Below the pieces are notes generated by a model. That model was not told the origin of the DNA, did no database searches, and worked only from the letters and a program-made list of their open reading frames with translations. Positions 1-64,000 of a stretch of DNA of 64,000 bases are shown here, one piece after another. Positions within the stretch are counted from its first letter, which is position 1; each line of letters opens with the position of its first letter. The stretch covers positions 62,001 to 126,000 of the forward strand of contig NZ_JARWSK010000001.1 in assembly GCF_031081985.1 (NCBI RefSeq). The letters run 5' to 3'. This DNA is from Komagataeibacter xylinus (GTDB taxonomy: Bacteria > Pseudomonadota > Alphaproteobacteria > Acetobacterales > Acetobacteraceae). The position numbers and the translations under genes were made by a program.

Positions 1-155
<155 letters not shown>

Positions 156-156
<1 letters not shown>

Positions 157-827
157 TGCGTATCCTTATTGTGGAAGATGAACATGACCTTGGGGCGGCC
201 GTGCAGGAACGCGTGCGGCTGGACGGGCATGCCGTGGACCGGTTCACGACACTCGAAGACGCACGCGCGGCCATGGCCACCGTGGAATACGACTTCATGC
301 TGCTCGACCTTGGCCTGCCGGATGGCAACGGGCGCGACCTGCTGCGCGAGATCCGCCGGACATCATCGAATATCGCCATCCTCATCACCACGGCGGAGGA
401 CCAGATCAGCGACCGCATTGCAGGGCTGAGCGAGGGGGCGGACGACTATATCGTCAAGCCCTATGACTTGAACGAGCTCGTGGCCCGCATCGCCGCCGTG
501 GGCCGCCGGTATGCATCACCGCGCAGGCAGGCGCGCTGCCGCGTGGGCGACATCACGATAGACCGGGAAAACCGTTCGGTGTCGCGTGGCGGCGGGCGGC
601 TGGATCTGACCGCGCGGGAATGGGCGATCATGGAACTGCTGTCGCGCAGTCCGGGCCGGATCTATTCGCGCCAGCAGATTGATACCGCGCTGTACGCGCT
701 GGACCGGGACGTGGACAGCAACACGGTGGAGGTATTCATAAGCCGCCTGCGCAAGAAGGTGGGCAATGCCGTCATCCGGACCGTGCGCGGGCGCGGATAC
801 TGCCTGGCGGACGGAATGGCGGAATGA
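156..827 (+). CDS. OmpR/CusR-type response regulator
   Basis: This 223-residue protein has an N-terminal receiver domain (1-115) with the acidic pocket near residues 7-8, probable phosphoacceptor Asp51 (LLDLGLPDG) and conserved Lys101 (VKPYD). A winged-helix DNA-binding domain follows (130-220, ending RTVRGRGYCL). It starts inside the stop codon of the upstream RND pump and overlaps the sensor kinase by 4 bases (ATGA), so the three genes probably form one operon. By context it likely controls metal efflux genes; the metal is unknown. It is closely similar along its whole length to the regulator at 43922-44593. Confidence 0.92.
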
Positions 828-2161
828 AAAGCTGGAGCCTGTCTACACGCATCATCAGCAGTGTACTCATGGTCGTCATACTGGGGCTGCTTGTCCTCAG
901 CTTCGCCGTGGGCGGATTTACCCGTTACGAGGTGACGGAACGGCTGGACAATTCCCTGCAGGAGGTTTCCGAGCGCCTGCAGACGGCGGTGGCGACGCGA
1001 CTGCACGATTCCGGCGCGGCGCCATCCATCGCCTGGCTGCCGGAGGTCGGGCCGCGCACATTGGCCTATCAGATCGTGGACGTGACCGGGCATGTCGTGC
1101 TGCGTTCCCAGAATGCCCCGCAGGATGCATTCGAGCGCGCGTGGCGGACCGGGTTTGCCAATGTTCCGCATTTTCGCGTTTATGTCGCGTCACCCGTGGC
1201 GGAGAAATACCGTGTCCTTGTGGGGGAACCGACCTTCCACCGGCGCGAGGCCGTCCGGCGCGCGATGCTGATCTCTGTCGTGCCCATGCTGCTTTTCCTG
1301 CCGGTGATCTGGTTGCTGGTGCGCCTGATCGTGCGGCGCGCCCTGCGCCCGCTGGACCGCCTGCATGACGAGATGCGCGCACGTGGCAGCGGCAACCTCC
1401 AGCCCATTCCGCCCCTTGACCTGCCTGATGAACTGATTTCCATCCAGCGCGCGATCAATACGTTGCTGGCGCGACTGGAGGCGGCGCTTTCTACCGAGCG
1501 GGCTTTTGCCGCCAGCGCCGCGCATGAACTGCGCAACCCGCTGGCCGCGCTGCTGGCACAGGTGCAGATGCTGGGCCGGATGGTGCCCGCAGGATCGGAT
1601 GCGTACAGGCGGGTGGACATCATTGGCGACCGGACCCGCCGCTTGGGGCGCACGGTGGAAAAGCTGCTGCAGTTTTCACGCGCCTCGTCCGGTGTCGCCT
1701 TCCGGCGTGACCGTTTTGACCTGCTGACCGTTGTGCATGTGCTGGTCGATGACCTTGGCCATAACCCGCATGATGGCCGGAGTATCGGCCTGACACCCAA
1801 TGGTGTTGACCATATATTCGTGCATGGCGACATGGACGCTACCGGCATCATGCTGCGCAACCTGCTTGAGAACGCCCTGCTGCATGGGAGGGACAGCGCA
1901 CCCGTGCGGGTGGCTGTCCTGCCTGGTGGTGGCATTGACATCACCAATGACTGCCCCGCGCTGCCACCGGACGTGCTGGCGCGCCTGACCAGCCCGTTCG
2001 TGCGCGGCGGCAGCGGGGCACGTGGCAGCGGCCTTGGCCTGGCCATCGCCAGCAATATCGCAGCCCAGATGGACGTGACCCTGCGCCTGCGCTCCCCGCT
2101 GCCCGGGTCGGCGCGGGGATTTGGCGTATGCCTTACCTTTCCCGCTGCCGAGGTTGCATGA
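824..2161 (+). CDS. Membrane sensor histidine kinase (partner of the preceding regulator)
   Basis: The 445 residues show two membrane segments (about 10-32 and 149-170) around a periplasmic loop of about 115 residues, a HAMP linker, a HisKA region with the phosphorylated His234 (AAHELRNP), an N box (NLLENALLHG) and a G2 box (GSGLGLAIA). It autophosphorylates and passes phosphate to the regulator encoded 4 bases upstream. The organisation matches CusS-like sensors that detect metal or envelope stress. The periplasmic loop has no obvious Cys/His cluster, so the ligand is not evident. The kinase at 44590-45936 is a paralogue with the same architecture. Confidence 0.92.
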   Translation: MKSWSLSTRIISSVLMVVILGLLVLSFAVGGFTRYEVTERLDNSLQEVSERLQTAVATRLHDSGAAPSIAWLPEVGPRTLAYQIVDVTGHVVLRSQNAPQDAFERAWRTGFANVPHFRVYVASPVAEKYRVLVGEPTFHRREAVRRAMLISVVPMLLFLPVIWLLVRLIVRRALRPLDRLHDEMRARGSGNLQPIPPLDLPDELISIQRAINTLLARLEAALSTERAFAASAAHELRNPLAALLAQVQMLGRMVPAGSDAYRRVDIIGDRTRRLGRTVEKLLQFSRASSGVAFRRDRFDLLTVVHVLVDDLGHNPHDGRSIGLTPNGVDHIFVHGDMDATGIMLRNLLENALLHGRDSAPVRVAVLPGGGIDITNDCPALPPDVLARLTSPFVRGGSGARGSGLGLAIASNIAAQMDVTLRLRSPLPGSARGFGVCLTFPAAEVA

Positions 2162-2927
2162 TGATCCTGTGGCGATGGGAACGGATATGCCGGGCGCATC
2201 CTGTTCACGCGCGCCACGTCCCTGTTCAACAGCCTTGTGGAAAGCTGTTTGCCTTGAATAGCATGTTTCTGAAGCCTGTCGCGGCCGCAGATGTATTCTG
2301 GCTGATGTCTGCCGGCTGCGCCATGTGACGGCAAAGGCCATGGATGGAGCATACACGATCTTGCCGCAGGGGCCGGGACAGCGCTGGTGGCGGCATCGCC
2401 TGATGCGCACGGTTCCATGGCATCTGGCGCGGGTTCTTGATGATGTCCGCCCGCGGTATCCCGCCTTCAGGCTGCACGACCATCCATGGCGTGACTTGGG
2501 TCTGATAGGTCAGTTCCAGATGATATTCGGTGCCCTGCATGGGCAGATCCGCGCACCTGTCTGCTTGGGCAAGGCGGGAACTGGCCGCCCCTAGGTTCAG
2601 GACGCATAGCCAGAACATGACGGTTGTGGCGAGGCAGATGGTTGGGAAGAATACGGACGGGCATCTGTCGTAGCGGCTTGCAACCCGCCGCCAGTCCTTG
2701 AACCTTCCGAACATGATCTGGATGTAATTGCGGTGTTTATATTTTCTCTATACCTGCGATCTCGTAGCATCCATTGTGCTGCAGGAAGACTGTCCAGCAG
2801 GGTAGCAGCACCAGTATAACTGGATCAGATTTCCGTAGTCGAATCAATGGATACTGAGACCAAACCAAAGAAACGTAGTGTCTTTATATATTACCCATGT
2901 TGTATCTTTTGAATACGGTTTTTTGGA
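2162..2927. other. Intergenic region with decayed insertion-sequence DNA
   Basis: No intact gene is seen. The middle holds the 3' end of an IS5-type transposase on the minus strand (separate entry). The rest has several short overlapping ORFs on both strands with no recognisable protein. The region separates the two-component operon from the convergent TonB receptor gene. Confidence 0.6.
2580..2738 (-). pseudogene. IS5-family (IS1031-like) transposase, C-terminal remnant
   Basis: Read on the minus strand this stretch encodes the conserved C-terminal signature of IS5-group transposases: a HRN motif, then MFGRFKDWRRVASRYDRCP and a hydrophobic end (TVMFWL). A stop codon lies just upstream in the same frame, and the catalytic DDE part is absent, so it is a fragment. 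Without the ends of the element I could not find terminal repeats. IS1031-type elements are common in Komagataeibacter, which fits the proposed host. Confidence 0.7.
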
Positions 2928-5201
2928 TCAGAGATCAGCACTGATCGAAAACTTGAAGGTCTCCGGGTCACCCATGACCAGGTCACTCTGGTAAACCGAT
3001 GCCCAGTAGCGCTGGTTGCCAATGTTATCGACCTCGAAGCGCGCGGTCAGCGGTTTTTTTGCCGCAAGGAAGGTATAGCGCGCGCCAAGATCGAAACGTG
3101 ACCACGCAGGCAGGTGCGCCGTGTTCATGCTGTTGAACTGCTGCTTGCCGGTACTGATGACACGGCCGACCAGCGTCAGCCCCTTCACGAACGGCACGTC
3201 ATATTCAAGGTTGCCGTTGATGGTATAGTTCGGCACGCCGATCACGGTTTTGCCGTCATATGTGCCGCCTGCCGTATGCATCTGCTTCGCATCGATCAGC
3301 GTCAGCCCGCCATTGAAGCGCAGGCCGCGCAGGATCTCGCCATTGAAGGTCAGTTCCATGCCCCGGTTCCGCTGCCGGCCGTCCTGCGTGTAAATTTCCT
3401 GCCCGGTATTGCCATAGGCTTCGGTCATGCCCTGCGGCATGGCGGTCTGGAAAAACGCGACACCGGCGGCAAAGCGGCCCACGTCATATTTGGCGCCCAC
3501 CTCGTACTGTGTGCTCTGGTACGGGGCGAAGACCTGCCCGGCATTAACGTAGGTTGCCCCCACCGTCTGCCCCGCCGACAGGCCCTGAATACGGTTGAAA
3601 TACAAGGCTGCATGTTTGACCGGATGAATGACAAGGCCGATGACGGGCGAGAACGCCGCCGCATCGTAATGGCTGCTCAACGTGCCGGTGCCATAGGCAA
3701 AGGAATCCGACAGGATATCCTGGTACCGGAAGCCGCCCGTGAGCGCGATGCGGTCATGCCAGAAGGTCATCGTATCCGACAGGAAGAGACTGTACAGCTT
3801 GTTCCATGCCACCCGGCCAGGGTCATTCATGTTCCCCCGGGCATAGGTTTCCGCAGGAGTGAACTGCGTGGGGCTGTAGATGTTGCCTGCCTGGGATGTC
3901 AGGCTCATGGCGTAGGCGGCGTCCGATTCCTCCCATATCGCGGAGCCGCCCGCGTTGATTTCATGCCTGATGGGACCGGTGGTGACATGCGCATGGATAC
4001 CGGCCTGCGTGGCCTCGTTCATGACGTTGTACGCATCCGCCATGGCGCCGACATTGCCTGCCCCGGTTACGGAATCCGTCAACGTGGTGGTGGCGTAATT
4101 ACCCATCTCATTACCGCCCTGCGCGCCGAATTTGCCATATGCGGTAATGTGGCTGCCAAAATCATGTTCGATGTTCAGTGTGCCGAACAGGTAGCTCAGG
4201 TCGCTATAGGCCCAGCGCTGGCCCCAGTTTGCGGAAGGAGAGGTGGCCTTCGGCGCAGGCATGCCGGTTGCCAGGCTGGAGACGATGATGGCACTACGCC
4301 CACCAAAGACCTGCTGTTTCTGGTAATTCATGTTCATGTCGATGCGCGTGTTGTCGTTATGCCAGTCAAAGGCCACGCCAAGGGCCACGTCGTCGCGCCG
4401 CTCGCCCCTGATCGCCGTCTCCCCATCCATGCCGGCAGCATTGAAGCGGAGACCGAAGGCATGGTCGTGGCCAAACCGGCGGCTTACATCAAATGCGCCA
4501 CCACCCTGACCGCTGCTGGTGTAATCGCCGGTAATGCGCGTGATATCCGTCGCTGCCGCACGCTTGGGGATCAGGTTGACATTGCCGCCAACGGCCGACC
4601 CGCCGGGGGCCGCGCCATTGAGGAAGGCACTGGCGCCGTTGAGCACCTGTACTGAATCATAAAGCTGGGGCGAGACAAGCTGGCGTGGGGTCACGCCATA
4701 CAGGCCGTCAATGGCTACGTCATCGCCATACAGCGTGAACCCGCGGATCTGGAACAGTTGCGCGTAATTGCCATACCCCATGGTGGTGCGCACGGTGGGA
4801 TCGTTCAGCAGCACATCGCCCAGTGTCTGTGACTGCTGGTTCAGGATCAGGCTGGAATTGTAGCTGCGGATGTTGAAGGGCACGTCGAGGCCCTTCTTCT
4901 TTCCAAGTGCGCCCAGATCCCCCCCGCTGCTGACATACATGCGGTTCTGGCGGGCCGCTGTGACGACGATGTCCTCGTGCTGGCCGGGCGCGGCGTCAGG
5001 CGTGTCTTTGGCGTTCGCATCCGCGCCCTTTGCCACAACATTGCCAGGTGATGCATCGGCGGGAGAAGAAGACCGGGCTTTTTTATGCACGGGATCAGAC
5101 GCGTCTGTGGCAGCGGTCGCTGCCACCCGACCATCAACGCCGAGCAGCAGGCTGGATGCGAGGACGGTGGTCAGGCAAAGCGCACGAGGATTCATTATCA
5201 A
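2928..5201 (-). CDS. TonB-dependent siderophore receptor
   Basis: A 757-residue outer-membrane receptor. It has a signal peptide (about 1-30), a low-complexity Ala/Asp-rich linker, a TonB-box-like segment (EDIVVTA near residue 78), and a plug domain with typical motifs (VLLNDPTVR, QIRGFTLYGDDVAIDGLYG, VQVLNGASAFLNG). A long beta-barrel follows. The plug resembles ferric-siderophore receptors. The last residue is Leu rather than the usual Phe/Trp. A Fur-like dyad lies about 30 bases upstream of the start, which suggests iron repression. No siderophore biosynthesis or periplasmic uptake genes are adjacent, so the ligand is probably an exogenous ferric siderophore; that part is inference. Confidence 0.9.
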   Translation of the reverse strand: MIMNPRALCLTTVLASSLLLGVDGRVAATAATDASDPVHKKARSSSPADASPGNVVAKGADANAKDTPDAAPGQHEDIVVTAARQNRMYVSSGGDLGALGKKKGLDVPFNIRSYNSSLILNQQSQTLGDVLLNDPTVRTTMGYGNYAQLFQIRGFTLYGDDVAIDGLYGVTPRQLVSPQLYDSVQVLNGASAFLNGAAPGGSAVGGNVNLIPKRAAATDITRITGDYTSSGQGGGAFDVSRRFGHDHAFGLRFNAAGMDGETAIRGERRDDVALGVAFDWHNDNTRIDMNMNYQKQQVFGGRSAIIVSSLATGMPAPKATSPSANWGQRWAYSDLSYLFGTLNIEHDFGSHITAYGKFGAQGGNEMGNYATTTLTDSVTGAGNVGAMADAYNVMNEATQAGIHAHVTTGPIRHEINAGGSAIWEESDAAYAMSLTSQAGNIYSPTQFTPAETYARGNMNDPGRVAWNKLYSLFLSDTMTFWHDRIALTGGFRYQDILSDSFAYGTGTLSSHYDAAAFSPVIGLVIHPVKHAALYFNRIQGLSAGQTVGATYVNAGQVFAPYQSTQYEVGAKYDVGRFAAGVAFFQTAMPQGMTEAYGNTGQEIYTQDGRQRNRGMELTFNGEILRGLRFNGGLTLIDAKQMHTAGGTYDGKTVIGVPNYTINGNLEYDVPFVKGLTLVGRVISTGKQQFNSMNTAHLPAWSRFDLGARYTFLAAKKPLTARFEVDNIGNQRYWASVYQSDLVMGDPETFKFSISADL

Positions 5202-5231
5202 AGCTCATAGAATGATGTGTCCGTCCCTTAT

Positions 5232-5255
5232 TTCGCAATTGATAGTAATTTGCAA
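5232..5255. promoter_or_regulatory. Fur-like operator upstream of the siderophore receptor
   Basis: An imperfect dyad of TTGCAAATTA and CAATTGCGAA (minus-strand reading, 4-base centre) resembles the TGCAAAT...ATTTGCA-type sites reported for alphaproteobacterial Fur. It sits 31-54 bases before the receptor start, where a repressor would block transcription. Fourteen of 24 positions agree between the two strands. Confidence 0.45.
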
Positions 5256-5811
5256 TAGCAGGTGAGCAGCCATGCCGGTTCATGTGCCCGCAATTCGTCA
5301 TCAGGCCTAACTCCGATAGAGCCCGTCATGTCGCTGACGTTAATGAGCTTTATCCGCAGCTATTGCCTGGGTCCCGGCCATTACACGCAATCCGGGATGC
5401 ATCACGGGCCGCAGCAGATGCACGAACGTGAATGCCGCTTCGGCACTTTGCAATATTTTGTATCCGACGAGGCTTTGGCTGCCTGGCGTGAAAAGACGCC
5501 ATGCAAACCGCAACGGAAAGAATCCGAAACAGTTGCATCAGGCTCACCATGATCAGGGAGAACAAGGAACAGGCGCACTGCTCCGTGATATCATTATTGA
5601 CGTGATGGCATGCGCCCGGCTGCTACAGTTCAACCAGACGATCGAATTTGGAAATCCGGTCATGTCACGCTTTGGACGGCGAGGCGCGAAATAAACCATC
5701 CGCGCCAGGTGATCTTCTCAGGCCGCATACCGGATGCGGCTGGATTGCCTCAGGGCCTATGGCATATGGCATGAGGCGAGTTCACCCCGGCGAAAGCAGC
5801 GTGGGCTCATG
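5256..5811. other. Intergenic region, no recognisable gene
   Basis: Short overlapping ORFs occur on both strands (for example 5262-5552 plus and 5350-5565 minus), but none resembles a known family or has a convincing ribosome binding site. It may be decayed coding DNA. Nothing functional could be supported apart from the Fur-like site next to it and the terminator at its right edge. Confidence 0.4.
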
Positions 5812-5844
5812 AAAAAGACGACCACGTGTTTCATGACGGTCGTC
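5812..5844 (-). terminator. Rho-independent terminator of the DMT transporter gene
   Basis: On the minus strand a 7-bp stem (GACGACC/GGTCGTC, 5817-5844) is followed by TTTTT (5816-5812). It lies 34 bases beyond the stop codon of the minus-strand transporter gene, as expected for its terminator. Confidence 0.65.
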
Positions 5845-5877
5845 GGGCTTATGGCTGTATGGCTGGTGTATTGTATT

Positions 5878-6813
5878 TCAGGCGAACGGATAGGGGCCAC
5901 ATGGCGGTTGAACTACTCGCTGCTGCTTTATGATCGCGATCCTGGTGGCAACACGAGGATAGGCCCATTTGAACACACCTGACGCGATAATCACCGCGAT
6001 GCCCACAAAGGTCCATTCATCCAGTGGTTCATGAAAGACATAGAAACTGAAGGCCACGGCCCAGAGCATCTGGCTGTATTGCGGCAGGGCGATCGCGCTG
6101 GCCGTAGCACGGGTCGCGGCCATCATCATGAGCAGTTGCCCGAGTGCGGCAAGGAAGCCATAGCCGAACAGGAACATCCAGATCGTGGCCCCCTGCGGCC
6201 AGCTTGCGTGGGCCACCATCAGGGCGCCATTGCCCAGCAGCGGGCCGCACAGGCTGGAACTGAACATGGACAGGCGCGGCGTGTTGCGCCCCGACATCCG
6301 GTAGGCAATGACGCATACGGCATTGGCAACCGCCGAGATCAGCGCACACAGATGCCCGAAGTGGAGCGCACGCAGGCCGGGCCGCAGCACGATCAGCACG
6401 CCGACAAAACCCGCGATGACCGACAGCCACCCCAGCGTGGATACTTTCTCCCGTAGCAGCACGACCGAGAGGACGGTCACGAAAAGCGGCATGAGGAAAA
6501 TGAGCGAAAAGGCTTCCGGCATGGGCAGGAGCATGAAGGCTTCGACGCTTGCTGCCGTGGCAGCAAAGGTGGCGGCCGCCCGCACCAGCCACATGACCGG
6601 CTGCCGGATCACGAACAGGTCAAGGTAGGATTCGTTTTGCCCCCGGATGAAGGGGATGAGCAGCAGGCCAAAAACACCACCGAAAAACGCGACCTCAAAC
6701 GGGTCGATCTGCCCCGCGAGCAGCTTGGAATAGGCATCACTGATCGAAAACGAGGCGTATGCCGCGAATGCCAGCATCATGCCCGCCGAAAGACCGGTAT
6801 TCTTCATCCGCAC
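5878..6813 (-). CDS. DMT-superfamily (EamA) transporter
   Basis: A 311-residue, strongly hydrophobic protein with about ten membrane helices arranged as two EamA repeats. Examples are the N-terminal AYASFSISDAYSKLLAG helix, FLMPLFVTVLSVVLL, and the second repeat ending in WTFVGIAVIIASGVF. Members of this family export amino acids, metabolites or drugs; the substrate cannot be read from sequence. The gene stands alone and is followed by a terminator. A decayed, internally deleted copy of its central part is present at 40965-41155, so the locus has been partly duplicated. Confidence 0.85.
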   Translation of the reverse strand: MRMKNTGLSAGMMLAFAAYASFSISDAYSKLLAGQIDPFEVAFFGGVFGLLLIPFIRGQNESYLDLFVIRQPVMWLVRAAATFAATAASVEAFMLLPMPEAFSLIFLMPLFVTVLSVVLLREKVSTLGWLSVIAGFVGVLIVLRPGLRALHFGHLCALISAVANAVCVIAYRMSGRNTPRLSMFSSSLCGPLLGNGALMVAHASWPQGATIWMFLFGYGFLAALGQLLMMMAATRATASAIALPQYSQMLWAVAFSFYVFHEPLDEWTFVGIAVIIASGVFKWAYPRVATRIAIIKQQRVVQPPCGPYPFA

Positions 6814-7362
6814 TGCTCACGAAAAAATTGTTCAGGCGCAGATATGGATGCCAGAGGGGAAAGACCAGCGCTTGTCGGTAAATCCAGTCATGCGTTTTGT
6901 GCAGCGGATTTTATATGACGCGCCCATTTTTTTCGGGTAGCAGATTGCGCCCGAAAATCATGGCTTGCCCCTGTAACAGGGGGTAAACCGTAAAGAAGTT
7001 TTTGGTGAAGCTTTTTGCAAAAAGCTTCGAAAGAAACGCTTACCTATGCCAGCCCCTAAATTAATAGATCCAGAGCCTGGGCATTGCCCGTCCTGTCCGC
7101 GGCCAGTCCGTTGCCTGCCTCCATATTTTTCCGATCAGAAACTGTCCCGAATGAACAGCTACGTCAATTTTTGCCTGAAGTGAATGGATGGGTGTCGGCT
7201 TGCGATGCAATCGTGGCGTATGAAGGCAATGTGAAGCCGTCGTGATTGATGCGCTTGCATCTGTGGACACCGGGCGGTTGTCGGTAACATGGCCAACGGG
7301 GTATGATCGCCTGTCAGGGGGCGATGGCGGCTTCTGGCGTCGAAGAGGGACAGTAGCGGCCG
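6814..7362. other. Divergent intergenic region before the LOV regulator
   Basis: About 550 bases without a supported gene. It contains copy 1 of the dispersed hairpin repeat (6991-7040) and must hold the promoters of the leftward DMT gene and the rightward LOV-HTH gene. Minus-strand ORFs within it (7061-7270, 7159-7623) look like chance frames. Confidence 0.5.
6991..7040 (+). repeat. Dispersed intergenic hairpin repeat, copy 1
   Basis: AAAGAAGTTTTTGGT leads into the inverted repeat GAAGCTTTTT-GC-AAAAAGCTTC (7007-7028), followed by GAAAGAA. Nearly the same block occurs at 16386-16463 (inverted), 40831-40910 and 47102-47217. All lie between genes. Confidence 0.85.
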
Positions 7363-7944
7363 ATGGCTATTTCCGACATGATCGCCGACAGCATGGTGGC
7401 CGCCGTTATCAGTAATCCAAGACTGCCAGACAATCCGATCATAGAGTGCAACGCGGCGTTCGAGGCGTTGACCGGCTACACGCGCGGAGAAGTCATCGGT
7501 CGCAACTGCCGTTTTCTGACCGGCCAGGGAACGGAACCGGAGTTGGTCGAGGCCCTGCGTGCAGGTATTCGCGCGCAGCGCCCGGTCATGGTCGAGATTC
7601 TCAACTACAAAAAGGACGGCCATCCTTTTCGCAATGCCGTGATGGTGGCGCCGATATTCGACAGCGAGGGGAAACTTCAGTATTTCCTCGGCTCCCAGAT
7701 GCAGATTCCAGATGAGGCCTGCGAGAGGCGCGCGGTGGCCGCGCGGGTCAAGGTCGAACGGCTATCGCCCCGTCAACGCGCCGTGTTGCTGGCGATGACA
7801 CAGGGTCAGCGCAACAAGCAGATCGCCCATGCGCTGGCATTGTCCGAGCGTACGGTCAAAATGCATCGTGCCGCCATGTTGCGTGCCCTGGGCGTGCAGA
7901 CGACCGCCGATGCCATGCGCCTTGCGATCGAAGCGGGGTTCTGA
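7363..7944 (+). CDS. LOV-HTH blue-light-type transcriptional regulator
   Basis: A 193-residue protein. Residues about 10-115 form a PAS/LOV domain carrying the photoactive-cysteine motif GRNCRFLTG (Cys49), which in LOV proteins binds flavin and forms a cysteinyl adduct in blue light. Other LOV features are NAAFEALTGY before it and NYKKDGHPF and FLGSQ after it. Residues about 131-193 are a LuxR-type helix-turn-helix (LSPRQRAVL, NKQIAHALALSERTVKMHRAAML). This is the architecture of the light-activated DNA-binding protein EL222. The gene is 59 bases upstream of a photolyase on the same strand, so light control of that operon and of its neighbours is likely by inference. The distinctive Cys and HTH make the family call strong. 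Confidence 0.88.
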   Translation: MAISDMIADSMVAAVISNPRLPDNPIIECNAAFEALTGYTRGEVIGRNCRFLTGQGTEPELVEALRAGIRAQRPVMVEILNYKKDGHPFRNAVMVAPIFDSEGKLQYFLGSQMQIPDEACERRAVAARVKVERLSPRQRAVLLAMTQGQRNKQIAHALALSERTVKMHRAAMLRALGVQTTADAMRLAIEAGF

Positions 7945-8003
7945 TGGAAACCTGCCCCCAAGGTCAGGCTTCGCGCGGGGAGGCTGCATGCTAGGCTTTC
8001 AAT

Positions 8004-9512
8004 ATGAAACGCATGGTCCTTGTTCTGGGCGATCAACTGACGCCGACACTCTCCTCCCTTCGGGCGGCTGACCGGTCAGGCGATGTGGTGCTGATGGCGG
8101 AGGTCGCCACTGAAACCACCTATATCCGCCATCACAAGAAAAAGATTGCGCTGGTGCTGGCGGCGATGCGGCATTTCGCGGCGGAATTGCGTGAAGCCGG
8201 CTGGCATGTCGACTACGTCACCCTGTGCGATCCGGCCAATTCCGGCAGTCTGGGCGGGGAGGTCAGACGGGCCTGCGCCCGGCATGGGGCAACGCATGTG
8301 CTGGCAACCGAACCCGGCGAGTGGCGGTTGATGCGCGACATGGCCCAATGGCCATCCACCACCTTGCTGCCTGATGACCGTTTTGTGGCCGACCGCTACG
8401 GCTTTGCCACCTGGGCTGAAAAACGCGCGGGCCTGCGCATGGAGCATTTCTACCGGCTGATGCGCCGCAAGACTGGCCTGTTGATGGAAGGCAACCAGCC
8501 TGCCGGGGGAAAATGGAATTTCGACCACGACAATCGCAACCCCGCACCCGGTCCGCTGGGCCTGCCACAGCCGCTGCGTTTTGAGCCCGATGCCATCACC
8601 CGTGAGGTGCTGGAGATGGTGGCCACGTGTTTCCCCGATCATTTCGGGGATCTGACACCTTTCTGGTTCGCCGCGACCCGCGCCGGGGCCGAGGCCGCCT
8701 TTGCCCATTTCCTGCGCCATGGGCTGCATGATTTCGGCCACTACCAGGATGCCATGCTCAGCGGGCATCGTTTTCTGTGTCATTCGGTGGTGTCGGCCTA
8801 TCTCAACCTTGGGCTGCTTGACCCGCTGGCAATGTGCCGTGCGGTCGAGATCGAATGGCGTGCCGGGCGGGTGCCGCTCAACAGCGCGGAAGGATTCATC
8901 CGCCAGGTCATCGGCTGGCGCGAGTTCGTGCGCGGCGTTTACTGGTGGCGCGGGCCGGATTATGCGCACAGCAACGTGCTGGATGCCCATCGGCCCCTGC
9001 CAGCGTTTTACTGGAGCGCCGACACGCCCATGCACTGCGTGCGGGCCTGTGTGACCCAGACGCGTGAGGAAGCCTACGCCCACCATATCCAGCGGCTGAT
9101 GGTCACCGGCAATTTCGCGCTGCTTGCCGGTATCGACCCGCATGCGCTGCATGAATGGTATCTGGCCGTCTATGCGGATGCGTTCGAGTGGGTCGAACTG
9201 CCCAACACCATCGGCATGAGCCAGTTTGCCGATGGCGGTCTGCTGGCCAGCAAGCCCTATGCGGCCAGCGGTGCGTATATCGACCGCATGAGCGATTATT
9301 GCGGAGCTTGCACCTACGATGTCAGGGCAAAGGAGGGACCGAAAGCCTGCCCGTTCAACCTGCTTTACTGGCATTTCATCGCGCGGCATGCCGACCAATT
9401 GCGCCACAATCCACGCATGGTGCAGATGGTGCGCACATGGGAGCGCTTCACGCCCGAAAAACAGGCCCGGCTAACGCGTGACGCCGGGCGGTTTCTCGCT
9501 ACCCTTGGCTGA
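8004..9512 (+). CDS. phrB: Iron-sulfur bacterial cryptochrome/photolyase (FeS-BCP, PhrB-like)
   Basis: A 502-residue photolyase-related protein. The N-terminal Rossmann half begins MVLVLGDQL, and the C-terminal FAD-binding half includes [15 protein letters not shown] and [14 protein letters not shown]. The four cysteines expected for the [4Fe-4S] cluster of the PhrB group are present: Cys349 (or Cys345), Cys433, Cys436 and Cys449 (YCGACTYD...ACPFN). PhrB of Agrobacterium repairs (6-4) photoproducts in light. It lies directly downstream of the LOV-HTH regulator and ends inside the convergent DUF2256 gene (42-base overlap). Whether this one repairs DNA or signals cannot be decided from sequence. 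Confidence 0.93.
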
Positions 9513-9641
9513 GCGGCAGCGGTCTGAGCAGTAGCGCACGGCCTCCCAGTCGCGCGCCCATTTCTTGCGCCACGCGAAGGGCCGCCCGCAGGTGGCGCAG
9601 GGCTTGCTGGGCAGGTCGGCTTTCCTGCGCATCTTTACCAT
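9471..9641 (-). CDS. DUF2256 small zinc-ribbon-like protein
   Basis: A 56-residue protein with [14 protein letters not shown]...YCSDRCR, i.e. two Cys pairs that probably bind zinc. DUF2256 proteins are typically encoded next to cryptochrome/photolyase genes, as here; their role is unknown. I chose the ATG at 9641 because it is preceded by GGAGAAAGG at good spacing and overlaps the stop of the upstream SDR gene (ATGGTAA), giving translational coupling. An in-frame ATG 21 bases upstream is possible but lacks such a site. The 3' end overlaps the convergent photolyase gene. Confidence 0.85.
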
Positions 9642-10351
9642 GGTAGCCTTTCTCCATTCCATGCGATCAGGGTGCCGCTATTGGCAGGGGTCAGGGTCTC
9701 GATCACCCGCAGGAGGTGGTCTGCTGCAGTGGTGGGCGAAAACAGCTTTCCCGCTGGCACGCCGCCCTGAAAGGGGGCCGAAAGCGCAGTGCCGACGGTG
9801 CCGGGGTGCAGGGCTACCACAATCGCTTCAGGGTGGGTGCGCCGCATCTCGATGGCGAAATTGACCACCAGCATATCCAGTGCCGCCTTGCTGGCACGGT
9901 AGGCATGCCAGCCCCCCAGCCGGTTATCGCCAATCGAGCCGACCCGTGCGGAAAGAACCGCGAATACCGCACGCCGGTCGCGCGGCAGGCTGGGCAGCAT
10001 GTGCTTGGCAATCAGCGCCGGTCCGGTGGCGTTGATGGCAAAGGCGCGGGCCATGGATGCGGCATTGAGGCCGCGCATTGTCTTTTCGGGGGAAATGTTC
10101 CTTGCGGCATCATGCAGCATGCCGGTGGTGACCAGAACCAGTTCCGGGGGAGCATCAATCGCGGTTGCAGCATCGGCAATGCTGTCCTCGTCCGTCAGGT
10201 CGACGGTGAATGGCGTTACCGTGGAGCCAAAGCCTGCGCAGGGCCGACGTGACCCGGCATGGATGCGCGCATAGTAGCCGGACTGCGCAAGGCGGCCGAC
10301 AACGGCATGGCCAATGCCGCCGCCTGCGCCAAACACGGCGGCAACCTTCAT
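9635..10351 (-). CDS. Short-chain dehydrogenase/reductase (CsgA/C-factor-like)
   Basis: A 238-residue SDR starting at [14 protein letters not shown], which contains the glycine-rich NAD(P) motif. It has the catalytic Ser in [12 protein letters not shown] and the YxxxK pair in YRASK. I placed the start at 10351, where the ATG overlaps the stop of the upstream DCC-family gene (ATGA); the longer open frame upstream is non-typical sequence. It is the middle gene of a three-gene coupled operon (DCC, SDR, DUF2256) facing the photolyase. SDRs of this subgroup are often found beside photolyases. The substrate is unknown. Confidence 0.88.
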
Positions 10352-10710
10352 CTTGCCCAGCGTTGCAGAGTTGGCCGCACCCGCAGGAACCGGCGGTAAG
10401 CTGACTCGAGAACCCACAGCACCGGTGGCAGCCGGGCCAGTTCGCCAAGTGGCCGCAACACCGGAATGGCACGCCACATGGCGGCAAAGGCGGCAGCGCC
10501 ATCGTAGATTACGGTGCCTTTGCGGGCATGGAAACGATCGAGCAGCAATTGCCGGTCAAGCGGGCAGGGCTGTGCGGGGTCGGCAACATCGACAAAGTGA
10601 ATGCGCTTCGCACCGTTCAGCCGGCGCATCATCGCGATCTCGCGCAGGCAGAGCGGGCAGCCGCCATCGTACCATACGGTCAGGGTATCGTTGTCGGATC
10701 GATTGTTCAT
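10348..10710 (-). CDS. DCC-family (DUF393) thiol-disulfide oxidoreductase-like protein
   Basis: A 120-residue protein with the family signature YDGGCPLCLRE near the N-terminus (a CxxC pair), followed by HFVDVADP and VIYDGAAAFAAMWRAIP. DCC proteins are thioredoxin-like and of uncertain function. First gene of the leftward operon: its TGA overlaps the ATG of the SDR gene. The shared neighbourhood with photolyase, SDR and DUF2256 suggests a light-stress or photodamage role; this is inference from context only. Confidence 0.87.
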   Translation of the reverse strand: MNNRSDNDTLTVWYDGGCPLCLREIAMMRRLNGAKRIHFVDVADPAQPCPLDRQLLLDRFHARKGTVIYDGAAAFAAMWRAIPVLRPLGELARLPPVLWVLESAYRRFLRVRPTLQRWAR

Positions 10711-10799
10711 GACCGGATCCTATGACACCTCACGTTCCGTGACGACCTGACATTTGGGGCAGATGCCCGTGTCAAGACCCTGCTGTCATGCCCGAAACT

Positions 10800-10930
10800 G
10801 GCCCATGTGAGGGCCGTGCGGCTTGGCCTGCCATTTTCCATGTGTCCGGCCAGTTCGATCTGCTGGACTGCATAATGGGGGTCGAGAAGGGGCAGGTCGT
10901 ACCAGTGATCGGACGCGGCAATCGGTAGGG
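10800..10930 (-). pseudogene. Possible remnant of a phosphocholine-type phospholipase C, C-terminal domain
   Basis: Within the 10711-11165 gap, a minus-strand frame encodes AASDHWYDL followed about 15 residues later by LAGHMENGRPSR. This resembles the C-terminal repeat of non-haemolytic phospholipase C (WYDL...GHVETGRPS). No N-terminal or catalytic region is present, and the surrounding frames are broken, so if the match is right it is a fossil. The rest of the gap shows nothing recognisable. Confidence 0.35.
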
Positions 10931-11165
10931 CAGGGCACGTGCCGGGCGCTGGCCGGTTTCCTGCTGTGGCAGGGTCTGCCGGGCGGGCACGGTGGGGGAG
11001 GCAACGTGCGGGATTGTCGTGTTTCGGCCAGATAGGCGTCCGTCCAGGGCAGGCGCGCGGCGTGCCGGCGATCTGTGTGCTCCAAATCAGCCCGGTCAGG
11101 CGCCATCCCGCATTACTGCACCAATCAGGCATGCAAGTACATAACACCCTCTGGCTATGCCGCGC

Positions 11166-12290
11166 TCAGGTGCCTCCAGCATCTCCGGTTTTACATATCC
11201 ATGAGGGTATGGGCATAAAGCCCGCGCAGGTCAGGCGGCCGCCAGGCATGTTGTCAGGCCCGCCTGTAATGGTTGGCGCCGAGAGCGGCAGGCCGCGCAC
11301 GCTGCGTGCGGCAAGGAAACCGAAACATTGCGCCTCCAGCGCATCTCCGTTCCAGCCAAGGCGGTCCACCGGTTCGACCGGAGCCCCGAGTGCTGCCTGC
11401 ATTGCGTGCATCAGGACGGGATTATGCCGCCCGCCACCACAGACATACCAGTGCATCGGCTGAGCGGGCAGGGGCGTGCGCCGGATGGCTTCAACGCTAA
11501 AAGCGGCAAGCGTGGCCGCACCATCCGCTGGCGTGCAGCCCGCAACCCGGTCGAGTGCCGCGACGAAGGTCTGGCGGTCCAGCGATTTCGGGGCAGGGCG
11601 GGCAAAATAGGGATCAGCCAGCAGGTCTTCCAAAACGGTCTGGTTGACCGTGCCCATGGCCGCCAGTTTCCCATCCACGTCGCATGCCGTGCCAGTATGG
11701 CGCAAGGCCCAGTCATCAAGCAGGGCATTGCCCGGCCCGGTATCACAGGCATGGATCGTGCCATCCGCCTCAATCAGCGTTATATTTGCAACCCCCCCGA
11801 TATTCAGCACGGCGACCGGTCCGGGCACATCACGCAACAGGGCCGCGTGAAACCAGGGGACCAGCGGCGCACCTTCGCCACCGGCTGCGACGTCGGCACT
11901 GCGGAAATCGTGGATGACAGCCAGCCCCGTTGCGCGTGACAGAAACTGCGCATCCCCGATCTGCCATGTGTGGCGGTGCGCGGGATCATGCAGGATGGTC
12001 TGGCCATGAAAACCGATCAGGTCGACCTCTGGCACAAGGGCCTGCAACTGCCGCACGGCGTCAACATGGTGCCGGGTTATCTCGTGCTCTACGGCCTTCA
12101 GTTCCGGGTCCCGTGGGGAAAGGGTCGGCGCTTCGTCCAGAATTTTCCGGGCACGCTGGCGCAGTGCAGCCGGGTAGGGCAGGCTCAGATCCGGCCCGAA
12201 TCCCTCAATCCGTTCGCCATCCGTGCGGATGACAGCGGCATCCACCCCATCGAGCGACGTGCCGCTCATCAGGCCGATAACCGTGAGCAT
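11166..12290 (-). CDS. anmK: Anhydro-N-acetylmuramic acid kinase
   Basis: AnmK hydrates and phosphorylates 1,6-anhydro-MurNAc released from peptidoglycan, giving MurNAc-6-phosphate. The 374-residue protein shows the N-terminal ATP motif GLMSGTSLDGVDAA, FHGQTILHDP, VAVLNIGGVANIT, the catalytic-region ACDTGPGNALLDDW and VCGGGRHN. The start at 12290 is supported by AGGA nine bases upstream; the open frame further upstream is not family-like. The usual AnmK end (GGRL) is followed by about 20 extra residues, possibly read-out into flanking DNA. It is the last gene of a leftward cluster after murQ, whose product uses the AnmK product. Confidence 0.93.
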   Translation of the reverse strand: MLTVIGLMSGTSLDGVDAAVIRTDGERIEGFGPDLSLPYPAALRQRARKILDEAPTLSPRDPELKAVEHEITRHHVDAVRQLQALVPEVDLIGFHGQTILHDPAHRHTWQIGDAQFLSRATGLAVIHDFRSADVAAGGEGAPLVPWFHAALLRDVPGPVAVLNIGGVANITLIEADGTIHACDTGPGNALLDDWALRHTGTACDVDGKLAAMGTVNQTVLEDLLADPYFARPAPKSLDRQTFVAALDRVAGCTPADGAATLAAFSVEAIRRTPLPAQPMHWYVCGGGRHNPVLMHAMQAALGAPVEPVDRLGWNGDALEAQCFGFLAARSVRGLPLSAPTITGGPDNMPGGRLTCAGFMPIPSWICKTGDAGGT

Positions 12291-12511
12291 GCGATTCATT
12301 CCTGTGTTTGCCGCAGTCCTGAGTGCCGCCATGACATCATCAAGGTCAGCACGATAGAAAAAAAATGTAGTGTTCCGTCCCGGCCATCGGGCACAAAGGC
12401 GCGTCTTTGCAATATCTGGCAAGGTTTCTGGCGTATCGCGATGCTGTATCCGGCCCGCCAGTTTGCGCCATGGGGGCAGCATCGCGGTAAAAAGCGATTT
12501 TGGGTGCCCCG

Positions 12512-13441
12512 CTACCTTTGCCCAGGCAGTGGTGCCTGCGCAAGGATCGCGCGCAGGTTGCCATCATGCGCCACAAGCAGTGGTTCGATCTGGCTGGCGG
12601 GAATGCCGGCACAGAGCATGACAGCACGTTTGACATTGAACCGCGTGGCCTCGAGCGCGCTCAGGGCCTGCTGTTCGGTGCTGCCGCTCAGGGTACGGAC
12701 CATGCGGCAGGCCCGCTGGCGCAGCTTGGCATTGACCACCCGCATATCCACCATCTGCCCCCGATAGGCATGGCCCATACGGATCATGAGCGTGGTGGAA
12801 ATCAGGTTGAGGGCGGCTTTCTGCGCCGTGCCCGCCTTGAGCCGGGTGGAGCCGGAAATGACTTCCGGCCCCGTCACCACCGCAATGCCCAGTTCCGCAA
12901 CATCCATGAGCCTGCCGCCCTGATTGCAGGCAATGCCAATGCTCAGGCTGCCCGCCGCGCGCGCGGCCGCAACCGCAGCGCAGGTATAGGGGGTGGAGCC
13001 GCTTGCAGCGATACCCAGCACCACGTCATCAGGGCCGGGATTGTGGGCAAGGATGTCCGTGCGCGCCACGTCTTCGCGGTCTTCTGCCCCTTCCGCCGCC
13101 TGATGGAGGGCATCGTTCCCACCGGCCAGAAGCAGCACGAGCCGTTCGGGCGCCCAGCCGAAGGTGGGGAGCAGTTCCACCCCATCCTGCATGCCGATCC
13201 GCCCCGATGTGCCTGCGCCGACATAGAACAGCCGCCCCCCCGCCAGCAGGCGCGGCAGGGCTGCGTTGATGGCGCGTTCGAGTTCCGGCGTCGCGGCCCG
13301 CACGGCGGCAATGGCGCTCATCTGTGATTCCACCAGCGCCTCCAGCACGGACGCAACGGGCCACACATCTACATCAGCGTAACGTGGGTCCTGTCCTTCT
13401 GTGGCGATGGGCAACACGGGGGCGCTGCTGTTCGGGGTCAT
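12512..13441 (-). CDS. murQ: N-acetylmuramic acid 6-phosphate etherase
   Basis: MurQ splits MurNAc-6-P into GlcNAc-6-P and D-lactate in the cytoplasm. The 309 residues begin MTPNSSAPVLPIATEGQDPR and contain the SIS-domain signatures FYVGAGTSGRIGMQDGVELLPTF, LAGGNDAL, AAEGAEDRED, GIAASGSTPYT and SGSTRLKAGTAQKAALN. A GGAG motif about ten bases before the ATG at 13441 supports this start over an upstream in-frame start. It lies 31 bases after the serine hydrolase and 221 bases before anmK on the same strand, so one salvage operon is likely. Confidence 0.95.
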   Translation of the reverse strand: MTPNSSAPVLPIATEGQDPRYADVDVWPVASVLEALVESQMSAIAAVRAATPELERAINAALPRLLAGGRLFYVGAGTSGRIGMQDGVELLPTFGWAPERLVLLLAGGNDALHQAAEGAEDREDVARTDILAHNPGPDDVVLGIAASGSTPYTCAAVAAARAAGSLSIGIACNQGGRLMDVAELGIAVVTGPEVISGSTRLKAGTAQKAALNLISTTLMIRMGHAYRGQMVDMRVVNAKLRQRACRMVRTLSGSTEQQALSALEATRFNVKRAVMLCAGIPASQIEPLLVAHDGNLRAILAQAPLPGQR

Positions 13442-13472
13442 GTACCGTAAACTCCGGGGGATAAGGAAGGGG

Positions 13473-14657
13473 TCAGCCCTGCGGCGGGAGGAGGGCAAGG
13501 GCTGCGGCGGTGGCCACATCGTGCCGCAGGCGCACGACATTGCCACGGCCCGCGGGGTGCAGGCGGCTGGTCAGGATCAGCACATAGCTGTCACTGCCGG
13601 GGTCAAGCCACAGCGATGTGCCGGTAAAGCCGGTATGCCCGAAGGAGCCTACGGGAAACCTGTCTCCGCGCACGGAGGAATAATGCGTGGAAATATCCCA
13701 TCCCAGTCCGCGCAGGTCGGATTTTCCTTCTGGCTGCTGCGCGGTTGTCATGAGCATGAGGGTCCGGGATTGCAGCGGGTAGGCCGATGGCCTGCCCGCA
13801 CGCCGGTCGAGCAGGGCCTGTGCATACAGGCACATGTCATCCGCGTTGGAAAACAGGCCCGCATGACCGGCAACGCCCCCCATGCGGCGGGCAGAGGGGT
13901 CATGCACCTGCCCGCGCAGCATATGACCGTTTTCATCCGGCTGGGTGGGGGCAATGCGTGGCTGCCATGTTTGAGGTGGCAGGAAACGCGACTGCCGCAT
14001 GCCCAGCGGGGTGAGAATGAAGCGCGTGGCATAGGCATCGAGCGTCATGCCCGTGAGTTTTTCCACCACAAACCCCAGCGTGATGAAATTGATGTCGCTA
14101 TAGATGAAGCCCTGGCCCGGTGGCTGTGATGGCGAGACCTCCATGGCCAGACGGAAGGCGGCCTCGCGCCCCTGCCATGGATGATCGAGGTCCAGGTCGG
14201 GCGGCAGGCCGGAATAATGGGTCAGCAGGTGCCGGATGGTAATGGTGGATTTTCCTGCCGCCGCAAATTGCGGCAGATAGCGCGAGACAGGGTCATCAAG
14301 CCCGAAGCGCCCCTGTTCCCACAACTGCATGACGCACGGTGCGGTTATGACCGCCTTGGTCAGGGATGCCATGTCGAATACCGTATCCCACGTCATGGGT
14401 TCGGCCACGGGGGTGAGGGCGCGCCTGCCAAATACGGCCCGATGCACGATCTGCCGCCCGTGCCCGATGGCGCAGACAACGCCCGGTGTTTCACCTGCGG
14501 CCACGGTCTGTTGCAGCCTGCGGTCCACGCCGCTCATGTCGGGTGTGGCGTTGTGCGCGCCGTGCGCATGGGGTGCACATGCCGTAAGGGTTGCGCCACC
14601 GGCCAGCATCAGGACATGGCGGCGCTTCAGCCAGAGGGCGGCCGGGAAAACATGCAT
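13473..14657 (-). CDS. Beta-lactamase-fold serine hydrolase, probable lipoprotein
   Basis: A protein of about 394 residues of the class C beta-lactamase/esterase family with the SxxK motif SLTK (MASLTKAV), a Tyr motif (YSDINF) and a late HTG-like motif (GHTGFTG). The N-terminus has a positively charged and hydrophobic stretch ending in LTAC, a plausible lipobox, so it is probably envelope-anchored. It heads the leftward cluster with murQ and anmK. In Bacillus a related serine hydrolase (AmiE/YbbE) removes the peptide from MurNAc in the muropeptide rescue operon, which suggests a similar role here. The first ATG (14657) is preferred to an in-frame TTG six bases earlier. Confidence 0.85.
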   Translation of the reverse strand: MHVFPAALWLKRRHVLMLAGGATLTACAPHAHGAHNATPDMSGVDRRLQQTVAAGETPGVVCAIGHGRQIVHRAVFGRRALTPVAEPMTWDTVFDMASLTKAVITAPCVMQLWEQGRFGLDDPVSRYLPQFAAAGKSTITIRHLLTHYSGLPPDLDLDHPWQGREAAFRLAMEVSPSQPPGQGFIYSDINFITLGFVVEKLTGMTLDAYATRFILTPLGMRQSRFLPPQTWQPRIAPTQPDENGHMLRGQVHDPSARRMGGVAGHAGLFSNADDMCLYAQALLDRRAGRPSAYPLQSRTLMLMTTAQQPEGKSDLRGLGWDISTHYSSVRGDRFPVGSFGHTGFTGTSLWLDPGSDSYVLILTSRLHPAGRGNVVRLRHDVATAAALALLPPQG

Positions 14658-14867
14658 GAGCAAAGGGTCCGTTAAAAGACGGCATGCCAGATGCCTGATG
14701 CACGAACAATACCATCTTCCCCCACCATGACAACGACCCGCCTTGACGCAGCCGGGCGTGGCGGCATGCGCTGCCGGTCAGGCCCAGGCCTCGCACCGGA
14801 TATTTCTGGCTTTCATATGGTATTCATCCGGTCATATGATTGGCCTTTCCGACCCGATGGAACCGGT

Positions 14868-16331
14868 ATGTCCGCAATCGATATCGCGATTATCTGCCTC
14901 TATTGCCTGACCCTGCCATTCATCGCATTCGCCCTGTCAGGGCGACAGGACAGTGTTTCCACCTATGTAGGTGGTGGCCATGACCTGCCGTGGTGGGTTA
15001 TCTGCCTGTCACTTGTCGCAACCGAAACATCGACCCTCACCATCATCAGCATACCCGGCATTGCTTATGGCAGCGGCATGGTATTCGTGGGGCTGGCGGT
15101 GGGGTATGTCATTGGCCGCGCACTGGTCGCATGGCTGTTTCTGCCGCGTTATTTTTCCGGGCAGGTCAGCAGCGTCTATCAATATCTGGGCCAGCGGTTC
15201 GGGCCAGCGATGGAGCGAACCGTATCCGCCACGTTCCTCGTCATGCGCGTGCTGGCGGAGGGCATCAGGCTGTTTGCGGGCATGCTGCCGGTCGCAGCCA
15301 TTATGGCATCCATGCACCTGCCCCTGCCACAATGGGCGATCATGCTGGCCATTACCGGCCTTACGCTGTTTTACACGATGTTTGGCGGGCTGCGGGCCGT
15401 GGTGTGGTCCGATGCCCTGCAGCTTGCTGTCTATGCCGTGGGAGCGGCGGCCTGCATGGGGCTGCTGTACCATCAGGCGACAGACATGCAGATTCATGCG
15501 CTGCGCCACTCCAACAGGTTCCACCTGTTCCACAAATCGGCCCAATTTTTTCTTGATCCCTATACTCCCTGTGCGGCCATGATCGGGGGGGCGATCATGG
15601 CCATGGCATCGCATGGCACGGATCAGCTTCTGGTCCAGCGCGTTCTGGCCGCCCGCAACCTGCATGATGCCAGAAAGGCGCTGGTTGGCAGTGGCGTCAT
15701 GGTGGGGTGCCTGTTTGCCATGCTCTCGCTCGTGGGCATGCTGCTCTGGGCGCGCAATGATGAAAAACCGCTGGCTGCAATGGGGCTTCAGGCATCGGAT
15801 GCGCTGTTCCCTGCCTTTATCGTGCATGACCTGCCACCGGGGCTTGCCGGGTTGCTGATTGCAGGGCTGCTGAGTGCGACCATGGGCTCCCTGTCCGCCA
15901 CGCTCAATGCCATGACCAGTGCTACGGTGCTGGATTTTGCAGCACCCTGCCGGGCACTGGCGCGGTGTATGGGCCTGTCAGCGCTGGCATTCGCCCGCGT
16001 GGTGACCCTGCTATGGGCTGTGGTGCTGGTATGTGCCGCGCTGGCATTTGCCCGGTGTCATGGGCCTGCGGTTGTGTTCGGGCTGTCGGTTGCGTCGTGT
16101 TCGTACGGGGCAATGCTGGGGGCTTTTGTGTTTGCCATGTTCAGCAGGCACGCGCTTACGCGCGAGGTCCTGCCAGCGTTTGTCATGACTGTCGTGACTG
16201 TCTGTGGCCTCATGATGTTGTGGCACCCTTATGGAGCGACGATTGCCTTTACGTGGCTGGTTCCGCTGGGTGTGATCGTGATGTTTATCTGTGCTCTGGG
16301 TTCAAGGGCTGTTGGCAAAATATGGCCATAA
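14868..16331 (+). CDS. Sodium:solute symporter (SSS/SLC5 family)
   Basis: About 487 residues with roughly 13 membrane helices and SSS-family sequence: YVGGGHDLPWWVICLSLVATETSTLTIISIPG, GLRAVVWSDALQ, and GLLIAGLLSATMGSLSATLNAMTS (the conserved Na-binding helix). The frame stays open upstream to 14691, but the membrane protein proper begins near MSAIDIAIICLYCL at 14868. It is divergent from the muropeptide salvage genes. By context it may import MurNAc, anhydro-MurNAc or a muropeptide with sodium; this is inference, since SSS transporters also carry sugars, amino acids and organic acids. Confidence 0.85.
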   Translation: MSAIDIAIICLYCLTLPFIAFALSGRQDSVSTYVGGGHDLPWWVICLSLVATETSTLTIISIPGIAYGSGMVFVGLAVGYVIGRALVAWLFLPRYFSGQVSSVYQYLGQRFGPAMERTVSATFLVMRVLAEGIRLFAGMLPVAAIMASMHLPLPQWAIMLAITGLTLFYTMFGGLRAVVWSDALQLAVYAVGAAACMGLLYHQATDMQIHALRHSNRFHLFHKSAQFFLDPYTPCAAMIGGAIMAMASHGTDQLLVQRVLAARNLHDARKALVGSGVMVGCLFAMLSLVGMLLWARNDEKPLAAMGLQASDALFPAFIVHDLPPGLAGLLIAGLLSATMGSLSATLNAMTSATVLDFAAPCRALARCMGLSALAFARVVTLLWAVVLVCAALAFARCHGPAVVFGLSVASCSYGAMLGAFVFAMFSRHALTREVLPAFVMTVVTVCGLMMLWHPYGATIAFTWLVPLGVIVMFICALGSRAVGKIWP

Positions 16332-16385
16332 GGGTGCATCCCGTTATTTTGGGTGTGTGTCGGTCTATTATGTTTAAGGCGGCGT

Positions 16386-16463
16386 TGTTCGAAGCTTTTT
16401 GAAAAAAGCTTCACCAAAAACTTTCTCATGATTTCTGGATGTTTTTTGGACTGACTTTTCAAG
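16386..16463 (-). repeat. Dispersed intergenic hairpin repeat, copy 2 (inverted)
   Basis: Reverse complement of the copy at 47102-47217: it shares the TTGAAAAGT, CATCCAGAAATCAT and AAGTTTTTGGTGAAGC blocks. The hairpin GAAGCTTTTT...AAAAAAGCTTC lies at 16391-16412. It occupies most of the 16332-16631 gap, about 55 bases after the symporter stop, and could act as a bidirectional terminator. The rest of the gap shows nothing recognisable. Confidence 0.85.
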
Positions 16464-16631
16464 CAGTCCCTGAGGGCCAGATACGGAATGCCGCCTGACA
16501 GCGTTGTTTCAGATCAGACTGTAAATTTACAAAAATCCGGACAATTCAATTTGTTGTAAGGGTCACTGTCGTCCCGGGAAATGGCTCTTTATGATCGGTT
16601 GGACTGGTAAGAGAAATGGAGCATTTTCCCC

Positions 16632-17576
16632 ATGACTACCCTTGGTTTGGTCGATATGGAGCAGCGTGACAGGGTGGCTCTGTTTCCATCCTTTGGCCCC
16701 GGGCAGGGTGATCTGGTGGCATTCCGCCGTGATCTGGTCGAGGGGACAACGGCGCTCCTGAAGTCGGGATCGGTCGATTATGAGGCCCGCATGATCCCGG
16801 GGCCGGACGGAGCGCCTGATGTTCGTGTCATCATGTTCCGCCCCCCGACTGCCAAGGGCGCGCTGCCCGCCATTCTCTATGTTCATGGCGGTGGCATGAT
16901 TGCTGGCACACCGGACATGCAGGCCGGTATGCTCGACCGGCTGGCATCGCAAACGGATGCCCTGATCATCTCGGTCGATTACCGGCTTGCACCCGAGACG
17001 CCTTTTCCCGGTGGCCTGGAAGATGTCTATGCCGCCCTGGTGTGGCTGCAGGACCAGGCCGCCATACTGGGTGTCGATCCTGATCGCATCACGGTCATGG
17101 GGGATAGCGGAGGGGGATGCCTTGCGGCGGCCACGGCCCTTCTGGCCCGCGATCGTGGCAAGGTCCGGTTGCGCGCACAGGTCCTGATCTACCCGATGCT
17201 GGACCTGCGCACAGGTGGGGCAGATGCACCTGCTGATGACCCCATGACAGGGGAATTTGTATGGACGCGCGCCCAGAACCAGCATGCATGGTCTGCCGTG
17301 CGGGGCGAACTGGCGGCTGATGACCCGCGATTTGGCTATCTGTCGCCCGCCTTCATGCGTGATCTGTCCGGGTTGCCTGCAACATTTATTGTCACCGGCG
17401 CGCTGGACCTGTTTCGTGATGAAGACGTGGCCTTTGCCCATCGCCTGTGGCAGGCGGCCGTGCCGACTGACCTCGTCGTCTATGCCAATGCGGTGCATGG
17501 CTTCGATCTGCTGCCTTCTGCTCTGGCCGAGCGTGTGCGCCATGACGTAGTGAAAAACGTGCGTCGGCTGCTGTAA
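16632..17576 (+). CDS. Alpha/beta hydrolase, hormone-sensitive-lipase (family IV) type
   Basis: A 314-residue esterase-like protein with the oxyanion-hole motif HGGG (85-88), nucleophile elbow GDSGGG (Ser159), Asp259 (TGALDLF) and His289 (AVHGFD), i.e. a complete catalytic triad. SVDYRLAPETPFP is also typical of the family. No signal peptide, so cytoplasmic. It stands between a repeat and a DUF72 gene on the same strand, 157 bases apart, with no operon partner that identifies a substrate. A carboxylesterase acting on short acyl esters is the likely role. Confidence 0.92.
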   Translation: MTTLGLVDMEQRDRVALFPSFGPGQGDLVAFRRDLVEGTTALLKSGSVDYEARMIPGPDGAPDVRVIMFRPPTAKGALPAILYVHGGGMIAGTPDMQAGMLDRLASQTDALIISVDYRLAPETPFPGGLEDVYAALVWLQDQAAILGVDPDRITVMGDSGGGCLAAATALLARDRGKVRLRAQVLIYPMLDLRTGGADAPADDPMTGEFVWTRAQNQHAWSAVRGELAADDPRFGYLSPAFMRDLSGLPATFIVTGALDLFRDEDVAFAHRLWQAAVPTDLVVYANAVHGFDLLPSALAERVRHDVVKNVRRLL

Positions 17577-17733
17577 TGCGCGTGCGACCACGTTAACGGA
17601 CTGCCGCACGATCCTTCGCCTGTTTCGGGCGCAGGAATGCCATGATCCGTGCATCACGCCCGTTACATGTCGGCCCGTAGCGGGTGATGGGTTATGTTAG
17701 GCCGTTATTGTCTTTATGGCGAAGGAAGCGATC

Positions 17734-18477
17734 ATGTCCATTCGTGTCGGTATTGCGGGCTGGTCGCCTTTGTCCGCAATGGCTAAAGTATTGCATCTGC
17801 CCGTTACCGGTACGCAACTTGAACGGTATGCCGCTTATTTCTCAACAGTTGAAATCAATTCCAGCTTCTATCGTCCCCATCGGCGCACGACTTACATGCG
17901 CTGGGCTGCCAGCGTGCCGCCTGCGTTCCGCTTCTCGGTCAAGTTGCCCCGAACCATTACGCATGAACGCCGTCTGGTTGACTGCCAGGCGTTGATTGAC
18001 CGCTTTGTCGAGGAAACGGATGGCCTTGGCGAAAAACGCGGTCCTGTCCTGGTTCAGTTTCCTCCCGGTTTTGCCTATCCCGGTGATCCTGCCGTGCGTT
18101 TCTTTCATGATCTGCGGGCAAGGCTGGCCGGGGCCATCGTTGTAGAACCCAGACATGCAAGCTGGTTCCGGCCAGCGATAGATCATATGCTGACAGAGCT
18201 ACAGATATCACGCGTTGCGGCGGACCCGGCCCGTCCTGCTCCTGCGGCACAACCCGGCGGCTGGAGCGGTCTGGCCTATTTCCGGCTGCATGGCACCCCG
18301 GACATCTATAAGTCCCGTTATACGCACGAAGCCATTGAGGCCCATGCAAAAGACGTTGCAGCCCTTGCCGCACGCGGCACCGAGGTCTGGACGATCTATG
18401 ACAACACCACATATGGGGCCGCCGTGCAGAACGGGTTTGAACTGATGAAAGCCTGCGCTGGCATTATTGGGCAATAA
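17734..18477 (+). CDS. DUF72 family protein
   Basis: A 247-residue protein covering the complete DUF72 (YecE-like) TIM-barrel family: GIAGWS at the start, VEINSSFYRPHRRTTYMRW, FSVKLPRTITHE, VLVQFPPGF, VEPRHASWF, YFRLHG and VWTIYDNTTYGAAVQN near the end. Start chosen at 17734 because AAGGA lies eight bases upstream; an ATG at 17716 is in frame but less well placed. The molecular function of DUF72 is unknown. No informative neighbours. Confidence 0.88.
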   Translation: MSIRVGIAGWSPLSAMAKVLHLPVTGTQLERYAAYFSTVEINSSFYRPHRRTTYMRWAASVPPAFRFSVKLPRTITHERRLVDCQALIDRFVEETDGLGEKRGPVLVQFPPGFAYPGDPAVRFFHDLRARLAGAIVVEPRHASWFRPAIDHMLTELQISRVAADPARPAPAAQPGGWSGLAYFRLHGTPDIYKSRYTHEAIEAHAKDVAALAARGTEVWTIYDNTTYGAAVQNGFELMKACAGIIGQ

Positions 18478-18801
18478 TGCGCTTTAAGTGTCGGGACGGG
18501 CTTCCGGGTTTGCTGGGAGCGTCCCTACAAGTTCCTGTAGTCCAATTCGGGATTATCGCTCCTGATGGCGTTAGGAATGGCATCTTGGGAGGGAGCATGC
18601 AGCGCTATGGCAGCGGCATGCATGTATTAGCCGGTGTCTCGAACGCCCCGCTACACATGCGGACCCGGGTCAGTCTCTTCAAGCCGGATTTGGAATCGCG
18701 TTAAACCGGCTTTGCTATGATAACTGAAGCAACCGGAAGCGCATGCGTTCGTCATAAGTCACATCACATGCGATCCATTTTCGTCGTTACAGGATTTTTT
18801 C
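18478..18801. other. Intergenic region, no supported gene
   Basis: 324 bases between the DUF72 gene and the DHA2 exporter. A 75-codon ORF (18477-18704) overlaps the DUF72 stop, but it resembles no family and lacks an independent ribosome binding site. The exporter promoter presumably lies at the right end; no operator was evident. Confidence 0.4.
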
Positions 18802-20322
18802 GTGCAGTCATCTTCCGTGGCAGAGACGGCTTCTGCCTATAGCCCTTCGACGCGCCGGCTTGTTTTCATCGGCCTTATCCTGACCATGATCATGGGCGCA
18901 CTCGACCAGAGCATCGTCTCGACCGCACTGCCCACGATTGTCAGTGACCTTGGTGGTCTGGCGCATATGTCCTGGGTCGTTACGGCGTTCATGCTCACCT
19001 CCACAATCGCCACGCCAATGTATGGCAAACTGTCCGACATGTTTGGCAGGCGGCCATTGCTGGCGTTCAGCATCGGCGCGTTTCTCGGTGCTTCGCTGTT
19101 ATGCGGCATTGCGCAGGGCATGTGGCAGCTTGTCGTGTTCCGTGGCCTTCAGGGCGTGGGCGCAGGTGGCCTGATGACACTATCGCAGACGGTGATCGGC
19201 GATATGGTATCGCCCCAGCAACGGGGCCGCTATCAGGGGCTGTTTACCGGGGCCTTTGCGGTCAGCAGTGTCGCGGGGCCATTTCTGGGTGGCGTGCTGA
19301 CAAGTGCGCTGTCCTGGCGATGGGTCTTTTGGGTCAATCTGCCGATCGGGCTTCTCGCATTCGGGCTGATCATGCTGAGCCTGCCTGCTGGCCGCATCGA
19401 GGCGAGGCCGCGCATCGACTATCCCGGCGCGGCCCTCCTGAGCATTGCCACGGCTGGCTTCCTGCTGCTGTTCAACGCCCTCGGCACGACCCTGGCATGG
19501 ACATCGCCGCTCACATTTCTCCTGCTCGGGGGCGCGACGCTTGTGTTCGTGGCGTTCATCTGGCAGGAGCGACGGGCGCCAGAGCCGCTCATCAGTCTTG
19601 ACCTGCTGCGTATCCCGACCTTTTCCATATGCGTCGCCGCAACCGGGATCATGTCTTTCGCGATGATGGGGTCGATGATCTTCCTGCCCCTTTATTACCA
19701 GCTTGTGCTTGGTGAGACACCGGCGGCATCTGGCCTGATGATGTTGCCGCAGGTCGGCACGATGATGATCAGTTCGGTGCTGGGCGGCTATGTTTCGTCC
19801 CGCACGCAACGCTACACGCTCCTGCTTTCCATCGGTGTTGGCATTGAATTCACTTCACTCACCCTGATTGCGCTCTGTGCCCATCATGGCGCGCCTGCCC
19901 TGTTTTTCCTGCTCAGCCTCGGCTGTCTTGGCGTGGGCATGGGAATTGGCATGCCTAATGCAACAGTCATGATCCAGAATGCCGTGCCAACGGGCTCACT
20001 CGGTATCGCCACGGCCATGATGTCTTTCATCCGCTCGCTCGGCGGTTCGCTTGGCGTGGCCCTCTCGGGCGGCGTGATGGCGCTGACCTTGCAGAACCGC
20101 CTGAAGGGGCTGCCAGAAAAAATTGACGTGCCCGAATTCCTGGAAAAAGGCATGGCCGCGATCCAGACGCTTTCCCCCGCAACACATAAAGACGTAACGC
20201 AGGCCTATAAAGGCGCCATCAGCGCCAGCCTGAGCGTGAGCAGCAGCTTCATGTTCCTCGCGTTCCTGCTGATCGTTGGGTTGATGGTGCGTCAGGCTGC
20301 GTTGGGAAACAGGGCAGGGTAG
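18802..20322 (+). CDS. DHA2-family (14-TM) MFS drug exporter
   Basis: A 506-residue inner-membrane protein with 14 predicted helices. It carries the DHA2 motif LDQSIVSTALPTIVSDLG, motif A (GKLSDMFGRRP) and motif C-like GPFLGGVL in helix 5 typical of drug/proton antiporters. It starts with GTG at 18802, with AGGA eight bases upstream. There is no adjacent membrane-fusion protein gene (as in EmrAB) and no adjacent regulator. The substrate is unknown, and multidrug export is only a family-level assignment. Confidence 0.9.
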   Translation: MQSSSVAETASAYSPSTRRLVFIGLILTMIMGALDQSIVSTALPTIVSDLGGLAHMSWVVTAFMLTSTIATPMYGKLSDMFGRRPLLAFSIGAFLGASLLCGIAQGMWQLVVFRGLQGVGAGGLMTLSQTVIGDMVSPQQRGRYQGLFTGAFAVSSVAGPFLGGVLTSALSWRWVFWVNLPIGLLAFGLIMLSLPAGRIEARPRIDYPGAALLSIATAGFLLLFNALGTTLAWTSPLTFLLLGGATLVFVAFIWQERRAPEPLISLDLLRIPTFSICVAATGIMSFAMMGSMIFLPLYYQLVLGETPAASGLMMLPQVGTMMISSVLGGYVSSRTQRYTLLLSIGVGIEFTSLTLIALCAHHGAPALFFLLSLGCLGVGMGIGMPNATVMIQNAVPTGSLGIATAMMSFIRSLGGSLGVALSGGVMALTLQNRLKGLPEKIDVPEFLEKGMAAIQTLSPATHKDVTQAYKGAISASLSVSSSFMFLAFLLIVGLMVRQAALGNRAG

Positions 20323-21067
20323 GAGTAGGGCAGGCGCAGTCGGGGCTGCTGCAATCCAGAAATTTCCGTCATGGATTATCAGGCAGAAGATCAGGGCGCA
20401 TTTTCCGGATAGGAAACAATACCTGAAATAACATGATTTTCGGGTTTATTTTGTTGTTATGTCGCGTTTTGTAGGGTAGCTCTGGTTTCCTATTTTGCTG
20501 GGGTGGCGTGCGGGCAGTCATCTTCTGCCCAGATGGTGCGAATCTGACAGGGCCTGATGTCGTGAATCGGTATGACCCTAGGAGGATGCAGGTCATCAGC
20601 CCTTAAAAAGCATATTGAAAAAACTGTTTATAAGCCCGGTTGGTTTTGGAAGCGGTTGCGGCCAGGCCGCCTGCGCAGGGCCAAAAAGGTATAAAAAATA
20701 TACCGGAAAACCGCGGGATATAGATGATTGTTTTTTTATGTAACAAGAAAAAAGCAGTCAAAAGACACGATCGTAAAATCAATTAAACTAATTGTACTAC
20801 ATTGAATAAATAGAATATCACTTTTTGTTGATTTGTATGAAATACCCCTGATCGGCGATCGGAAAGCAGCAGATCGCGTACAACAAATTATTTATATCAG
20901 GAATAAATGATATAGATCGTAAAAAGACCAGTTCGCAAATATAAAACAATAAAAATAATCAATAATATATCAGTTATGTAAATAAATACCATCTGACATG
21001 ACGGGATTCATGCCGTCGCGCAGGCGGTATCTATACTTAACCATGCGCTCCCCGATGGAATGATGCC
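20323..21067. other. Long AT-rich leader region before the c-di-GMP genes
   Basis: About 745 bases without a supported gene. From about 20600 to 21000 composition shifts to strongly AT-rich, unlike the surroundings. It contains an inverted repeat CAATTA-aac-TAATTG (20780-20794) and two copies of GATCGTAAAA (near 20769 and 20914). It probably holds the promoter and a long leader of the MHYT-GGDEF-EAL gene; the AT-rich block could bind a nucleoid protein or be acquired DNA. No ORF with recognisable protein was found. Confidence 0.5.
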
Positions 21068-23077
21068 GTGTTGCAATTACTTAAAATAATGATGGATTCC
21101 AACATGCCCCTCCTTATTTCTGCCCTCATCGTGTGTATCGCGGGTTCATGGATCACTGTCCGCATCATGGCGCGCATTGCCGCGACCCCGGGGCGGCAAA
21201 ATCATTCATGGTACCTGCAATGCGCGGCCGCAGGGGCCACAACCATATGGTGCACCCACTTTCTGGCACTGCTGGCATATATGCCGGGCGTTGCGGGCCT
21301 TCTGAATATTCCGCTTACGCTGTTTTCGTTCATCGTTGCCGCCGCAGGCGTGCTGGCGGCAACCGTCATCGCCACCACCAGCAAAAGCCGGATGGGGCCA
21401 GCACTTGGTGGCGCCGTGCTTGGTCTTGCCATTGCAGGCATGCATTATTCCGGCATGTATGCCGTGGAATTTGGCGAGCATATGGCCTGGAGCCTGCCCA
21501 CAATCGCGCTCTCCCTGTTTCTGGGCACCATTTTTGGCACGCTGTCCCTCCAATGCCTGCTGCGTAGCGGGAACCGGCATCGTGAAATTCTGGCCACGGT
21601 GCTGTTCGTCGCGGCGATCGCGGGGCTGCATTTTGTCGGTGTGTCCGCCATGCGCACGCACATGATGTCCGCCGAGCTTATGGCAACTGGCAATGCGCCT
21701 GTCGTGCTGGGTGTTGCGCTGGCCATTACGACCCTTCTGCTCGTGGCCACAGGTGGCAACAGTTTCTCGATCGATGATGCGACGCGCGCGGAATCCTATG
21801 AGCGCATGCGGCAGATGGCGTTGCATGACGCCCTGACAGCGCTCCCCAACCGCGTGAGCTTCAACGATCACCTCGATCAGGTGATCGAGGATGCGAAAGA
21901 GAAGGGCACACAGTTCGCACTGATCGGCATTGATCTTAACAAGTTCAAGGAAATCAATGACGTGCGAGGGCATGCCGCAGGCGATGTCGTGCTGGTTACC
22001 ATTGCCAACCGTTTTACCGAGATGCTGGGTGAGGGCGAGTTCGTGGCCCGTCTGGGTGGGGATGAATTCGCAGCAGTCCACCTGACGAGTGACCCCGATG
22101 AACTCAATGCCTTTGTCGCCCGCATCGAGGAAGCCATCAACCTGCCCATCCCGATCGAGGACTACGAAGTCACGACCGGCGGCAGCGTGGGCCTGGCCCT
22201 GTTCCCCAAGGATGCTACCGACAAGGAAACGCTCGTAACCCGCGCCGACCTTGCCATGTATCGCGCCAAGGCGGATCCGTTGCGCACCGTGGCCTATTAC
22301 GAGCCTGCTATGGATGAAACGGTGCGCGAGGCCCGCGCGCTGGCGGCGGACCTGAAAACGGCAATGGAAAAAGGTGAACTGAGCCTGCACTACCAGGTGC
22401 AGACTGCCATTGCGACGGGTGAGGTCTTTGGCTACGAGGCCCTGCTGCGCTGGAGCAGCCCCGAACGCGGAGACGTGCCGCCAGCCCTGTTCATTCCTGT
22501 CGCCGAGGAGAACGGCCTCATCATCCCGCTCGGTGAATGGGTATTGCAGACGGCCTGCGCACAGGCGGCGAAGTGGGATGTTGCGTGCAAGCTGGCGGTC
22601 AACCTGTCTCCGGTGCAGTTCTTTCACCCTGATCTGTATCGTCTGGTCAAGGAAACGCTTGAAAATACCGGCCTTTCTCCCGACCGGCTCGAGCTGGAAT
22701 TAACGGAAACGTCCATTATCGAGGACAAGCAGCGCGCGCTTGAAATCGTACGCCGGATCAAGGAACTCGGCGTTGGCATTGCACTGGATGATTTCGGCAC
22801 GGGCTATTCGTCGATTGATACACTGCGCTCCTTCCCGTTCGACCGCATCAAGCTTGATGGCAGTTTCATGCAGGGGATCGAAACCAATTCCGATGCAGCT
22901 GCCATTGTCCGTTCGGTCCTGGCGCTCGGCCGCACCATGAACATTGCCGTGCTGGCGGAAGGGATCGAAACGCCCCGGCAGCTTGAAGTTCTGCGTGGCG
23001 AGGGCTGCGTGGCGGGGCAGGGGTTCCTGATCGGCCGCCCGGCCTGCCCGCAAACACTGGGGCTGCAACCGGCCTGA
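21068..23077 (+). CDS. MHYT-GGDEF-EAL c-di-GMP metabolism protein
   Basis: A 669-residue protein. Residues about 10-230 are an MHYT membrane sensor with the repeated motifs WCTHFLA, GMHYSGMYAVEF and GLHFVGVSAMRTHMM, proposed to bind a metal and sense a diatomic gas. A GGDEF domain follows with an intact active site (GGDEF 330-334) but no RxxD inhibitory site at the usual place. Then comes an EAL domain with EALLRW (457-462), ELTETS, DDFGTGYSS and EGIET, so both cyclase and phosphodiesterase could be active. Start is GTG at 21068. It is 82 bases upstream of a second GGDEF-EAL gene, so co-transcription is likely. Confidence 0.92.
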   Translation: MLQLLKIMMDSNMPLLISALIVCIAGSWITVRIMARIAATPGRQNHSWYLQCAAAGATTIWCTHFLALLAYMPGVAGLLNIPLTLFSFIVAAAGVLAATVIATTSKSRMGPALGGAVLGLAIAGMHYSGMYAVEFGEHMAWSLPTIALSLFLGTIFGTLSLQCLLRSGNRHREILATVLFVAAIAGLHFVGVSAMRTHMMSAELMATGNAPVVLGVALAITTLLLVATGGNSFSIDDATRAESYERMRQMALHDALTALPNRVSFNDHLDQVIEDAKEKGTQFALIGIDLNKFKEINDVRGHAAGDVVLVTIANRFTEMLGEGEFVARLGGDEFAAVHLTSDPDELNAFVARIEEAINLPIPIEDYEVTTGGSVGLALFPKDATDKETLVTRADLAMYRAKADPLRTVAYYEPAMDETVREARALAADLKTAMEKGELSLHYQVQTAIATGEVFGYEALLRWSSPERGDVPPALFIPVAEENGLIIPLGEWVLQTACAQAAKWDVACKLAVNLSPVQFFHPDLYRLVKETLENTGLSPDRLELELTETSIIEDKQRALEIVRRIKELGVGIALDDFGTGYSSIDTLRSFPFDRIKLDGSFMQGIETNSDAAAIVRSVLALGRTMNIAVLAEGIETPRQLEVLRGEGCVAGQGFLIGRPACPQTLGLQPA

Positions 23078-23159
23078 TGCCACAGCGCCCCCGCATGCCT
23101 TTTCCATTCCGTGCAGGCTCGCAGCCTGCCTGTCAAATTGTGAACCGTGGCCTATCATC

Positions 23160-25409
23160 ATGAACAAGTTGCTCCTTACCTCGTCCTCCCCGAAGCCTGT
23201 ATTGTCGGGTGATGCCGCCCTGGCTCTGCTGATTGACGCGACCGAAGCGATCATCGTGACTGACGACCGCAATGACGTCCTCTTTTTCAATAAAGGGGCG
23301 GAAAAACTCTGGGGTTACGCGCAGGATGAAGTGCGTGGCCAGAACGTGCGGATGCTGATCCCCGATTTTGCCCGCCATGAACACGATGCCCCTGACGCCG
23401 GCCGCCGCGCGACGGGTCTCGACGCCACCGTTGGCACATCGCGCGAAATCATCTTCGAGAACAGGCACGGTGACTACATCACCGGGGAACTGACGCTCTC
23501 TTCAAGCAAGGTCGGCCCGAAAGGCAGCACGTACTATCTTGCCTCCATCAAGGCGGTAACGGAAGAAAACCATCGCAAGAAACTGCTGGACCTGCAGAAT
23601 ACGGTGTTCCAGTCCCTCTCAACCGATATGCAGATCCAAGATGTGGCTGACCTTGTGTGCCGGGAGGTGGAAAACTTCATTCCCAATACGGTCGCCATCC
23701 TTGTCCTGATCGATGAGGACCACCGGCTTCATGTCCTGTCAGGCCCCGGCCTGCCACGGCGCTATGCCGCGGCACTCGAAAACGTAACACTTTCCGATGC
23801 GGACATCATGGCCCTGTCCAATGACCTTGACGAGGCGGCGACCGTTGTATGGGAAAGTTACCGCTCGCTTGGCGTATCGCTGGGCCTGCATGATTGCTGG
23901 GCCTCTGCAATCAAGGCCAGCAATGGCAAGATATCGGGCATATTCGCGCTGTTTTCACGCAACACCAGCACAATCAGCGACTGGCCACAGAAAATCGTGG
24001 CGGGCTGCGTTCCCTTCTGCAGTGTGCTGATCGAGCAGTATGAAGCGCGTCACCATATTTCCCAACTGGCCAATTACGACCCGCTGACCGGCTTCCTGAA
24101 CCGGACCGCCATCCATAAAATTCTCAGGAACCTTGTTGGCAAACCGGGTGACAATCATTTCGCCGTGCTGATGCTCAACCTCGACCGCTTTCGCGATATC
24201 AACGATGCGCTCGGGCACAGCAATGGCGATGACTTCCTCAAGGCCGTGGCGGCGCGGATCAAGAGCCTGTGCCGGAGCCATTACATCCTCAGCCGCGCGG
24301 GCGGGGATGAGTTTGTCATCATATTGCCCGATACACAGGCTGTTCCTGCCACGGCATTTGCCGAGCGACTGATCAAGGGCATGGAAGACCCCATCGAGAT
24401 TGGTGGCAACTTCATCACGGCATCGATCAGTGCCGGAATCAGCATGTTCCCTGAAAACGGGCCGGACAGTGAATCCCTGATCGGCCATGCTGAAGCCGCG
24501 ATGCGCCTTGCCAAGAAAGATGCCCGCGGCACGTTCCGCGTCGCGACGCCAGAAGACCATGCCGCGGCACAGGACCGCCTTGTCCTTGGCTCCGCCCTGC
24601 GTGATTCACTGGCGAAGGGATTGCTCAACCTGCATTACCAGCCGCAGATCGAGGCCAAGACGGGCGCGCTCTATGGCGTGGAGGCCCTGTCGCGCTGGCA
24701 TCATCCGCATCTGGGCAATATCTTCCCCTCCCGGTTCATTGCGGTGGCCGAGGATACCGGGCAGATCGAGGCGATCGGCGCGTGGTGCCTCGAAGAAGCC
24801 TGCCGCCAGATCGTGGCATGGGACCGCGATGGGGTCATGATCCCGGCGGTATCGGTCAACCTGTCGGCCGGGCATTTCCGCAAACGTCAGTTGCCCGAAA
24901 TGATCTCGAACCTGCTGACCCGCTTCGGCATTGCCCCGGCGCGCCTTACGGTGGAAATTACCGAAAGCGTGATGATGGATGAAAACAAGGATACGATGGA
25001 CGTATTACACGCCATTCGTGCCCTGGATGTTGGCCTGTCCATGGATGATTTTGGCACGGGCTACTCATCGCTGTCGCGGCTGACCCGCCTGCCGCTGACG
25101 GAAATCAAGATTGACCGCAGCTTCATCATGAACCTTGAGCATGACGCCAATGCGCAGGCGGTGACAACGGCCGTGATTGGCATCGGCAACCGCCTGGGCA
25201 TGACCGTCGTGACAGAAGGGGTGGAGACGGAAGCACAATACGCGCTTCTGGAAAGCCTGCACTGTGATGTCATGCAGGGCTATCTGTTTGCCAAGCCCAT
25301 GGCGCCAAAAGATCTGGAAACATGGTTCAGGCAGCCCCGCAAGATCATGCCTGCAATGCGCAGGGCGTGCGGGGAACAGTCAGCATCCGGTCAGGCTGAA
25401 AAGAAATAA
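23160..25409 (+). CDS. PAS-GAF-GGDEF-EAL protein, DosP/AxPDEA1-like, probable haem sensor
   Basis: A 749-residue cytoplasmic protein. The PAS domain (about 15-130) aligns with that of E. coli DosP through LFFNKGAEKLWGY and MLIP. The residue matching the haem ligand His77 is His75, while the distal Met95 position is Thr93. A GAF-like region (about 150-300), a GGDEF domain with intact GGDEF (381-385) and no RxxD site, and an EAL domain (EAL 508-510, DDFGTGYSS, EGVET) follow. AxPDEA1 of Komagataeibacter xylinus is an oxygen-sensing c-di-GMP phosphodiesterase acting on cellulose synthesis; a similar role is likely here. The alignment was done by eye. Confidence 0.9.
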   Translation: MNKLLLTSSSPKPVLSGDAALALLIDATEAIIVTDDRNDVLFFNKGAEKLWGYAQDEVRGQNVRMLIPDFARHEHDAPDAGRRATGLDATVGTSREIIFENRHGDYITGELTLSSSKVGPKGSTYYLASIKAVTEENHRKKLLDLQNTVFQSLSTDMQIQDVADLVCREVENFIPNTVAILVLIDEDHRLHVLSGPGLPRRYAAALENVTLSDADIMALSNDLDEAATVVWESYRSLGVSLGLHDCWASAIKASNGKISGIFALFSRNTSTISDWPQKIVAGCVPFCSVLIEQYEARHHISQLANYDPLTGFLNRTAIHKILRNLVGKPGDNHFAVLMLNLDRFRDINDALGHSNGDDFLKAVAARIKSLCRSHYILSRAGGDEFVIILPDTQAVPATAFAERLIKGMEDPIEIGGNFITASISAGISMFPENGPDSESLIGHAEAAMRLAKKDARGTFRVATPEDHAAAQDRLVLGSALRDSLAKGLLNLHYQPQIEAKTGALYGVEALSRWHHPHLGNIFPSRFIAVAEDTGQIEAIGAWCLEEACRQIVAWDRDGVMIPAVSVNLSAGHFRKRQLPEMISNLLTRFGIAPARLTVEITESVMMDENKDTMDVLHAIRALDVGLSMDDFGTGYSSLSRLTRLPLTEIKIDRSFIMNLEHDANAQAVTTAVIGIGNRLGMTVVTEGVETEAQYALLESLHCDVMQGYLFAKPMAPKDLETWFRQPRKIMPAMRRACGEQSASGQAEKK

Positions 25410-25430
25410 CCATACGGCCTGAGCGGAAGG

Positions 25431-25459
25431 GGCACGCCACAGCTTTATGGTGGCGTGCC
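25431..25459. terminator. Hairpin between convergent genes
   Basis: A perfect 10-bp stem, GGCACGCCAC with GTGGCGTGCC, lies between the stop of the PAS-GGDEF-EAL gene and the stop of the aminotransferase gene. No T tract follows on either strand, so it is a candidate shared terminator or RNA-stabilising hairpin rather than a classical one. Confidence 0.5.
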
Positions 25460-25477
25460 TCTGGTCTGGAGCAAATC

Positions 25478-26680
25478 TTACTTCAGTCCGTCCACAAAGG
25501 CTGCGATCCGGCGGCAGCCTTCGCGCAGGGTATCCGTGTCGGTGGCGTAGGAAATGCGGAAGAACGGGCTCATGCCGTAGGCAGCGCCCTGCACGGAGGC
25601 AACCTGCTGCTCTTCAAGCAGGGCCATGACAAAATCGGCATCGGTTGCAATCAGGCGGCCACCGGCCGAAGTCTTGCCCATGCAGCCACTGATGTCGGGA
25701 TAGACATAGAACGCGCCCTGCGGCGTATGGCACTGCACGCCGGGAATGGCATTGAGCAGGGAAACCACCAGGTCGCGCCGGGCCTGGTATTCGGCAGCGC
25801 GGTCCTTGAGGAAGTCCTGCGGGCCGTTCAGCGCCGCGACCGCAGCCGCCTGCGCCAGCGTGTTGATGCCGCTTGTGGACTGGCCCTGCATGTTGTTCAT
25901 GGCAGCGATCAGCGCGCGCGGGCCACCGCAATAGCCAACGCGCCAGCCCGTCATGGCATAGGCCTTTGACACGCCATTGACGGTCAGCACCCGGTCCTTC
26001 AGGCGCGGCTCGACCTCGGCGATGGTGCAGAAGGTGAAGCCGTCATAGATCAGGTGCTCGTAGATATCATCGGTCATGATCCAGACCTGCGGATGCTTCA
26101 TCAGCACGGCGGCAATGGCTTCCATGTCCGCGCGCGGGCAGCACGCGCCGGTCGGGTTGCCGGGGAAGTTGAGCACCAGCCACTTGGTCTTGGGTGTAAT
26201 GGCCGCCTCAAGGGCCGCGGCCGAGAGGCGGAAGCCGCCTTCGGCAGGGCAGGGCACGGACACGATGGAGGCCCCGGCAAGGCGGGCGATATCAGCATAG
26301 CTGATCCAGCTCGGCGTGGGCAGGACCACCTCGTCACCGGGGTTGATCGTCGCCATCATGGCATCATAGATGATCTGCTTGGCGCCGTTGGCCACCAGAA
26401 TTTCGTTCAGGGCGTAATCAAGGTTATTTTCACGCTGGAACTTGGCCTGGACCGCTTTTTTCAGCGCGGGCTTGCCGTCCTGCGGCGGGTATTTGGTATC
26501 GCCCGCGCGGGCTGCGGCAAAGGCTGCATCCACCACATGTGTGGGCGTGGGAAAGTCCGGCTCGCCCGATGACAGGCTGATGATCTTCACCCCTTCAGCC
26601 TTCAGTGCCGATGCCTTGTCGGTCATCGCGGCGGAAGCCGAAATCCCAATTCCATTCAGTCGATCAGCAAACCCGGGCAT
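25478..26680 (-). CDS. Class I aminotransferase, aspartate aminotransferase type
   Basis: A 400-residue PLP enzyme with the family motifs SSGEPDFPTP, NGAKQ, NFPGNPTG (Asn175), DDIYE, the PLP-binding Lys239 in NGVSKAYAMTGWRVGY, and a C-terminal FRISYA carrying the substrate Arg. It matches the Ib-type aspartate/prephenate aminotransferase group. GGAG lies ten bases before the ATG. It closes a leftward series (pxpB, pxpC, pxpA, DMT, MFS) that handles 5-oxoproline and probably glutamate, for which a transaminase makes metabolic sense. Gaps of 140 bases make one transcript uncertain. Confidence 0.92.
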   Translation of the reverse strand: MPGFADRLNGIGISASAAMTDKASALKAEGVKIISLSSGEPDFPTPTHVVDAAFAAARAGDTKYPPQDGKPALKKAVQAKFQRENNLDYALNEILVANGAKQIIYDAMMATINPGDEVVLPTPSWISYADIARLAGASIVSVPCPAEGGFRLSAAALEAAITPKTKWLVLNFPGNPTGACCPRADMEAIAAVLMKHPQVWIMTDDIYEHLIYDGFTFCTIAEVEPRLKDRVLTVNGVSKAYAMTGWRVGYCGGPRALIAAMNNMQGQSTSGINTLAQAAAVAALNGPQDFLKDRAAEYQARRDLVVSLLNAIPGVQCHTPQGAFYVYPDISGCMGKTSAGGRLIATDADFVMALLEEQQVASVQGAAYGMSPFFRISYATDTDTLREGCRRIAAFVDGLK

Positions 26681-26820
26681 CAGACACGTTCTCCAATTTC
26701 ACTCAATGCAACAGCATATTAGATGTTCATAGCGATCGTAGATCGTTTCGCTACAGATTAGATAGCGGTGAAAACCGCATGGCCCCATACAACAATCCTA
26801 TGAAGGCCCGCGTGTTTTCC

Positions 26821-28074
26821 TCACCCGTCCATCCGGATGGGGTTGCGCACCATGGCGAGTGACAGCCCGGCTGCAACGAGCAGGGCGGCAGCGCACATGT
26901 ACCATGCCATGTCAAAACTGCCGGTCCATGACACGATGTACCCGGTCAGGATGGGCGAGAGCAGCCCCAGCGAGTTGCTGCATGTCAGGGTGACACCTGT
27001 TACGGCGCCCATTTTGCTGCCGTCTTCCACCATGTCGGTCAGCAGCGCGGTATTGGCGCCATTGGCCGCCATCAGGCAGGCCAGCGCACCAGACAGCACC
27101 AGCAGGATGGGCATCATGGTGTGAAAATGCGGCAGCAGCCCGATCGTGGCGGCACCGAGCAGGCAGGTTGCAACAACAAAACGCCGGTTGGGCGGATGAA
27201 TGCCCCTGCGAAAGACCAGATGTTCGAGAATGCGCCCGATAACCACCGCGCCAATGGCTGCGGCCAGATAACACAGGGCCGTGCTGTTGCCCGTGCCGGT
27301 CGTGTTGATGTGCAGTTCATGGATCAGGTACAGCGGCATCCATGACATGACCAGAAAGTTCAGGTAGTTCTGGGTGCACTGCACTGCCAGTATCCCCAGA
27401 AAGGAGGATGAGCGGAACAGGTTCCTGATCTCGCGCACGGCAATCGGCCTGCGCGGGGCGGCATCGGGCTTTTCCTTCGGGTTGCGGTACACCAGCCACC
27501 ACACCAGCGCCCAGCCGATGCCTATGGCGCCAAGCGCCATGAACTCGCACCGCCAACCGAAGAATGTGATCAGGTATGCCCCCGCAATCGTGCCGCCCGC
27601 CAGGCCAAGCTGCATGCCCGTGAGCAGCATGGTCATGACCGATCCGCGTTCGCGCGGCTGCGCCCAGTTGCGCACCACCGTGGCCCCCACGCCAAAGGTC
27701 GGCGCCTCACCCACGCCAAGCAGCACGCGGGTCATCAGGAACTGGGTAATGTTCTGCGCCATGCCGCCAAGCAGCATGGCAAATGACCATACGCCCACGG
27801 CAAGGCTGCCAATCGTGCGCGCGCCAACCATGTCGAGCACGATGGTCGAGGGCAGGTTGAGCAGGAAATACGACCACAGGAAACTCGACGAGACCCAGCC
27901 CATCTGCACCGGTGTCAGCGAAAACTCCTTGCCCATCGTGGGCAGGGCGATGGAGAGCGCCGCGCGGTCGCCATAGCTGATGGCGTACATCAGGAAGACA
28001 AGAAAGAAGAACACGTAGCGGGCAGGAATTGCGCGCCTGCTCCGGGCGTCGGTGGTCATTTCACCTGTTGTCAC
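26821..28074 (-). CDS. MFS transporter, anion:cation symporter (ACS) type
   Basis: A 417-residue, 12-helix transporter with ACS-family sequence: YGDRAALSIALPTMGKEF in helix 1, WVSSSFLWSYFLLNLPS, RVLLGVGEAPTFG and NWAQPRERG. ACS members carry organic anions such as glucarate, galactonate and tartrate. I prefer the GTG at 28074, which has AGGAG nine bases upstream; an in-frame ATG at 28098 lacks a ribosome binding site. It lies downstream of the DMT and pxp genes and could import a carboxylated substrate used by them, e.g. an oxoproline-like compound; this is inference. Confidence 0.87.
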   Translation of the reverse strand: MTTGEMTTDARSRRAIPARYVFFFLVFLMYAISYGDRAALSIALPTMGKEFSLTPVQMGWVSSSFLWSYFLLNLPSTIVLDMVGARTIGSLAVGVWSFAMLLGGMAQNITQFLMTRVLLGVGEAPTFGVGATVVRNWAQPRERGSVMTMLLTGMQLGLAGGTIAGAYLITFFGWRCEFMALGAIGIGWALVWWLVYRNPKEKPDAAPRRPIAVREIRNLFRSSSFLGILAVQCTQNYLNFLVMSWMPLYLIHELHINTTGTGNSTALCYLAAAIGAVVIGRILEHLVFRRGIHPPNRRFVVATCLLGAATIGLLPHFHTMMPILLVLSGALACLMAANGANTALLTDMVEDGSKMGAVTGVTLTCSNSLGLLSPILTGYIVSWTGSFDMAWYMCAAALLVAAGLSLAMVRNPIRMDG

Positions 28075-28142
28075 GCTGTAGGACTCCTGGTGTGCCATGA
28101 ATTACGGGAGGGGAGGGGACGTGCGGCGGTGGCGTGCCGCGA

Positions 28143-29075
28143 TCAGGGCGGGGTGCCGGTGGCCGCATCCATCGTGCCTTCCGCCACCACTTTCTGCCTG
28201 GCCGGGCAGTCGCTGCGCAGCATCCACACGCCGGAGCCAATGATCAGCAGCCCGCCAATGGCCATGGCGATGCCGGGTATCTCGCCAAACCCGAACCACC
28301 CGATCAGCGCGGCCCAGAGCAGCCCGGAATAGGCAAACGGGCCAATGGCGGAGACCTGCGCCGAGGCGAACGCCTCGGTCTGGAGCACCTGCGCGATACC
28401 GGCGAAGGCGCCCACGGCAACAAGGCAGCCCGCTTCGGTCAGGCCGGGCGTGGTCCAGATGAAGGGTAGCGGCAGCGCGGTCATGACGGTCATAAGGATG
28501 GCCTGCCACAGGGCGATGGTGGTGCTGGATTCCGTAGCCGAAAGCTGGCGGATCTGCATGGTGGTCAGCGCGCCGACAGCCCCCTGCGCCAGGGCCACGA
28601 AATACGCCCAGCTCGGCACGGCAGCGCCTGTTGCGCCGTGGCCATGCAGCAGCCCCTTGCCAAGGGCCACCACGATCACGCCCGAAAACCCGATCGAGAC
28701 CGCAACCCAGCGCTGGAGCGAGGGCCGTTCATGCAGCAGCGGGATCGAGAGCAGGACGAGGAACAGCGGCTGCGTGTAGGACAGCACCTGCTGTTCGGCC
28801 AGCGGCAGGCGGGTCACGGTGATCACGACCATGATCATGCTGATCAGCCCCACGACCGAGCGCAGGACATGACCGCCAAAATGACGTGTTTTCAGGACAA
28901 TGCCCGAGCGCGAGGCAATCAGCAGCACGAAGGGCAGCGAAAACAGGTTCCGGAAGAAAATGATCTCGAGCGCAGGAAGCGTGGAGCCGGTCAGTTTCTG
29001 CAGGGCATTGAGGGCAGCGGTGAAAAATGTTGCCGATGCCAGAAGAAGGGCACCACGTTTCAGGTCATGCTTCAT
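28143..29075 (-). CDS. DMT-superfamily (EamA) transporter
   Basis: A 310-residue protein with ten membrane helices and two EamA repeats. It begins MKHDLKRGALLLASATFFTA, has FFRNLFSLPFVLLI in helix 2, and a C-terminal helix GIAMAIGGLLIIGSGVWML. Related to RhaT/YdcZ-like exporters of metabolites. It lies between pxpA (175 bases upstream) and the ACS transporter (about 70 bases downstream) on the same strand. It is not closely similar to the DMT gene at 5878-6813. Confidence 0.85.
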   Translation of the reverse strand: MKHDLKRGALLLASATFFTAALNALQKLTGSTLPALEIIFFRNLFSLPFVLLIASRSGIVLKTRHFGGHVLRSVVGLISMIMVVITVTRLPLAEQQVLSYTQPLFLVLLSIPLLHERPSLQRWVAVSIGFSGVIVVALGKGLLHGHGATGAAVPSWAYFVALAQGAVGALTTMQIRQLSATESSTTIALWQAILMTVMTALPLPFIWTTPGLTEAGCLVAVGAFAGIAQVLQTEAFASAQVSAIGPFAYSGLLWAALIGWFGFGEIPGIAMAIGGLLIIGSGVWMLRSDCPARQKVVAEGTMDAATGTPP

Positions 29076-29250
29076 TTTATCCGTACCTCAATGCACGACA
29101 GGGATGGCGGCGCGCTTCATCGATCAATGCTGCCAGATGCCCCCACGTGCTTCATGTTACGACACCGTAACGCAGGAGGCGGATTCCGGGTCATAGGCGT
29201 TCGTTGCGGTGCGATAGAAAATTCTTATGGGTAGCGGGCGGCCCCGCTGC

Positions 29251-30012
29251 CTAAAGCTGGCAGGCGGGGGTCAGCACGCCGCCACTCGCCTCGATTTCCG
29301 CGCGGATGGCGCGGGCGAGTTCCAGCGATCCGGGTGTGTCGCTGTGCACCAGAATGGACTGCGCCCTGACCGGCAGGCGCGCGCCGTCAATGGTCGTGAC
29401 CGATCCGTCATCCAGGAACTGCTTCACGCGCGCACGCACGCCCGCCAGGTCATGGATGACAGCACCCGGCTGCCCACGCGGCACCAGCGTGCCGGCTGTG
29501 GTATAGGCACGATCAGCCAGGAACAGGGTCTGGGCCCGCAGGCCGGCCTTCTCGGCAGCGCGTTCGGTCGCCTGGCCGGGCATGCAGAACACGCTCAGGT
29601 TGCGGTCAAGAGCCGCGATGGCGCGGGTCAGGCGCAGGGCAAGGCCCTCATCCGCATTGGCCATGTTGCCAAAAGCGGCATGGTAGCTGACATGCGTGAC
29701 CCGGTGGCCGTGGCGGGCGGCGATGCCCTGCAGCGCGCCGATCTGGTAGCACATCATGGATTCCATATCCGCGTCGGATACGGCCATGGTGCGGCGGCCA
29801 AAGCCCATCAGGTCGGGCAGGCCGGGATGGGCGCCAATGCCCACGCCCTTTTCCTTCGCCAGCCGCACGGTGCGGTCCATGATGGCGTAGTCACCGGCAT
29901 GGAAACCACAGGCGATGTTGGCTGACGAGACGGTGTCCATCAGCCCGTCATCATCAGCGATGCGCCAGCGGCCAAAACCTTCGCCCATGTCGGAATTGAG
30001 GTCGATCTTCAT
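29251..30012 (-). CDS. pxpA: 5-oxoprolinase subunit PxpA (LamB/YcsF family)
   Basis: A 253-residue LamB/YcsF protein beginning MKIDLNSDMGEGFGRW, with NIACGFHAGD and KEKGVGIGAHPGLPDLMGFGRR, the metal-site region of the family. With PxpB and PxpC it forms the prokaryotic ATP-dependent 5-oxoprolinase, which opens 5-oxo-L-proline to L-glutamate. Its ATG overlaps the stop of pxpC (ATGA), and pxpC in turn overlaps pxpB, so the three are translationally coupled. The biotin carboxylase genes directly across the divergent promoter suggest a further link (see findings). Confidence 0.94.
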   Translation of the reverse strand: MKIDLNSDMGEGFGRWRIADDDGLMDTVSSANIACGFHAGDYAIMDRTVRLAKEKGVGIGAHPGLPDLMGFGRRTMAVSDADMESMMCYQIGALQGIAARHGHRVTHVSYHAAFGNMANADEGLALRLTRAIAALDRNLSVFCMPGQATERAAEKAGLRAQTLFLADRAYTTAGTLVPRGQPGAVIHDLAGVRARVKQFLDDGSVTTIDGARLPVRAQSILVHSDTPGSLELARAIRAEIEASGGVLTPACQL

Positions 30013-31019
30013 GCCTTGGCTCCAGATTTCATGCCAGCGCGGCAGCGGGCGGATGAGCGGTAACGGGCAACCAGCGTGCGCAGGTCGTCAAGATAGGCAT
30101 TGACTGGCTGCATGGCGGCAACGCCTTCGGCAAAGCTGCATTCATGCAAACGGATGCGCATGCCGATGCGCGCCTGCGCCAGCCGCCACAGATCGGCTTC
30201 GATCACGGTGGCGATGCGCGGATAGCCACCCACGGTATTGGCATCAGCCAGTTGCACGATCGGCTCGCCCGCGGGTGGAACCTGCACGAGGCCCGCAATC
30301 ACGCCATAGGAGCGCAGTTCAACCCGGTGGCGCAGTTCAAGCGGGGTGCCCGACAGGCGGTAGCCGACGCGGTTGCTCTGTGGCGTGATGCGCCATGCGG
30401 TTTCCCACAGCCGCTTCTGGGCTTCGGGCGTGAACAGGGCGTAGTCGGTTGCGGGCAGGGCGCGCAGGTGAATGACCTTGCTGTCCTGCGCTTCAGCCAC
30501 GGCATCGAGCGCCGAAGCGGGGGGCAGGGCGCCGTAGCCCGCTATATCCAGTGTCGTGCCCGTGGTGCCGAGCGTGTCGCCTGCTTCCAGCGGGCGACCG
30601 TCCAGCCCGCCAAAGCTGCCACGGAGCTGGGTGCTGCGCGAGCCCAGAACGACCGGCACCTCAATGCCGCCTGCAAGGCAGATATAGCCGCGCGCGCCCG
30701 CCTTGGGCGGCCCGATGCGCAGCACCTGTCCCGCAGCCGCCGTCTCGACCATCCAGGGCAGGACCGTGCGGCCATCAAGTTCGATCAGGGCGTCGATGCC
30801 CGTCACCGCAAAGGTGGCGGGGGCGTCAAAGCGCAGCACGAAGGGATAGGTCTGCAGTTCGATGCAGGCATCATCGATCTGGTTGCCCAGCAGGATGTTG
30901 CCGACCTGAAGCGCAAGCGCGTCCATGGCACCCGACGTGCCCACGCCCAGGTTGCGGTAGCCGGGGCGGCCGAGATCCTGCACCGTGTTCAGGGCCGATG
31001 TTTCAAGGATCGTAATCAC
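30009..31019 (-). CDS. pxpC: 5-oxoprolinase subunit PxpC (KipA/biotin-dependent carboxyltransferase family)
   Basis: A 336-residue protein with the family start ITILETSALNTVQDLGRPGYRNLGVGTSGAMD, LEL-like ELQTYPF, VGYRLSG and the Gln-Leu-Ala-Asp segment (IVQLADANTVGGYPR). PxpC/KipA is homologous to one half of the carboxyltransferase domain of urea carboxylase. Coupled to both neighbours by ATGA overlaps. It works with PxpB as a heteromer in 5-oxoproline cleavage. Confidence 0.94.
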   Translation of the reverse strand: MITILETSALNTVQDLGRPGYRNLGVGTSGAMDALALQVGNILLGNQIDDACIELQTYPFVLRFDAPATFAVTGIDALIELDGRTVLPWMVETAAAGQVLRIGPPKAGARGYICLAGGIEVPVVLGSRSTQLRGSFGGLDGRPLEAGDTLGTTGTTLDIAGYGALPPASALDAVAEAQDSKVIHLRALPATDYALFTPEAQKRLWETAWRITPQSNRVGYRLSGTPLELRHRVELRSYGVIAGLVQVPPAGEPIVQLADANTVGGYPRIATVIEADLWRLAQARIGMRIRLHECSFAEGVAAMQPVNAYLDDLRTLVARYRSSARCRAGMKSGAKA

Positions 31020-31648
31020 AGTTCGATGCTTTCGGGGTAAAAGCGGATGCGATCGCCAACGGCAAACAGGGCGGGGGGCTGTTTGTGGGGGTCGAACAGG
31101 CGCAGGTCGGTAAACCCGATGGAATTCCAGCCGTTCGGCCCCGTCAGCGCGGAAATGCCCGCCTGCATGCCGCCAATGATGACGGTCCCGGCCTGCATGT
31201 TCAGCGACGGCACGGTCTTGCGCGGCGTTGCGATGCGGGGGTCAAGCCCATGCAGGTAGCCAAAGCCCGGCGCGCTGCCAATGGCGCAGACCGTGTATTC
31301 GCTGCCGTGATGGATGGAAATGACATCCTGCGCGGACAGGCCCGAATGGGCGCAGACCGCTTCAAGATCCTCGCCCAGCGCGCCGCCATAGCGCACGCCG
31401 ATCTCGAACAGATGCCCCTCGATATGCCGCTCGGGCAGGGTGTTCCAGGCATGGCACAGCCACTCCGCCACGGCCTGCGGGCGCTCGGGCGGGGCGGAAA
31501 AGATCAGCATGAGGTTGGTCACGCCGGGAATGAGTTCGAGCACGTCGGGCCGCGCCTGTGCCGCATCCATCAACGCCCAGACCCGGCGCTGGTGGGCCAT
31601 GGTGAAATCACCGGGCGCCTCGAACAGCATGGCGCGCGTGCCGATCAT
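31016..31648 (-). CDS. pxpB: 5-oxoprolinase subunit PxpB (KipI/allophanate hydrolase subunit 1 family)
   Basis: About 210 residues with PxpB/KipI hallmarks: VRYGGALGEDLEAVCAHSGLS, HHGSEYTVCAIGSAPGFGYLHGLDPRIATPRK (the conserved GFAPGFxYL-type segment) and AGTVIIGGMQAGISALTGPNGWNSIG. First gene of the coupled pxpB-pxpC-pxpA group. The start is uncertain: the frame is open to a TTG at 31726, but the ATG at 31648 fits the family length better; neither has a clear ribosome binding site. KipI is homologous to the other half of the urea carboxylase carboxyltransferase. Confidence 0.92.
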   Translation of the reverse strand: MIGTRAMLFEAPGDFTMAHQRRVWALMDAAQARPDVLELIPGVTNLMLIFSAPPERPQAVAEWLCHAWNTLPERHIEGHLFEIGVRYGGALGEDLEAVCAHSGLSAQDVISIHHGSEYTVCAIGSAPGFGYLHGLDPRIATPRKTVPSLNMQAGTVIIGGMQAGISALTGPNGWNSIGFTDLRLFDPHKQPPALFAVGDRIRFYPESIEL

Positions 31649-32026
31649 GTTTATGGCAGGCGCCGCAGTCGTATCGCGCGCCACATCGTTCTTTATATCC
31701 GTGTTCAAAATACACAGTCCCTGCAACGGCGCCGGTTATTGAGCCTGAACCGTAACAATATAGGTTTCGTGGCATGAAGTGCCAGATGCAAGAGTATGAC
31801 CGTTCACGTAACGATGGCCAGTGCGATTATGGTTGTGAGGCTATTGAATAATCTTATGGCTCAGCATGATAGCCGGGCCATCATATTATGTTATGGCGTG
31901 AGAACGAAGTGCTCTTGGCACTTGTTGTCCGTGGTCGTTAGCATAAAAATCAATAGCTGAGCATCCGGTATCCGTTGTGGGGCCGGGTGGTGTTAGTTTC
32001 TCTGTCCACGATCGGGTTTTCTTACC
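31649..32026. promoter_or_regulatory. Divergent promoter region between pxpBCA and the SDR-accBC operon
   Basis: About 300-380 bases separate the two operons. The hexamer TTATGG occurs three times (31827, 31854, 31891) on the plus strand, and again at 37722 in front of the Nac-like LysR gene. These may be parts of LysR-type sites shared by the two operons. No clear -35/-10 pair was identified. Confidence 0.35.
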
Positions 32027-32782
32027 ATGAGCAACCAGCCGTACCGTACCGCCCTCGTCACTGGCGCTTCTTCTGGCATTGGCGCGCAGATCGTGCGCCG
32101 CCTGGCGCAGGAAGGGATCGAGGTTCATGCCCTGGCGCGTGACGCGGCCCGGCTGGAGCAGCTGTCGAAGGAAACCGGCTGCGTCGTGCATGCCGTCAGT
32201 GTATCTGACCAGGCCGGGATCGAGGCGCTGGTCAAGACGCTCGAGATCGACATCCTGGTCAACAATGCCGGGCAGTCGCGCACGGGCAACATCACCAACA
32301 CCACGCCCGAGGATATCGATGCGCTGGTGGATGTGAACCTGCGCGCGGTGCTGCAACTGACCCGGCTGGTGGTGGCAGGCATGATCGAGCGTGATCGTGG
32401 CCATATCGTCAACATCACCTCCATTGCAGGCCATTATGCCTTTGCTGGCGGCAACACGGTCTATCATGCCACCAAGGCGGGCGTGCATTCGCTCTCGCAG
32501 CAGCTGCGCTGCGACCTGTTCGGCCACCGCATCCGCGTGACCGAAGTCTCGCCCGCGCGTTGCGAAACCGAGGTGTTCGGCCGCCTGATCGGCAACATGG
32601 AAGAGGCGAAGAAGCGTTTCTTTGATGAATATGAGTCCCTGCTGCCCGAGGATATCGCCAATTCCGTCGCCTTCGCCGTCATGTCGCCGCAGCGCATGAA
32701 TGTCAGCTTCATGGAAGTGCTGCCGACCATGCAGGTCGTGGGCGGCCTGAACTTCGCCAAAAAGACATCCGGCGCGGCGTAA
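32027..32782 (+). CDS. Short-chain dehydrogenase/reductase (YdfG-like)
   Basis: A 251-residue SDR with TGASSGIGAQ at the N-terminus, NNAGQSRTGN, catalytic Ser in NITSIAGHYAF, YHATK (Tyr/Lys pair) and EVSPARCETEVF. It resembles NADP-dependent 3-hydroxy acid dehydrogenases such as YdfG. First gene of a rightward operon: accB begins five bases after its stop. The substrate may be a hydroxy acid related to the carboxylase that follows, but nothing in the sequence fixes this. Confidence 0.9.
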   Translation: MSNQPYRTALVTGASSGIGAQIVRRLAQEGIEVHALARDAARLEQLSKETGCVVHAVSVSDQAGIEALVKTLEIDILVNNAGQSRTGNITNTTPEDIDALVDVNLRAVLQLTRLVVAGMIERDRGHIVNITSIAGHYAFAGGNTVYHATKAGVHSLSQQLRCDLFGHRIRVTEVSPARCETEVFGRLIGNMEEAKKRFFDEYESLLPEDIANSVAFAVMSPQRMNVSFMEVLPTMQVVGGLNFAKKTSGAA

Positions 32783-32787
32783 GAACA

Positions 32788-33228
32788 GTGGATCTCACGC
32801 ATGTCAGGCGGCTGATCGACCTGCTGGCCACGGCTCCGGTTACGGAGCTGGAGGTCGAGGAGGGCGGCTGCCGTATCCGCATCACCCGTGGCGGCGGCGC
32901 GCAGCCTGAGGTTGCGCCATCCGCCCCGGCCGCCGTGGCGGCTCATGCGCCCGTAGCGGCGGTGGCAGCGCCAGCCGTAGCGCCTGTGGTGGAGGAGGCG
33001 GTCATTGCCGCCCCGTCCTACGGCGTGTTCCATCTCTCGCCCGCGCCGGGAGCGCCGCCGTTTGTTACGGTGGGGCAGGACGTGCAGGCCGGGCAGGAAG
33101 TGGGGCTGGTCGAGGCGATGAAGGTGTTCAACGCCGTCCGTGCCACACAGGCTGGCAGGATTGCCGCCGTGCTGGTGGAAGACGGCACCGAAGTGGAGGC
33201 AGGCACCCCCCTGTTCCGGCTGGCATGA
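32788..33228 (+). CDS. accB: Biotin carboxyl carrier protein
   Basis: A 146-residue AccB-type carrier: an N-terminal helical region (about 1-40), an Ala/Pro/Val-rich flexible linker (about 42-75), and a C-terminal biotinyl domain with VEAMKV, where Lys112 is the biotin attachment site. GTG start. It overlaps accC by four bases. It carries CO2 from the biotin carboxylase to a carboxyltransferase. Because this accBC pair lies beside pxpBCA rather than with accA/accD, it may serve a dedicated carboxylase rather than fatty acid synthesis. Confidence 0.92.
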
Positions 33229-34592
33229 GTGAGACCCCACGTTTCAACCGCGTGCTGATCGCCAATCGCGGCGAGATTGCACTGCGCATCCAGCGCGCCT
33301 GCCGCCAGCTCGGGCTGGAGACGGTGGCCGTGTATTCCGAAGCCGATGCCGACAGCCGCCATGTGCACGAGGCTGACGTGGCCCTGTGCATTGGCCCTGC
33401 CGCTGCGGCCCGCAGCTATCTCGACCCCAACGGGCTGCTGCTCGCAGCCCGGCTGACCGGGGCGCAGGCCATTCACCCCGGCTACGGCTTCCTATCGGAA
33501 AATGCTGATTTTGCCGACGCGGTGGAAGAGGCGGGCCTGACCTTCATCGGCCCGACTGGGGCTTCCATCCGCATGATGGGCGACAAGATTACCGCCAAGC
33601 GCGCCATGCGCGAGGCGGGCGTGCCCTGCGTGCCCGGCTCGGACGGGCCGCTGCCTGCCGATATGGATGCCGTGAAGGCCATTGCGCTCGATGTCGGCTT
33701 TCCGGTCATCGTCAAGGCATCAGGCGGCGGCGGCGGGCGCGGGATGCGTGTGGTCGAGCGCGTGGAGGACCTGGCGCAGGCCGTAACGCTGACCGCCAAG
33801 GAGGCCGAGCAGGCCTTTGGTAACCCGACGCTGTATCTTGAGCGCTTCATGCAGAAGCCGCGCCATATCGAAATTCAGGTTCTGTGTGATACGCACGGCA
33901 CAGCACTGTGGCTGGGCGCGCGTGACTGCTCGCTGCAGCGCCGCCACCAGAAAGTGCTGGAGGAAGCATCCGCCCCCGGCATATTGCCCGAGACCATTGC
34001 CGAAATTGGCGAACGTTGCGCTGAAGCGTGCAGGCGTATCGGCTACCGTGGCGCGGGCACGTTCGAGTTCCTGTATGAAGACGGCGTGTTCGCCTTTATC
34101 GAGATGAATACCCGCGTGCAGGTCGAGCACCCGATTACGGAAGAGACAACGGGCATCGACATCGTGGCCGAGCAGTTGCGCATTGCCCAGGGGGCAAAGC
34201 TTGGCATCGCGCAGGCGGATATCGGGCTGCGGGGCCATGCCATTGAATGCCGCCTCAATGCCGAGGATCCGTTCACCTTCATGCCTTCGCCCGGCACCAT
34301 CACGCGCTGGGACCTGCCTGGTGGCCCGGGCATCCGGGTCGATACGCATGTCGTGGCGGGCTACACGGTGCAGCCTTATTATGACTCGCTGATCGGCAAG
34401 ATTATCAGTTATGGCGCCACCCGTGAGCAGGCGATTGCGCGCATGCGCGTGGCACTGGCGGAAATGAAGGTGGAAGGGGTGTCAACCAACATCGCCCTGC
34501 ATCAGGACCTGCTGGCCGACCCCGCATTTGCGCGTGGCGGGGTGGATATCCATTACCTTGAACGCTGGCTTGCAAAAAGGACGGCCTCATGA
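33225..34592 (+). CDS. accC: Biotin carboxylase
   Basis: A 455-residue ATP-grasp enzyme that carboxylates biotin on the carrier with ATP and bicarbonate. It begins with [13 protein letters not shown] and contains [21 protein letters not shown], the glycine-rich ATP loop [37 protein letters not shown] and [14 protein letters not shown]. Length is normal for AccC. It overlaps both neighbours by four bases (ATGA), so the order SDR-accB-accC-carrier-like protein is one operon. Confidence 0.95.
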
Positions 34593-35050
34593 GCAACCGG
34601 TCCGAAACGCTGGTGCCCCATTTTGATCGGCTGCCAGAGCCTGAACAGATTGGCCAGATGGCAACATGGCTGGCGCAGGCAGGGCTTGAAAGCCTGGAAC
34701 TGTGCAATGAGGCGGCGGGGCTGAAACTGCGGATCCGCGTAGGGCAGGCTGCACCTGCGGCAGCCACTTCCCATGCCCCGGCAGTATCGCAGCCGGATGC
34801 CGGGGCCGGACTGGTGGCGGTGAAAACACCGTATTTTGGGCATCTGTGCCTGACCCATCCGCAGCGCGACAGTGCTTTTGCCCCGGTGGGCGCAAAGGTG
34901 GCGCAGGGTGATACTGTAGCGCTCCTTACGCTGGACAGCCTGCAGGTGCCCGTTCCCGCACCGGTAGCGGGCACGGTTGCCGAGGTGACGGGGCAGGCCG
35001 GTGCACTGGTCGGATATGGCACCGCGATCATGCAGATCCAGCCGGACTGA
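34589..35050 (+). CDS. Carrier-like protein lacking the biotin lysine (BCCP paralogue)
   Basis: A 153-residue protein built like AccB: N-terminal helices (about 15-55), an Ala/Pro linker, and a C-terminal lipoyl/biotinyl-like domain (about 78-153). Where the carrier has EAMKV, this protein has a LDSLQV segment; aligning the two domains puts Ser117 at the biotin-lysine position. It therefore cannot be biotinylated by the usual route. Its coupling to accC (ATGA) suggests a structural or regulatory role in the carboxylase complex. Alternatively it is a decaying copy, but the frame is intact. Confidence 0.85.
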
Positions 35051-35198
35051 TACGCCAGGCCGGGTATCGCGGCGGTTCGCACATTGTATTCGCCGTGTTT
35101 TTTCTGGCCTGCTGTCGTGTCATGACATGCGAACACAGGCGTGGTGCGGTTTTTCTCCGCCTGCGTCGCGGCATTATTCTTAATGTGGATAGACCGAA

Positions 35199-36698
35199 AT
35201 GATTAATATGCCCGCTCCGGCGCGAGATAGCGCGACCTGCACCACAATGGGGCAGGCGGCCCCTGCGGCAGCGGAGAATGGGCAGTTCGGCCCCCGCGTC
35301 GAGCGCGACCTGTTGGGCGAGGTCACGCTGCCGCCCGGCGTGCTATGGGGTGTGCATACCAAGCGCGCGCTGGACAACTTTCCCATAAGCGGCATCACGA
35401 TCGGCAGTTTTGCCGAACTGGTGCAGGGGCTGGTGGTGGTAAAGCAGGCAGCAGCGCGGGCCAATCTCGCGCTGGGCTATCTCGACCCCACGCGTGCCGG
35501 TGCCATTGACGCTGCCTGCCAGCGCATCCTGCAAGATCCCGCCTATAATGCGCAGTTTGTGGTGGATGCCATGCAGGGCGGGGCGGGTACCTCGACAAAC
35601 ATGAACGCCAATGAGGTCATTGCCAATGTCGCCCTGGGGCTGCTGGGCGAAAAACCGGGCGCCTACGGCGTGCTGCACCCCAATGACCATGTCAACATGG
35701 CGCAGTCCACCAATGATGTTTACCCCACTTCGCTCCGCCTCGGCCTGCTGCTTGCGGTTGATCCGCTGCTGGTGGCCCTTGAGGGACTACATGCGGCGCT
35801 GGATGAAAAGGCGGAGGCATTTGACAAGATCCTGAAGGTTGGCCGCACGCAGTTGCGCGATGCCGTGCCCATGACGCTGGGGCAGGAATTCGGGGCGTTC
35901 CGCACGGCGGTAGCGGATGAAATCAGGAGCATAAAGGCCCATGCGGCGGCCTTTGAGCAGGTCAATCTTGGGGGTACCGCCATTGGCACGGGGCTGAATA
36001 CCGACCCGCGTTATGCGCCCATGGTCATGGCGGAGCTGCGTAGCCTGACCGGGCGGCCCATGAGCAGTTCGCCCGACCTGATCGAGGCGACATCGGATGT
36101 GGGGGTTTTTGTGCTGTTTTCAGGCGCGCTCAAGCGCCTGGCGCTCAAACTGTCAAAAATGTCCAGCGATCTGCGCCTGCTTTCAAGCGGGCCGCGCACG
36201 GGCCTGGGTGAAATCGTGCTGCCTGCGGTGCAGGCCGGGTCTTCCATCATGCCGGGCAAGGTCAATCCCGTCATACCCGAGGCGGTCAATCAGGTGGCGT
36301 ATCTGGTGGCGGGCCATGACCTGACCATTACCATGTGCGCCGATGGCGGGCAGTTGCAGCTTAATCCGTTTGAACCGATGATCGGCTATTGCCTGTTTAC
36401 ATCCATCAAGACATTACGCGCGGCCATCGAAACCCTGACCACGCGCTGCATCAGCGGCATTTGTGCTGATCGGGCGCGGTGCCAGGCGCTGTTTGACCTT
36501 AATATCGGCATCATTACCGCGCTGGTGCCGGTGCTGGGATATGATGTCTGTTCGACCCTTGCCAAGCGCGCGCTGGCGGAAGACCGCAAGGTGACGGACC
36601 TGATCGAGGAGGCGCGACTGCTTTCCCCCGAGCAGCTTGCGGCCCTGTTGCAGCCTGCTGCGCTGACCCGCCCCAATATCGGGTGCGTGCCGGTCTGA
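35199..36698 (+). CDS. aspA: Aspartate ammonia-lyase (aspartase)
   Basis: A 499-residue member of the fumarase/aspartase superfamily; converts L-aspartate to fumarate and ammonia. It shows GGAGTSTNMNANEV, the active-site region HPNDHVNMAQSTNDVYPT, GRTQLRDAVPMTLGQEF, and the signature loop GSSIMPGKVNPVIPE, where VIPE favours aspartase over class II fumarase (TQCE). It is about 30 residues longer at the N-terminus than usual. It follows the carrier-like gene by 148 bases and converges with a Nac-like LysR gene. A role in nitrogen release from aspartate fits the neighbours. Confidence 0.92.
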   Translation: MINMPAPARDSATCTTMGQAAPAAAENGQFGPRVERDLLGEVTLPPGVLWGVHTKRALDNFPISGITIGSFAELVQGLVVVKQAAARANLALGYLDPTRAGAIDAACQRILQDPAYNAQFVVDAMQGGAGTSTNMNANEVIANVALGLLGEKPGAYGVLHPNDHVNMAQSTNDVYPTSLRLGLLLAVDPLLVALEGLHAALDEKAEAFDKILKVGRTQLRDAVPMTLGQEFGAFRTAVADEIRSIKAHAAAFEQVNLGGTAIGTGLNTDPRYAPMVMAELRSLTGRPMSSSPDLIEATSDVGVFVLFSGALKRLALKLSKMSSDLRLLSSGPRTGLGEIVLPAVQAGSSIMPGKVNPVIPEAVNQVAYLVAGHDLTITMCADGGQLQLNPFEPMIGYCLFTSIKTLRAAIETLTTRCISGICADRARCQALFDLNIGIITALVPVLGYDVCSTLAKRALAEDRKVTDLIEEARLLSPEQLAALLQPAALTRPNIGCVPV

Positions 36699-36765
36699 AC
36701 CATGATGAACCGTTTGCAAAGTCAGCCCGGAAACTTTTATCAATCGGTTGTTTTCAAACAGTATT

Positions 36766-37704
36766 TTAGCCGAAAGGCTGGGCACCCGGCCAGTTATGCG
36801 AGGCGGCCATGGCCTTGGCGAGGTCGATAAGCAGATCACGCACGGCCACCGACGCCTCGGTTTCTGGAATGATCTCGGGAATGCACAGTGAAACGTCTTC
36901 CTGAATGACGGGGTTGTGCAGCGGAAAGATGCGCGACTTGCCCGGCACGACAATGCGGCTGGCAACGGACCAGGGCAGGATGGTGCTGCCAATGCCCTGT
37001 TCTATGGCGCCCTGCAGGGTAATCAGCGCCTCGATTTCGGCCACGATGCGGGGTTCAAGCTGCTTGCGTATGAAGGCCATGTCCACGCTCTTGCGGACAA
37101 AATTATGTTTGGGCGGCAGCAGCAGGGGAATGTCGGCTATATCAGCGAGTTGTACGGCCCCTTTTTCATTCTGGGGAAATTCCAGATCATGCGGCGCGAG
37201 CAGGAAGAATTCTTCCTTCATCAGCGGCGTGAAAATAACGCCCTTGATGGGGCCTGCACCATGGATTACGGCCATGTCCAGCCGCCCGGTCATGATCAGT
37301 TCGCTGTATATGTCATCAAAGCTTTCGGTCAGGTGCAGGGTAATATTGGGCAGGCGCTCGCGCACGAGCTGCAGCAGCTTGACCGAAAGCGTGGACCCCG
37401 CGCTGTAGGGGGATAGCCCGACCGAGACCTTGCCCACCAGCGGCCCGGCGCCTTGGCTGATTTCAACCATTGCCCGGTCGAACTGTTTGGTCAGGGTTTG
37501 TGCGTGCCGGTACAGTTCCGCCCCGGCGGTGGTGGGGGTTACGCCGCTTTTGCTGCGGATGACAAGCTTTTGCTTGAAAGCATTCTCAAGTGTGGCGAGC
37601 TGCTGGCTCAGTGCAGGCTGGGCAATATTGAGCAGGTCGGCCGCGCGCGAAATGCTGCCAAGATCGATAATCTTAATAAAAGCCTGTAGTCGGCGTATAT
37701 CCAA
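36766..37704 (-). CDS. LysR-family regulator, Nac/Cbl-like
   Basis: A 312-residue LTTR. The N-terminal winged HTH (MDIRRLQAFIKIIDLGSISRAADLLNIAQPALSQQLATLE) and GVTPTTAGAELYRHA closely resemble the nitrogen assimilation control protein Nac. A periplasmic-binding-like effector domain follows (about 90-300). Convergent with aspA and adjacent to the pxp/acc nitrogen region, so it may regulate these genes; this is inference. A 5-bp dyad lies in its own upstream region. Confidence 0.9.
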   Translation of the reverse strand: MDIRRLQAFIKIIDLGSISRAADLLNIAQPALSQQLATLENAFKQKLVIRSKSGVTPTTAGAELYRHAQTLTKQFDRAMVEISQGAGPLVGKVSVGLSPYSAGSTLSVKLLQLVRERLPNITLHLTESFDDIYSELIMTGRLDMAVIHGAGPIKGVIFTPLMKEEFFLLAPHDLEFPQNEKGAVQLADIADIPLLLPPKHNFVRKSVDMAFIRKQLEPRIVAEIEALITLQGAIEQGIGSTILPWSVASRIVVPGKSRIFPLHNPVIQEDVSLCIPEIIPETEASVAVRDLLIDLAKAMAASHNWPGAQPFG

Positions 37705-37720
37705 CGGGAGCTCCGTAAAT

Positions 37721-37743
37721 GTTATGGGCTATGGATTTATAAC
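37721..37743. promoter_or_regulatory. Candidate LysR autoregulatory site
   Basis: GTTAT and ATAAC flank 13 bases, 17-39 bases upstream of the LysR start codon, fitting the dyadic sites LTTRs use for autoregulation. A second dyad, TTGACA-N19-TGTCAA, follows at 37745-37775. The remainder of the 377-base gap up to the TonB receptor (38082) is AT-rich from about 37870 and shows no gene. Confidence 0.35.
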
Positions 37744-38081
37744 CTTGACATTAGGGACTTTTCTTTAACTGTCAACATATTGTGCCATAGCCGGTGCATA
37801 TGGAAGGTGGCGCGGCACGGTTGCTGCAGGTGCGCATTACAGGCGCGCCCGGACATGCATGCGGCAGGCCCTCTGATACTTGAGACTATTATGCAAAAAA
37901 GCAACACATCTGAAAAATAAGAGCGTTTTCAGTTATATAATTTGTCATGTGCAAGTAAGAACCAATCCGGATTCCGAACATATCAATAATTCATATGACG
38001 CCAAATCATAACGAACGCGCATCATAACATTACACATATTCATACGGAACGTTTCGGTCGAGTTTCAGGGGGGAGAGGCAT

Positions 38082-40538
38082 ATGTCAGGCCTGTCAAAGC
38101 GCAAGTTATATCTGGTGGCCGGGGTGGCATTTGGCACATTCATGCCGGTTGCGGGTGAAGCCGCGACCGCTACCGTTTCGTCGGCGCAAAAACATTACCG
38201 GATCGCTGCCGATAAAAAGGCGCCCGCCCCCCGGCAGGCCATGCCCGCAGCCCTTCAGGCATCAAGCCACCCCGAAGAAATCCATGTCGGCGGCCGTCAG
38301 ACCAATTCCGTCTTTTCCCCCAGTACGCCCCGGCACAGCACCACGCAGGTGACGGTCGTAACGGGTGCTGAACTGCTCAAGACCGGCCAGACCAATGTAC
38401 TCTCCGCGCTGGCACAGGCCAACCCTGCCATCACCACCGCAGCCCTGCCCGGTGGTGGTGCCAGTTCCTTTGTCCAGACCATGCAGCTGCGCGGCCAGTC
38501 GCCCGATGATACGCTGATCCTGGTCAACGGCCATCGCCGCCACATTGGCGCCAACTTCAACGCCAATGCGGGCACCAACTGGGGTAGTGAGCCGGCCGAT
38601 ATCTCGCTGATCCCCATTACCGCGATCGATCATATCGAAGTGGTGACCGAAGGGGCCTCCGCGCTTTACGGGCAGGATGCCATTGCGGGTGCGGTCAACA
38701 TCGTGCTCAAGCGCGATACGCATGGTGGCACCGTCAATTTCAAGAACAGCGGCTATTACGCGGGCGACGGCCAGGCGCTTGATGGCTCGGCCAGCTACGC
38801 CATGGCGCTGGGCAACAAGGGCGGCTATCTAGACCTTGCAGCACAGGTAACCCACCAGTTGCCCACCACCCGTGGCGGCGATTACTATGGCACCCTGTTC
38901 AATGACGCGCGTAACGCCACGGCGGACCGTAACGTGCAGCGTGGCCTGGGCCTGCCCAAGAGCACGCTTGAAACCCTGAGCGAAAACATGTCCGTGCCCT
39001 TGGGGCATGGGTTCAACTTCTACAGCACGTCCACCTTCTCGCACCGTCGCGCCAATGTGGCTGAAACCTATCGCGCCAATAACGGCAATGATATATGGAT
39101 CAATCCGTCGCTCTACCCCAATGGTAACCAGCCCTATATTACCATGGATCAGTACGACTTCGAGACCGATGACGGCATCCGTACGCGCAAATTCGGCTTT
39201 GCATGGGATGCGTACGTAACGTTCGGGCGTGATCAGCAGACATACGGCACCAAGGATTCCGAAAACGCTTCGCTGGCGACTGGCGGCGGATATGCATACG
39301 ACCCGACCCAGACATCCTTTTATGATGGCAAGTCGATCTCGACCGAGCTGACAACAGGGCTCAGGGGGTCACGTTCGTTCCATACCGGCCTGCTGCCCAA
39401 GGACATCAACCTGCGCTTCGGTGCGGAATACCGTCATGATACCTTCCAGATGACTGAAGGTGAGCCCAATTCGTGGAGTGGGCAGGGTGCAACCGATCAC
39501 CCCGGTAACCCGGCGCTGGCCGTATCGAACACGGACCGTGACGTGTACGAAGGTTTTGCCAACCTTGATTTCTATGTGACGAAGAAGTGGGAATGGACCC
39601 TGGGTGGCCGCGTTGCCAACTACAGCAACCTCGCAACCGTCGAGACAGGTTCGGTCGGCACGCGCTATAACTTCAACAAGCGCTGGGCCATCCGTGCCAA
39701 CATCAATTCCGGCTACCGTCCGCCAACGCTGGGTGAGATTTCGTATTTCTATTCGGCGCCCTATCCCGGTTATGTTGTGGATCAGCTTCCATCCACCAGT
39801 GCGCTAGCCAAGTCCTATGGCGCGACCACCCTGAAGGGTGAGTATTCACGCAGCTATACCATTGGTATTGATGCAAACCCTGTGGATGGTTTTCACCTGG
39901 CGGGCAACCTGTACTACATCGCCATCAATGACCGTCTGGGCAGTTCTGCGAGCTTTCCAGTCACGTCGGGTAACGTGTATGGTTTAGGTAATGTCACGTC
40001 GCTCAGTTACTATGCCAACCTATATAATACCCAGACATTTGGTGGTGACCTGACTGCCGATTACACCCTCAATACCCACCGATACGGCAAGTTCCGTTTT
40101 GCCATGGGCATCAACTTCTCGGATAACGAAATCCGTTCGAGCAAGAGCAACCTGGTCAACGAATACACCAAGGAAATGGTGCTGCACGCCGCACCGAAAA
40201 ACCGCGAGCAGATCAGCGTAAACTGGCAGTACAAGAAGTGGTCGGTCTTCGTGCAGGAAATGCGCTATGGCTCCATTACCTACATGGCGGCCCCCACGGG
40301 CCCGGGTTCCGTGCCGTTCGAGCAGAACCCGGCTTTCATTACCAACATGGAAGTTGACTACAAGCCCGTACCACGCTGGACCATTGGCATCGGTGCGAAC
40401 AACCTGGGCAACAAATACCCGACCCGTGTTTCCTCCTCCATTGCCAACACGCAGCAGGGCCTTGCCAAATACGCGTCCTATTCCCCCTACGGGTTCAATG
40501 GCGGCATGTATTATGTCAAGACGTCGCTCGATTTCTGA
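38082..40538 (+). CDS. TonB-dependent outer-membrane receptor
   Basis: An 818-residue receptor with a signal peptide (about 1-28, ending in GEAATA), a linker, a TonB-box-like EEIHVGG segment, a plug with TVVTGAELLKTGQTNVLSALAQANP, QLRGQSPDDTLILVNGHRRH and DHIEVVTEGASALYGQDAIAGAVNIVLKR, and a large barrel ending in the canonical C-terminal Phe (KTSLDF). It belongs to the broad BtuB/omp-receptor type, and the substrate is not evident. A strong GGGGGAGAGG ribosome binding site precedes the ATG. The gene is isolated, ending in two hairpins, and has no Fur-like site that I could see. Confidence 0.9.
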   Translation: MSGLSKRKLYLVAGVAFGTFMPVAGEAATATVSSAQKHYRIAADKKAPAPRQAMPAALQASSHPEEIHVGGRQTNSVFSPSTPRHSTTQVTVVTGAELLKTGQTNVLSALAQANPAITTAALPGGGASSFVQTMQLRGQSPDDTLILVNGHRRHIGANFNANAGTNWGSEPADISLIPITAIDHIEVVTEGASALYGQDAIAGAVNIVLKRDTHGGTVNFKNSGYYAGDGQALDGSASYAMALGNKGGYLDLAAQVTHQLPTTRGGDYYGTLFNDARNATADRNVQRGLGLPKSTLETLSENMSVPLGHGFNFYSTSTFSHRRANVAETYRANNGNDIWINPSLYPNGNQPYITMDQYDFETDDGIRTRKFGFAWDAYVTFGRDQQTYGTKDSENASLATGGGYAYDPTQTSFYDGKSISTELTTGLRGSRSFHTGLLPKDINLRFGAEYRHDTFQMTEGEPNSWSGQGATDHPGNPALAVSNTDRDVYEGFANLDFYVTKKWEWTLGGRVANYSNLATVETGSVGTRYNFNKRWAIRANINSGYRPPTLGEISYFYSAPYPGYVVDQLPSTSALAKSYGATTLKGEYSRSYTIGIDANPVDGFHLAGNLYYIAINDRLGSSASFPVTSGNVYGLGNVTSLSYYANLYNTQTFGGDLTADYTLNTHRYGKFRFAMGINFSDNEIRSSKSNLVNEYTKEMVLHAAPKNREQISVNWQYKKWSVFVQEMRYGSITYMAAPTGPGSVPFEQNPAFITNMEVDYKPVPRWTIGIGANNLGNKYPTRVSSSIANTQQGLAKYASYSPYGFNGGMYYVKTSLDF

Positions 40539-40578
40539 GCCAATGCGTCAGAACACAAAGAGCATCTGATACATGGCG

Positions 40579-40603
40579 GGGCAGGGGTCTCATGGCCCCT
40601 GCC
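40579..40603 (+). terminator. Hairpin after the TonB receptor
   Basis: GGCAGGGG and CCCCTGCC form an 8-bp stem 41 bases after the receptor stop. The following bases are TTGTGCG, a poor T tract, so termination probably relies on the second hairpin as well. Confidence 0.5.
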
Positions 40604-40680
40604 TTGTGCGTTGGTCCGGCAGATCCGGCCATTTGCCGGATGACGTTTGCAAGATGAACTAGAACATAAAAGCTGCTATA

Positions 40681-40708
40681 TGCCGCCTTTCAGAGGCGGC
40701 ATTTTTTT
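40681..40708 (+). terminator. Rho-independent terminator
   Basis: A TGCCGCC/GGCGGCA stem with a short loop is followed directly by seven T residues. A classical terminator for plus-strand transcripts, about 140 bases after the TonB receptor stop. Confidence 0.8.
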
Positions 40709-40830
40709 GAGCGGAACAGCATGTTTCAAAGGCAGCTTTTGCATTCCTGAGCAGTCAGATTCCCAAAACCTGAGCATATCCGTTGTGGCCACGCGGCTTT
40801 TGGTGTTCAGACGATCTTTGTGGGACAGGT

Positions 40831-40910
40831 AAGAAAGTTTTTGGTGAAGCTTTTTTCAAAAAGCTTCAAGGAACGCCGTCTTTTTAAAAAAAGGCGGTAC
40901 CCAAAACTTT
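40831..40910 (+). repeat. Dispersed intergenic hairpin repeat, copy 3
   Basis: The core AAGTTTTTGGTGAAGC with the GAAGCTTTTTT/AAAAAGCTTC hairpin is followed by a second hairpin, CGCCGTCTTTTT/AAAAAGGCGG, then ACCCAAAACTTTTA. The double-hairpin arrangement matches copy 4 at 47102-47217. Confidence 0.85.
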
Positions 40911-40964
40911 TATCATTTTTATCAATGAGTGGTTTTTTAACAGTTTTTTAAGGGCTTACGCGCA

Positions 40965-41155
40965 GCCCTGCGGCCAGCTTGCATGGGCCACCATCAGCGC
41001 GGCGTGTTACGCCCCGACATCCGGTAGGCAATAATGCCTACGGCATTGGCAACCGCCGAGATCAGCGCAGACAGATGCCCGAAGGGGAGCGCACGCAGGC
41101 CAGGCCGCAGCACAATCAGCACGCCAATAAAACCCACGATGACCAAAAGCCACCA
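40965..41155 (-). pseudogene. Internally deleted fragment of the DMT transporter gene
   Basis: The minus strand encodes GVLIVLRPGLRALPFGHLSALISAVANAVGIIAYRMSGRNTPR, nearly identical to the central part of the DMT transporter at 5878-6813. The DNA then jumps to the segment for QPCGPQG.../MVAHASWP, skipping about 65 bases, and both gene ends are missing. It is a decayed duplicate. The rest of the 40539-41272 gap contains two terminators, repeat copy 3 and unrecognised sequence (41160-41272). Confidence 0.85.
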
Positions 41156-41272
41156 GACGACAAAATTGTCGCCGTGCCGGATGCGGCCATCGGGTTCAAG
41201 GCCAGGGTCACCTGCCCCGTCGGGAAGCATGATGATTATTCCCCATGGCCTGGCCGGGCTGGCAAGCAGGGG

Positions 41273-42214
41273 TCATCGTGCCGCGCGACGGATCGCCTGT
41301 GGCGGCAACCCGAACACCCGCACGAATGCCCGCCGCATGCGCTCGGGGTCATGAAATCCCGTGGTGATGGCGATAGCCTCGATTGGCATTGTGGAATGCA
41401 CGATCCGTTCATGCGCGGCCTCTACGCGCAGCCGTTCAACCGCCTTTGCCGGACTGGTTCCGACAGCGGCCTGAAAGGCGCGGGAAAAATGGCGCGGGCT
41501 CATGGCCATCCGCCCTGCCAGCACCTCTATGGTCAGGCGTTGCGACAGGTGGGCCCGTATCCAGCCCAGAAGGGCATCAAACCGCGCGCCGCCCCCTTCC
41601 ATGTCCAGCAGGGCTGAAAACTGTGATTGCCCGCCCGGGCGGCGATAAAACACAACCATCTGCCGTGCTGTCTGGCGGGCAACATCTTCCCCATGGTCCT
41701 GGGTTATCAGTGCCAGGGCAAGGTCAATGCCCGCACTGATGCCAGCCGAGGTCCAGACAGGCCCGTCATGGATGAAGATGGCATCAGGCTCGAGGCTGAT
41801 ATCGGCAAACATATGGCTGAATTTCTGCGCCTGCTGCCAATGCGTGGTCACGCGCCGCCCCTGCAGCAGCCCTGCTGCGGCCAGCATGAATGCGCCGGAG
41901 CACACACTGCACATGCGGCGCGTGCGGCTGCCGTGGTGTTGAAGGAAGGCACGCAGGTCAGCGCAGTGCATGGCCGTGCCGTGGCCTTCGCCGCCAACGG
42001 TAATGAGGGTGTCAAACATGTCTGCCGCATCGAGCGGTAGGGTCTGCACGGCAATTTTGGCAGAGGAGAGCACCAGCCCGCCATGGCGCGACAGCATTCT
42101 GAGCGCGTAGTCCTGCCCGCTGATACGCCCGGCAAGTTCGAATGCCGTGGCAGGCCCGGCAGCGTCGAGCAACTGGAAATCGGGATAGAGCACAAAGCCG
42201 ATGGAGCGTGTCAT
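41273..42214 (-). CDS. GlxA-family transcriptional regulator (DJ-1/PfpI plus AraC HTH)
   Basis: A 313-residue protein. Residues about 1-190 are a DJ-1/PfpI amidotransferase-like domain (IGFVLYPDFQLLDAAGP at the start, the CSVCSGAFMLAAAGLL nucleophile elbow, HWQQAQKF). Residues about 210-313 carry two AraC-type helix-turn-helix motifs (LAGRMAMSPRHFSRAFQ and IAITTGFHDPERMRRAF). Such regulators often control catabolic genes and sense a small molecule through the N-terminal domain. It is divergent from a DUF1348 gene 96 bases away, a plausible target. Confidence 0.9.
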   Translation of the reverse strand: MTRSIGFVLYPDFQLLDAAGPATAFELAGRISGQDYALRMLSRHGGLVLSSAKIAVQTLPLDAADMFDTLITVGGEGHGTAMHCADLRAFLQHHGSRTRRMCSVCSGAFMLAAAGLLQGRRVTTHWQQAQKFSHMFADISLEPDAIFIHDGPVWTSAGISAGIDLALALITQDHGEDVARQTARQMVVFYRRPGGQSQFSALLDMEGGGARFDALLGWIRAHLSQRLTIEVLAGRMAMSPRHFSRAFQAAVGTSPAKAVERLRVEAAHERIVHSTMPIEAIAITTGFHDPERMRRAFVRVFGLPPQAIRRAAR

Positions 42215-42310
42215 GGCCTGAAATGAGGGATCATTGTCATTTCGTCAATGCGGTTCAGGAACCACACTCATCCCACACGCTTGTTTTATGTTGAATACAG
42301 GAGTTTTTGC

Positions 42311-42775
42311 ATGTCCCGTCCTCTCCTGCCGCCGTTTGATGCACAGACCGCCGCCCTCAAGGTCCGCCTTGCTGAAGATGCCTGGAACACCCAGGACCCC
42401 ACGCATGTGGCCCAAGCCTATACGCCAGACAGCCAGTGGCGCAACCGCACGGAATTCATCCATGGGCGTGAGGACATCATCGCGTTCCTGACCCGCAAAT
42501 GGAGCCGGGAACACGAGTACCGCCTGATCAAGGAACTCTGGGGGTTTCGCAATAATCGCATGGCTGTCCGCTTCGCCTATGAGTGGCATGATGCCACGGG
42601 CGCATGGTTTCGCTCCTATGGCAACGAGTTGTGGGAATTCGATGCAAACGGCCTGATGCGTACCCGCTTCGCGTCAATCAATGACCTGCCGATTACGGCG
42701 CCCGACCGGCTGTTTCACTGGCCACGCGGTCGCCGCCCGGATGACCATCCGGGGCTTTCCGCTCTGGGGCTGTAA
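42311..42775 (+). CDS. DUF1348 (SnoaL/NTF2-like) protein
   Basis: A 154-residue protein beginning [10 protein letters not shown] with the DUF1348 pattern: [61 protein letters not shown] and [12 protein letters not shown]2-like fold, function unknown. CAGGAG seven bases upstream fixes the start at 42311 rather than the in-frame ATG at 42248. It is divergent from the GlxA-type regulator, which may control it. Confidence 0.9.
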
Positions 42776-42957
42776 CCCCTGTCACAGGCTGCCCGTCCGG
42801 ATCAAAGGCCGGTTCGCTGATGCCCGCACGGTCGGGCCCGGCGTCATATTGTGCCTTCTGTCGGTCCGCGTTCAGGTTCACGTCAGCTTCGCGCCCTAAA
42901 CCTGTCCTGACCGGTGCCCGGCACCATTGATCGACAGAGGGAGCCTGACAGGCCATC

Positions 42958-43434
42958 ATGCGCGTAAAGCTACGTTATCTCCCGGTTCTGCTGGCTTCCT
43001 TCGTGGCGTGGGCATGGACCGTGCCTGCAGCCGCGAAGACGGACCTGGTCTGCACAGGGCAGGCTGCGGGCATCAGGCTGCATGTCGATGGATTGTATGG
43101 CGGTTATCCCCATTCCGTCCTGCGCCAGGCGGTCTTGCGCAGCGTAGCCTGCCCTACGGGGCCAGATGTAAATGCGGCCTTTCTCAAGATCGCGCAGCCT
43201 GCCCCGCACCTGCGGGTATCGGTGATCCGCCCCATCGGGCAGGGGCAGCAGGGGTCGATTTCGGTCATGCTGTTCTCGCGCGGGCAGTTCGTGATCGGTG
43301 AGCGGATGGGCCTGTCCGTCCTGTCGCACAGCCAGTCGCCCTTTGTGGTTTCAAACGACATCAACCTCGCCACCCAGCGCATGTGGGATGATCTGGCCGC
43401 CCGCATGAAGGCAGGCGGCCCGGTTGTTCCATGA
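42958..43434 (+). CDS. Secreted hypothetical protein
   Basis: A 158-residue protein with a clear Sec signal peptide (about 1-26: charged start, hydrophobic LPVLLASFVAWAW, cleavage after PAAA). The mature part has two Cys residues and no family I recognise. It lies just upstream of the broken RND pump gene of the second metal-efflux module, so it could be a periplasmic accessory protein of that module; this is a positional guess. Confidence 0.7.
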   Translation: MRVKLRYLPVLLASFVAWAWTVPAAAKTDLVCTGQAAGIRLHVDGLYGGYPHSVLRQAVLRSVACPTGPDVNAAFLKIAQPAPHLRVSVIRPIGQGQQGSISVMLFSRGQFVIGERMGLSVLSHSQSPFVVSNDINLATQRMWDDLAARMKAGGPVVP

Positions 43435-43455
43435 AGGCTGGCCCTGCATGCGCCC

Positions 43456-43921
<466 letters not shown>

Positions 43922-43922
<1 letters not shown>

Positions 43923-44593
43923 TGCGTATCCTCATTGTGGAAGACGAGGCCGATCTGGGGGCTGCGGTGCTTGAGCGCGTGCGGCAGGCAGGCCATGCGG
44001 TGGACTGGTCTGCCACCATCAAGGAGGCCCGCGCCGCTTTGGCGGCGGTGGCCTATGACTTCATGCTGCTCGATCTTGGCCTGCCTGATGGGAACGGGCG
44101 CGACCTGCTGCGCACGGTCAGGGCGCGCGGCCTTGACATTGCCGTGCTCATCACCACCGCCGAGGACCAGATCAGCGACCGCATTGCAGGCTTGTCGGAT
44201 GGGGCGGATGACTATATCGTCAAACCCTACGACCTTGATGAACTTGTGGCCCGTATCACCGCCATCGCCCGGCGTTTCGCGCCGCGCCAGCATGCGCTGC
44301 CCGTGCGGGTGGGCGATGTTGCGATTGACCGGCAGAACCGCGTGGTGCGGCGCCATGGCGCACCGCTTGAACTGACAGCGCGGGAATGGGCCATCATGGA
44401 ACTGCTGTCGCGCAGGCCGGGCATGATCCACTCGCGCAGCCAGATCGAGACGGCCCTGTATTCGTTTGGCGATGACGTGGAGAGCAATACGATCGAGGTG
44501 TTCATCAGCCGCCTGCGCAAGAAGGTGGGCAACGCGGCCATCCGCACCGTTCGGGGGCGCGGATACTGCCTGGCTGTGGGAACGCCAGTATGA
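43922..44593 (+). CDS. OmpR/CusR-type response regulator (second copy)
   Basis: 223 residues, receiver domain with Asp51 (LLDLGLPDG) and Lys101 (VKPYD), then a winged-helix domain ending RTVRGRGYCL. Its ATG overlaps the stop of the RND pump remnant (TGATG). The gene is strongly similar to the regulator at 156-827 and overlaps the downstream kinase by four bases. A longer open frame reaches back to 43721 but that part is a shadow of the pump remnant. Confidence 0.92.
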
Positions 44594-45936
44594 AAAGCTG
44601 GAGCCTCGCCAACCGTATCATCAGCAGCGTGCTGGCGGTTGTCATCATCAGCCTTCTCGCACTTGGCGTCGCCATCGGGTTTTTCACCCACCATGAAATG
44701 ATCGAGCGGCTGGACAACTCGCTGCAGGAGGTGTCCGAGCGGTTGCAGAGCGCGGTCGTCACCCAGCTTCATGCGGCCCCTACCGGCACGGTTGCGGTGG
44801 TGCCGGGGGCGGGGGCATGGGCGCTGGCCTATCAGATCGTGGATGCCGGGGGCCATGTGGTGCTGCGCTCGCAAAATGCGCCGGTAGCGGCTTTTGTATG
44901 GCCCGCGCAGGCAGGCTTTGCCGATACGCAGCACTTTCGTGTTTATGTGGCGGGGCCCGATGCCACATCCTACCGGGTGATGATTGGCGAGCCGATGCGC
45001 CACCGGCATGGGGCAATCCGGCGGGCCATGATCATCCACCTCCTGCCCATTCCCATCTTCATACCGGTTATCTGGCTGCTGGTGCGCCTGACGGTGCGCC
45101 GCGCGTTGCAGCCGCTCGACCGGCTTACTGTCGAGATGCAGTCACGCGGCAGCGGCAACCTGCGCCCCGTGCCCCCGCTTGACCTGCCGGTGGAACTCAT
45201 TTCCATCCAGACATCGCTCAACACCTTGCTGCACCGCCTGGAAAAGGCGCTGGCCACCGAGCGCGCCTTCGCGGCAAGTGCCGCGCACGAACTGCGCAAC
45301 CCCATTGCAGGGCTGCAGGCACAGATACAGATGCTTGAAGCCAGCCTGGCGCCGGGTTCGGCCATGACAGCGCGCGTGCAGGTCATTGCCGGGCGCACCC
45401 GGCAACTGGGGCGGACGGTGGAAAAGCTGTTGCAGTTTTCAAGGGCCATGTCCGGCGTGGCGTTCCGGCGTGAGCGTTTTGACCTGCTGGCCGTGCTTTA
45501 TATTCTGCTTGATGACATGGACAATGCTGCAAAAGGTATGCATCGCGTGGAGATCGATGTGGGCGATGCCCAAAGCATCTTTGTCCATGGCGACATGGAT
45601 GCCACCGGCATCCTGCTGCGGAACCTGATTGAAAACGCCCTGCTGCATAGCACGGGGGCGGATTGCGTACGCATCAGCCTGCGCGATGACGGCACGGTGG
45701 ACATTGCCAATGATTGCCCGCCCTTGCCGGGGCCTGTCCTGACGCGCCTGACCAGCCCGTTCGTGCGCGGTTCAACCACGACGCAGGGCAGTGGCCTCGG
45801 CCTTGCCATTGCCAGTAACATTGCCGGACAGATGGATGCCGAACTGCATATTGTCTCTCCGCTGCCGCAACGGGAGCGGGGCTTCCTCATTTCCGTTCGT
45901 TTTCCCGATGCCACGATTGTGAAAGGCGAGGCGTGA
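44590..45936 (+). CDS. Membrane sensor histidine kinase (second copy)
   Basis: 448 residues with two membrane segments (about 10-33 and 148-170), a periplasmic sensor loop, HAMP, HisKA with His233 (AAHELRNP), N box (NLIENALLHS) and G2 box (GSGLGLAIA). Same architecture as the kinase at 824-2161. The cytoplasmic catalytic parts are very similar between the two, while the periplasmic loops differ more, consistent with different ligands. It remains intact although the neighbouring pump is broken. Confidence 0.92.
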   Translation: MKSWSLANRIISSVLAVVIISLLALGVAIGFFTHHEMIERLDNSLQEVSERLQSAVVTQLHAAPTGTVAVVPGAGAWALAYQIVDAGGHVVLRSQNAPVAAFVWPAQAGFADTQHFRVYVAGPDATSYRVMIGEPMRHRHGAIRRAMIIHLLPIPIFIPVIWLLVRLTVRRALQPLDRLTVEMQSRGSGNLRPVPPLDLPVELISIQTSLNTLLHRLEKALATERAFAASAAHELRNPIAGLQAQIQMLEASLAPGSAMTARVQVIAGRTRQLGRTVEKLLQFSRAMSGVAFRRERFDLLAVLYILLDDMDNAAKGMHRVEIDVGDAQSIFVHGDMDATGILLRNLIENALLHSTGADCVRISLRDDGTVDIANDCPPLPGPVLTRLTSPFVRGSTTTQGSGLGLAIASNIAGQMDAELHIVSPLPQRERGFLISVRFPDATIVKGEA

Positions 45937-45977
45937 AGCTCGTGGCAGGCAGGACCGGGCTTTTGATGCGCGATATA

Positions 45978-45999
45978 ATAATGCAATCCATTATCATTA
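45978..45999. promoter_or_regulatory. Possible Fur-like site
   Basis: TAATGCAATCCATTATCATTA contains one good Fur half-site (ATTATCA) and a weak partner (TGCAATC). It ends 17 bases before a small ORF start. Only one half is convincing. Confidence 0.3.
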
Positions 46000-46015
46000 A
46001 CCCGATAAGGTGGGT

Positions 46016-46174
46016 ATGAAACGTGACCGCGTGAGCTTTGAAATGAGCCTTCGCGCCGCTGGCGAGGGAGGCTATGGCCCGGCGGTTTTCATGGTTGCGG
46101 CGCGGGTTGCGGACCAGCCCGGCAGGACAGCATTGAAAAAGCTGTTGAACCCGCGCGGAGCCAACGCGATATGA
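46016..46174 (+). CDS. Small hypothetical ORF (52 aa)
   Basis: An ORF beginning MKRDRVSFEMSLRAAGEGG with AAGGTGGG just upstream of the ATG. It lies in the 307-base gap between the second kinase and an SDR gene, after a Fur-like sequence. It resembles no family I know; the composition is compatible with coding. It may be a small iron- or metal-regulated protein or a chance ORF. Confidence 0.35.
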   Translation: MKRDRVSFEMSLRAAGEGGYGPAVFMVAARVADQPGRTALKKLLNPRGANAI

Positions 46175-46243
46175 TGGGAGCCATGAAGCGGCACGCACGG
46201 CCATGCCGTGCTGCCAAATGCATGAACGGAGAAAGCACGGCAC

Positions 46244-47044
46244 ATGACAGACAGCAAACGCTTTGGCGGCAGGGTCACGCTGGTAACAGGGGCTGCGGGT
46301 AATATCGGCCTGGCCACGGCGCAGCGCCTGGCGGCATCAGGCTCGGCCATCGCCCTGCTTGACCTTGCGGGCGACAAGCTTGACGAGGCCGTGCGCACGG
46401 TGGCGGCTGCCGGGGTGACGGCACGCGGCTATGGCTGTGACGTGACGGATGCGGCGGGCGTGCAGGCGGTGGTGGACCGGGTGGCGGCTGATTTTGGCCA
46501 GATCGACTTCCTGTTCAACAATGCGGGCTATCAGGGGGCCTTCGCGCCGGTGCAGGATTACCCGGTGGAGGATTTTGCCCGCGTCATGACCATCAATGTG
46601 TGTGGCGCGTTTCATGTGCTGCGCGCAGTCTCGCGCCATATGGTCGCGCGCAAATTTGGCCGCATCGTGAACACCGCCAGCATGGCGGGGGTAGGTGGGC
46701 CGCCGAACATGGCGGCTTACGGGGCCTCGAAATTCGCCATTGTCGGTCTGACCCAGACAGCATTGAAAGATCTGGCGCCTTACAATATACGTGTCAATGC
46801 CATCAGCCCGGCCTTCATGGGCCCCGGCTTCATGTGGGACCGGCAGGTGGAACTGCAGGCCAAGGCGGGCAGCCAGTATTTCTCGACCGACCCCAAGGTC
46901 GTGGCCGAGCAGATGATCAATTCCGTGCCGATGCGCCGCTATGGCGACATAAAGGAAATTCCCGGCGTGGTGGAATTCCTGCTTGGTGATGATTCCAGCT
47001 ACATGACCGGCGTCAACCTGCCAATTGCAGGCGGCATCCTGTAA
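46244..47044 (+). CDS. Short-chain dehydrogenase/reductase
   Basis: A 266-residue SDR with TGAAGNIGLATAQRLAASG (cofactor site), FLFNNAGYQGAF, VNTASMAGVGG (Ser), YGASK (Tyr/Lys) and VNAISPAFMGPG. The acidic residue after the glycine-rich strand (LLDLAG) suggests NAD preference. It stands alone, ending in a strong terminator 12 bases downstream. Alcohol or polyol oxidation is likely at the family level; the substrate is unknown. Confidence 0.9.
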   Translation: MTDSKRFGGRVTLVTGAAGNIGLATAQRLAASGSAIALLDLAGDKLDEAVRTVAAAGVTARGYGCDVTDAAGVQAVVDRVAADFGQIDFLFNNAGYQGAFAPVQDYPVEDFARVMTINVCGAFHVLRAVSRHMVARKFGRIVNTASMAGVGGPPNMAAYGASKFAIVGLTQTALKDLAPYNIRVNAISPAFMGPGFMWDRQVELQAKAGSQYFSTDPKVVAEQMINSVPMRRYGDIKEIPGVVEFLLGDDSSYMTGVNLPIAGGIL

Positions 47045-47056
47045 AACCAGCGCAAT

Positions 47057-47093
47057 AAAAATGCAGCCTTTTTTATTTAAAGGCTGCATTTTT
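47057..47093 (+). terminator. Rho-independent terminator of the SDR gene
   Basis: A perfect 15-bp stem with a 7-base loop (AAAAATGCAGCCTTT and AAAGGCTGCATTTTT) directly follows the SDR stop. The T-rich right arm supplies the U tract; the A-rich left arm makes it potentially bidirectional. Confidence 0.9.
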
Positions 47094-47101
47094 ATAGACT
47101 A

Positions 47102-47217
47102 TTTGAAAAGTCGGCCCAAAAAATATCCAGAAATCATAAAGAAGTTTTTGGTGAAGCTTTTTTCAAAAAGCTTCAAAGAACGCCGCCTTTTTGAAAAAAG
47201 GCAGCACCCAAAAATTT
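47102..47217 (+). repeat. Dispersed intergenic hairpin repeat, copy 4 (longest)
   Basis: The fullest copy: TTGAAAAGTCGGCCC, ATCCAGAAATCAT, AAGTTTTTGGTGAAGC, the GAAGCTTTTTT/AAAAAGCTTC hairpin, then CGCCGCCTTTTT/AAAAAAGGCAGC and ACCCAAAAATTTT. It ends directly at the stop codon of ppk2 on the other strand and probably serves as the terminator of that gene. Confidence 0.88.
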
Positions 47218-48147
47218 TCAGTATTTCTCCGGCACGAACATGGTCTCGGGCACGGGCTGGCGAATGTAGTCCGGGCTGTAAACCCGCTCGGGCAGGCGCA
47301 CCTCGGGTTTTTGAACCTCATGGTATGGCACCTGCGAGAGCAGGTGGCTGATGCAGTTGAGGCGGGCTTTCTTCTTGTTGTCCGCGCGCACGATCCACCA
47401 GGGGGCTTCATCAATGTTCGAGCGTTCGAGCATGATTTCCTTGGCCAGGGTGTAGGATTCCCAGCGACGGCGGCTTTCAAGGTCCATCGGGCTAAGTTTC
47501 CACTGCTTCAGCGGGTCTTCCATGCGGGCGCGGAAGCGCAGTTCCTGCTCGTCATCGGAAATGGAAAACCAGTATTTGACAATCTGGATGCCGCTGCGCA
47601 CCAGCATGCGCTCGAATTCTGGCACGGAGCGGAAGAACTCGTCATATTCCTCATCGGTGCAGAAATTCATCACGCGCTCGACGCCTGCGCGGTTGTACCA
47701 GCTCCGGTCAAACAGCACGATCTCGCCTGCGGCGGGCAGGTGGGCCACGTAACGCTGGAAATACCACTGCGTGCGCTCGCGGTCATTGGGGGCGGGCAGG
47801 GCGGCCACGCGGCAGATGCGCGGGTTGAGGCGCTGGGTAATGCGCTTGATCACCCCGCCCTTGCCCGCCGCGTCACGCCCTTCACAGATCACGACAAGGC
47901 GGTGGCCGGTCTCCTTCACCCAGTCCTGCAGCGTGACCAGTTCGCCCTGCAGGCGCAGCAGTTCGCGGAAGTAGTTTTTTCTGAACCCGGTGTCTTCCGC
48001 CCCATTTTCCGAACCGAGGCGGGCATCATCGAGTTCGAGTTCAATTTCCTCGTCAATGTCATCAAGCACCTCCTCGCGCAGGCGGTCGCGGTCTGACGGG
48101 GCTTTGGGGGCGTTGCGGGTGTCGTTCATGTCAGGTGTCGTTTCCAT
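47218..48147 (-). CDS. ppk2: Polyphosphate kinase 2
   Basis: A 309-residue PPK2-family enzyme that transfers phosphate between polyphosphate and nucleotides. It shows the Walker A motif GRDAAGKGG, ITQRLNPR, ERTQWYFQRYVAHLPAAGEIVLFDRSWYNRAGVERVM (lid and Walker B) and KYWFSISDDEQELRF. The N-terminus (about 1-50) is an acidic, Glu/Asp-rich extension. It lies 12 bases after the PiT phosphate transporter gene on the same strand, so the pair is probably co-transcribed and links phosphate uptake to polyphosphate turnover. Confidence 0.94.
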   Translation of the reverse strand: METTPDMNDTRNAPKAPSDRDRLREEVLDDIDEEIELELDDARLGSENGAEDTGFRKNYFRELLRLQGELVTLQDWVKETGHRLVVICEGRDAAGKGGVIKRITQRLNPRICRVAALPAPNDRERTQWYFQRYVAHLPAAGEIVLFDRSWYNRAGVERVMNFCTDEEYDEFFRSVPEFERMLVRSGIQIVKYWFSISDDEQELRFRARMEDPLKQWKLSPMDLESRRRWESYTLAKEIMLERSNIDEAPWWIVRADNKKKARLNCISHLLSQVPYHEVQKPEVRLPERVYSPDYIRQPVPETMFVPEKY

Positions 48148-48159
48148 TTGCAGTGCGCC

Positions 48160-49515
48160 TTACCAGCTCAGCACGTAGAACAGGCCGGCGGCGATGGTGA
48201 TGGTGACAGGCAGGGTAAAGACCCATGCCAGCGCGATCTTGACCAGCATGCCCCGGTTGATGCCCGAGCCCGAGCCGAGCATGGTGCCCGCGATACCGGC
48301 GGTGATGATGTGCGTGGTGCTGACCGGCAGCCCGGTATAGCCCGCCGTTGCGATCAGGCCTGCGCCCACCAGCTCGGCCGAGGCGCCCTGCGCGGGGGTG
48401 AGGTGCGTGTTGCCGATCTTCTCGCCCAGCGTGTGTACGATGCGCTTGTAGCCAATCATGGTGCCAATGCCCAGGCACAGCGCGCTGAGCAGGCGCACCC
48501 ACCACGGCGCGTATTCCACTACCGGGCGCATCTGGTTGCTTAGGGTTTTGGCGCTGGCGCGGTCATGCGCCGAGGCCTGCGTGTTGAGCGAGACAGCCTT
48601 CAGCCCGGCCACGACTTCATACAGGTCGGCGCGCAACTGCGAGGGCACGACCGCATCGGGCGTGGTCTGGGCCAGGCGGTTGACCGAGGCAATGGCTTCA
48701 TCGCGCAGGCCGTCATGGTCGTATTGCGTAATCAGCGGGACCGCGTCGGTGGCGTATTGGGCAATATGGCTGATCTGGGGCTTACTGTCGGGGGCGAGGG
48801 CAAAGGTTGCGGGCAGGATGCCGATGATGGTCAGCATGATGAGGCCGATGCTTTTCTGCCCGTCATTGCTGCCGTGCGAGAAGCTGACGCCGGTGCAGGT
48901 CAGGATCAGCAGGCCGCGCACCCAGCCGCGCGTGGGCTTGTCGCCCTGCGGCGGCTGATACAGTTCGGGGTCACGCACCAGGTGCCTGAGGATGAAATAC
49001 AGCCCGCCCGCGCCAATCAGCCCCAGCAGGGGCGAGATGGCCAGAGCGCGCAGGATCTTCCAGATCTGTGACCAGTCAACGCTGTTGCCAATGGCGCGGG
49101 TGTGCAGCAGCGCATCGCCAATGGCAATGCCGATCAGCGCGCCAATGACGCAGTGCGAACTGGAATTGGGGATGCCGAACCACCAGGTAAACAGGTTCCA
49201 CGCCAGCGCCGTGCCAAACAGGGCAATGAGCATGGGCACCGCCGGGTCGCCATTGGGCGGCGAGAGCACATCGGCAGGCAGCAGTTCCACCAGCCCGTAG
49301 GCGACGCTGATGCCACCAAGCACCACGCCCACGAAGTTCATCAGCCCCGACCAGATCACGGCGGTGCGTGGCTTGAGCGATTTGGTATAGATGACGGTGG
49401 CGACCGCGTTGGCCGTATCATGAAAGCCGTTGACGAATTCGAATACGCACACCAGCGCAAAGCATACGATCAGCGCCAGGATGGAAAAAGTTGAATAGGG
49501 TGCAAAATGGAGCAT
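48160..49515 (-). CDS. Low-affinity inorganic phosphate transporter (PiT family)
   Basis: About 451 residues. The duplicated PHO4-family signature is present at both ends: FVNGFHDTANAVATVIYT near the N-terminus and VSFSHGSNDGQKSIGLI centrally, and a third block (GLPVSTTHIITAGIAGTMLG) near the C-terminus. These proteins take up metal-phosphate with protons. A soluble insert of about 100 residues (near 250-350) lies between the two halves. ATG at 49515 is preferred; an in-frame ATG at 49527 is possible. Upstream of ppk2 in one transcription unit. Confidence 0.93.
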   Translation of the reverse strand: MLHFAPYSTFSILALIVCFALVCVFEFVNGFHDTANAVATVIYTKSLKPRTAVIWSGLMNFVGVVLGGISVAYGLVELLPADVLSPPNGDPAVPMLIALFGTALAWNLFTWWFGIPNSSSHCVIGALIGIAIGDALLHTRAIGNSVDWSQIWKILRALAISPLLGLIGAGGLYFILRHLVRDPELYQPPQGDKPTRGWVRGLLILTCTGVSFSHGSNDGQKSIGLIMLTIIGILPATFALAPDSKPQISHIAQYATDAVPLITQYDHDGLRDEAIASVNRLAQTTPDAVVPSQLRADLYEVVAGLKAVSLNTQASAHDRASAKTLSNQMRPVVEYAPWWVRLLSALCLGIGTMIGYKRIVHTLGEKIGNTHLTPAQGASAELVGAGLIATAGYTGLPVSTTHIITAGIAGTMLGSGSGINRGMLVKIALAWVFTLPVTITIAAGLFYVLSW

Positions 49516-49599
49516 GAAACAACACACCAGAAGTTATTGTCATGCCAGTCTAAGTAAAAAGTTTCTTAAAATAAATAATACTCATTCTTATTTAATATA

Positions 49600-49619
49600 A
49601 TATTCATATTTATGAATAT
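49600..49619. repeat. Perfect 9-bp AT-rich inverted repeat
   Basis: ATATTCATA and TATGAATAT flank a TT centre. It lies between the start of the PiT gene and the end of the small minus-strand gene at 49632. It could be an operator for the pit-ppk2 unit or a weak terminator of the small gene; no T tract follows. Confidence 0.5.
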
Positions 49620-49631
49620 GGAATGCCGCTT

Positions 49632-49859
49632 TCAGGCATAGCGCCGGGCAGTGTCGAGGTTGCGGGCAGGCTTGCAGCGCCCGAGGCGGAAGCGGGTGCG
49701 CGCGCGGGCCACCGCATCTTCATAGGAGGGGAGGATATCGCCATCCATCTGGGTCACGCGTTCGTGCATGGCGCGGAAGGTATAGGGTTCATCGGGGCCA
49801 TCCTGAAACACGATGCCAATGAACACACCATCAATTTCAATAACGCTGGATTCAAACAT
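49632..49859 (-). CDS. Small conserved-looking hypothetical protein (75 aa)
   Basis: Begins MFESSVIEIDGVFIGIVFQDG and ends with an Arg-rich tail. AGGA lies nine bases before the ATG. No family recognised and no membrane segment. It sits between the PiT/PPK2 unit and the divergent pst operon, so a phosphate-related role is possible but only by position. Confidence 0.65.
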   Translation of the reverse strand: MFESSVIEIDGVFIGIVFQDGPDEPYTFRAMHERVTQMDGDILPSYEDAVARARTRFRLGRCKPARNLDTARRYA

Positions 49860-50022
49860 GAGGCTCGTTCCTGCCTGTCCTTTTAGGGGGCGGAGCCGTC
49901 CTTGCCGGCCTGCCCGTTGCGGGTGCTATGCCGCATTTTTTCGGGTGGCTTCAACCTGAAATATGTGAACTTTATATGACGTGCCGCAAGTAGATATCAG
50001 GCATACATGCATGTAATGGCAG

Positions 50023-50040
50023 GCGTCATAAAAACTTCAT
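50023..50040 (+). promoter_or_regulatory. Pho-box-like PhoB site upstream of pstC
   Basis: GCGTCATAAAAACTTCAT has two TCAT half-sites 11 bases apart around an A tract and matches the consensus CTGTCATAAAACTGTCAT at 13 of 18 positions. It lies about 80 bases before pstC, where PhoB would activate the operon under phosphate limitation. Confidence 0.5.
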
Positions 50041-50121
50041 GAAAAAATCCGCATGTTATTATTGTCACGAGTCAGTCAATTCGCTTAGTGCTGCACTCAT
50101 GTCATGCATATCAGGAACTCC

Positions 50122-51099
50122 ATGATGGAAGCGTCATCCACCACAGCAGGCCAGGAGGCGGCTGCCTCCGGGCGCAACGCAGGGGGCAATGCCGGTGATA
50201 TTGCCTTTGGCGTGCTGGCACGCTTGGCCGGGTGGTCCATCCTGCTGGTCATGGCGGGCATCATCATCGTGCTGGTCAGCGGTGGGTGGCAGGCTTTTTC
50301 CACCTTCGGGCCAGGATTCATCACCAGCAAGGCGTGGAACCCCATCACGCACCATTTTGGCGCGGCGACATCGATTTTCGGCACGCTGGTCACCACGGTC
50401 GTGGCCCTTGTGTTTGCCGTGCCCTTCGCCTTTGGCGTGGCGTTCTGGCTGGTTGAAATGGCGCCCCCGGCACTTGCGCGCGTCATCGGGATGGCCGTGC
50501 AGCTTCTGGCCGCCGTGCCCTCCATCATATTTGGCATGTGGGGGTTCTTCATCGTGGTGCCGTTCATGGCGCATTATGTCGAGCCCGTGGCCACGCGCTA
50601 CCTGGGTCATGTGCCGGGCATCGGGCTGCTGTTCCGGGGCGCGCCCTATGGCACGGGCCTGCTGACCGGCGGCCTCATCCTGGCCATCATGGTCACGCCC
50701 TTCATCTGTTCGGTCATGGCCGATGTGTTCGTGTCCATCCCCGCCGTGCTCAAGGAAAGCGCCTTTGGCCTTGGGGCAACCCGGTGGGAGGTGATGCGCA
50801 AGGTGGTGCTGCCGTGGTCGCGGCAGGCGGTGATGGGTGGCATCATGCTGGGCACGGGCCGCGCCCTGGGCGAGACGATGGCCGTGACCTTCGTGATCGG
50901 CAACAGCAACCGGCTGGGCTGGTCGCTGTTCGCGCCGGGCAACACCATCGCTTCGCTGATCGCGCTGGAATTTCCTGAAAGTTCGGCCGGCAGCCTCAAG
51001 CTCTCGGCGCTGCTGGCGCTGGGTGCGATCCTGATGGTCATTTCATTCATTACCTTGGCCTGCTCGCGCATGTTTCTCCAGCGCGGCATAAAGAACTAG
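50122..51099 (+). CDS. pstC: Phosphate ABC transporter permease PstC
   Basis: About 325 residues, six membrane helices, with the binding-protein-dependent permease motif near the C-terminal half (EAA-like LKESAFGLGATRWEVMRKVVLPWSRQAVMGGIMLG) and the typical FWLVEMAPP and GMWGFFIVVPF helices. With PstA it forms the membrane channel of the high-affinity phosphate importer. Start at 50122 chosen because AGGA lies just upstream; an ATG at 50104 is also in frame. Unusually, no pstS (binding protein) gene precedes it; the binding protein must be encoded elsewhere. Confidence 0.93.
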   Translation: MMEASSTTAGQEAAASGRNAGGNAGDIAFGVLARLAGWSILLVMAGIIIVLVSGGWQAFSTFGPGFITSKAWNPITHHFGAATSIFGTLVTTVVALVFAVPFAFGVAFWLVEMAPPALARVIGMAVQLLAAVPSIIFGMWGFFIVVPFMAHYVEPVATRYLGHVPGIGLLFRGAPYGTGLLTGGLILAIMVTPFICSVMADVFVSIPAVLKESAFGLGATRWEVMRKVVLPWSRQAVMGGIMLGTGRALGETMAVTFVIGNSNRLGWSLFAPGNTIASLIALEFPESSAGSLKLSALLALGAILMVISFITLACSRMFLQRGIKN

Positions 51100-51113
51100 G
51101 GAAGTAGCCTTAC

Positions 51114-52010
51114 ATGTCAGCCCAGAAAGTACAGGCCGGGGCCACGGACGGGTGGCAGCGCGGTGGCGCACAGGCCGTGCGGCGCAGGATTGTCGAGCGG
51201 CTGGTCAACGTGGCGTGTTCCATCGCCACCGTGGTTGTCCTGTTCCTGCTGTTTTCGATTTTATGGACACTGGTCACGCGCGGCGCGGCAGGGCTGTCGC
51301 TTTCAACCTTCCTGCACAGCACGGCAGCGCCCGGCAGTGGCGGGGGACTTGCCAACGCCATCGTGGGCAGTTGCGAACAGACCCTGCTTGCCGCCCTGCT
51401 CGGCACGCCCGTTGGCATGCTGACCGGCATTTACCTGTCGGAATTCAGCCATGACGGGAAAATTGTCTCGTTCGTGCGCTTCGTGTCGGACATGATGCTG
51501 TCCGTGCCTTCCATCCTTGTCGGGCTGTTCGTCTATCTTGTGGTGGTGGAGCCTGCGGGGCATTTCTCGGGCATGGCGGGCACGCTGGCGCTGGCCATCC
51601 TGTTCATTCCCATCGTGGTGCGCACGACCGAAGACATGCTGCACCTCGTGCCCCGCGCCATGCGTGAAGCCGCCTATGCGCTGGGCGCGCCGGGCTGGCG
51701 GGTGATTGTAAGCATCTGCCTGCGCGCGGCGCGTGGCGGCATCATGACCGGCATTTTGCTGGCCCTGGCCCGCATCTCGGGCGAGACGGCGCCGCTGCTC
51801 TTTACCTCTCTTGGCAACCTGAACTGGTCCACCAACCTCAACGCGCCGATGGCAAGCCTGCCTGTTACCATCTATCAATATGCCGGTTCGGCCTATGACG
51901 ACTGGGTGCAGATGGCCTGGACCGGCGCGCTGCTGATTACGGTTGCGGTGCTGGCAACCAACATCTTCGCCCGCTGGTGGCTCTCGCGTAATGGAACCGC
52001 ATCATCATGA
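51114..52010 (+). CDS. pstA: Phosphate ABC transporter permease PstA
   Basis: 298 residues, six membrane helices. [23 protein letters not shown] marks the N-terminal part, [15 protein letters not shown] the family core, and [20 protein letters not shown] the EAA loop that contacts the ATPase. It lies 14 bases after pstC, and its stop overlaps the pstB start (ATGA). Partner of PstC in phosphate import. Confidence 0.94.
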
Positions 52011-52804
52011 ATACCGTTCTTATGGATAACAGGCCCGCCCAGGCGCAGATGGCCCCGGCCATCGCCATTCGCAACCTTGATTTCTGGTATGGCGAGAACC
52101 ACGCGCTGCGCGGCATCTCGCTTGATTTCCCCACCCGGCAGGTGACCGGCATGATCGGGCCTTCGGGGTGTGGCAAGTCAACGCTGCTGCGCATCCTCAA
52201 CCGAATGTATGACCTCTATCCCGGCCAGCGCGCCATGGGGGAGGTGCTGTTTGATGGCCGCAACATCCTCTCGCCCGGTATTGACGTGAACGTGCTGCGC
52301 TCGCGCATTGGCATGGTGTTTCAGAAGCCAACGCCGTTCCCCATGTCGATCTATGACAACATCGCCTTTGGCATGCGGCTGCATGAGCGCCTCTCACGCG
52401 CCGAGATGGACCAGCGCGTGGAGAACGTGCTGCGTCGCGTGGCCCTGTGGGGCGAGGTCAAGGACCGGCTCAATGCCTCCGCCGCAGCCCTGTCTGGCGG
52501 CCAGCAGCAGCGCCTGTGCATTGCGCGCACCATTGCCACCCGGCCCGAGATCATCCTGCTTGATGAACCGACCAGCGCGCTCGATCCGATCTCGACGGCG
52601 CGGATCGAGGAACTGCTTGATGAACTCAAGCAGGAATTCTCGATTGCCATCGTCACCCATAACCTCCAGCAGGCGGCCCGCTGTGCGGATCGCGTGGCCT
52701 TTTTCTATATGGGCGAACTCGTTGAAGTGGACACGGCGGACAAGATGTTTACCGCGCCACATGAAAAGCGCACCCAGGATTACATTACCGGCCGCTTCGG
52801 TTGA
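52007..52804 (+). CDS. pstB: Phosphate ABC transporter ATPase PstB
   Basis: 265 residues with Walker [11 protein letters not shown]-loop region, signature LSGGQQQR, Walker [14 protein letters not shown] and the H-loop ([14 protein letters not shown]). NRMYDLYP and [16 protein letters not shown] are typical PstB segments. Coupled at both ends by ATGA overlaps with pstA and phoU. Powers phosphate import. Confidence 0.96.
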
Positions 52805-53517
52805 TGACGAAAGACGTGATGATGCCACAGGAATCAATGCACACTGTTCAAAGTTACGAACAGGAACTTGAACAGCTTCGTTCGCTCATCAACAAGATGG
52901 GCGGCATGGTCGAGCGCCAGGTGGCGCAGGCCATTACGGCGGTGGTCGAGCATGATGAGGTCGCAGCCCTCGATGCGCCGGAAATGGACCCCCATGTTGA
53001 TGAACTCGAACGCCAGACCGAGGCGCTGGTCATCCGCCTGCTCGCCCTGCGCGCACCCATGGCGGGCGACCTGCGCGAGGTGGTGGCGGCGCTGAAGATG
53101 TCGGGCGACCTGGAGCGGATTGGCGATTGCGCGGCCTCCATCGCGCGCCGGGCCATGCGCAACGAACTGCTGTCATGCCCCATATCGCTTACGGGGCTGC
53201 ACAGCATGGGCCGGCTTGTGCAGGAAAACCTGCGCCGCACCATCGATGCGATGGACCAGCGCGACCCCGAACTCGCGCGTATTGTCTGGCAGTCCGATAC
53301 GGCGGTGGATGAACTCTATGTATCGCTGTTCCGCGAACTCGTAACCTATATGATGGAAGACCCACGCAATATCGGGCCATGCACCCATCTTTTATTCATT
53401 GCCAAGAACCTTGAACGCATTGGCGACCATGCCACCAATATTTCCGAGCGCGTCTATTACTCCGTCACCGGCAGCATCCTGCCCATCATCCGCCCGCGCG
53501 GTGGTACGTTTGACTGA
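52801..53517 (+). CDS. phoU: Phosphate-signalling protein PhoU
   Basis: 238 residues, all-helical, with two PhoU repeats. Typical motifs: [67 protein letters not shown] and the second-repeat [15 protein letters not shown]. PhoU links the Pst transporter to PhoR and represses the Pho regulon when phosphate is plentiful. Last gene of the pst operon; no phoR/phoB follows in the window. Confidence 0.95.
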
Positions 53518-53628
53518 AGCGACTGCCTGATCCCTGCCTGGCCCTGCGTGATTGCGCTGCCGCCTGTCTTTTGCAACACTTGCCCTGACAGGCAACCAGC
53601 ACTCCACCAATCAGGCAAGGTTTTTTAC

Positions 53629-54675
<1,047 letters not shown>

Positions 54676-54696
54676 CCATTTTTGCCACCCGACATG

Positions 54697-54726
54697 CCCC
54701 CTGATGATATTCCTGTTGTCAGGGGG
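54697..54726 (+). terminator. Hairpin after the aldo/keto reductase
   Basis: CCCCCTGA and TCAGGGGG form a perfect 8-bp stem around a 14-base loop, 21 bases after the reductase stop. No T tract follows. It lies directly in front of the AT-rich ORF. Confidence 0.5.
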
Positions 54727-54769
54727 ATGAAGAGACAAAATCATATATTGGCGCAATTATATATGGATC

Positions 54770-55132
54770 TTGGTATTGAAATTAAAAATATCGTTTCCTG
54801 AAAACTGTATATCAGAAATTATTATTGAGCAGAAGTTTATTCCCTGCTTATGTAAAATATCAAATAATTTTGAAATAGAATTCAAGGTTCCTCTACAACC
54901 TGCGACCGGAATTGTATTCGACTGGGATATAGAATTGATTGACGAAAGGGTTCCGGCTGGTACGGGAGGGCAATATCTGCACTATGCAAACGGAGAAATA
55001 TCGATCGTGCATATTTCAGATGATATGTATCAGATATTGGATCTGAACATGTTTTATCCATCATCCGGGTGGCGTCCTGTTATGAAAGACGGCGATTACG
55101 CTCATCTGATGAATGAGCTTTACGACGAATAA
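54770..55132 (+). CDS. AT-rich orphan ORF, unknown protein (120 aa)
   Basis: This ORF is markedly AT-rich, unlike every neighbour, which suggests horizontal acquisition. The protein is acidic and beta-rich in look (KISFPENCISEIIIEQKF, GIVFDWDIELIDERVP, DMYQILDLNMFYPS), with no signal or membrane segment. Small acidic proteins of this kind include immunity proteins of toxin systems, but I do not recognise the family. The start is a TTG without a clear ribosome binding site. A short frame starting at 54727 ends at 54801 and could have been the original N-terminus joined by a frameshift at an A-rich run. Confidence 0.5.
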   Translation: MVLKLKISFPENCISEIIIEQKFIPCLCKISNNFEIEFKVPLQPATGIVFDWDIELIDERVPAGTGGQYLHYANGEISIVHISDDMYQILDLNMFYPSSGWRPVMKDGDYAHLMNELYDE

Positions 55133-55544
55133 TAAACCCAGCCATTGCTTGTAGGAACAGTTTGGAGCCAGCACCTGAGGCGGGCTGGCAGCCGTTCATA
55201 TCTATGAATCGTGCAGGGCAGATGGAACACGCTGGTCTTGCTCGCAAATTCAAACTCTTGTGATGCCACACCGCACCATGCGCCCTGCAAACGCCCGCCC
55301 GCCCCCCTGAAACCTGCCATCCCGCCTGCCCACGGCTGCGTGAGCGCAGGGCTGCCCTGTCAGGCGCGGACATTGACACGCTACGGCCGTATATAGTCAC
55401 GATAGAGCGAGTATTGCATCAACACGCAGGGCATGGCGCAATCTGCAACCAAAGAGTGGCAATCCGTTGGCGCGTTCACACAACGCCAACCCTTGTCCGG
55501 CTATAAGGCCATCCATGCCCGCACCCTGTTAAGGATATGATGAC
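55133..55544. other. Intergenic region, no recognisable gene
   Basis: About 410 bases, GC-rich again after the AT-rich ORF. Short minus-strand frames (55080-55400) look like chance ORFs. Presumed promoter region of the semialdehyde dehydrogenase gene. Confidence 0.4.
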
Positions 55545-56915
55545 ATGAGTCCCTATCGCACCATTAACCCCGCCACCGGCCAGACGGAAAAGGTCTTTGA
55601 CCTGCATGACGATAAGGAAATGCTGGCACGCCTCGAAACCGCCCATCAGTTCTGGGAGGGTGACTGGCGCCGCCGCACCATTGCCCAGCGCCGTGACATC
55701 ATGCTCAAGGCTGCCGAGATCCTGCGCCGCGACAAGGAAAAGCACGCGCGCCTGATTTCCATCGAAATGGGCAAGATCCTGCCTGAAGCCATTGCCGAAA
55801 TCTCACTTTCAGCCGACATCCTGGCCTATTACGCCGAGAAGGCCGAGACCTTCCTCGCCCCGCGCGAGCTGCCGGTGTCGCAGGGCCATGCCAGTGTCAC
55901 CAGCGAGCCGCTGGGCATCATCTACTGCGTGGAGCCGTGGAACTTCCCCTACTACCAGCTTGCCCGCGTGGCCGCCCCCAACCTGATGGCGGGCAATGTG
56001 GTCATGGTCAAGCACGCGCCGGGCGTGCCGCAATGCGCCGTGGCGTTCGAAGAGCTGTTCCGTGAGGCAGGCGCGCCCGCAGGGGCCTACACCAACCTGT
56101 TCATCACCAATGACCAGTCCGAAAAGCTGATCGAGCGCCCCGAAATCCGTGGCGTCGCCCTGACCGGCAGCGAACGCGCCGGCAGCGCCGTGGCGGGCCA
56201 GGCAGGCCGCGCACTCAAGAAAAGCACGATGGAACTCGGCGGTTCCGATGCGTTCATCGTGCTTGATGATGCCGATCTCGACACGGTCATCCCGCTTGCG
56301 GTGCAGGCGCGCATGTCCAATAACGGCCAGGTCTGCACGGCGGCCAAGCGCATGATCGTGCACAAGTCGCTCGTTGAGGAATTCACGTCGCGCCTGAAGG
56401 TCGCGATCAATGACTTCAAATACGGCGACCCGCTCGAGCAGGGCGTAACCCACGGCCCGATGAGCAGCCAGGTGGCGATGGAACATGCCGTAGCCCAGGT
56501 GGAAAAGGCCGTGGCGCACGGGGCCAGCCTTGTTGTGGGCGGCAAGCGCATCGAGCGCGAGGGCTTCTTCATGAAGGCCGCGATCCTGACCAACGTGACC
56601 AAGGACAACCCCATTTTCTACCAGGAAATCTTTGGCCCCGTCGCCATCATCTACTCGGTGGGCAGCGAGGACGAAGCCGTAGCGCTGGCCAATGATTCGC
56701 CATACGGGCTTGGCGGCTCCATCCAGACCAGCGATGTCGAACGTGGTCGCCGCGTGGCCGCCAGGATCGATACGGGCATGGTCTTCATCAACAGCGTGAC
56801 CGGCACGGCCCCCGACCTGCCGTTTGGCGGCATCAAGAACTCCGGCTATGGCCGTGAACTGTCGGAATTCGGCATTGAGGAATTCCTGAACCGTAAGCTG
56901 GTTCACACGCCCTGA
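55545..56915 (+). CDS. NAD(P)-dependent aldehyde dehydrogenase, succinate-semialdehyde type
   Basis: A 456-residue ALDH with the cofactor region VEPWNFPYYQ, LTGSERAG, the general-base Glu230 (MELGGSDAFIV) and nucleophile Cys264 (NGQVCTAAKR), and EIFGPVAIIYSV and FGGIKNSGYGREL near the end. It matches the Sad/GabD-like group that oxidises succinate semialdehyde or related short aldehydes. AAGGA just upstream of the ATG is at good spacing. No gab genes are adjacent; it precedes a PLP ammonia-lyase gene by about 120 bases. Confidence 0.92.
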   Translation: MSPYRTINPATGQTEKVFDLHDDKEMLARLETAHQFWEGDWRRRTIAQRRDIMLKAAEILRRDKEKHARLISIEMGKILPEAIAEISLSADILAYYAEKAETFLAPRELPVSQGHASVTSEPLGIIYCVEPWNFPYYQLARVAAPNLMAGNVVMVKHAPGVPQCAVAFEELFREAGAPAGAYTNLFITNDQSEKLIERPEIRGVALTGSERAGSAVAGQAGRALKKSTMELGGSDAFIVLDDADLDTVIPLAVQARMSNNGQVCTAAKRMIVHKSLVEEFTSRLKVAINDFKYGDPLEQGVTHGPMSSQVAMEHAVAQVEKAVAHGASLVVGGKRIEREGFFMKAAILTNVTKDNPIFYQEIFGPVAIIYSVGSEDEAVALANDSPYGLGGSIQTSDVERGRRVAARIDTGMVFINSVTGTAPDLPFGGIKNSGYGRELSEFGIEEFLNRKLVHTP

Positions 56916-56928
56916 GCCATCAGGCACC

Positions 56929-56958
56929 GATCGCTCCCATCATGCGGTGGGGGCGATC
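56929..56958. terminator. Hairpin after the aldehyde dehydrogenase
   Basis: GATCGCTCCCA and TGGGGGCGATC pair over 11 positions (one T-G), starting 13 bases after the stop. No T tract, so termination strength is uncertain. Confidence 0.45.
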
Positions 56959-57034
56959 ATCCTGACACATCCCCCTAGCCGCCGCGACGGAACCGGGTCA
57001 TTCTGGTGGCCTTGCCATGTTGGAGGAGGGGGCG

Positions 57035-58009
57035 ATGCACGCACTACCGGTATTTGCAGATGTGGTTGCGGCAGCAGCACGGATCAAAGGGCGGGCGCAC
57101 CGCACGCCGGTCCTGACATCACGGTATTTCAACAGCGCAAGCGGCACGACGCTGTTCTTCAAGGCCGAGAATTTCCAGCGCGTGGGGGCCTTCAAGTTCA
57201 GGGGCGCTGCAAACGCCATTGCCGCCCTGCCGCAGGCCGCAAGGCAGCGCGGGGTGGTGGCATTTTCATCAGGTAACCACGCCCAGGCCGTGGCCAGTGC
57301 GGCGCAGGATGCGGGCATACCTGCCACCATCGTCATGCCCCACGATGCCCCGGCCATGAAACGGGCCGCAACGCAGGGTTACGGCGCGGAAGTGGTGCTC
57401 TATGACCGCTATACGCAGGACCGCCAAGCCATTGCCACCGCCATTGCCAACGAGCGTGGGGCTACCGTTCTGCCACCCTTTGACCATCCCGACATCATAG
57501 CAGGCCAGGGCACGGCAGCCCTCGAACTGTTTGAGGAAACCGGCCCGCTTGATGCGCTGTTCGTGCCCGTGGGTGGCGGCGGCCTGGCCTCGGGCTGCGC
57601 GCTCGTGGCCAATGCGGTGGCACCCGACTGCGCGGTCATTGGCGTGGAACCGGCAGCAGGCGATGATGCGCGCCAGTCGCTTGCGGCAGGCCATATCGTG
57701 CAGATTCCAGTGCCCCATACAATTGCCGATGGCGCGCAGACAACCGCCATCTCTCCGCTGACCTTTGCCATCATGCGCCAGTATCTGCGTGATCTCGTCA
57801 CGGTGGATGACGCGGCCCTTGTCGCCACGATGCGCCTTGTTGCCGAGCGGATGAAAATTGTTGTCGAGCCGACCGGCTGCCTTGGCGTGGCCGCCGCCCT
57901 TGCCGCAGCGCCCCGGTGGCAGGGCAGGCGCATTGGCGTGCTGGTATCAGGCGGGAATGTGGACATGACGCGCTTTGGCCAACTGGTTCAGGCCACGCAG
58001 CCCGATTGA
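57035..58009 (+). CDS. PLP-dependent threonine dehydratase / hydroxyaspartate ammonia-lyase family
   Basis: A 324-residue fold-type II PLP enzyme. PLP Lys54 lies in FKFRGAAN, with SSGNHAQAVA (phosphate/carboxylate contact), the glycine-rich PLP loop VGGGGLASG and a C-terminal LVSGGNVD. The length lacks the regulatory ACT domain of biosynthetic IlvA, so it fits catabolic threonine/serine dehydratases, serine racemase or threo-3-hydroxyaspartate ammonia-lyase, which sequence alone cannot tell apart. GGAGG about eight bases before 57035 supports this start; an ATG at 57017 is in frame. Confidence 0.9.
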   Translation: MHALPVFADVVAAAARIKGRAHRTPVLTSRYFNSASGTTLFFKAENFQRVGAFKFRGAANAIAALPQAARQRGVVAFSSGNHAQAVASAAQDAGIPATIVMPHDAPAMKRAATQGYGAEVVLYDRYTQDRQAIATAIANERGATVLPPFDHPDIIAGQGTAALELFEETGPLDALFVPVGGGGLASGCALVANAVAPDCAVIGVEPAAGDDARQSLAAGHIVQIPVPHTIADGAQTTAISPLTFAIMRQYLRDLVTVDDAALVATMRLVAERMKIVVEPTGCLGVAAALAAAPRWQGRRIGVLVSGGNVDMTRFGQLVQATQPD

Positions 58010-58154
58010 CCCCATGCATGTAAAGGCGTCGAAAAACGCTGCCTAGCTGGCAAAAAAAACAGGCCCGTGGCCGTGCAGCGGCGCTTACGTAATTCTACGC
58101 AATGGACGTATCTCGCCCTGCTGTTACAATAGTCCCGATGCTGTCAGGACCGAA

Positions 58155-58988
58155 ATGAACGCGGGCATAACCCCACTCCAGCGCGCAAGGGGGCAGTTCG
58201 GGCTGGAAGTCAGGGCCGATGGGGCCCGCACCCGTATGGCCGATCTGGTGCAGGCAGGCTGCTGCCGCCTGCTGTTTCCGCGCGTGCAGGGCAATGGGGT
58301 GGAAGCCGCCACGGTCAATATATCGGGCGGCATCGCAGCGGGTGACTGCATTACCGGTCGGCTGGCCTGCGGCCCCGGCACGGAGCTGCTGGTTACATCG
58401 CAGGCCGCCGAGCGGATCTACCGCGCCCGCCCTGAAGAGGGCCCGGCGGACATGACGGTTTCCTGCCATGTCAGCGCCGGAGCACGGCTGGAATGGCTGC
58501 CGCATGGCACGATCTTTTTCGATGGCAGCCGCCTGCGCCGCCACATGGTGGTGGATATGGCGCAGTCCGCCACCTTCCTGTTTCTCGAGAGCCGGATCTT
58601 CGGCCGCCTTGGCGCGGGCGAGCAGCTTGCCAGCCTGCATGTGCGCGACCGGCTGACCATCAGGCGAGACGGCGAACTGCTGCTTGAAGACATGCTGCGG
58701 CTGGAAAGCACCGACGTAACCGCCCTGCTGGCCCAGCCCGCCGTGGCCGCAGGGCAGGGGGCGGTGGCGACACTGGTGCTGGCCAGCCCGCAGGCGATGG
58801 ACCTGCTGACCCCGGTGCGCGAAGTGCTGGCAGCGCCCCAATGCGCGGGATTTGCCGCCTCGGCGTGGAACGGCATGCTGGTGGTGCGCGGCGTGGGCGC
58901 GGGTGGCTGGGCGCTGGAAGGAGCGCTGCGCCATATCCTGCCGGTATTGCGGGCCGGGCGGCCCATGCCCTCTACATGGCGGTCATGA
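58155..58988 (+). CDS. ureD: Urease accessory protein UreD
   Basis: 277 residues with the UreD pattern: [51 protein letters not shown] and the C-terminal [13 protein letters not shown]. UreD is the scaffold that, with UreF and UreG, delivers nickel to apo-urease. First gene of the ureDABCEFG operon, 34 bases before ureA. Confidence 0.93.
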
Positions 58989-59022
58989 TACAGCACAGGC
59001 AGGCAAGGAGGCGGAGCACGAC

Positions 59023-59325
59023 ATGAAGCTGACACCAAGGGAAAAGGACAAGCTGCTCATTGCCATGGCGGCCATCGTGGCGCGCCGCAGGCTGGAGCGT
59101 GGCGTGCGGCTGAACTACCCCGAGGCCGTGGCCCTGATTACCGACCATGTGGTTGAAGGCGCGCGCGACGGGCTGAGTGTTGCCGAACTCATGGCCAGTG
59201 GCGGCCATGTGCTGACCCGCGCGCAGGTCATGCCCGGCGTGGCCGATATGATTCATGATGTTCAGGTCGAGGCGACCTTCCCCGATGGCACGAAACTGGT
59301 GACAGTCCATGACCCGATACGCTGA
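59023..59325 (+). CDS. ureA: Urease gamma subunit
   Basis: 100 residues, the full length of the gamma subunit: [49 protein letters not shown] and [21 protein letters not shown] strong AAGGAGG lies about 11 bases upstream of the ATG. It overlaps ureB by 17 bases. Part of the urea-hydrolysing (UreABC)3 enzyme. Confidence 0.96.
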
Positions 59326-59653
59326 CCCCCTGCCCGAAGGCGCGGTGCCGGGCGAGATCCTGACCGATGAGGGCGAGATTACCCTCAATGAAGGCCAGCC
59401 CCGGCGCACCCTGCGCGTGACCAATACCGGCGACCGCCCCGTGCAGGTCGGTAGCCATTATCATTTTGCCGAGGTCAATCCCGCCCTGTGCTTTGAGCGC
59501 ACGCAGGCGCTGGGCTGGCGGCTTGACGTGCCATCGGGCGGGGCCGTGCGCTTCGAGCCGGGGCAGGAGCGTGACGTCACACTGGTGCCCCTGCGCGGCC
59601 TGCGGCGCGTGATCGGCTTTCGGGGCGATGTAATGGGGAGTGTGGACCAATGA
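59309..59653 (+). CDS. ureB: Urease beta subunit
   Basis: 114 residues with [43 protein letters not shown] and [19 protein letters not shown]. The start overlaps ureA, and the stop overlaps the ureC start (ATGA), so the structural subunits are translationally coupled. Structural subunit packing against UreC. Confidence 0.96.
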
Positions 59654-61356
59654 CGCGCCTGACCCGGCATGATTACGCAGGCCAGTTCGGCCCCACCACC
59701 GGCGACCGCGTGCGGCTGGCCGATACGAACCTGCTCGTGGCGGTGGAAAAGGATTTCACCATCTATGGCGAGGAAGTGCGCTTTGGCGGCGGCAAGACCA
59801 TCCGCGATGGCATGGGCCAGTCACAGGCCACGCGCGCGCAGGGAGCGGCGGATACCGTCATCACCAATGCGCTGATCATCGACCACTGGGGCATCGTCAA
59901 GGCGGATGTGGCGCTGCGTGACGGGCGCATCGCCGCCATTGGCAAGGCGGGCAACCCCAATATCCAGCCCGGCGTGGACATCATCATCGGGCCGGGCACG
60001 GAAATCATCGCGGGCGAGGGCAGGATCCTGACCGCGGGCGGCATTGACAGCCACATCCATTTCATCTGCCCCCAGCAGATCGAGGAGGCGCTGGCCTCGG
60101 GTGTCACCACCATGCTCGGTGGCGGCACGGGGCCTGCCACGGGCACGGCGGCCACCACCTGCACGCCGGGGCCGTGGCACCTCGCGCGCATGCTGCAGGC
60201 CGCCGATGCCTTTCCGGTCAACCTCGCCTTCGCGGGCAAGGGCAATGCCGCGCGCCCCGAGGCGCTGGAGGAAATGGTGCGCGCGGGCGCAAGCTGCCTG
60301 AAACTGCATGAGGACTGGGGATCAACTCCTGCCGCCATCGACTGCTGCCTCAGTGTGGCCGACCGGATGGACGTGCAGGTCATGATCCATACCGACACGC
60401 TCAACGAGAGCGGCTTTGTGGAGGACACGATCGCAGCCTTTCAGGGCCGCACCATCCACGCTTTCCATACCGAGGGCGCGGGCGGCGGCCATGCGCCCGA
60501 CATCATCCGCGTGGCAGGACTCCCCAACGTGCTGCCGTCCTCCACCAACCCCACGCGGCCCTATACCCGCAACACGCTTGACGAGCATCTGGACATGCTC
60601 ATGGTCTGCCATCACCTCGACCCCAGGGTGCCAGAGGACATTGCCTTTGCCGAGAGCCGCATCAGGCGCGAGACCATTGCGGCGGAGGACATCTTTCACG
60701 ACATGGGCGTGCTGTCCATGATGTCATCCGACAGCCAGGCCATGGGCCGGGTGGGCGAGGTGCCGCTGCGCACATGGCAGACGGCCCATAAAATGAAAGC
60801 GCAGCGCGGCTCCCTGCCCGGTGATGGCGCGGCCGACAACAACCGCGTCAAACGCTACATTGCCAAATACACCATAAACCCGGCCATCGCCCACGGCTTG
60901 TCGCATGAGGTGGGGTCGATCGCGGTGGGCAAGCTGGCCGATCTGGTGCTATGGGAGCCTGCATTCTTTGGCGTCAAGCCCGATCTGGTCATCAAGGGGG
61001 GGGCTATTGCCTATGCCATGATGGGCGACCCCAATGCCTCCATCCCCACGCCGCAGCCGGTGCATGGCCGCATGATGTTTGGCAGCTATGGCGGGGCGCG
61101 GACCCATACCAGCCTGACCTTCGTGTCAAAGGCGGCGCTGGAGGATGATATCGGGCATAGGCTGGGCCTGCAAAAGGGCCTTTCCGCCGTGTCGGACACG
61201 CGTGGCGGCATTGGCAAGCGCAGCATGATCCATAACGATGCCATGCCCCATATCGAGGTCGATCCCGAAACCTATGAGGTGCGGGCCGATGGCGTGCTGC
61301 TGACCTGCGAGCCCGCCGATATCCTGCCCATGGCCCAGAGGTATTTCCTGTTCTGA
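59650..61356 (+). CDS. ureC: Urease alpha (catalytic) subunit
   Basis: 568 residues. All nickel and catalytic residues are in place: His135 and His137 (SHIHF), Lys218 to be carbamylated (CLKLHEDWG), His220, His247, His273, the flap Cys320-His321 (VCHHLDP) and Asp361 (SSDSQAMG). Numbers are one above those of the Klebsiella enzyme. It hydrolyses urea to ammonia and CO2 in the cytoplasm. The stop shares a base with the ureE start (TGATG). Nothing suggests loss of function. Confidence 0.97.
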
Positions 61357-61871
61357 TGACGCATGTAACCGAAATCCTGCCAGCGGGAAGCTGGCCCGTG
61401 GCCGAAGCCGCGGATGTGTTCGCCGCCGATTACGAAGGCCGCCACCGCAGGCGCATGATGCTCACCCTACGCTCTGGCGCGCGCGTGCTGCTTGAACTTG
61501 AACATGCCCGCCTGCTGGCCGATGGCGATGGGCTGGTGCTTGATGATGGCCGCATCGTTCGGGTTGAAGCCCTGCCGGAAAACCTGATGGAAGTCACCGC
61601 CCATGACCCGCTGCACCTGCTGCGGCTGGCGTGGCACCTTGGCAACCGGCACCTGCCCGCCGCCATTACGGCGCAGCGCATCCTTGTGCGGCATGACCAT
61701 GTGATTGCCGACATGATCGCGGGCCTTGGCGGTCATGTCCGTGCCGTGCAGGCCCCCTTTGACCCCGAAAGCGGGGCCTATGCGGGGCGCGGGGCAGGGC
61801 ATGCCCATGCGCACCCTCATGACCATGCCCACCCGCATGATCATGGCGGTCATGCCCATTCGCATGACTGA
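61356..61871 (+). CDS. ureE: Urease accessory nickel chaperone UreE
   Basis: 171 residues: an N-terminal peptide-binding domain, a metal-binding C-terminal domain (LHLLRLAWHLGNRHLPA), and a tail of about 25 residues very rich in His (repeated HPHDHAHPHDHGG) that binds nickel. The tail is encoded by a repetitive CAT/CAC-rich DNA segment (about 61798-61868). It overlaps ureF by 8 bases. Confidence 0.95.
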   Translation: MTHVTEILPAGSWPVAEAADVFAADYEGRHRRRMMLTLRSGARVLLELEHARLLADGDGLVLDDGRIVRVEALPENLMEVTAHDPLHLLRLAWHLGNRHLPAAITAQRILVRHDHVIADMIAGLGGHVRAVQAPFDPESGAYAGRGAGHAHAHPHDHAHPHDHGGHAHSHD

Positions 61872-62547
61872 ACCCCCAGGCACGGCCGGGCAGGACTTCC
61901 TGCGGCTGCTCTCATGGGTGTCGCCCGCTTTCCCCACTGGCGGTTATGCCTATAGCCACGGGCTGGAATGGGCGGTCGAGCGCGGTGACGTGCGTGATGT
62001 GGAAACCCTGTGCGCGTGGGTTGGCACGTTGTTGCGCCATGGCAGTCTTGGCAATGATCTCATCATTTTGCATGCGGCATGGCAGGCTGGGGAGGATGAT
62101 GGCCGCCTGCGCGAGATTGCCCGCTTTGCCTGCGCCTCTGCCGCCTCGCGCGAGCGCTATGAGGAGACGGTGTATCAGGGCGAGGCCTTTTTGCGCGCAG
62201 CAGCGGTGTGGCATGTCGTGCCACCCAAGGCAGCGCTGGCGGGCACGCGCTGGCCGCTGCCGGTCGTGCAGGGGCTGGTGTTTCGGCGTGGCGGCGTGGC
62301 TGCCCCGCAGGCCGTGCTGTCGGGCGGGTATGCGGCGGTGGCGGCCCTGGTGTCGGCTGCCGTGCGGCTGGTGCCGCTGGGCCAGACGGACGGGCTGCAC
62401 GCGCTGGCCCGGCTTGAATCCGTGCTGGCGCAGGCCGCAGCGCAGGCTGCGCGCCAGACGCTGGATGATGTGGGCGGAGCCTGTTTTGCCGCCGACATCG
62501 CCGCCATGCATCACGAAACCCAGGAAACGAGGTTGTTCAGAACATGA
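61864..62547 (+). CDS. ureF: Urease accessory protein UreF
   Basis: 227 residues, helical, with [31 protein letters not shown], the conserved UreF N-terminus, and [14 protein letters not shown] near the C-terminus. It acts as a checkpoint in the UreD-UreF-UreG activation complex. The open frame extends upstream to 61726, but that part is the shifted reading of the UreE His tail; the start at 61864 is family-like. The stop overlaps ureG (ATGA). Confidence 0.93.
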
Positions 62548-63158
62548 CAAAGCCAAAGCACGGCCCGCTGCGCGTGGGCATTGGCGGCCCGGTGGGCACG
62601 GGCAAGACAGCACTGATGGATGCGCTGTGCCGCCGCTTTCGCAATGATTACAATATCGCCGCCATCACCAACGATATCTATACGCGTGAGGATGCCGAGT
62701 TCCTGACCCGCGCGGGTTCGCTCCCGCCCGAGCGCATCATGGGCATCGAGACCGGTGGCTGCCCGCACACGGCCATACGCGAGGATGCCAGCATCAACCT
62801 TGCCGGCATTGCGGAACTGACGGAGCGCTTTGCCGGGCTGGACCTCGTGCTGGTGGAAAGCGGGGGCGACAACCTTGCCGCGACCTTCAGCCCCGAACTG
62901 GCTGACCTGACCATCTATGTCATTGATGTCTCGGCAGGCGACAAGATCCCGCGCAAGGGCGGCCCCGGCATTACGCGCAGCGACCTGCTGGTCATCAACA
63001 AGATCGACCTTGCCCCGCATGTGGGCGCAGACCTTGGGGTGATGGACCGTGACAGCAGGCGCATGCGCGGGCAGCGGCCCTTTGTGTTCGCCAATATCCG
63101 CGCGGGCGAGGGGGTGGAGGATATCGCCCGTTTCATTATCGAACAGGGTGGCCTGTAA
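62544..63158 (+). CDS. ureG: Urease accessory GTPase UreG
   Basis: 204 residues, SIMIBI-class GTPase: P-loop GPVGTGKT (15-22), [33 protein letters not shown] (the Cys-Pro-His metal motif), and [13 protein letters not shown] (G4). It supplies GTP-driven nickel insertion. Last gene of the ure operon; a strong terminator follows 36 bases later. No nickel transporter gene is linked in the window. Confidence 0.97.
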
Positions 63159-63193
63159 GAGCCATTGCTTTAAAATAATAAAATTTTTCGGGT

Positions 63194-63223
63194 GCCGCCT
63201 TTTTTAAAAAGGCGGCTTTTTTT
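63194..63223 (+). terminator. Strong terminator of the urease operon
   Basis: GCCGCCTTTTT and AAAAAGGCGGC form a perfect stem with a minimal loop, followed by seven T residues. The left flank (AATTTTTCGGGT) and stem resemble the second hairpin of repeat copies 3 and 4, so the terminator may derive from that repeat family. Confidence 0.92.
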
Positions 63224-63395
63224 ATGTCTGTGCATCTGTGGCCACCATCGGGTGTATGTGCCGGAGCCTGCCATGGCGCCATGAATAAGCTCATAAATGG
63301 CCATTATAAGTAATTTCACGCATCCCGTCCTGATGGTGCAATTTCGTAATGTTTCCCTGTCGCCGGTCGGTGACCGCAGCCACAAGGGGATGTTC

Positions 63396-64000
63396 ATGAT
63401 TGCGCTTGTGTCCCGGTTCAGGATGAGCCGGAAGAAAAAGCTGCTGCGTTGCGGCAGTATCCTGTCGGCCTGCGTGGCGCTTGGCGCCAGCATGCCCCAT
63501 GCCCGCGCGGCCACCACGGTCAATTTTGGCAAGGATCAGTTCTTTACGCTGGGTCTGGGCGTGCGCGCGCAGTATCTGAGCCATGACACCACCATGCCCG
63601 GCAACAAGGATGCGGCAAGTGCCAGTGACCTGCGTATCTACATGGGCGCGCAGTTCCATAAATACGTCAAGTCAACGCTCAACCTCGAGCGCCTGCGCGA
63701 TGGCAACTGGAACGTGCTTGACGGCGTGCTGCAGGTCGAGCGGTGGAAGGCGTTCAATATCTGGGGCGGGCGCATGCTCACGCCAAGTGACCGTTCAAAC
63801 CTTGATGGGCCGTACTTCCTCAGCACCTATGCCTTTCCGATGGTGTCACAGTATCCGGGTGCATGGTCGGGCCGTGATGATGGCATCTCGGTATGGGGCA
63901 AGCTGCTCAAGGACCGTTTCCGTTATGTAGCGGGGGTCTATCGTGGGCATAACTGGGTGCACGGTGGCTCCAATTATGGCGAGCACCCGCTCTTTGCCGC
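63396..64000 (+). CDS. Outer-membrane porin, N-terminal part (cut by window edge)
   Basis: The frame is open to the edge for 201 codons. A signal peptide with charged start and hydrophobic core (about 1-41, ending near AHARAA, just before TTVNFGKDQF) precedes beta-strand-rich sequence with alternating polar and aromatic residues (FFTLGLGVRAQYL, LRIYMGAQFHKYV, FNIWGGRMLTP), typical of porins of the OprO/OprP-like fold. AGGGG six bases before 63396 supports this start. It diverges functionally from the urease operon and is separated by its terminator. Substrate unknown. Confidence 0.75.
   Translation, partial: MIALVSRFRMSRKKKLLRCGSILSACVALGASMPHARAATTVNFGKDQFFTLGLGVRAQYLSHDTTMPGNKDAASASDLRIYMGAQFHKYVKSTLNLERLRDGNWNVLDGVLQVERWKAFNIWGGRMLTPSDRSNLDGPYFLSTYAFPMVSQYPGAWSGRDDGISVWGKLLKDRFRYVAGVYRGHNWVHGGSNYGEHPLFA

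Follow-up and report, generated by a model that had tools for sequence, protein, structure and literature searches.

The window, a 64,000-nucleotide stretch of Komagataeibacter xylinus DNA, contains two groups of genes that, according to the open reading frame (ORF) calls, diverge from a 300-base gap. The genes pxpB, pxpC and pxpA are located on the minus strand, while on the plus strand a gene for an SDR oxidoreductase is followed by accB, accC and a gene encoding a carrier-like protein (Table 1). Four of the five junctions within these groups are 4-base overlaps (pxpA/pxpC, pxpC/pxpB, accB/accC and accC/carrier-like), the exception being the SDR/accB junction, which is a 5-base gap. The layout agrees with the initial annotation, in which the two coupled groups were described as facing one another across a shared region. 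Promoter-like matches within this region (one on the plus and two on the minus strand) are weak evidence, as the whole scanned region contains four when 1.7 are expected. The interval given in the initial annotation also takes in the MFS and EamA transporter genes, and the aminotransferase gene falls just outside it.

Table 1. Genes and features of the pxp-acc locus, numbered by position in the window.
Feature	Position	Strand	Basis or remark
Class I/II aminotransferase	25478..26680	-	Nearest model PRK06107, score below cut-off; conserved partner
MFS transporter, anion:cation symporter type	26821..28098	-	Best TIGR00893, below cut-off
EamA/DMT-type transporter	28143..29075	-	ORF and family match
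PxpA (LamB/YcsF)	29251..30012	-	NF003814 332.9 bits, cut-off 226
PxpC (CT_A_B), carboxyltransferase-like half	30009..31019	-	TIGR00724 295.3 bits, cut-off 230.2
PxpB (CT_C_D), carboxyltransferase-like half	31016..31726	-	TIGR00370 167.0 bits, cut-off 145.55
Divergent intergenic region, presumed control region	31727..32026	.	ORF bounds
SDR oxidoreductase	32027..32782	+	Nearest model YdfG, score below cut-off
AccB-type biotin carboxyl carrier protein	32788..33228	+	TIGR00531 112.2 bits, just below cut-off 115.2
Biotin carboxylase of AccC type; the genome's second copy	33225..34592	+	TIGR00514 655.5 bits, cut-off 626.5
Carrier-like protein, BCCP paralogue without biotinyl lysine	34589..35050	+	PF00364 37.2 bits, cut-off 22.1
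Aspartase-subfamily lyase	35199..36698	+	Neighbour in Komagataeibacter group; link uncertain
LysR regulator, NAC-like	36766..37704	-	304.4 bits, cut-off 309; conserved partner

Judged from their sequences, the products of the plus-strand group appear to have the features of a biotin-dependent carboxylase. AccB carries an EAMK biotinylation motif, and the biotin carboxylase (BC) active site of AccC is unaltered: ten positions, which we take to be catalytic, are invariant in all 61 rows of the alignment. The fourth plus-strand gene encodes a paralogue of the biotin carboxyl carrier protein (BCCP) that lacks the biotinyl lysine in 29 of 29 cases in the window's lineage, a feature that the initial annotation did not mention. 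From about residue 5 to residue 151, a profile of this paralogue can be aligned to ordinary BCCPs, so the protein is BCCP-like for most of its length. At E<=1e-6 the profile matches 370 of 389 genomes; these matches are evidently mostly ordinary BCCPs, so no count of the paralogue can be obtained from it. The protein is presumably a non-catalytic, BADC-like subunit. In the portion of PMC11926652 available to us, BADC is termed unique to the plant acetyl-CoA carboxylase, and a competing view that treats it as an inhibitor is also presented.

The initial annotation had tied its proposal to conservation of the neighborhood, and to co-occurrence of pxpABC with accBC in other genomes. The gene set is intact in all 15 close-relative loci that span it, and it is also present in rhizobia and in a Paraburkholderia. 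To survey linkage more broadly, 80 pxpB loci were sampled by genus across Pseudomonadota; a BC gene is located beside pxpB at 13 of them, as compared to 0.84 expected (P ~3e-12). The linkage is spread across the PxpBC tree, which requires at least 7 changes; it exceeds chance and recurs in separate lineages. There are two main linked lineages, whose gene orders differ: lineage a, to which the window belongs, and lineage b, in which PxpB is fused to PxpC and BC is fused to BCCP, and in which a pyroglutamyl-peptidase gene (pcp) adjoins some of the loci. The 67 sampled loci that have no nearby BC gene count against a biotin-enzyme reading. In lineage a, L039 and L120 retain the paralogue with no accBC alongside, and the L120 genome contains one stand-alone AccC.

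We infer that the two divergent operons together encode one biotin-dependent, multi-subunit enzyme that opens lactams, and rate this reading, which spans assembly, carboxyl transfer and substrate, as having an even chance of being correct. AccC would carboxylate the biotin of AccB using ATP and bicarbonate, while the lysine-less paralogue would bind AccC/AccB and aid in building the complex, by analogy with the role BADC is held to play in plants. PxpB-PxpC may then shift the carboxyl group from carboxybiotin onto the lactam nitrogen, chemistry for which we consider the odds in the window's system to be even; N-carboxylation is proposed to make the ring carbonyl easier to attack. PxpA, which is probably a ring-opening hydrolase with changed conserved residues, would hydrolyze the ring, after which the carbamate would shed CO2 and the freed amino acid would be passed on by the linked aminotransferase. 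We know of no other biotin enzyme that has lactams as its substrate class.

The initial annotation had named 5-oxoproline as the substrate, and it fits the window's lineage poorly. In PxpA, residues S109, A112, L163, L165, L221 and S224 replace K, G, E, F, C and G, respectively, at positions that are 93-100% conserved in the other groups, and PxpB contains S151 where 87 of 87 other Pxp rows have phenylalanine. PxpB residues R174, Y192 and G198 are also changed in the window's lineage, yet they vary in part of the unlinked rows, such that three of the four PxpB changes are not specific to it; within lineage a, L040, L080 and L126 retain some of the usual residues. The surrounding genes differ as well. 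None of four genes associated with 5-oxoproline (pcp, DUF979, DUF1445 and NRAMP) was found in the 13 lineage-a loci or in the Komagataeibacter loci, whereas 8 of 13 lineage-b loci have at least one nearby (Fisher P 0.0016 for a versus b), as do 23 of the 74 loci outside these lineages (P 0.017 for a versus these). Instead, 10 of the 13 other lineage-a loci have the aminotransferase (>450 bits), and in an eleventh, L040, it is cut by the end of the stretch; the corresponding counts are 0 of 13 in lineage b and 2 of 74 other loci. Because the PxpA and PxpB residues are changed, the aminotransferase is linked and none of the four associated genes was found nearby, the substrate in the window's lineage may not be 5-oxoproline; a substituted 5-oxoproline or another lactam is more likely, while 5-oxoproline itself is the more likely substrate of the fused lineage.

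Among the 12 other lineage-a loci in which further neighbors were checked, an SDR gene is present in 11 and the LysR regulator (>350 bits) in nine, the MFS transporter, a possible importer, occurs only in the Acetobacter locus L030 (L126 was outside this check), and the aspartase-subfamily lyase is in none. A relative of the EamA/DMT-type transporter is also found in L120. A search of the window's genome for an RraA-type aldolase found none, so the idea that an aldolase participates rests on the rhizobial loci, some of which have an RraA-family aldolase nearby.

A reading in which the biotin-dependent carboxylase works as proposed, but on plain 5-oxoproline in the window's lineage too, is in our view rather unlikely. 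PxpA and PxpB pass the cut-offs of families that are named 5-oxoprolinase, and pcp adjoins some of the fused loci. In addition, no PF02538-type 5-oxoprolinase was found in the genome, so hydrolysis of 5-oxoproline could still be the job of the window's enzyme. Against this stand the substitutions in PxpA and at F151 of PxpB, the finding of an aminotransferase gene but none of the four associated genes near these loci, and a PxpC score of 278.4 bits, which falls short of the cut-off of 500 for the equivalog NF045499.

It is improbable, in our estimation, that PxpABC acts as a conventional 5-oxoprolinase driven by ATP and that the second AccBC and the carrier-like protein are a spare half of acetyl-CoA carboxylase that serves AccAD, with the linkage being regulatory. 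The genome contains two stand-alone AccC genes, one PF02682 gene and two Carboxyl_trans matches (AccA- and AccD-like). The latter, on contigs C11 and C10 and thus outside of the set, are the single such pair that a spare half could serve, and the second AccC does exceed the AccC equivalog cut-off. In the available part of PMC13274462, moreover, pxpABC is reported to act as an ATP-dependent 5-oxoprolinase without accBC, with PxpBC assumed to phosphorylate the substrate. However, the linkage recurs in separate lineages with differing gene orders and fusions, the set lacks accA and accD, and the second AccC groups with other pxp-linked AccC proteins: those of the window's lineage make up a single clade (SH-aLRT 96), separate from the AccC of the genome itself, and those of the fused lineage likewise form their own (SH-aLRT 100). 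A housekeeping accBC sits elsewhere in the genome, which eliminates the possibility, raised in the initial annotation, that the window's accBC is the only copy.

Very improbable is a split urea-type or guanidine-type carboxylase in which PxpA hydrolyzes an allophanate-like product, for although PxpBC is homologous to the carboxyltransferase (CT) part of urea carboxylase, R169 and S151 of PxpB occupy the places of the base K1605 and of D1584, respectively, and in the tree the window's PxpBC is outside the grouping of 14 urea carboxylases, unlike L119, which is inside it. Of the 102 Pxp rows, 101 have arginine at the K1605 position, among them the window's, and lysine is found there in all 14 urea carboxylases and in L119; as the catalytic lysine is replaced, the window's PxpB is not a urea carboxylase. 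The original proposal, a split biotin enzyme that resembles urea carboxylase and acts together with PxpA, is supported in part: strict urea-carboxylase chemistry finds no support, while the idea of such an enzyme is strengthened by the recurrent linkage, the lineage-b fusions, the pcp genes beside some of these, and PDB entry 9yx5.

In entry 9yx5, AccA3 is accompanied by chains named 'allophanate hydrolase subunit 1' and '2', which are of PxpB and PxpC type; compared by chains alone, it resembles the window in uniting a BC-BCCP protein with these two subunits, but differs in that BC and BCCP are fused in AccA3. In the urea carboxylase/urea amidolyase KlUA, BC, a homologous CT and a biotin carrier are likewise encoded together and followed by a hydrolase, whereas in the window the parts are on separate chains and PxpA takes the place of allophanate hydrolase. 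The heteromeric acetyl-CoA carboxylase with plant BADC also has separate BC and BCCP proteins plus a BCCP-like subunit without the AMK motif, but the window's set is without AccA/AccD. As in the PxpABC 5-oxoprolinase, of which Niehaus 2017 is the discovery paper, the PxpA, PxpB and PxpC families occur together as three subunits from one operon; the window's system differs in adding a dedicated AccB, AccC and lysine-less paralogue, as well as in the residues and neighbors described above. In the accessible text of PMC11315280, a six-gene operon of S. aureus includes pxpB, pxpC, pxpA, accB and accC, the same five families with one extra gene. No description of a PxpBC-AccBC enzyme was found in the literature searched.

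More tentatively, and with less than even confidence, we suggest that PxpB-PxpC pairs act as genuine carboxyltransferases, using carboxybiotin to N-carboxylate lactams, with PxpA opening the activated ring. Some lineages would own their AccBC and a bacterial BADC, while others may borrow a shared BC whose gene is located elsewhere, as 9yx5 hints for AccA3, so that dependence on biotin may have gone unnoticed even in some of the 'ATP-dependent' PxpABC enzymes. The window's lineage may degrade a substituted 5-oxoproline (e.g. 4-hydroxy or 4-hydroxy-4-methyl), with the product passing to the aminotransferase and, in some rhizobia, to the RraA-family aldolase.

The fact that pxp genes and those of a second BC travel together in vinegar bacteria and some rhizobia suggests, at the level of gene content, a many-part, bicarbonate-using biotin enzyme that opens rings. 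Lombard and Moreira, in the part of PMC3199775 available, did not decide whether homologues of the urea carboxylase CT, which are widespread, act together with other biotin carboxylases or have a different role, and the recurrent, lineage-wise linkage makes their question directly testable in a harmless vinegar bacterium. If the proposal is true, lactams would be a new substrate class of biotin enzymes, the PxpABC annotation would need to be split by lineage, and BADC-like subunits would extend beyond plants.

The ORFs bear out the gene positions that the initial annotation had given for the pxp and acc groups in the window (G000:C9:62001-126000; assembly size 3.53 Mb, completeness rating 100%). 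On the minus strand, pxpB, pxpC and pxpA lie in series with 4-base overlaps; on the plus strand, 300 bases away, the SDR gene is followed after a 5-base gap by accB, accC and the carrier-like gene, a BCCP paralogue, with 4-base overlaps at the last two junctions. PxpC scores well under the cut-off of the PxpC equivalog model. MFS, EamA and aminotransferase genes are located downstream of the pxp group, and an aspartase-like gene and a NAC-like LysR gene downstream of the acc group. The nearest full-length PxpB matches, at 94-97% identity, are from Komagataeibacter xylinus, K. melomenusus and K. nataicola, with a partial Novacetimonas hansenii match at 95%; the window therefore comes from this Komagataeibacter group. 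A search of close relatives returned 17 loci; all 15 that span the region retain pxpA, pxpB, pxpC and the SDR, accB, accC, carrier-like, EamA, MFS and aminotransferase genes (the last cut by a contig end in L017), and the remaining two come from a single genome in which the set is divided between two contigs. The aminotransferase gene lies on the opposite side of the set in three loci (L027, L028 and L030), and the aspartase-like gene is missing from the stretch in Acetobacter (L030).

Coordinates of features in the window, its genome and the fetched loci (L numbers)
Feature	Location	Remark
Aspartase-subfamily lyase gene	window 35199-36698	separates the set from its LysR gene (Komagataeibacter group)
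Two adjacent genes	window 21068-23077 and 23160-25409	resemble GGDEF-EAL cyclic-di-GMP proteins (sequence judged by eye)
Other stand-alone AccC gene of the genome	C10:293161-294489	adjoins an AccB that has its lysine
Lysine-less BCCP paralogue	L120, 3099-3569	pxpBC kept without accBC alongside
Lysine-less BCCP paralogue	L039, 9589-10134	pxpBC kept without accBC alongside
accB-like gene, third split type	L119, 10103-10363	pxpC, pxpB and accC adjoining
Third split type	L189, 7983-11505	
DUF979, pcp, pxpA, PxpBC fusion, BC-BCCP fusion	L128, 5423-11299	in one run
Epoxide hydrolase, Ldh-family and proline racemase-family genes	L040 (Mesorhizobium), 9622-12916	adjoin the set
accC split over two ORFs	L035 (Rhizobium record), between 6168 and 7552	accC not annotated in the record

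The initial annotation had suggested surveying genomes for co-occurrence of the two groups, and in Pseudomonadota biotin carboxylase (BC) genes are indeed found near pxpB far more often than expected. PF02682 is present in 143 of 299 sampled genomes, and the survey comprised 80 loci, one per genus among the matches listed plus a second locus of one genome; fused urea carboxylases of more than 1000 aa were left out, and four loci at contig ends were shorter than the others. A BC gene is present in 13 of these stretches (L055, L062, L073, L077, L080, L084, L086, L087, L091, L094, L098, L099 and L119), as compared to an expectation of 0.84 for this number of 16.6-kb stretches (P ~3e-12), the background being 95 BC-type matches at E<=1e-100 in ~150 Mb (rounded sizes) of 30 sampled genomes, which were the first 30 of the list and not a random draw. 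As the copy that entered the survey was in most genera the one with the highest score, linked second copies escaped it: two of six fetched later (L145 and L147) are linked, and genome G191 has a further one, L189. Among 16 plasmid loci, hand-chosen and not a sample, 11 are linked; the others are L039, L123, L124, L125 and L121, an S. aureus plasmid record with its pxp ORFs in pieces.

On a PxpB+PxpC tree of 116 rows (29 linked, 14 urea carboxylases and 73 unlinked), linkage entails at least seven changes with the urea carboxylases left out. Lineage a (SH-aLRT 99, 15 rows), in which pxpB, pxpC, accB, accC and the carrier-like gene are all separate, includes Komagataeibacter, Acetobacter, Rhizobium, Sinorhizobium, Bradyrhizobium, Mesorhizobium, Bosea, Terrarubrum, Paraburkholderia and a record labelled Roseateles, its organism marked unverified. 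In two of its rows, L039 and L120, no accBC adjoins the pxp genes; a single stand-alone AccC is present in the L120 genome, and the lysine-less paralogue in these loci may have a shared AccC as its binding partner or may serve another purpose. Lineage b (support 100, 13 rows) combines pxpA with two fusions, PxpB-PxpC (its parts separate in L091) and BC-BCCP. Single linked cases outside both lineages are L055, L122 (Lactiplantibacillus plantarum) and L119, the last of which groups with the urea carboxylases (support 99). On the AccC tree each lineage has a clade to itself (lineage a with support 96 and 12 rows, lineage b with support 100), and the nearest relative of the window's AccC is not its own genome's AccC; AccC and PxpBC travel together inside each lineage.

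A separate accBC, for which the initial annotation had proposed to look, is present elsewhere in the genome. The two stand-alone AccC proteins share 57.6% identity, and the AccC model has three other, weak matches in the genome, which score 26-56 bits and fall in frames of 1097 and 443 aa. The genome contains two Carboxyl_trans matches, AccA- and AccD-like by size and profile part, and one PF02682 gene; therefore, among the carboxyltransferase (CT) types covered by the search, only AccAD or PxpBC is a likely partner of the extra AccBC. No BC domain that would go with a pyruvate carboxylase-type CT was found in the genome. Ten AccC positions that we take to be catalytic or ATP-binding are invariant in all 61 rows (two genes being present twice in the alignment), and H241, which we count as an eleventh, is variable (H in 42 of 61). 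The biotinyl-lysine column holds K in 32 carriers, including every lineage-a AccB examined, and another residue in 30, namely all 29 lineage-a carrier-like proteins and the second carrier of L055. The carrier-like profile aligns to ordinary BCCPs over approximately residues 5-151, so that both BCCP parts seem to be present, as in plant BADC, which is likewise without the biotinyl lysine; a direct comparison of the carrier-like protein with the window's AccB gives only 26% identity, not significant by itself. Plant BADC, described as 25-30% identical to BCCP and without AMKL, is held to aid BC and BCCP assembly, with a rival view that it is an inhibitor (PMC11926652).

The initial annotation had likened PxpBC and AccBC to a split urea carboxylase, which in the strict sense is not borne out. 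K1605 of the yeast enzyme, which probably acts as general base in CT catalysis (PMC5770610), falls opposite PxpB R169 in an alignment counted by hand. L119 and all 14 urea carboxylases have K in this column, and the remaining 101 Pxp rows have R; the window's PxpBC is therefore not such a CT. The arginine may suit a carboxylate-bearing substrate, or the chemistry may differ. L119 and L189 (the latter absent from the tree) represent a third split type with short carriers (83-86 aa). In L119, PxpB keeps the lysine and groups with the urea carboxylases, yet pxpA adjoins; this may be a true split urea-type carboxylase. PDB entry 9yx5 contains AccA3, which in mycobacteria is described as common to several carboxylases (PMC11001197), together with 'allophanate hydrolase subunit 2' and '1' (two copies of either), homologues of PxpC and PxpB, respectively; we read it only as a hint that CT halves of this kind can occur together with a BC-BCCP chain.

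The proposed substrate, 5-oxoproline, fares less well in lineage a, where both neighbour genes and residues differ. Of four genes associated with 5-oxoproline or with its operons (pcp, DUF979, DUF1445 and NRAMP, of which PMC10448178 describes the last as an Mn2+ importer), one or more occur near 8 of 13 lineage-b loci (pcp 3, DUF979 3, DUF1445 6, NRAMP 4), 23 of 74 other Pxp loci and none of 13 lineage-a loci (Fisher P for the shortfall 0.0016 vs lineage b, 0.017 vs the others). The L128 run likely forms a complete 5-oxoproline route with its own biotin carboxylase. A window-type aminotransferase gene accompanies 10 of 13 lineage-a loci (and is cut in one more), no lineage-b locus of 13 and two of the 74 others; an RraA-family aldolase gene occurs in four of 13 lineage-a loci, runs off the edge of L034, a fifth, and is also near L066, L078 and L146. 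Lineage-a PxpA departs at K109, G112, E163, F165, C221 and G224, positions with a conservation of 93-100% in lineage b, in the E. coli-like group and in the remaining rows, and PxpB 151 is S, A or T in 15/15 lineage-a rows and F in 87/87 other Pxp rows. Changes at PxpB 174, 192 and 198 are less telling, because among the 74 other rows 14, 22 and 23, respectively, likewise depart from R, Y and G at these positions. Some usual residues are retained in L040, L080 and L126; the genes adjoining the L040 set are a possible substrate clue, and epoxide hydrolase and Ldh-family genes are also near L080. We infer that lineage a acts on a different, related lactam. The aminotransferase and aldolase would fit a 4-hydroxy-substituted 5-oxoproline, but the window's genome has no RraA-family aldolase; 5-oxoproline itself could still be the substrate, because that genome has no PF02538-type oxoprolinase.

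An S. aureus operon of six genes, among them pxpB, pxpC, pxpA, accB and accC, has been published as a regulatory target (PMC11315280). A 2011 study drew attention to urea carboxylase CT homologues that occur in pairs and to which no function had been assigned, and raised the question of whether other BCs are their partners (PMC3199775). No PxpBC-AccBC enzyme, shown or proposed, was found in the literature searched, where most subscription journals were missing, which is weak evidence that such an enzyme is new. We consider it quite probable that AccBC forms one functional biotin-dependent unit with PxpBC; that its chemistry is carboxylation of the lactam nitrogen is about an even call, and we lean somewhat towards a substrate in lineage a other than plain 5-oxoproline.
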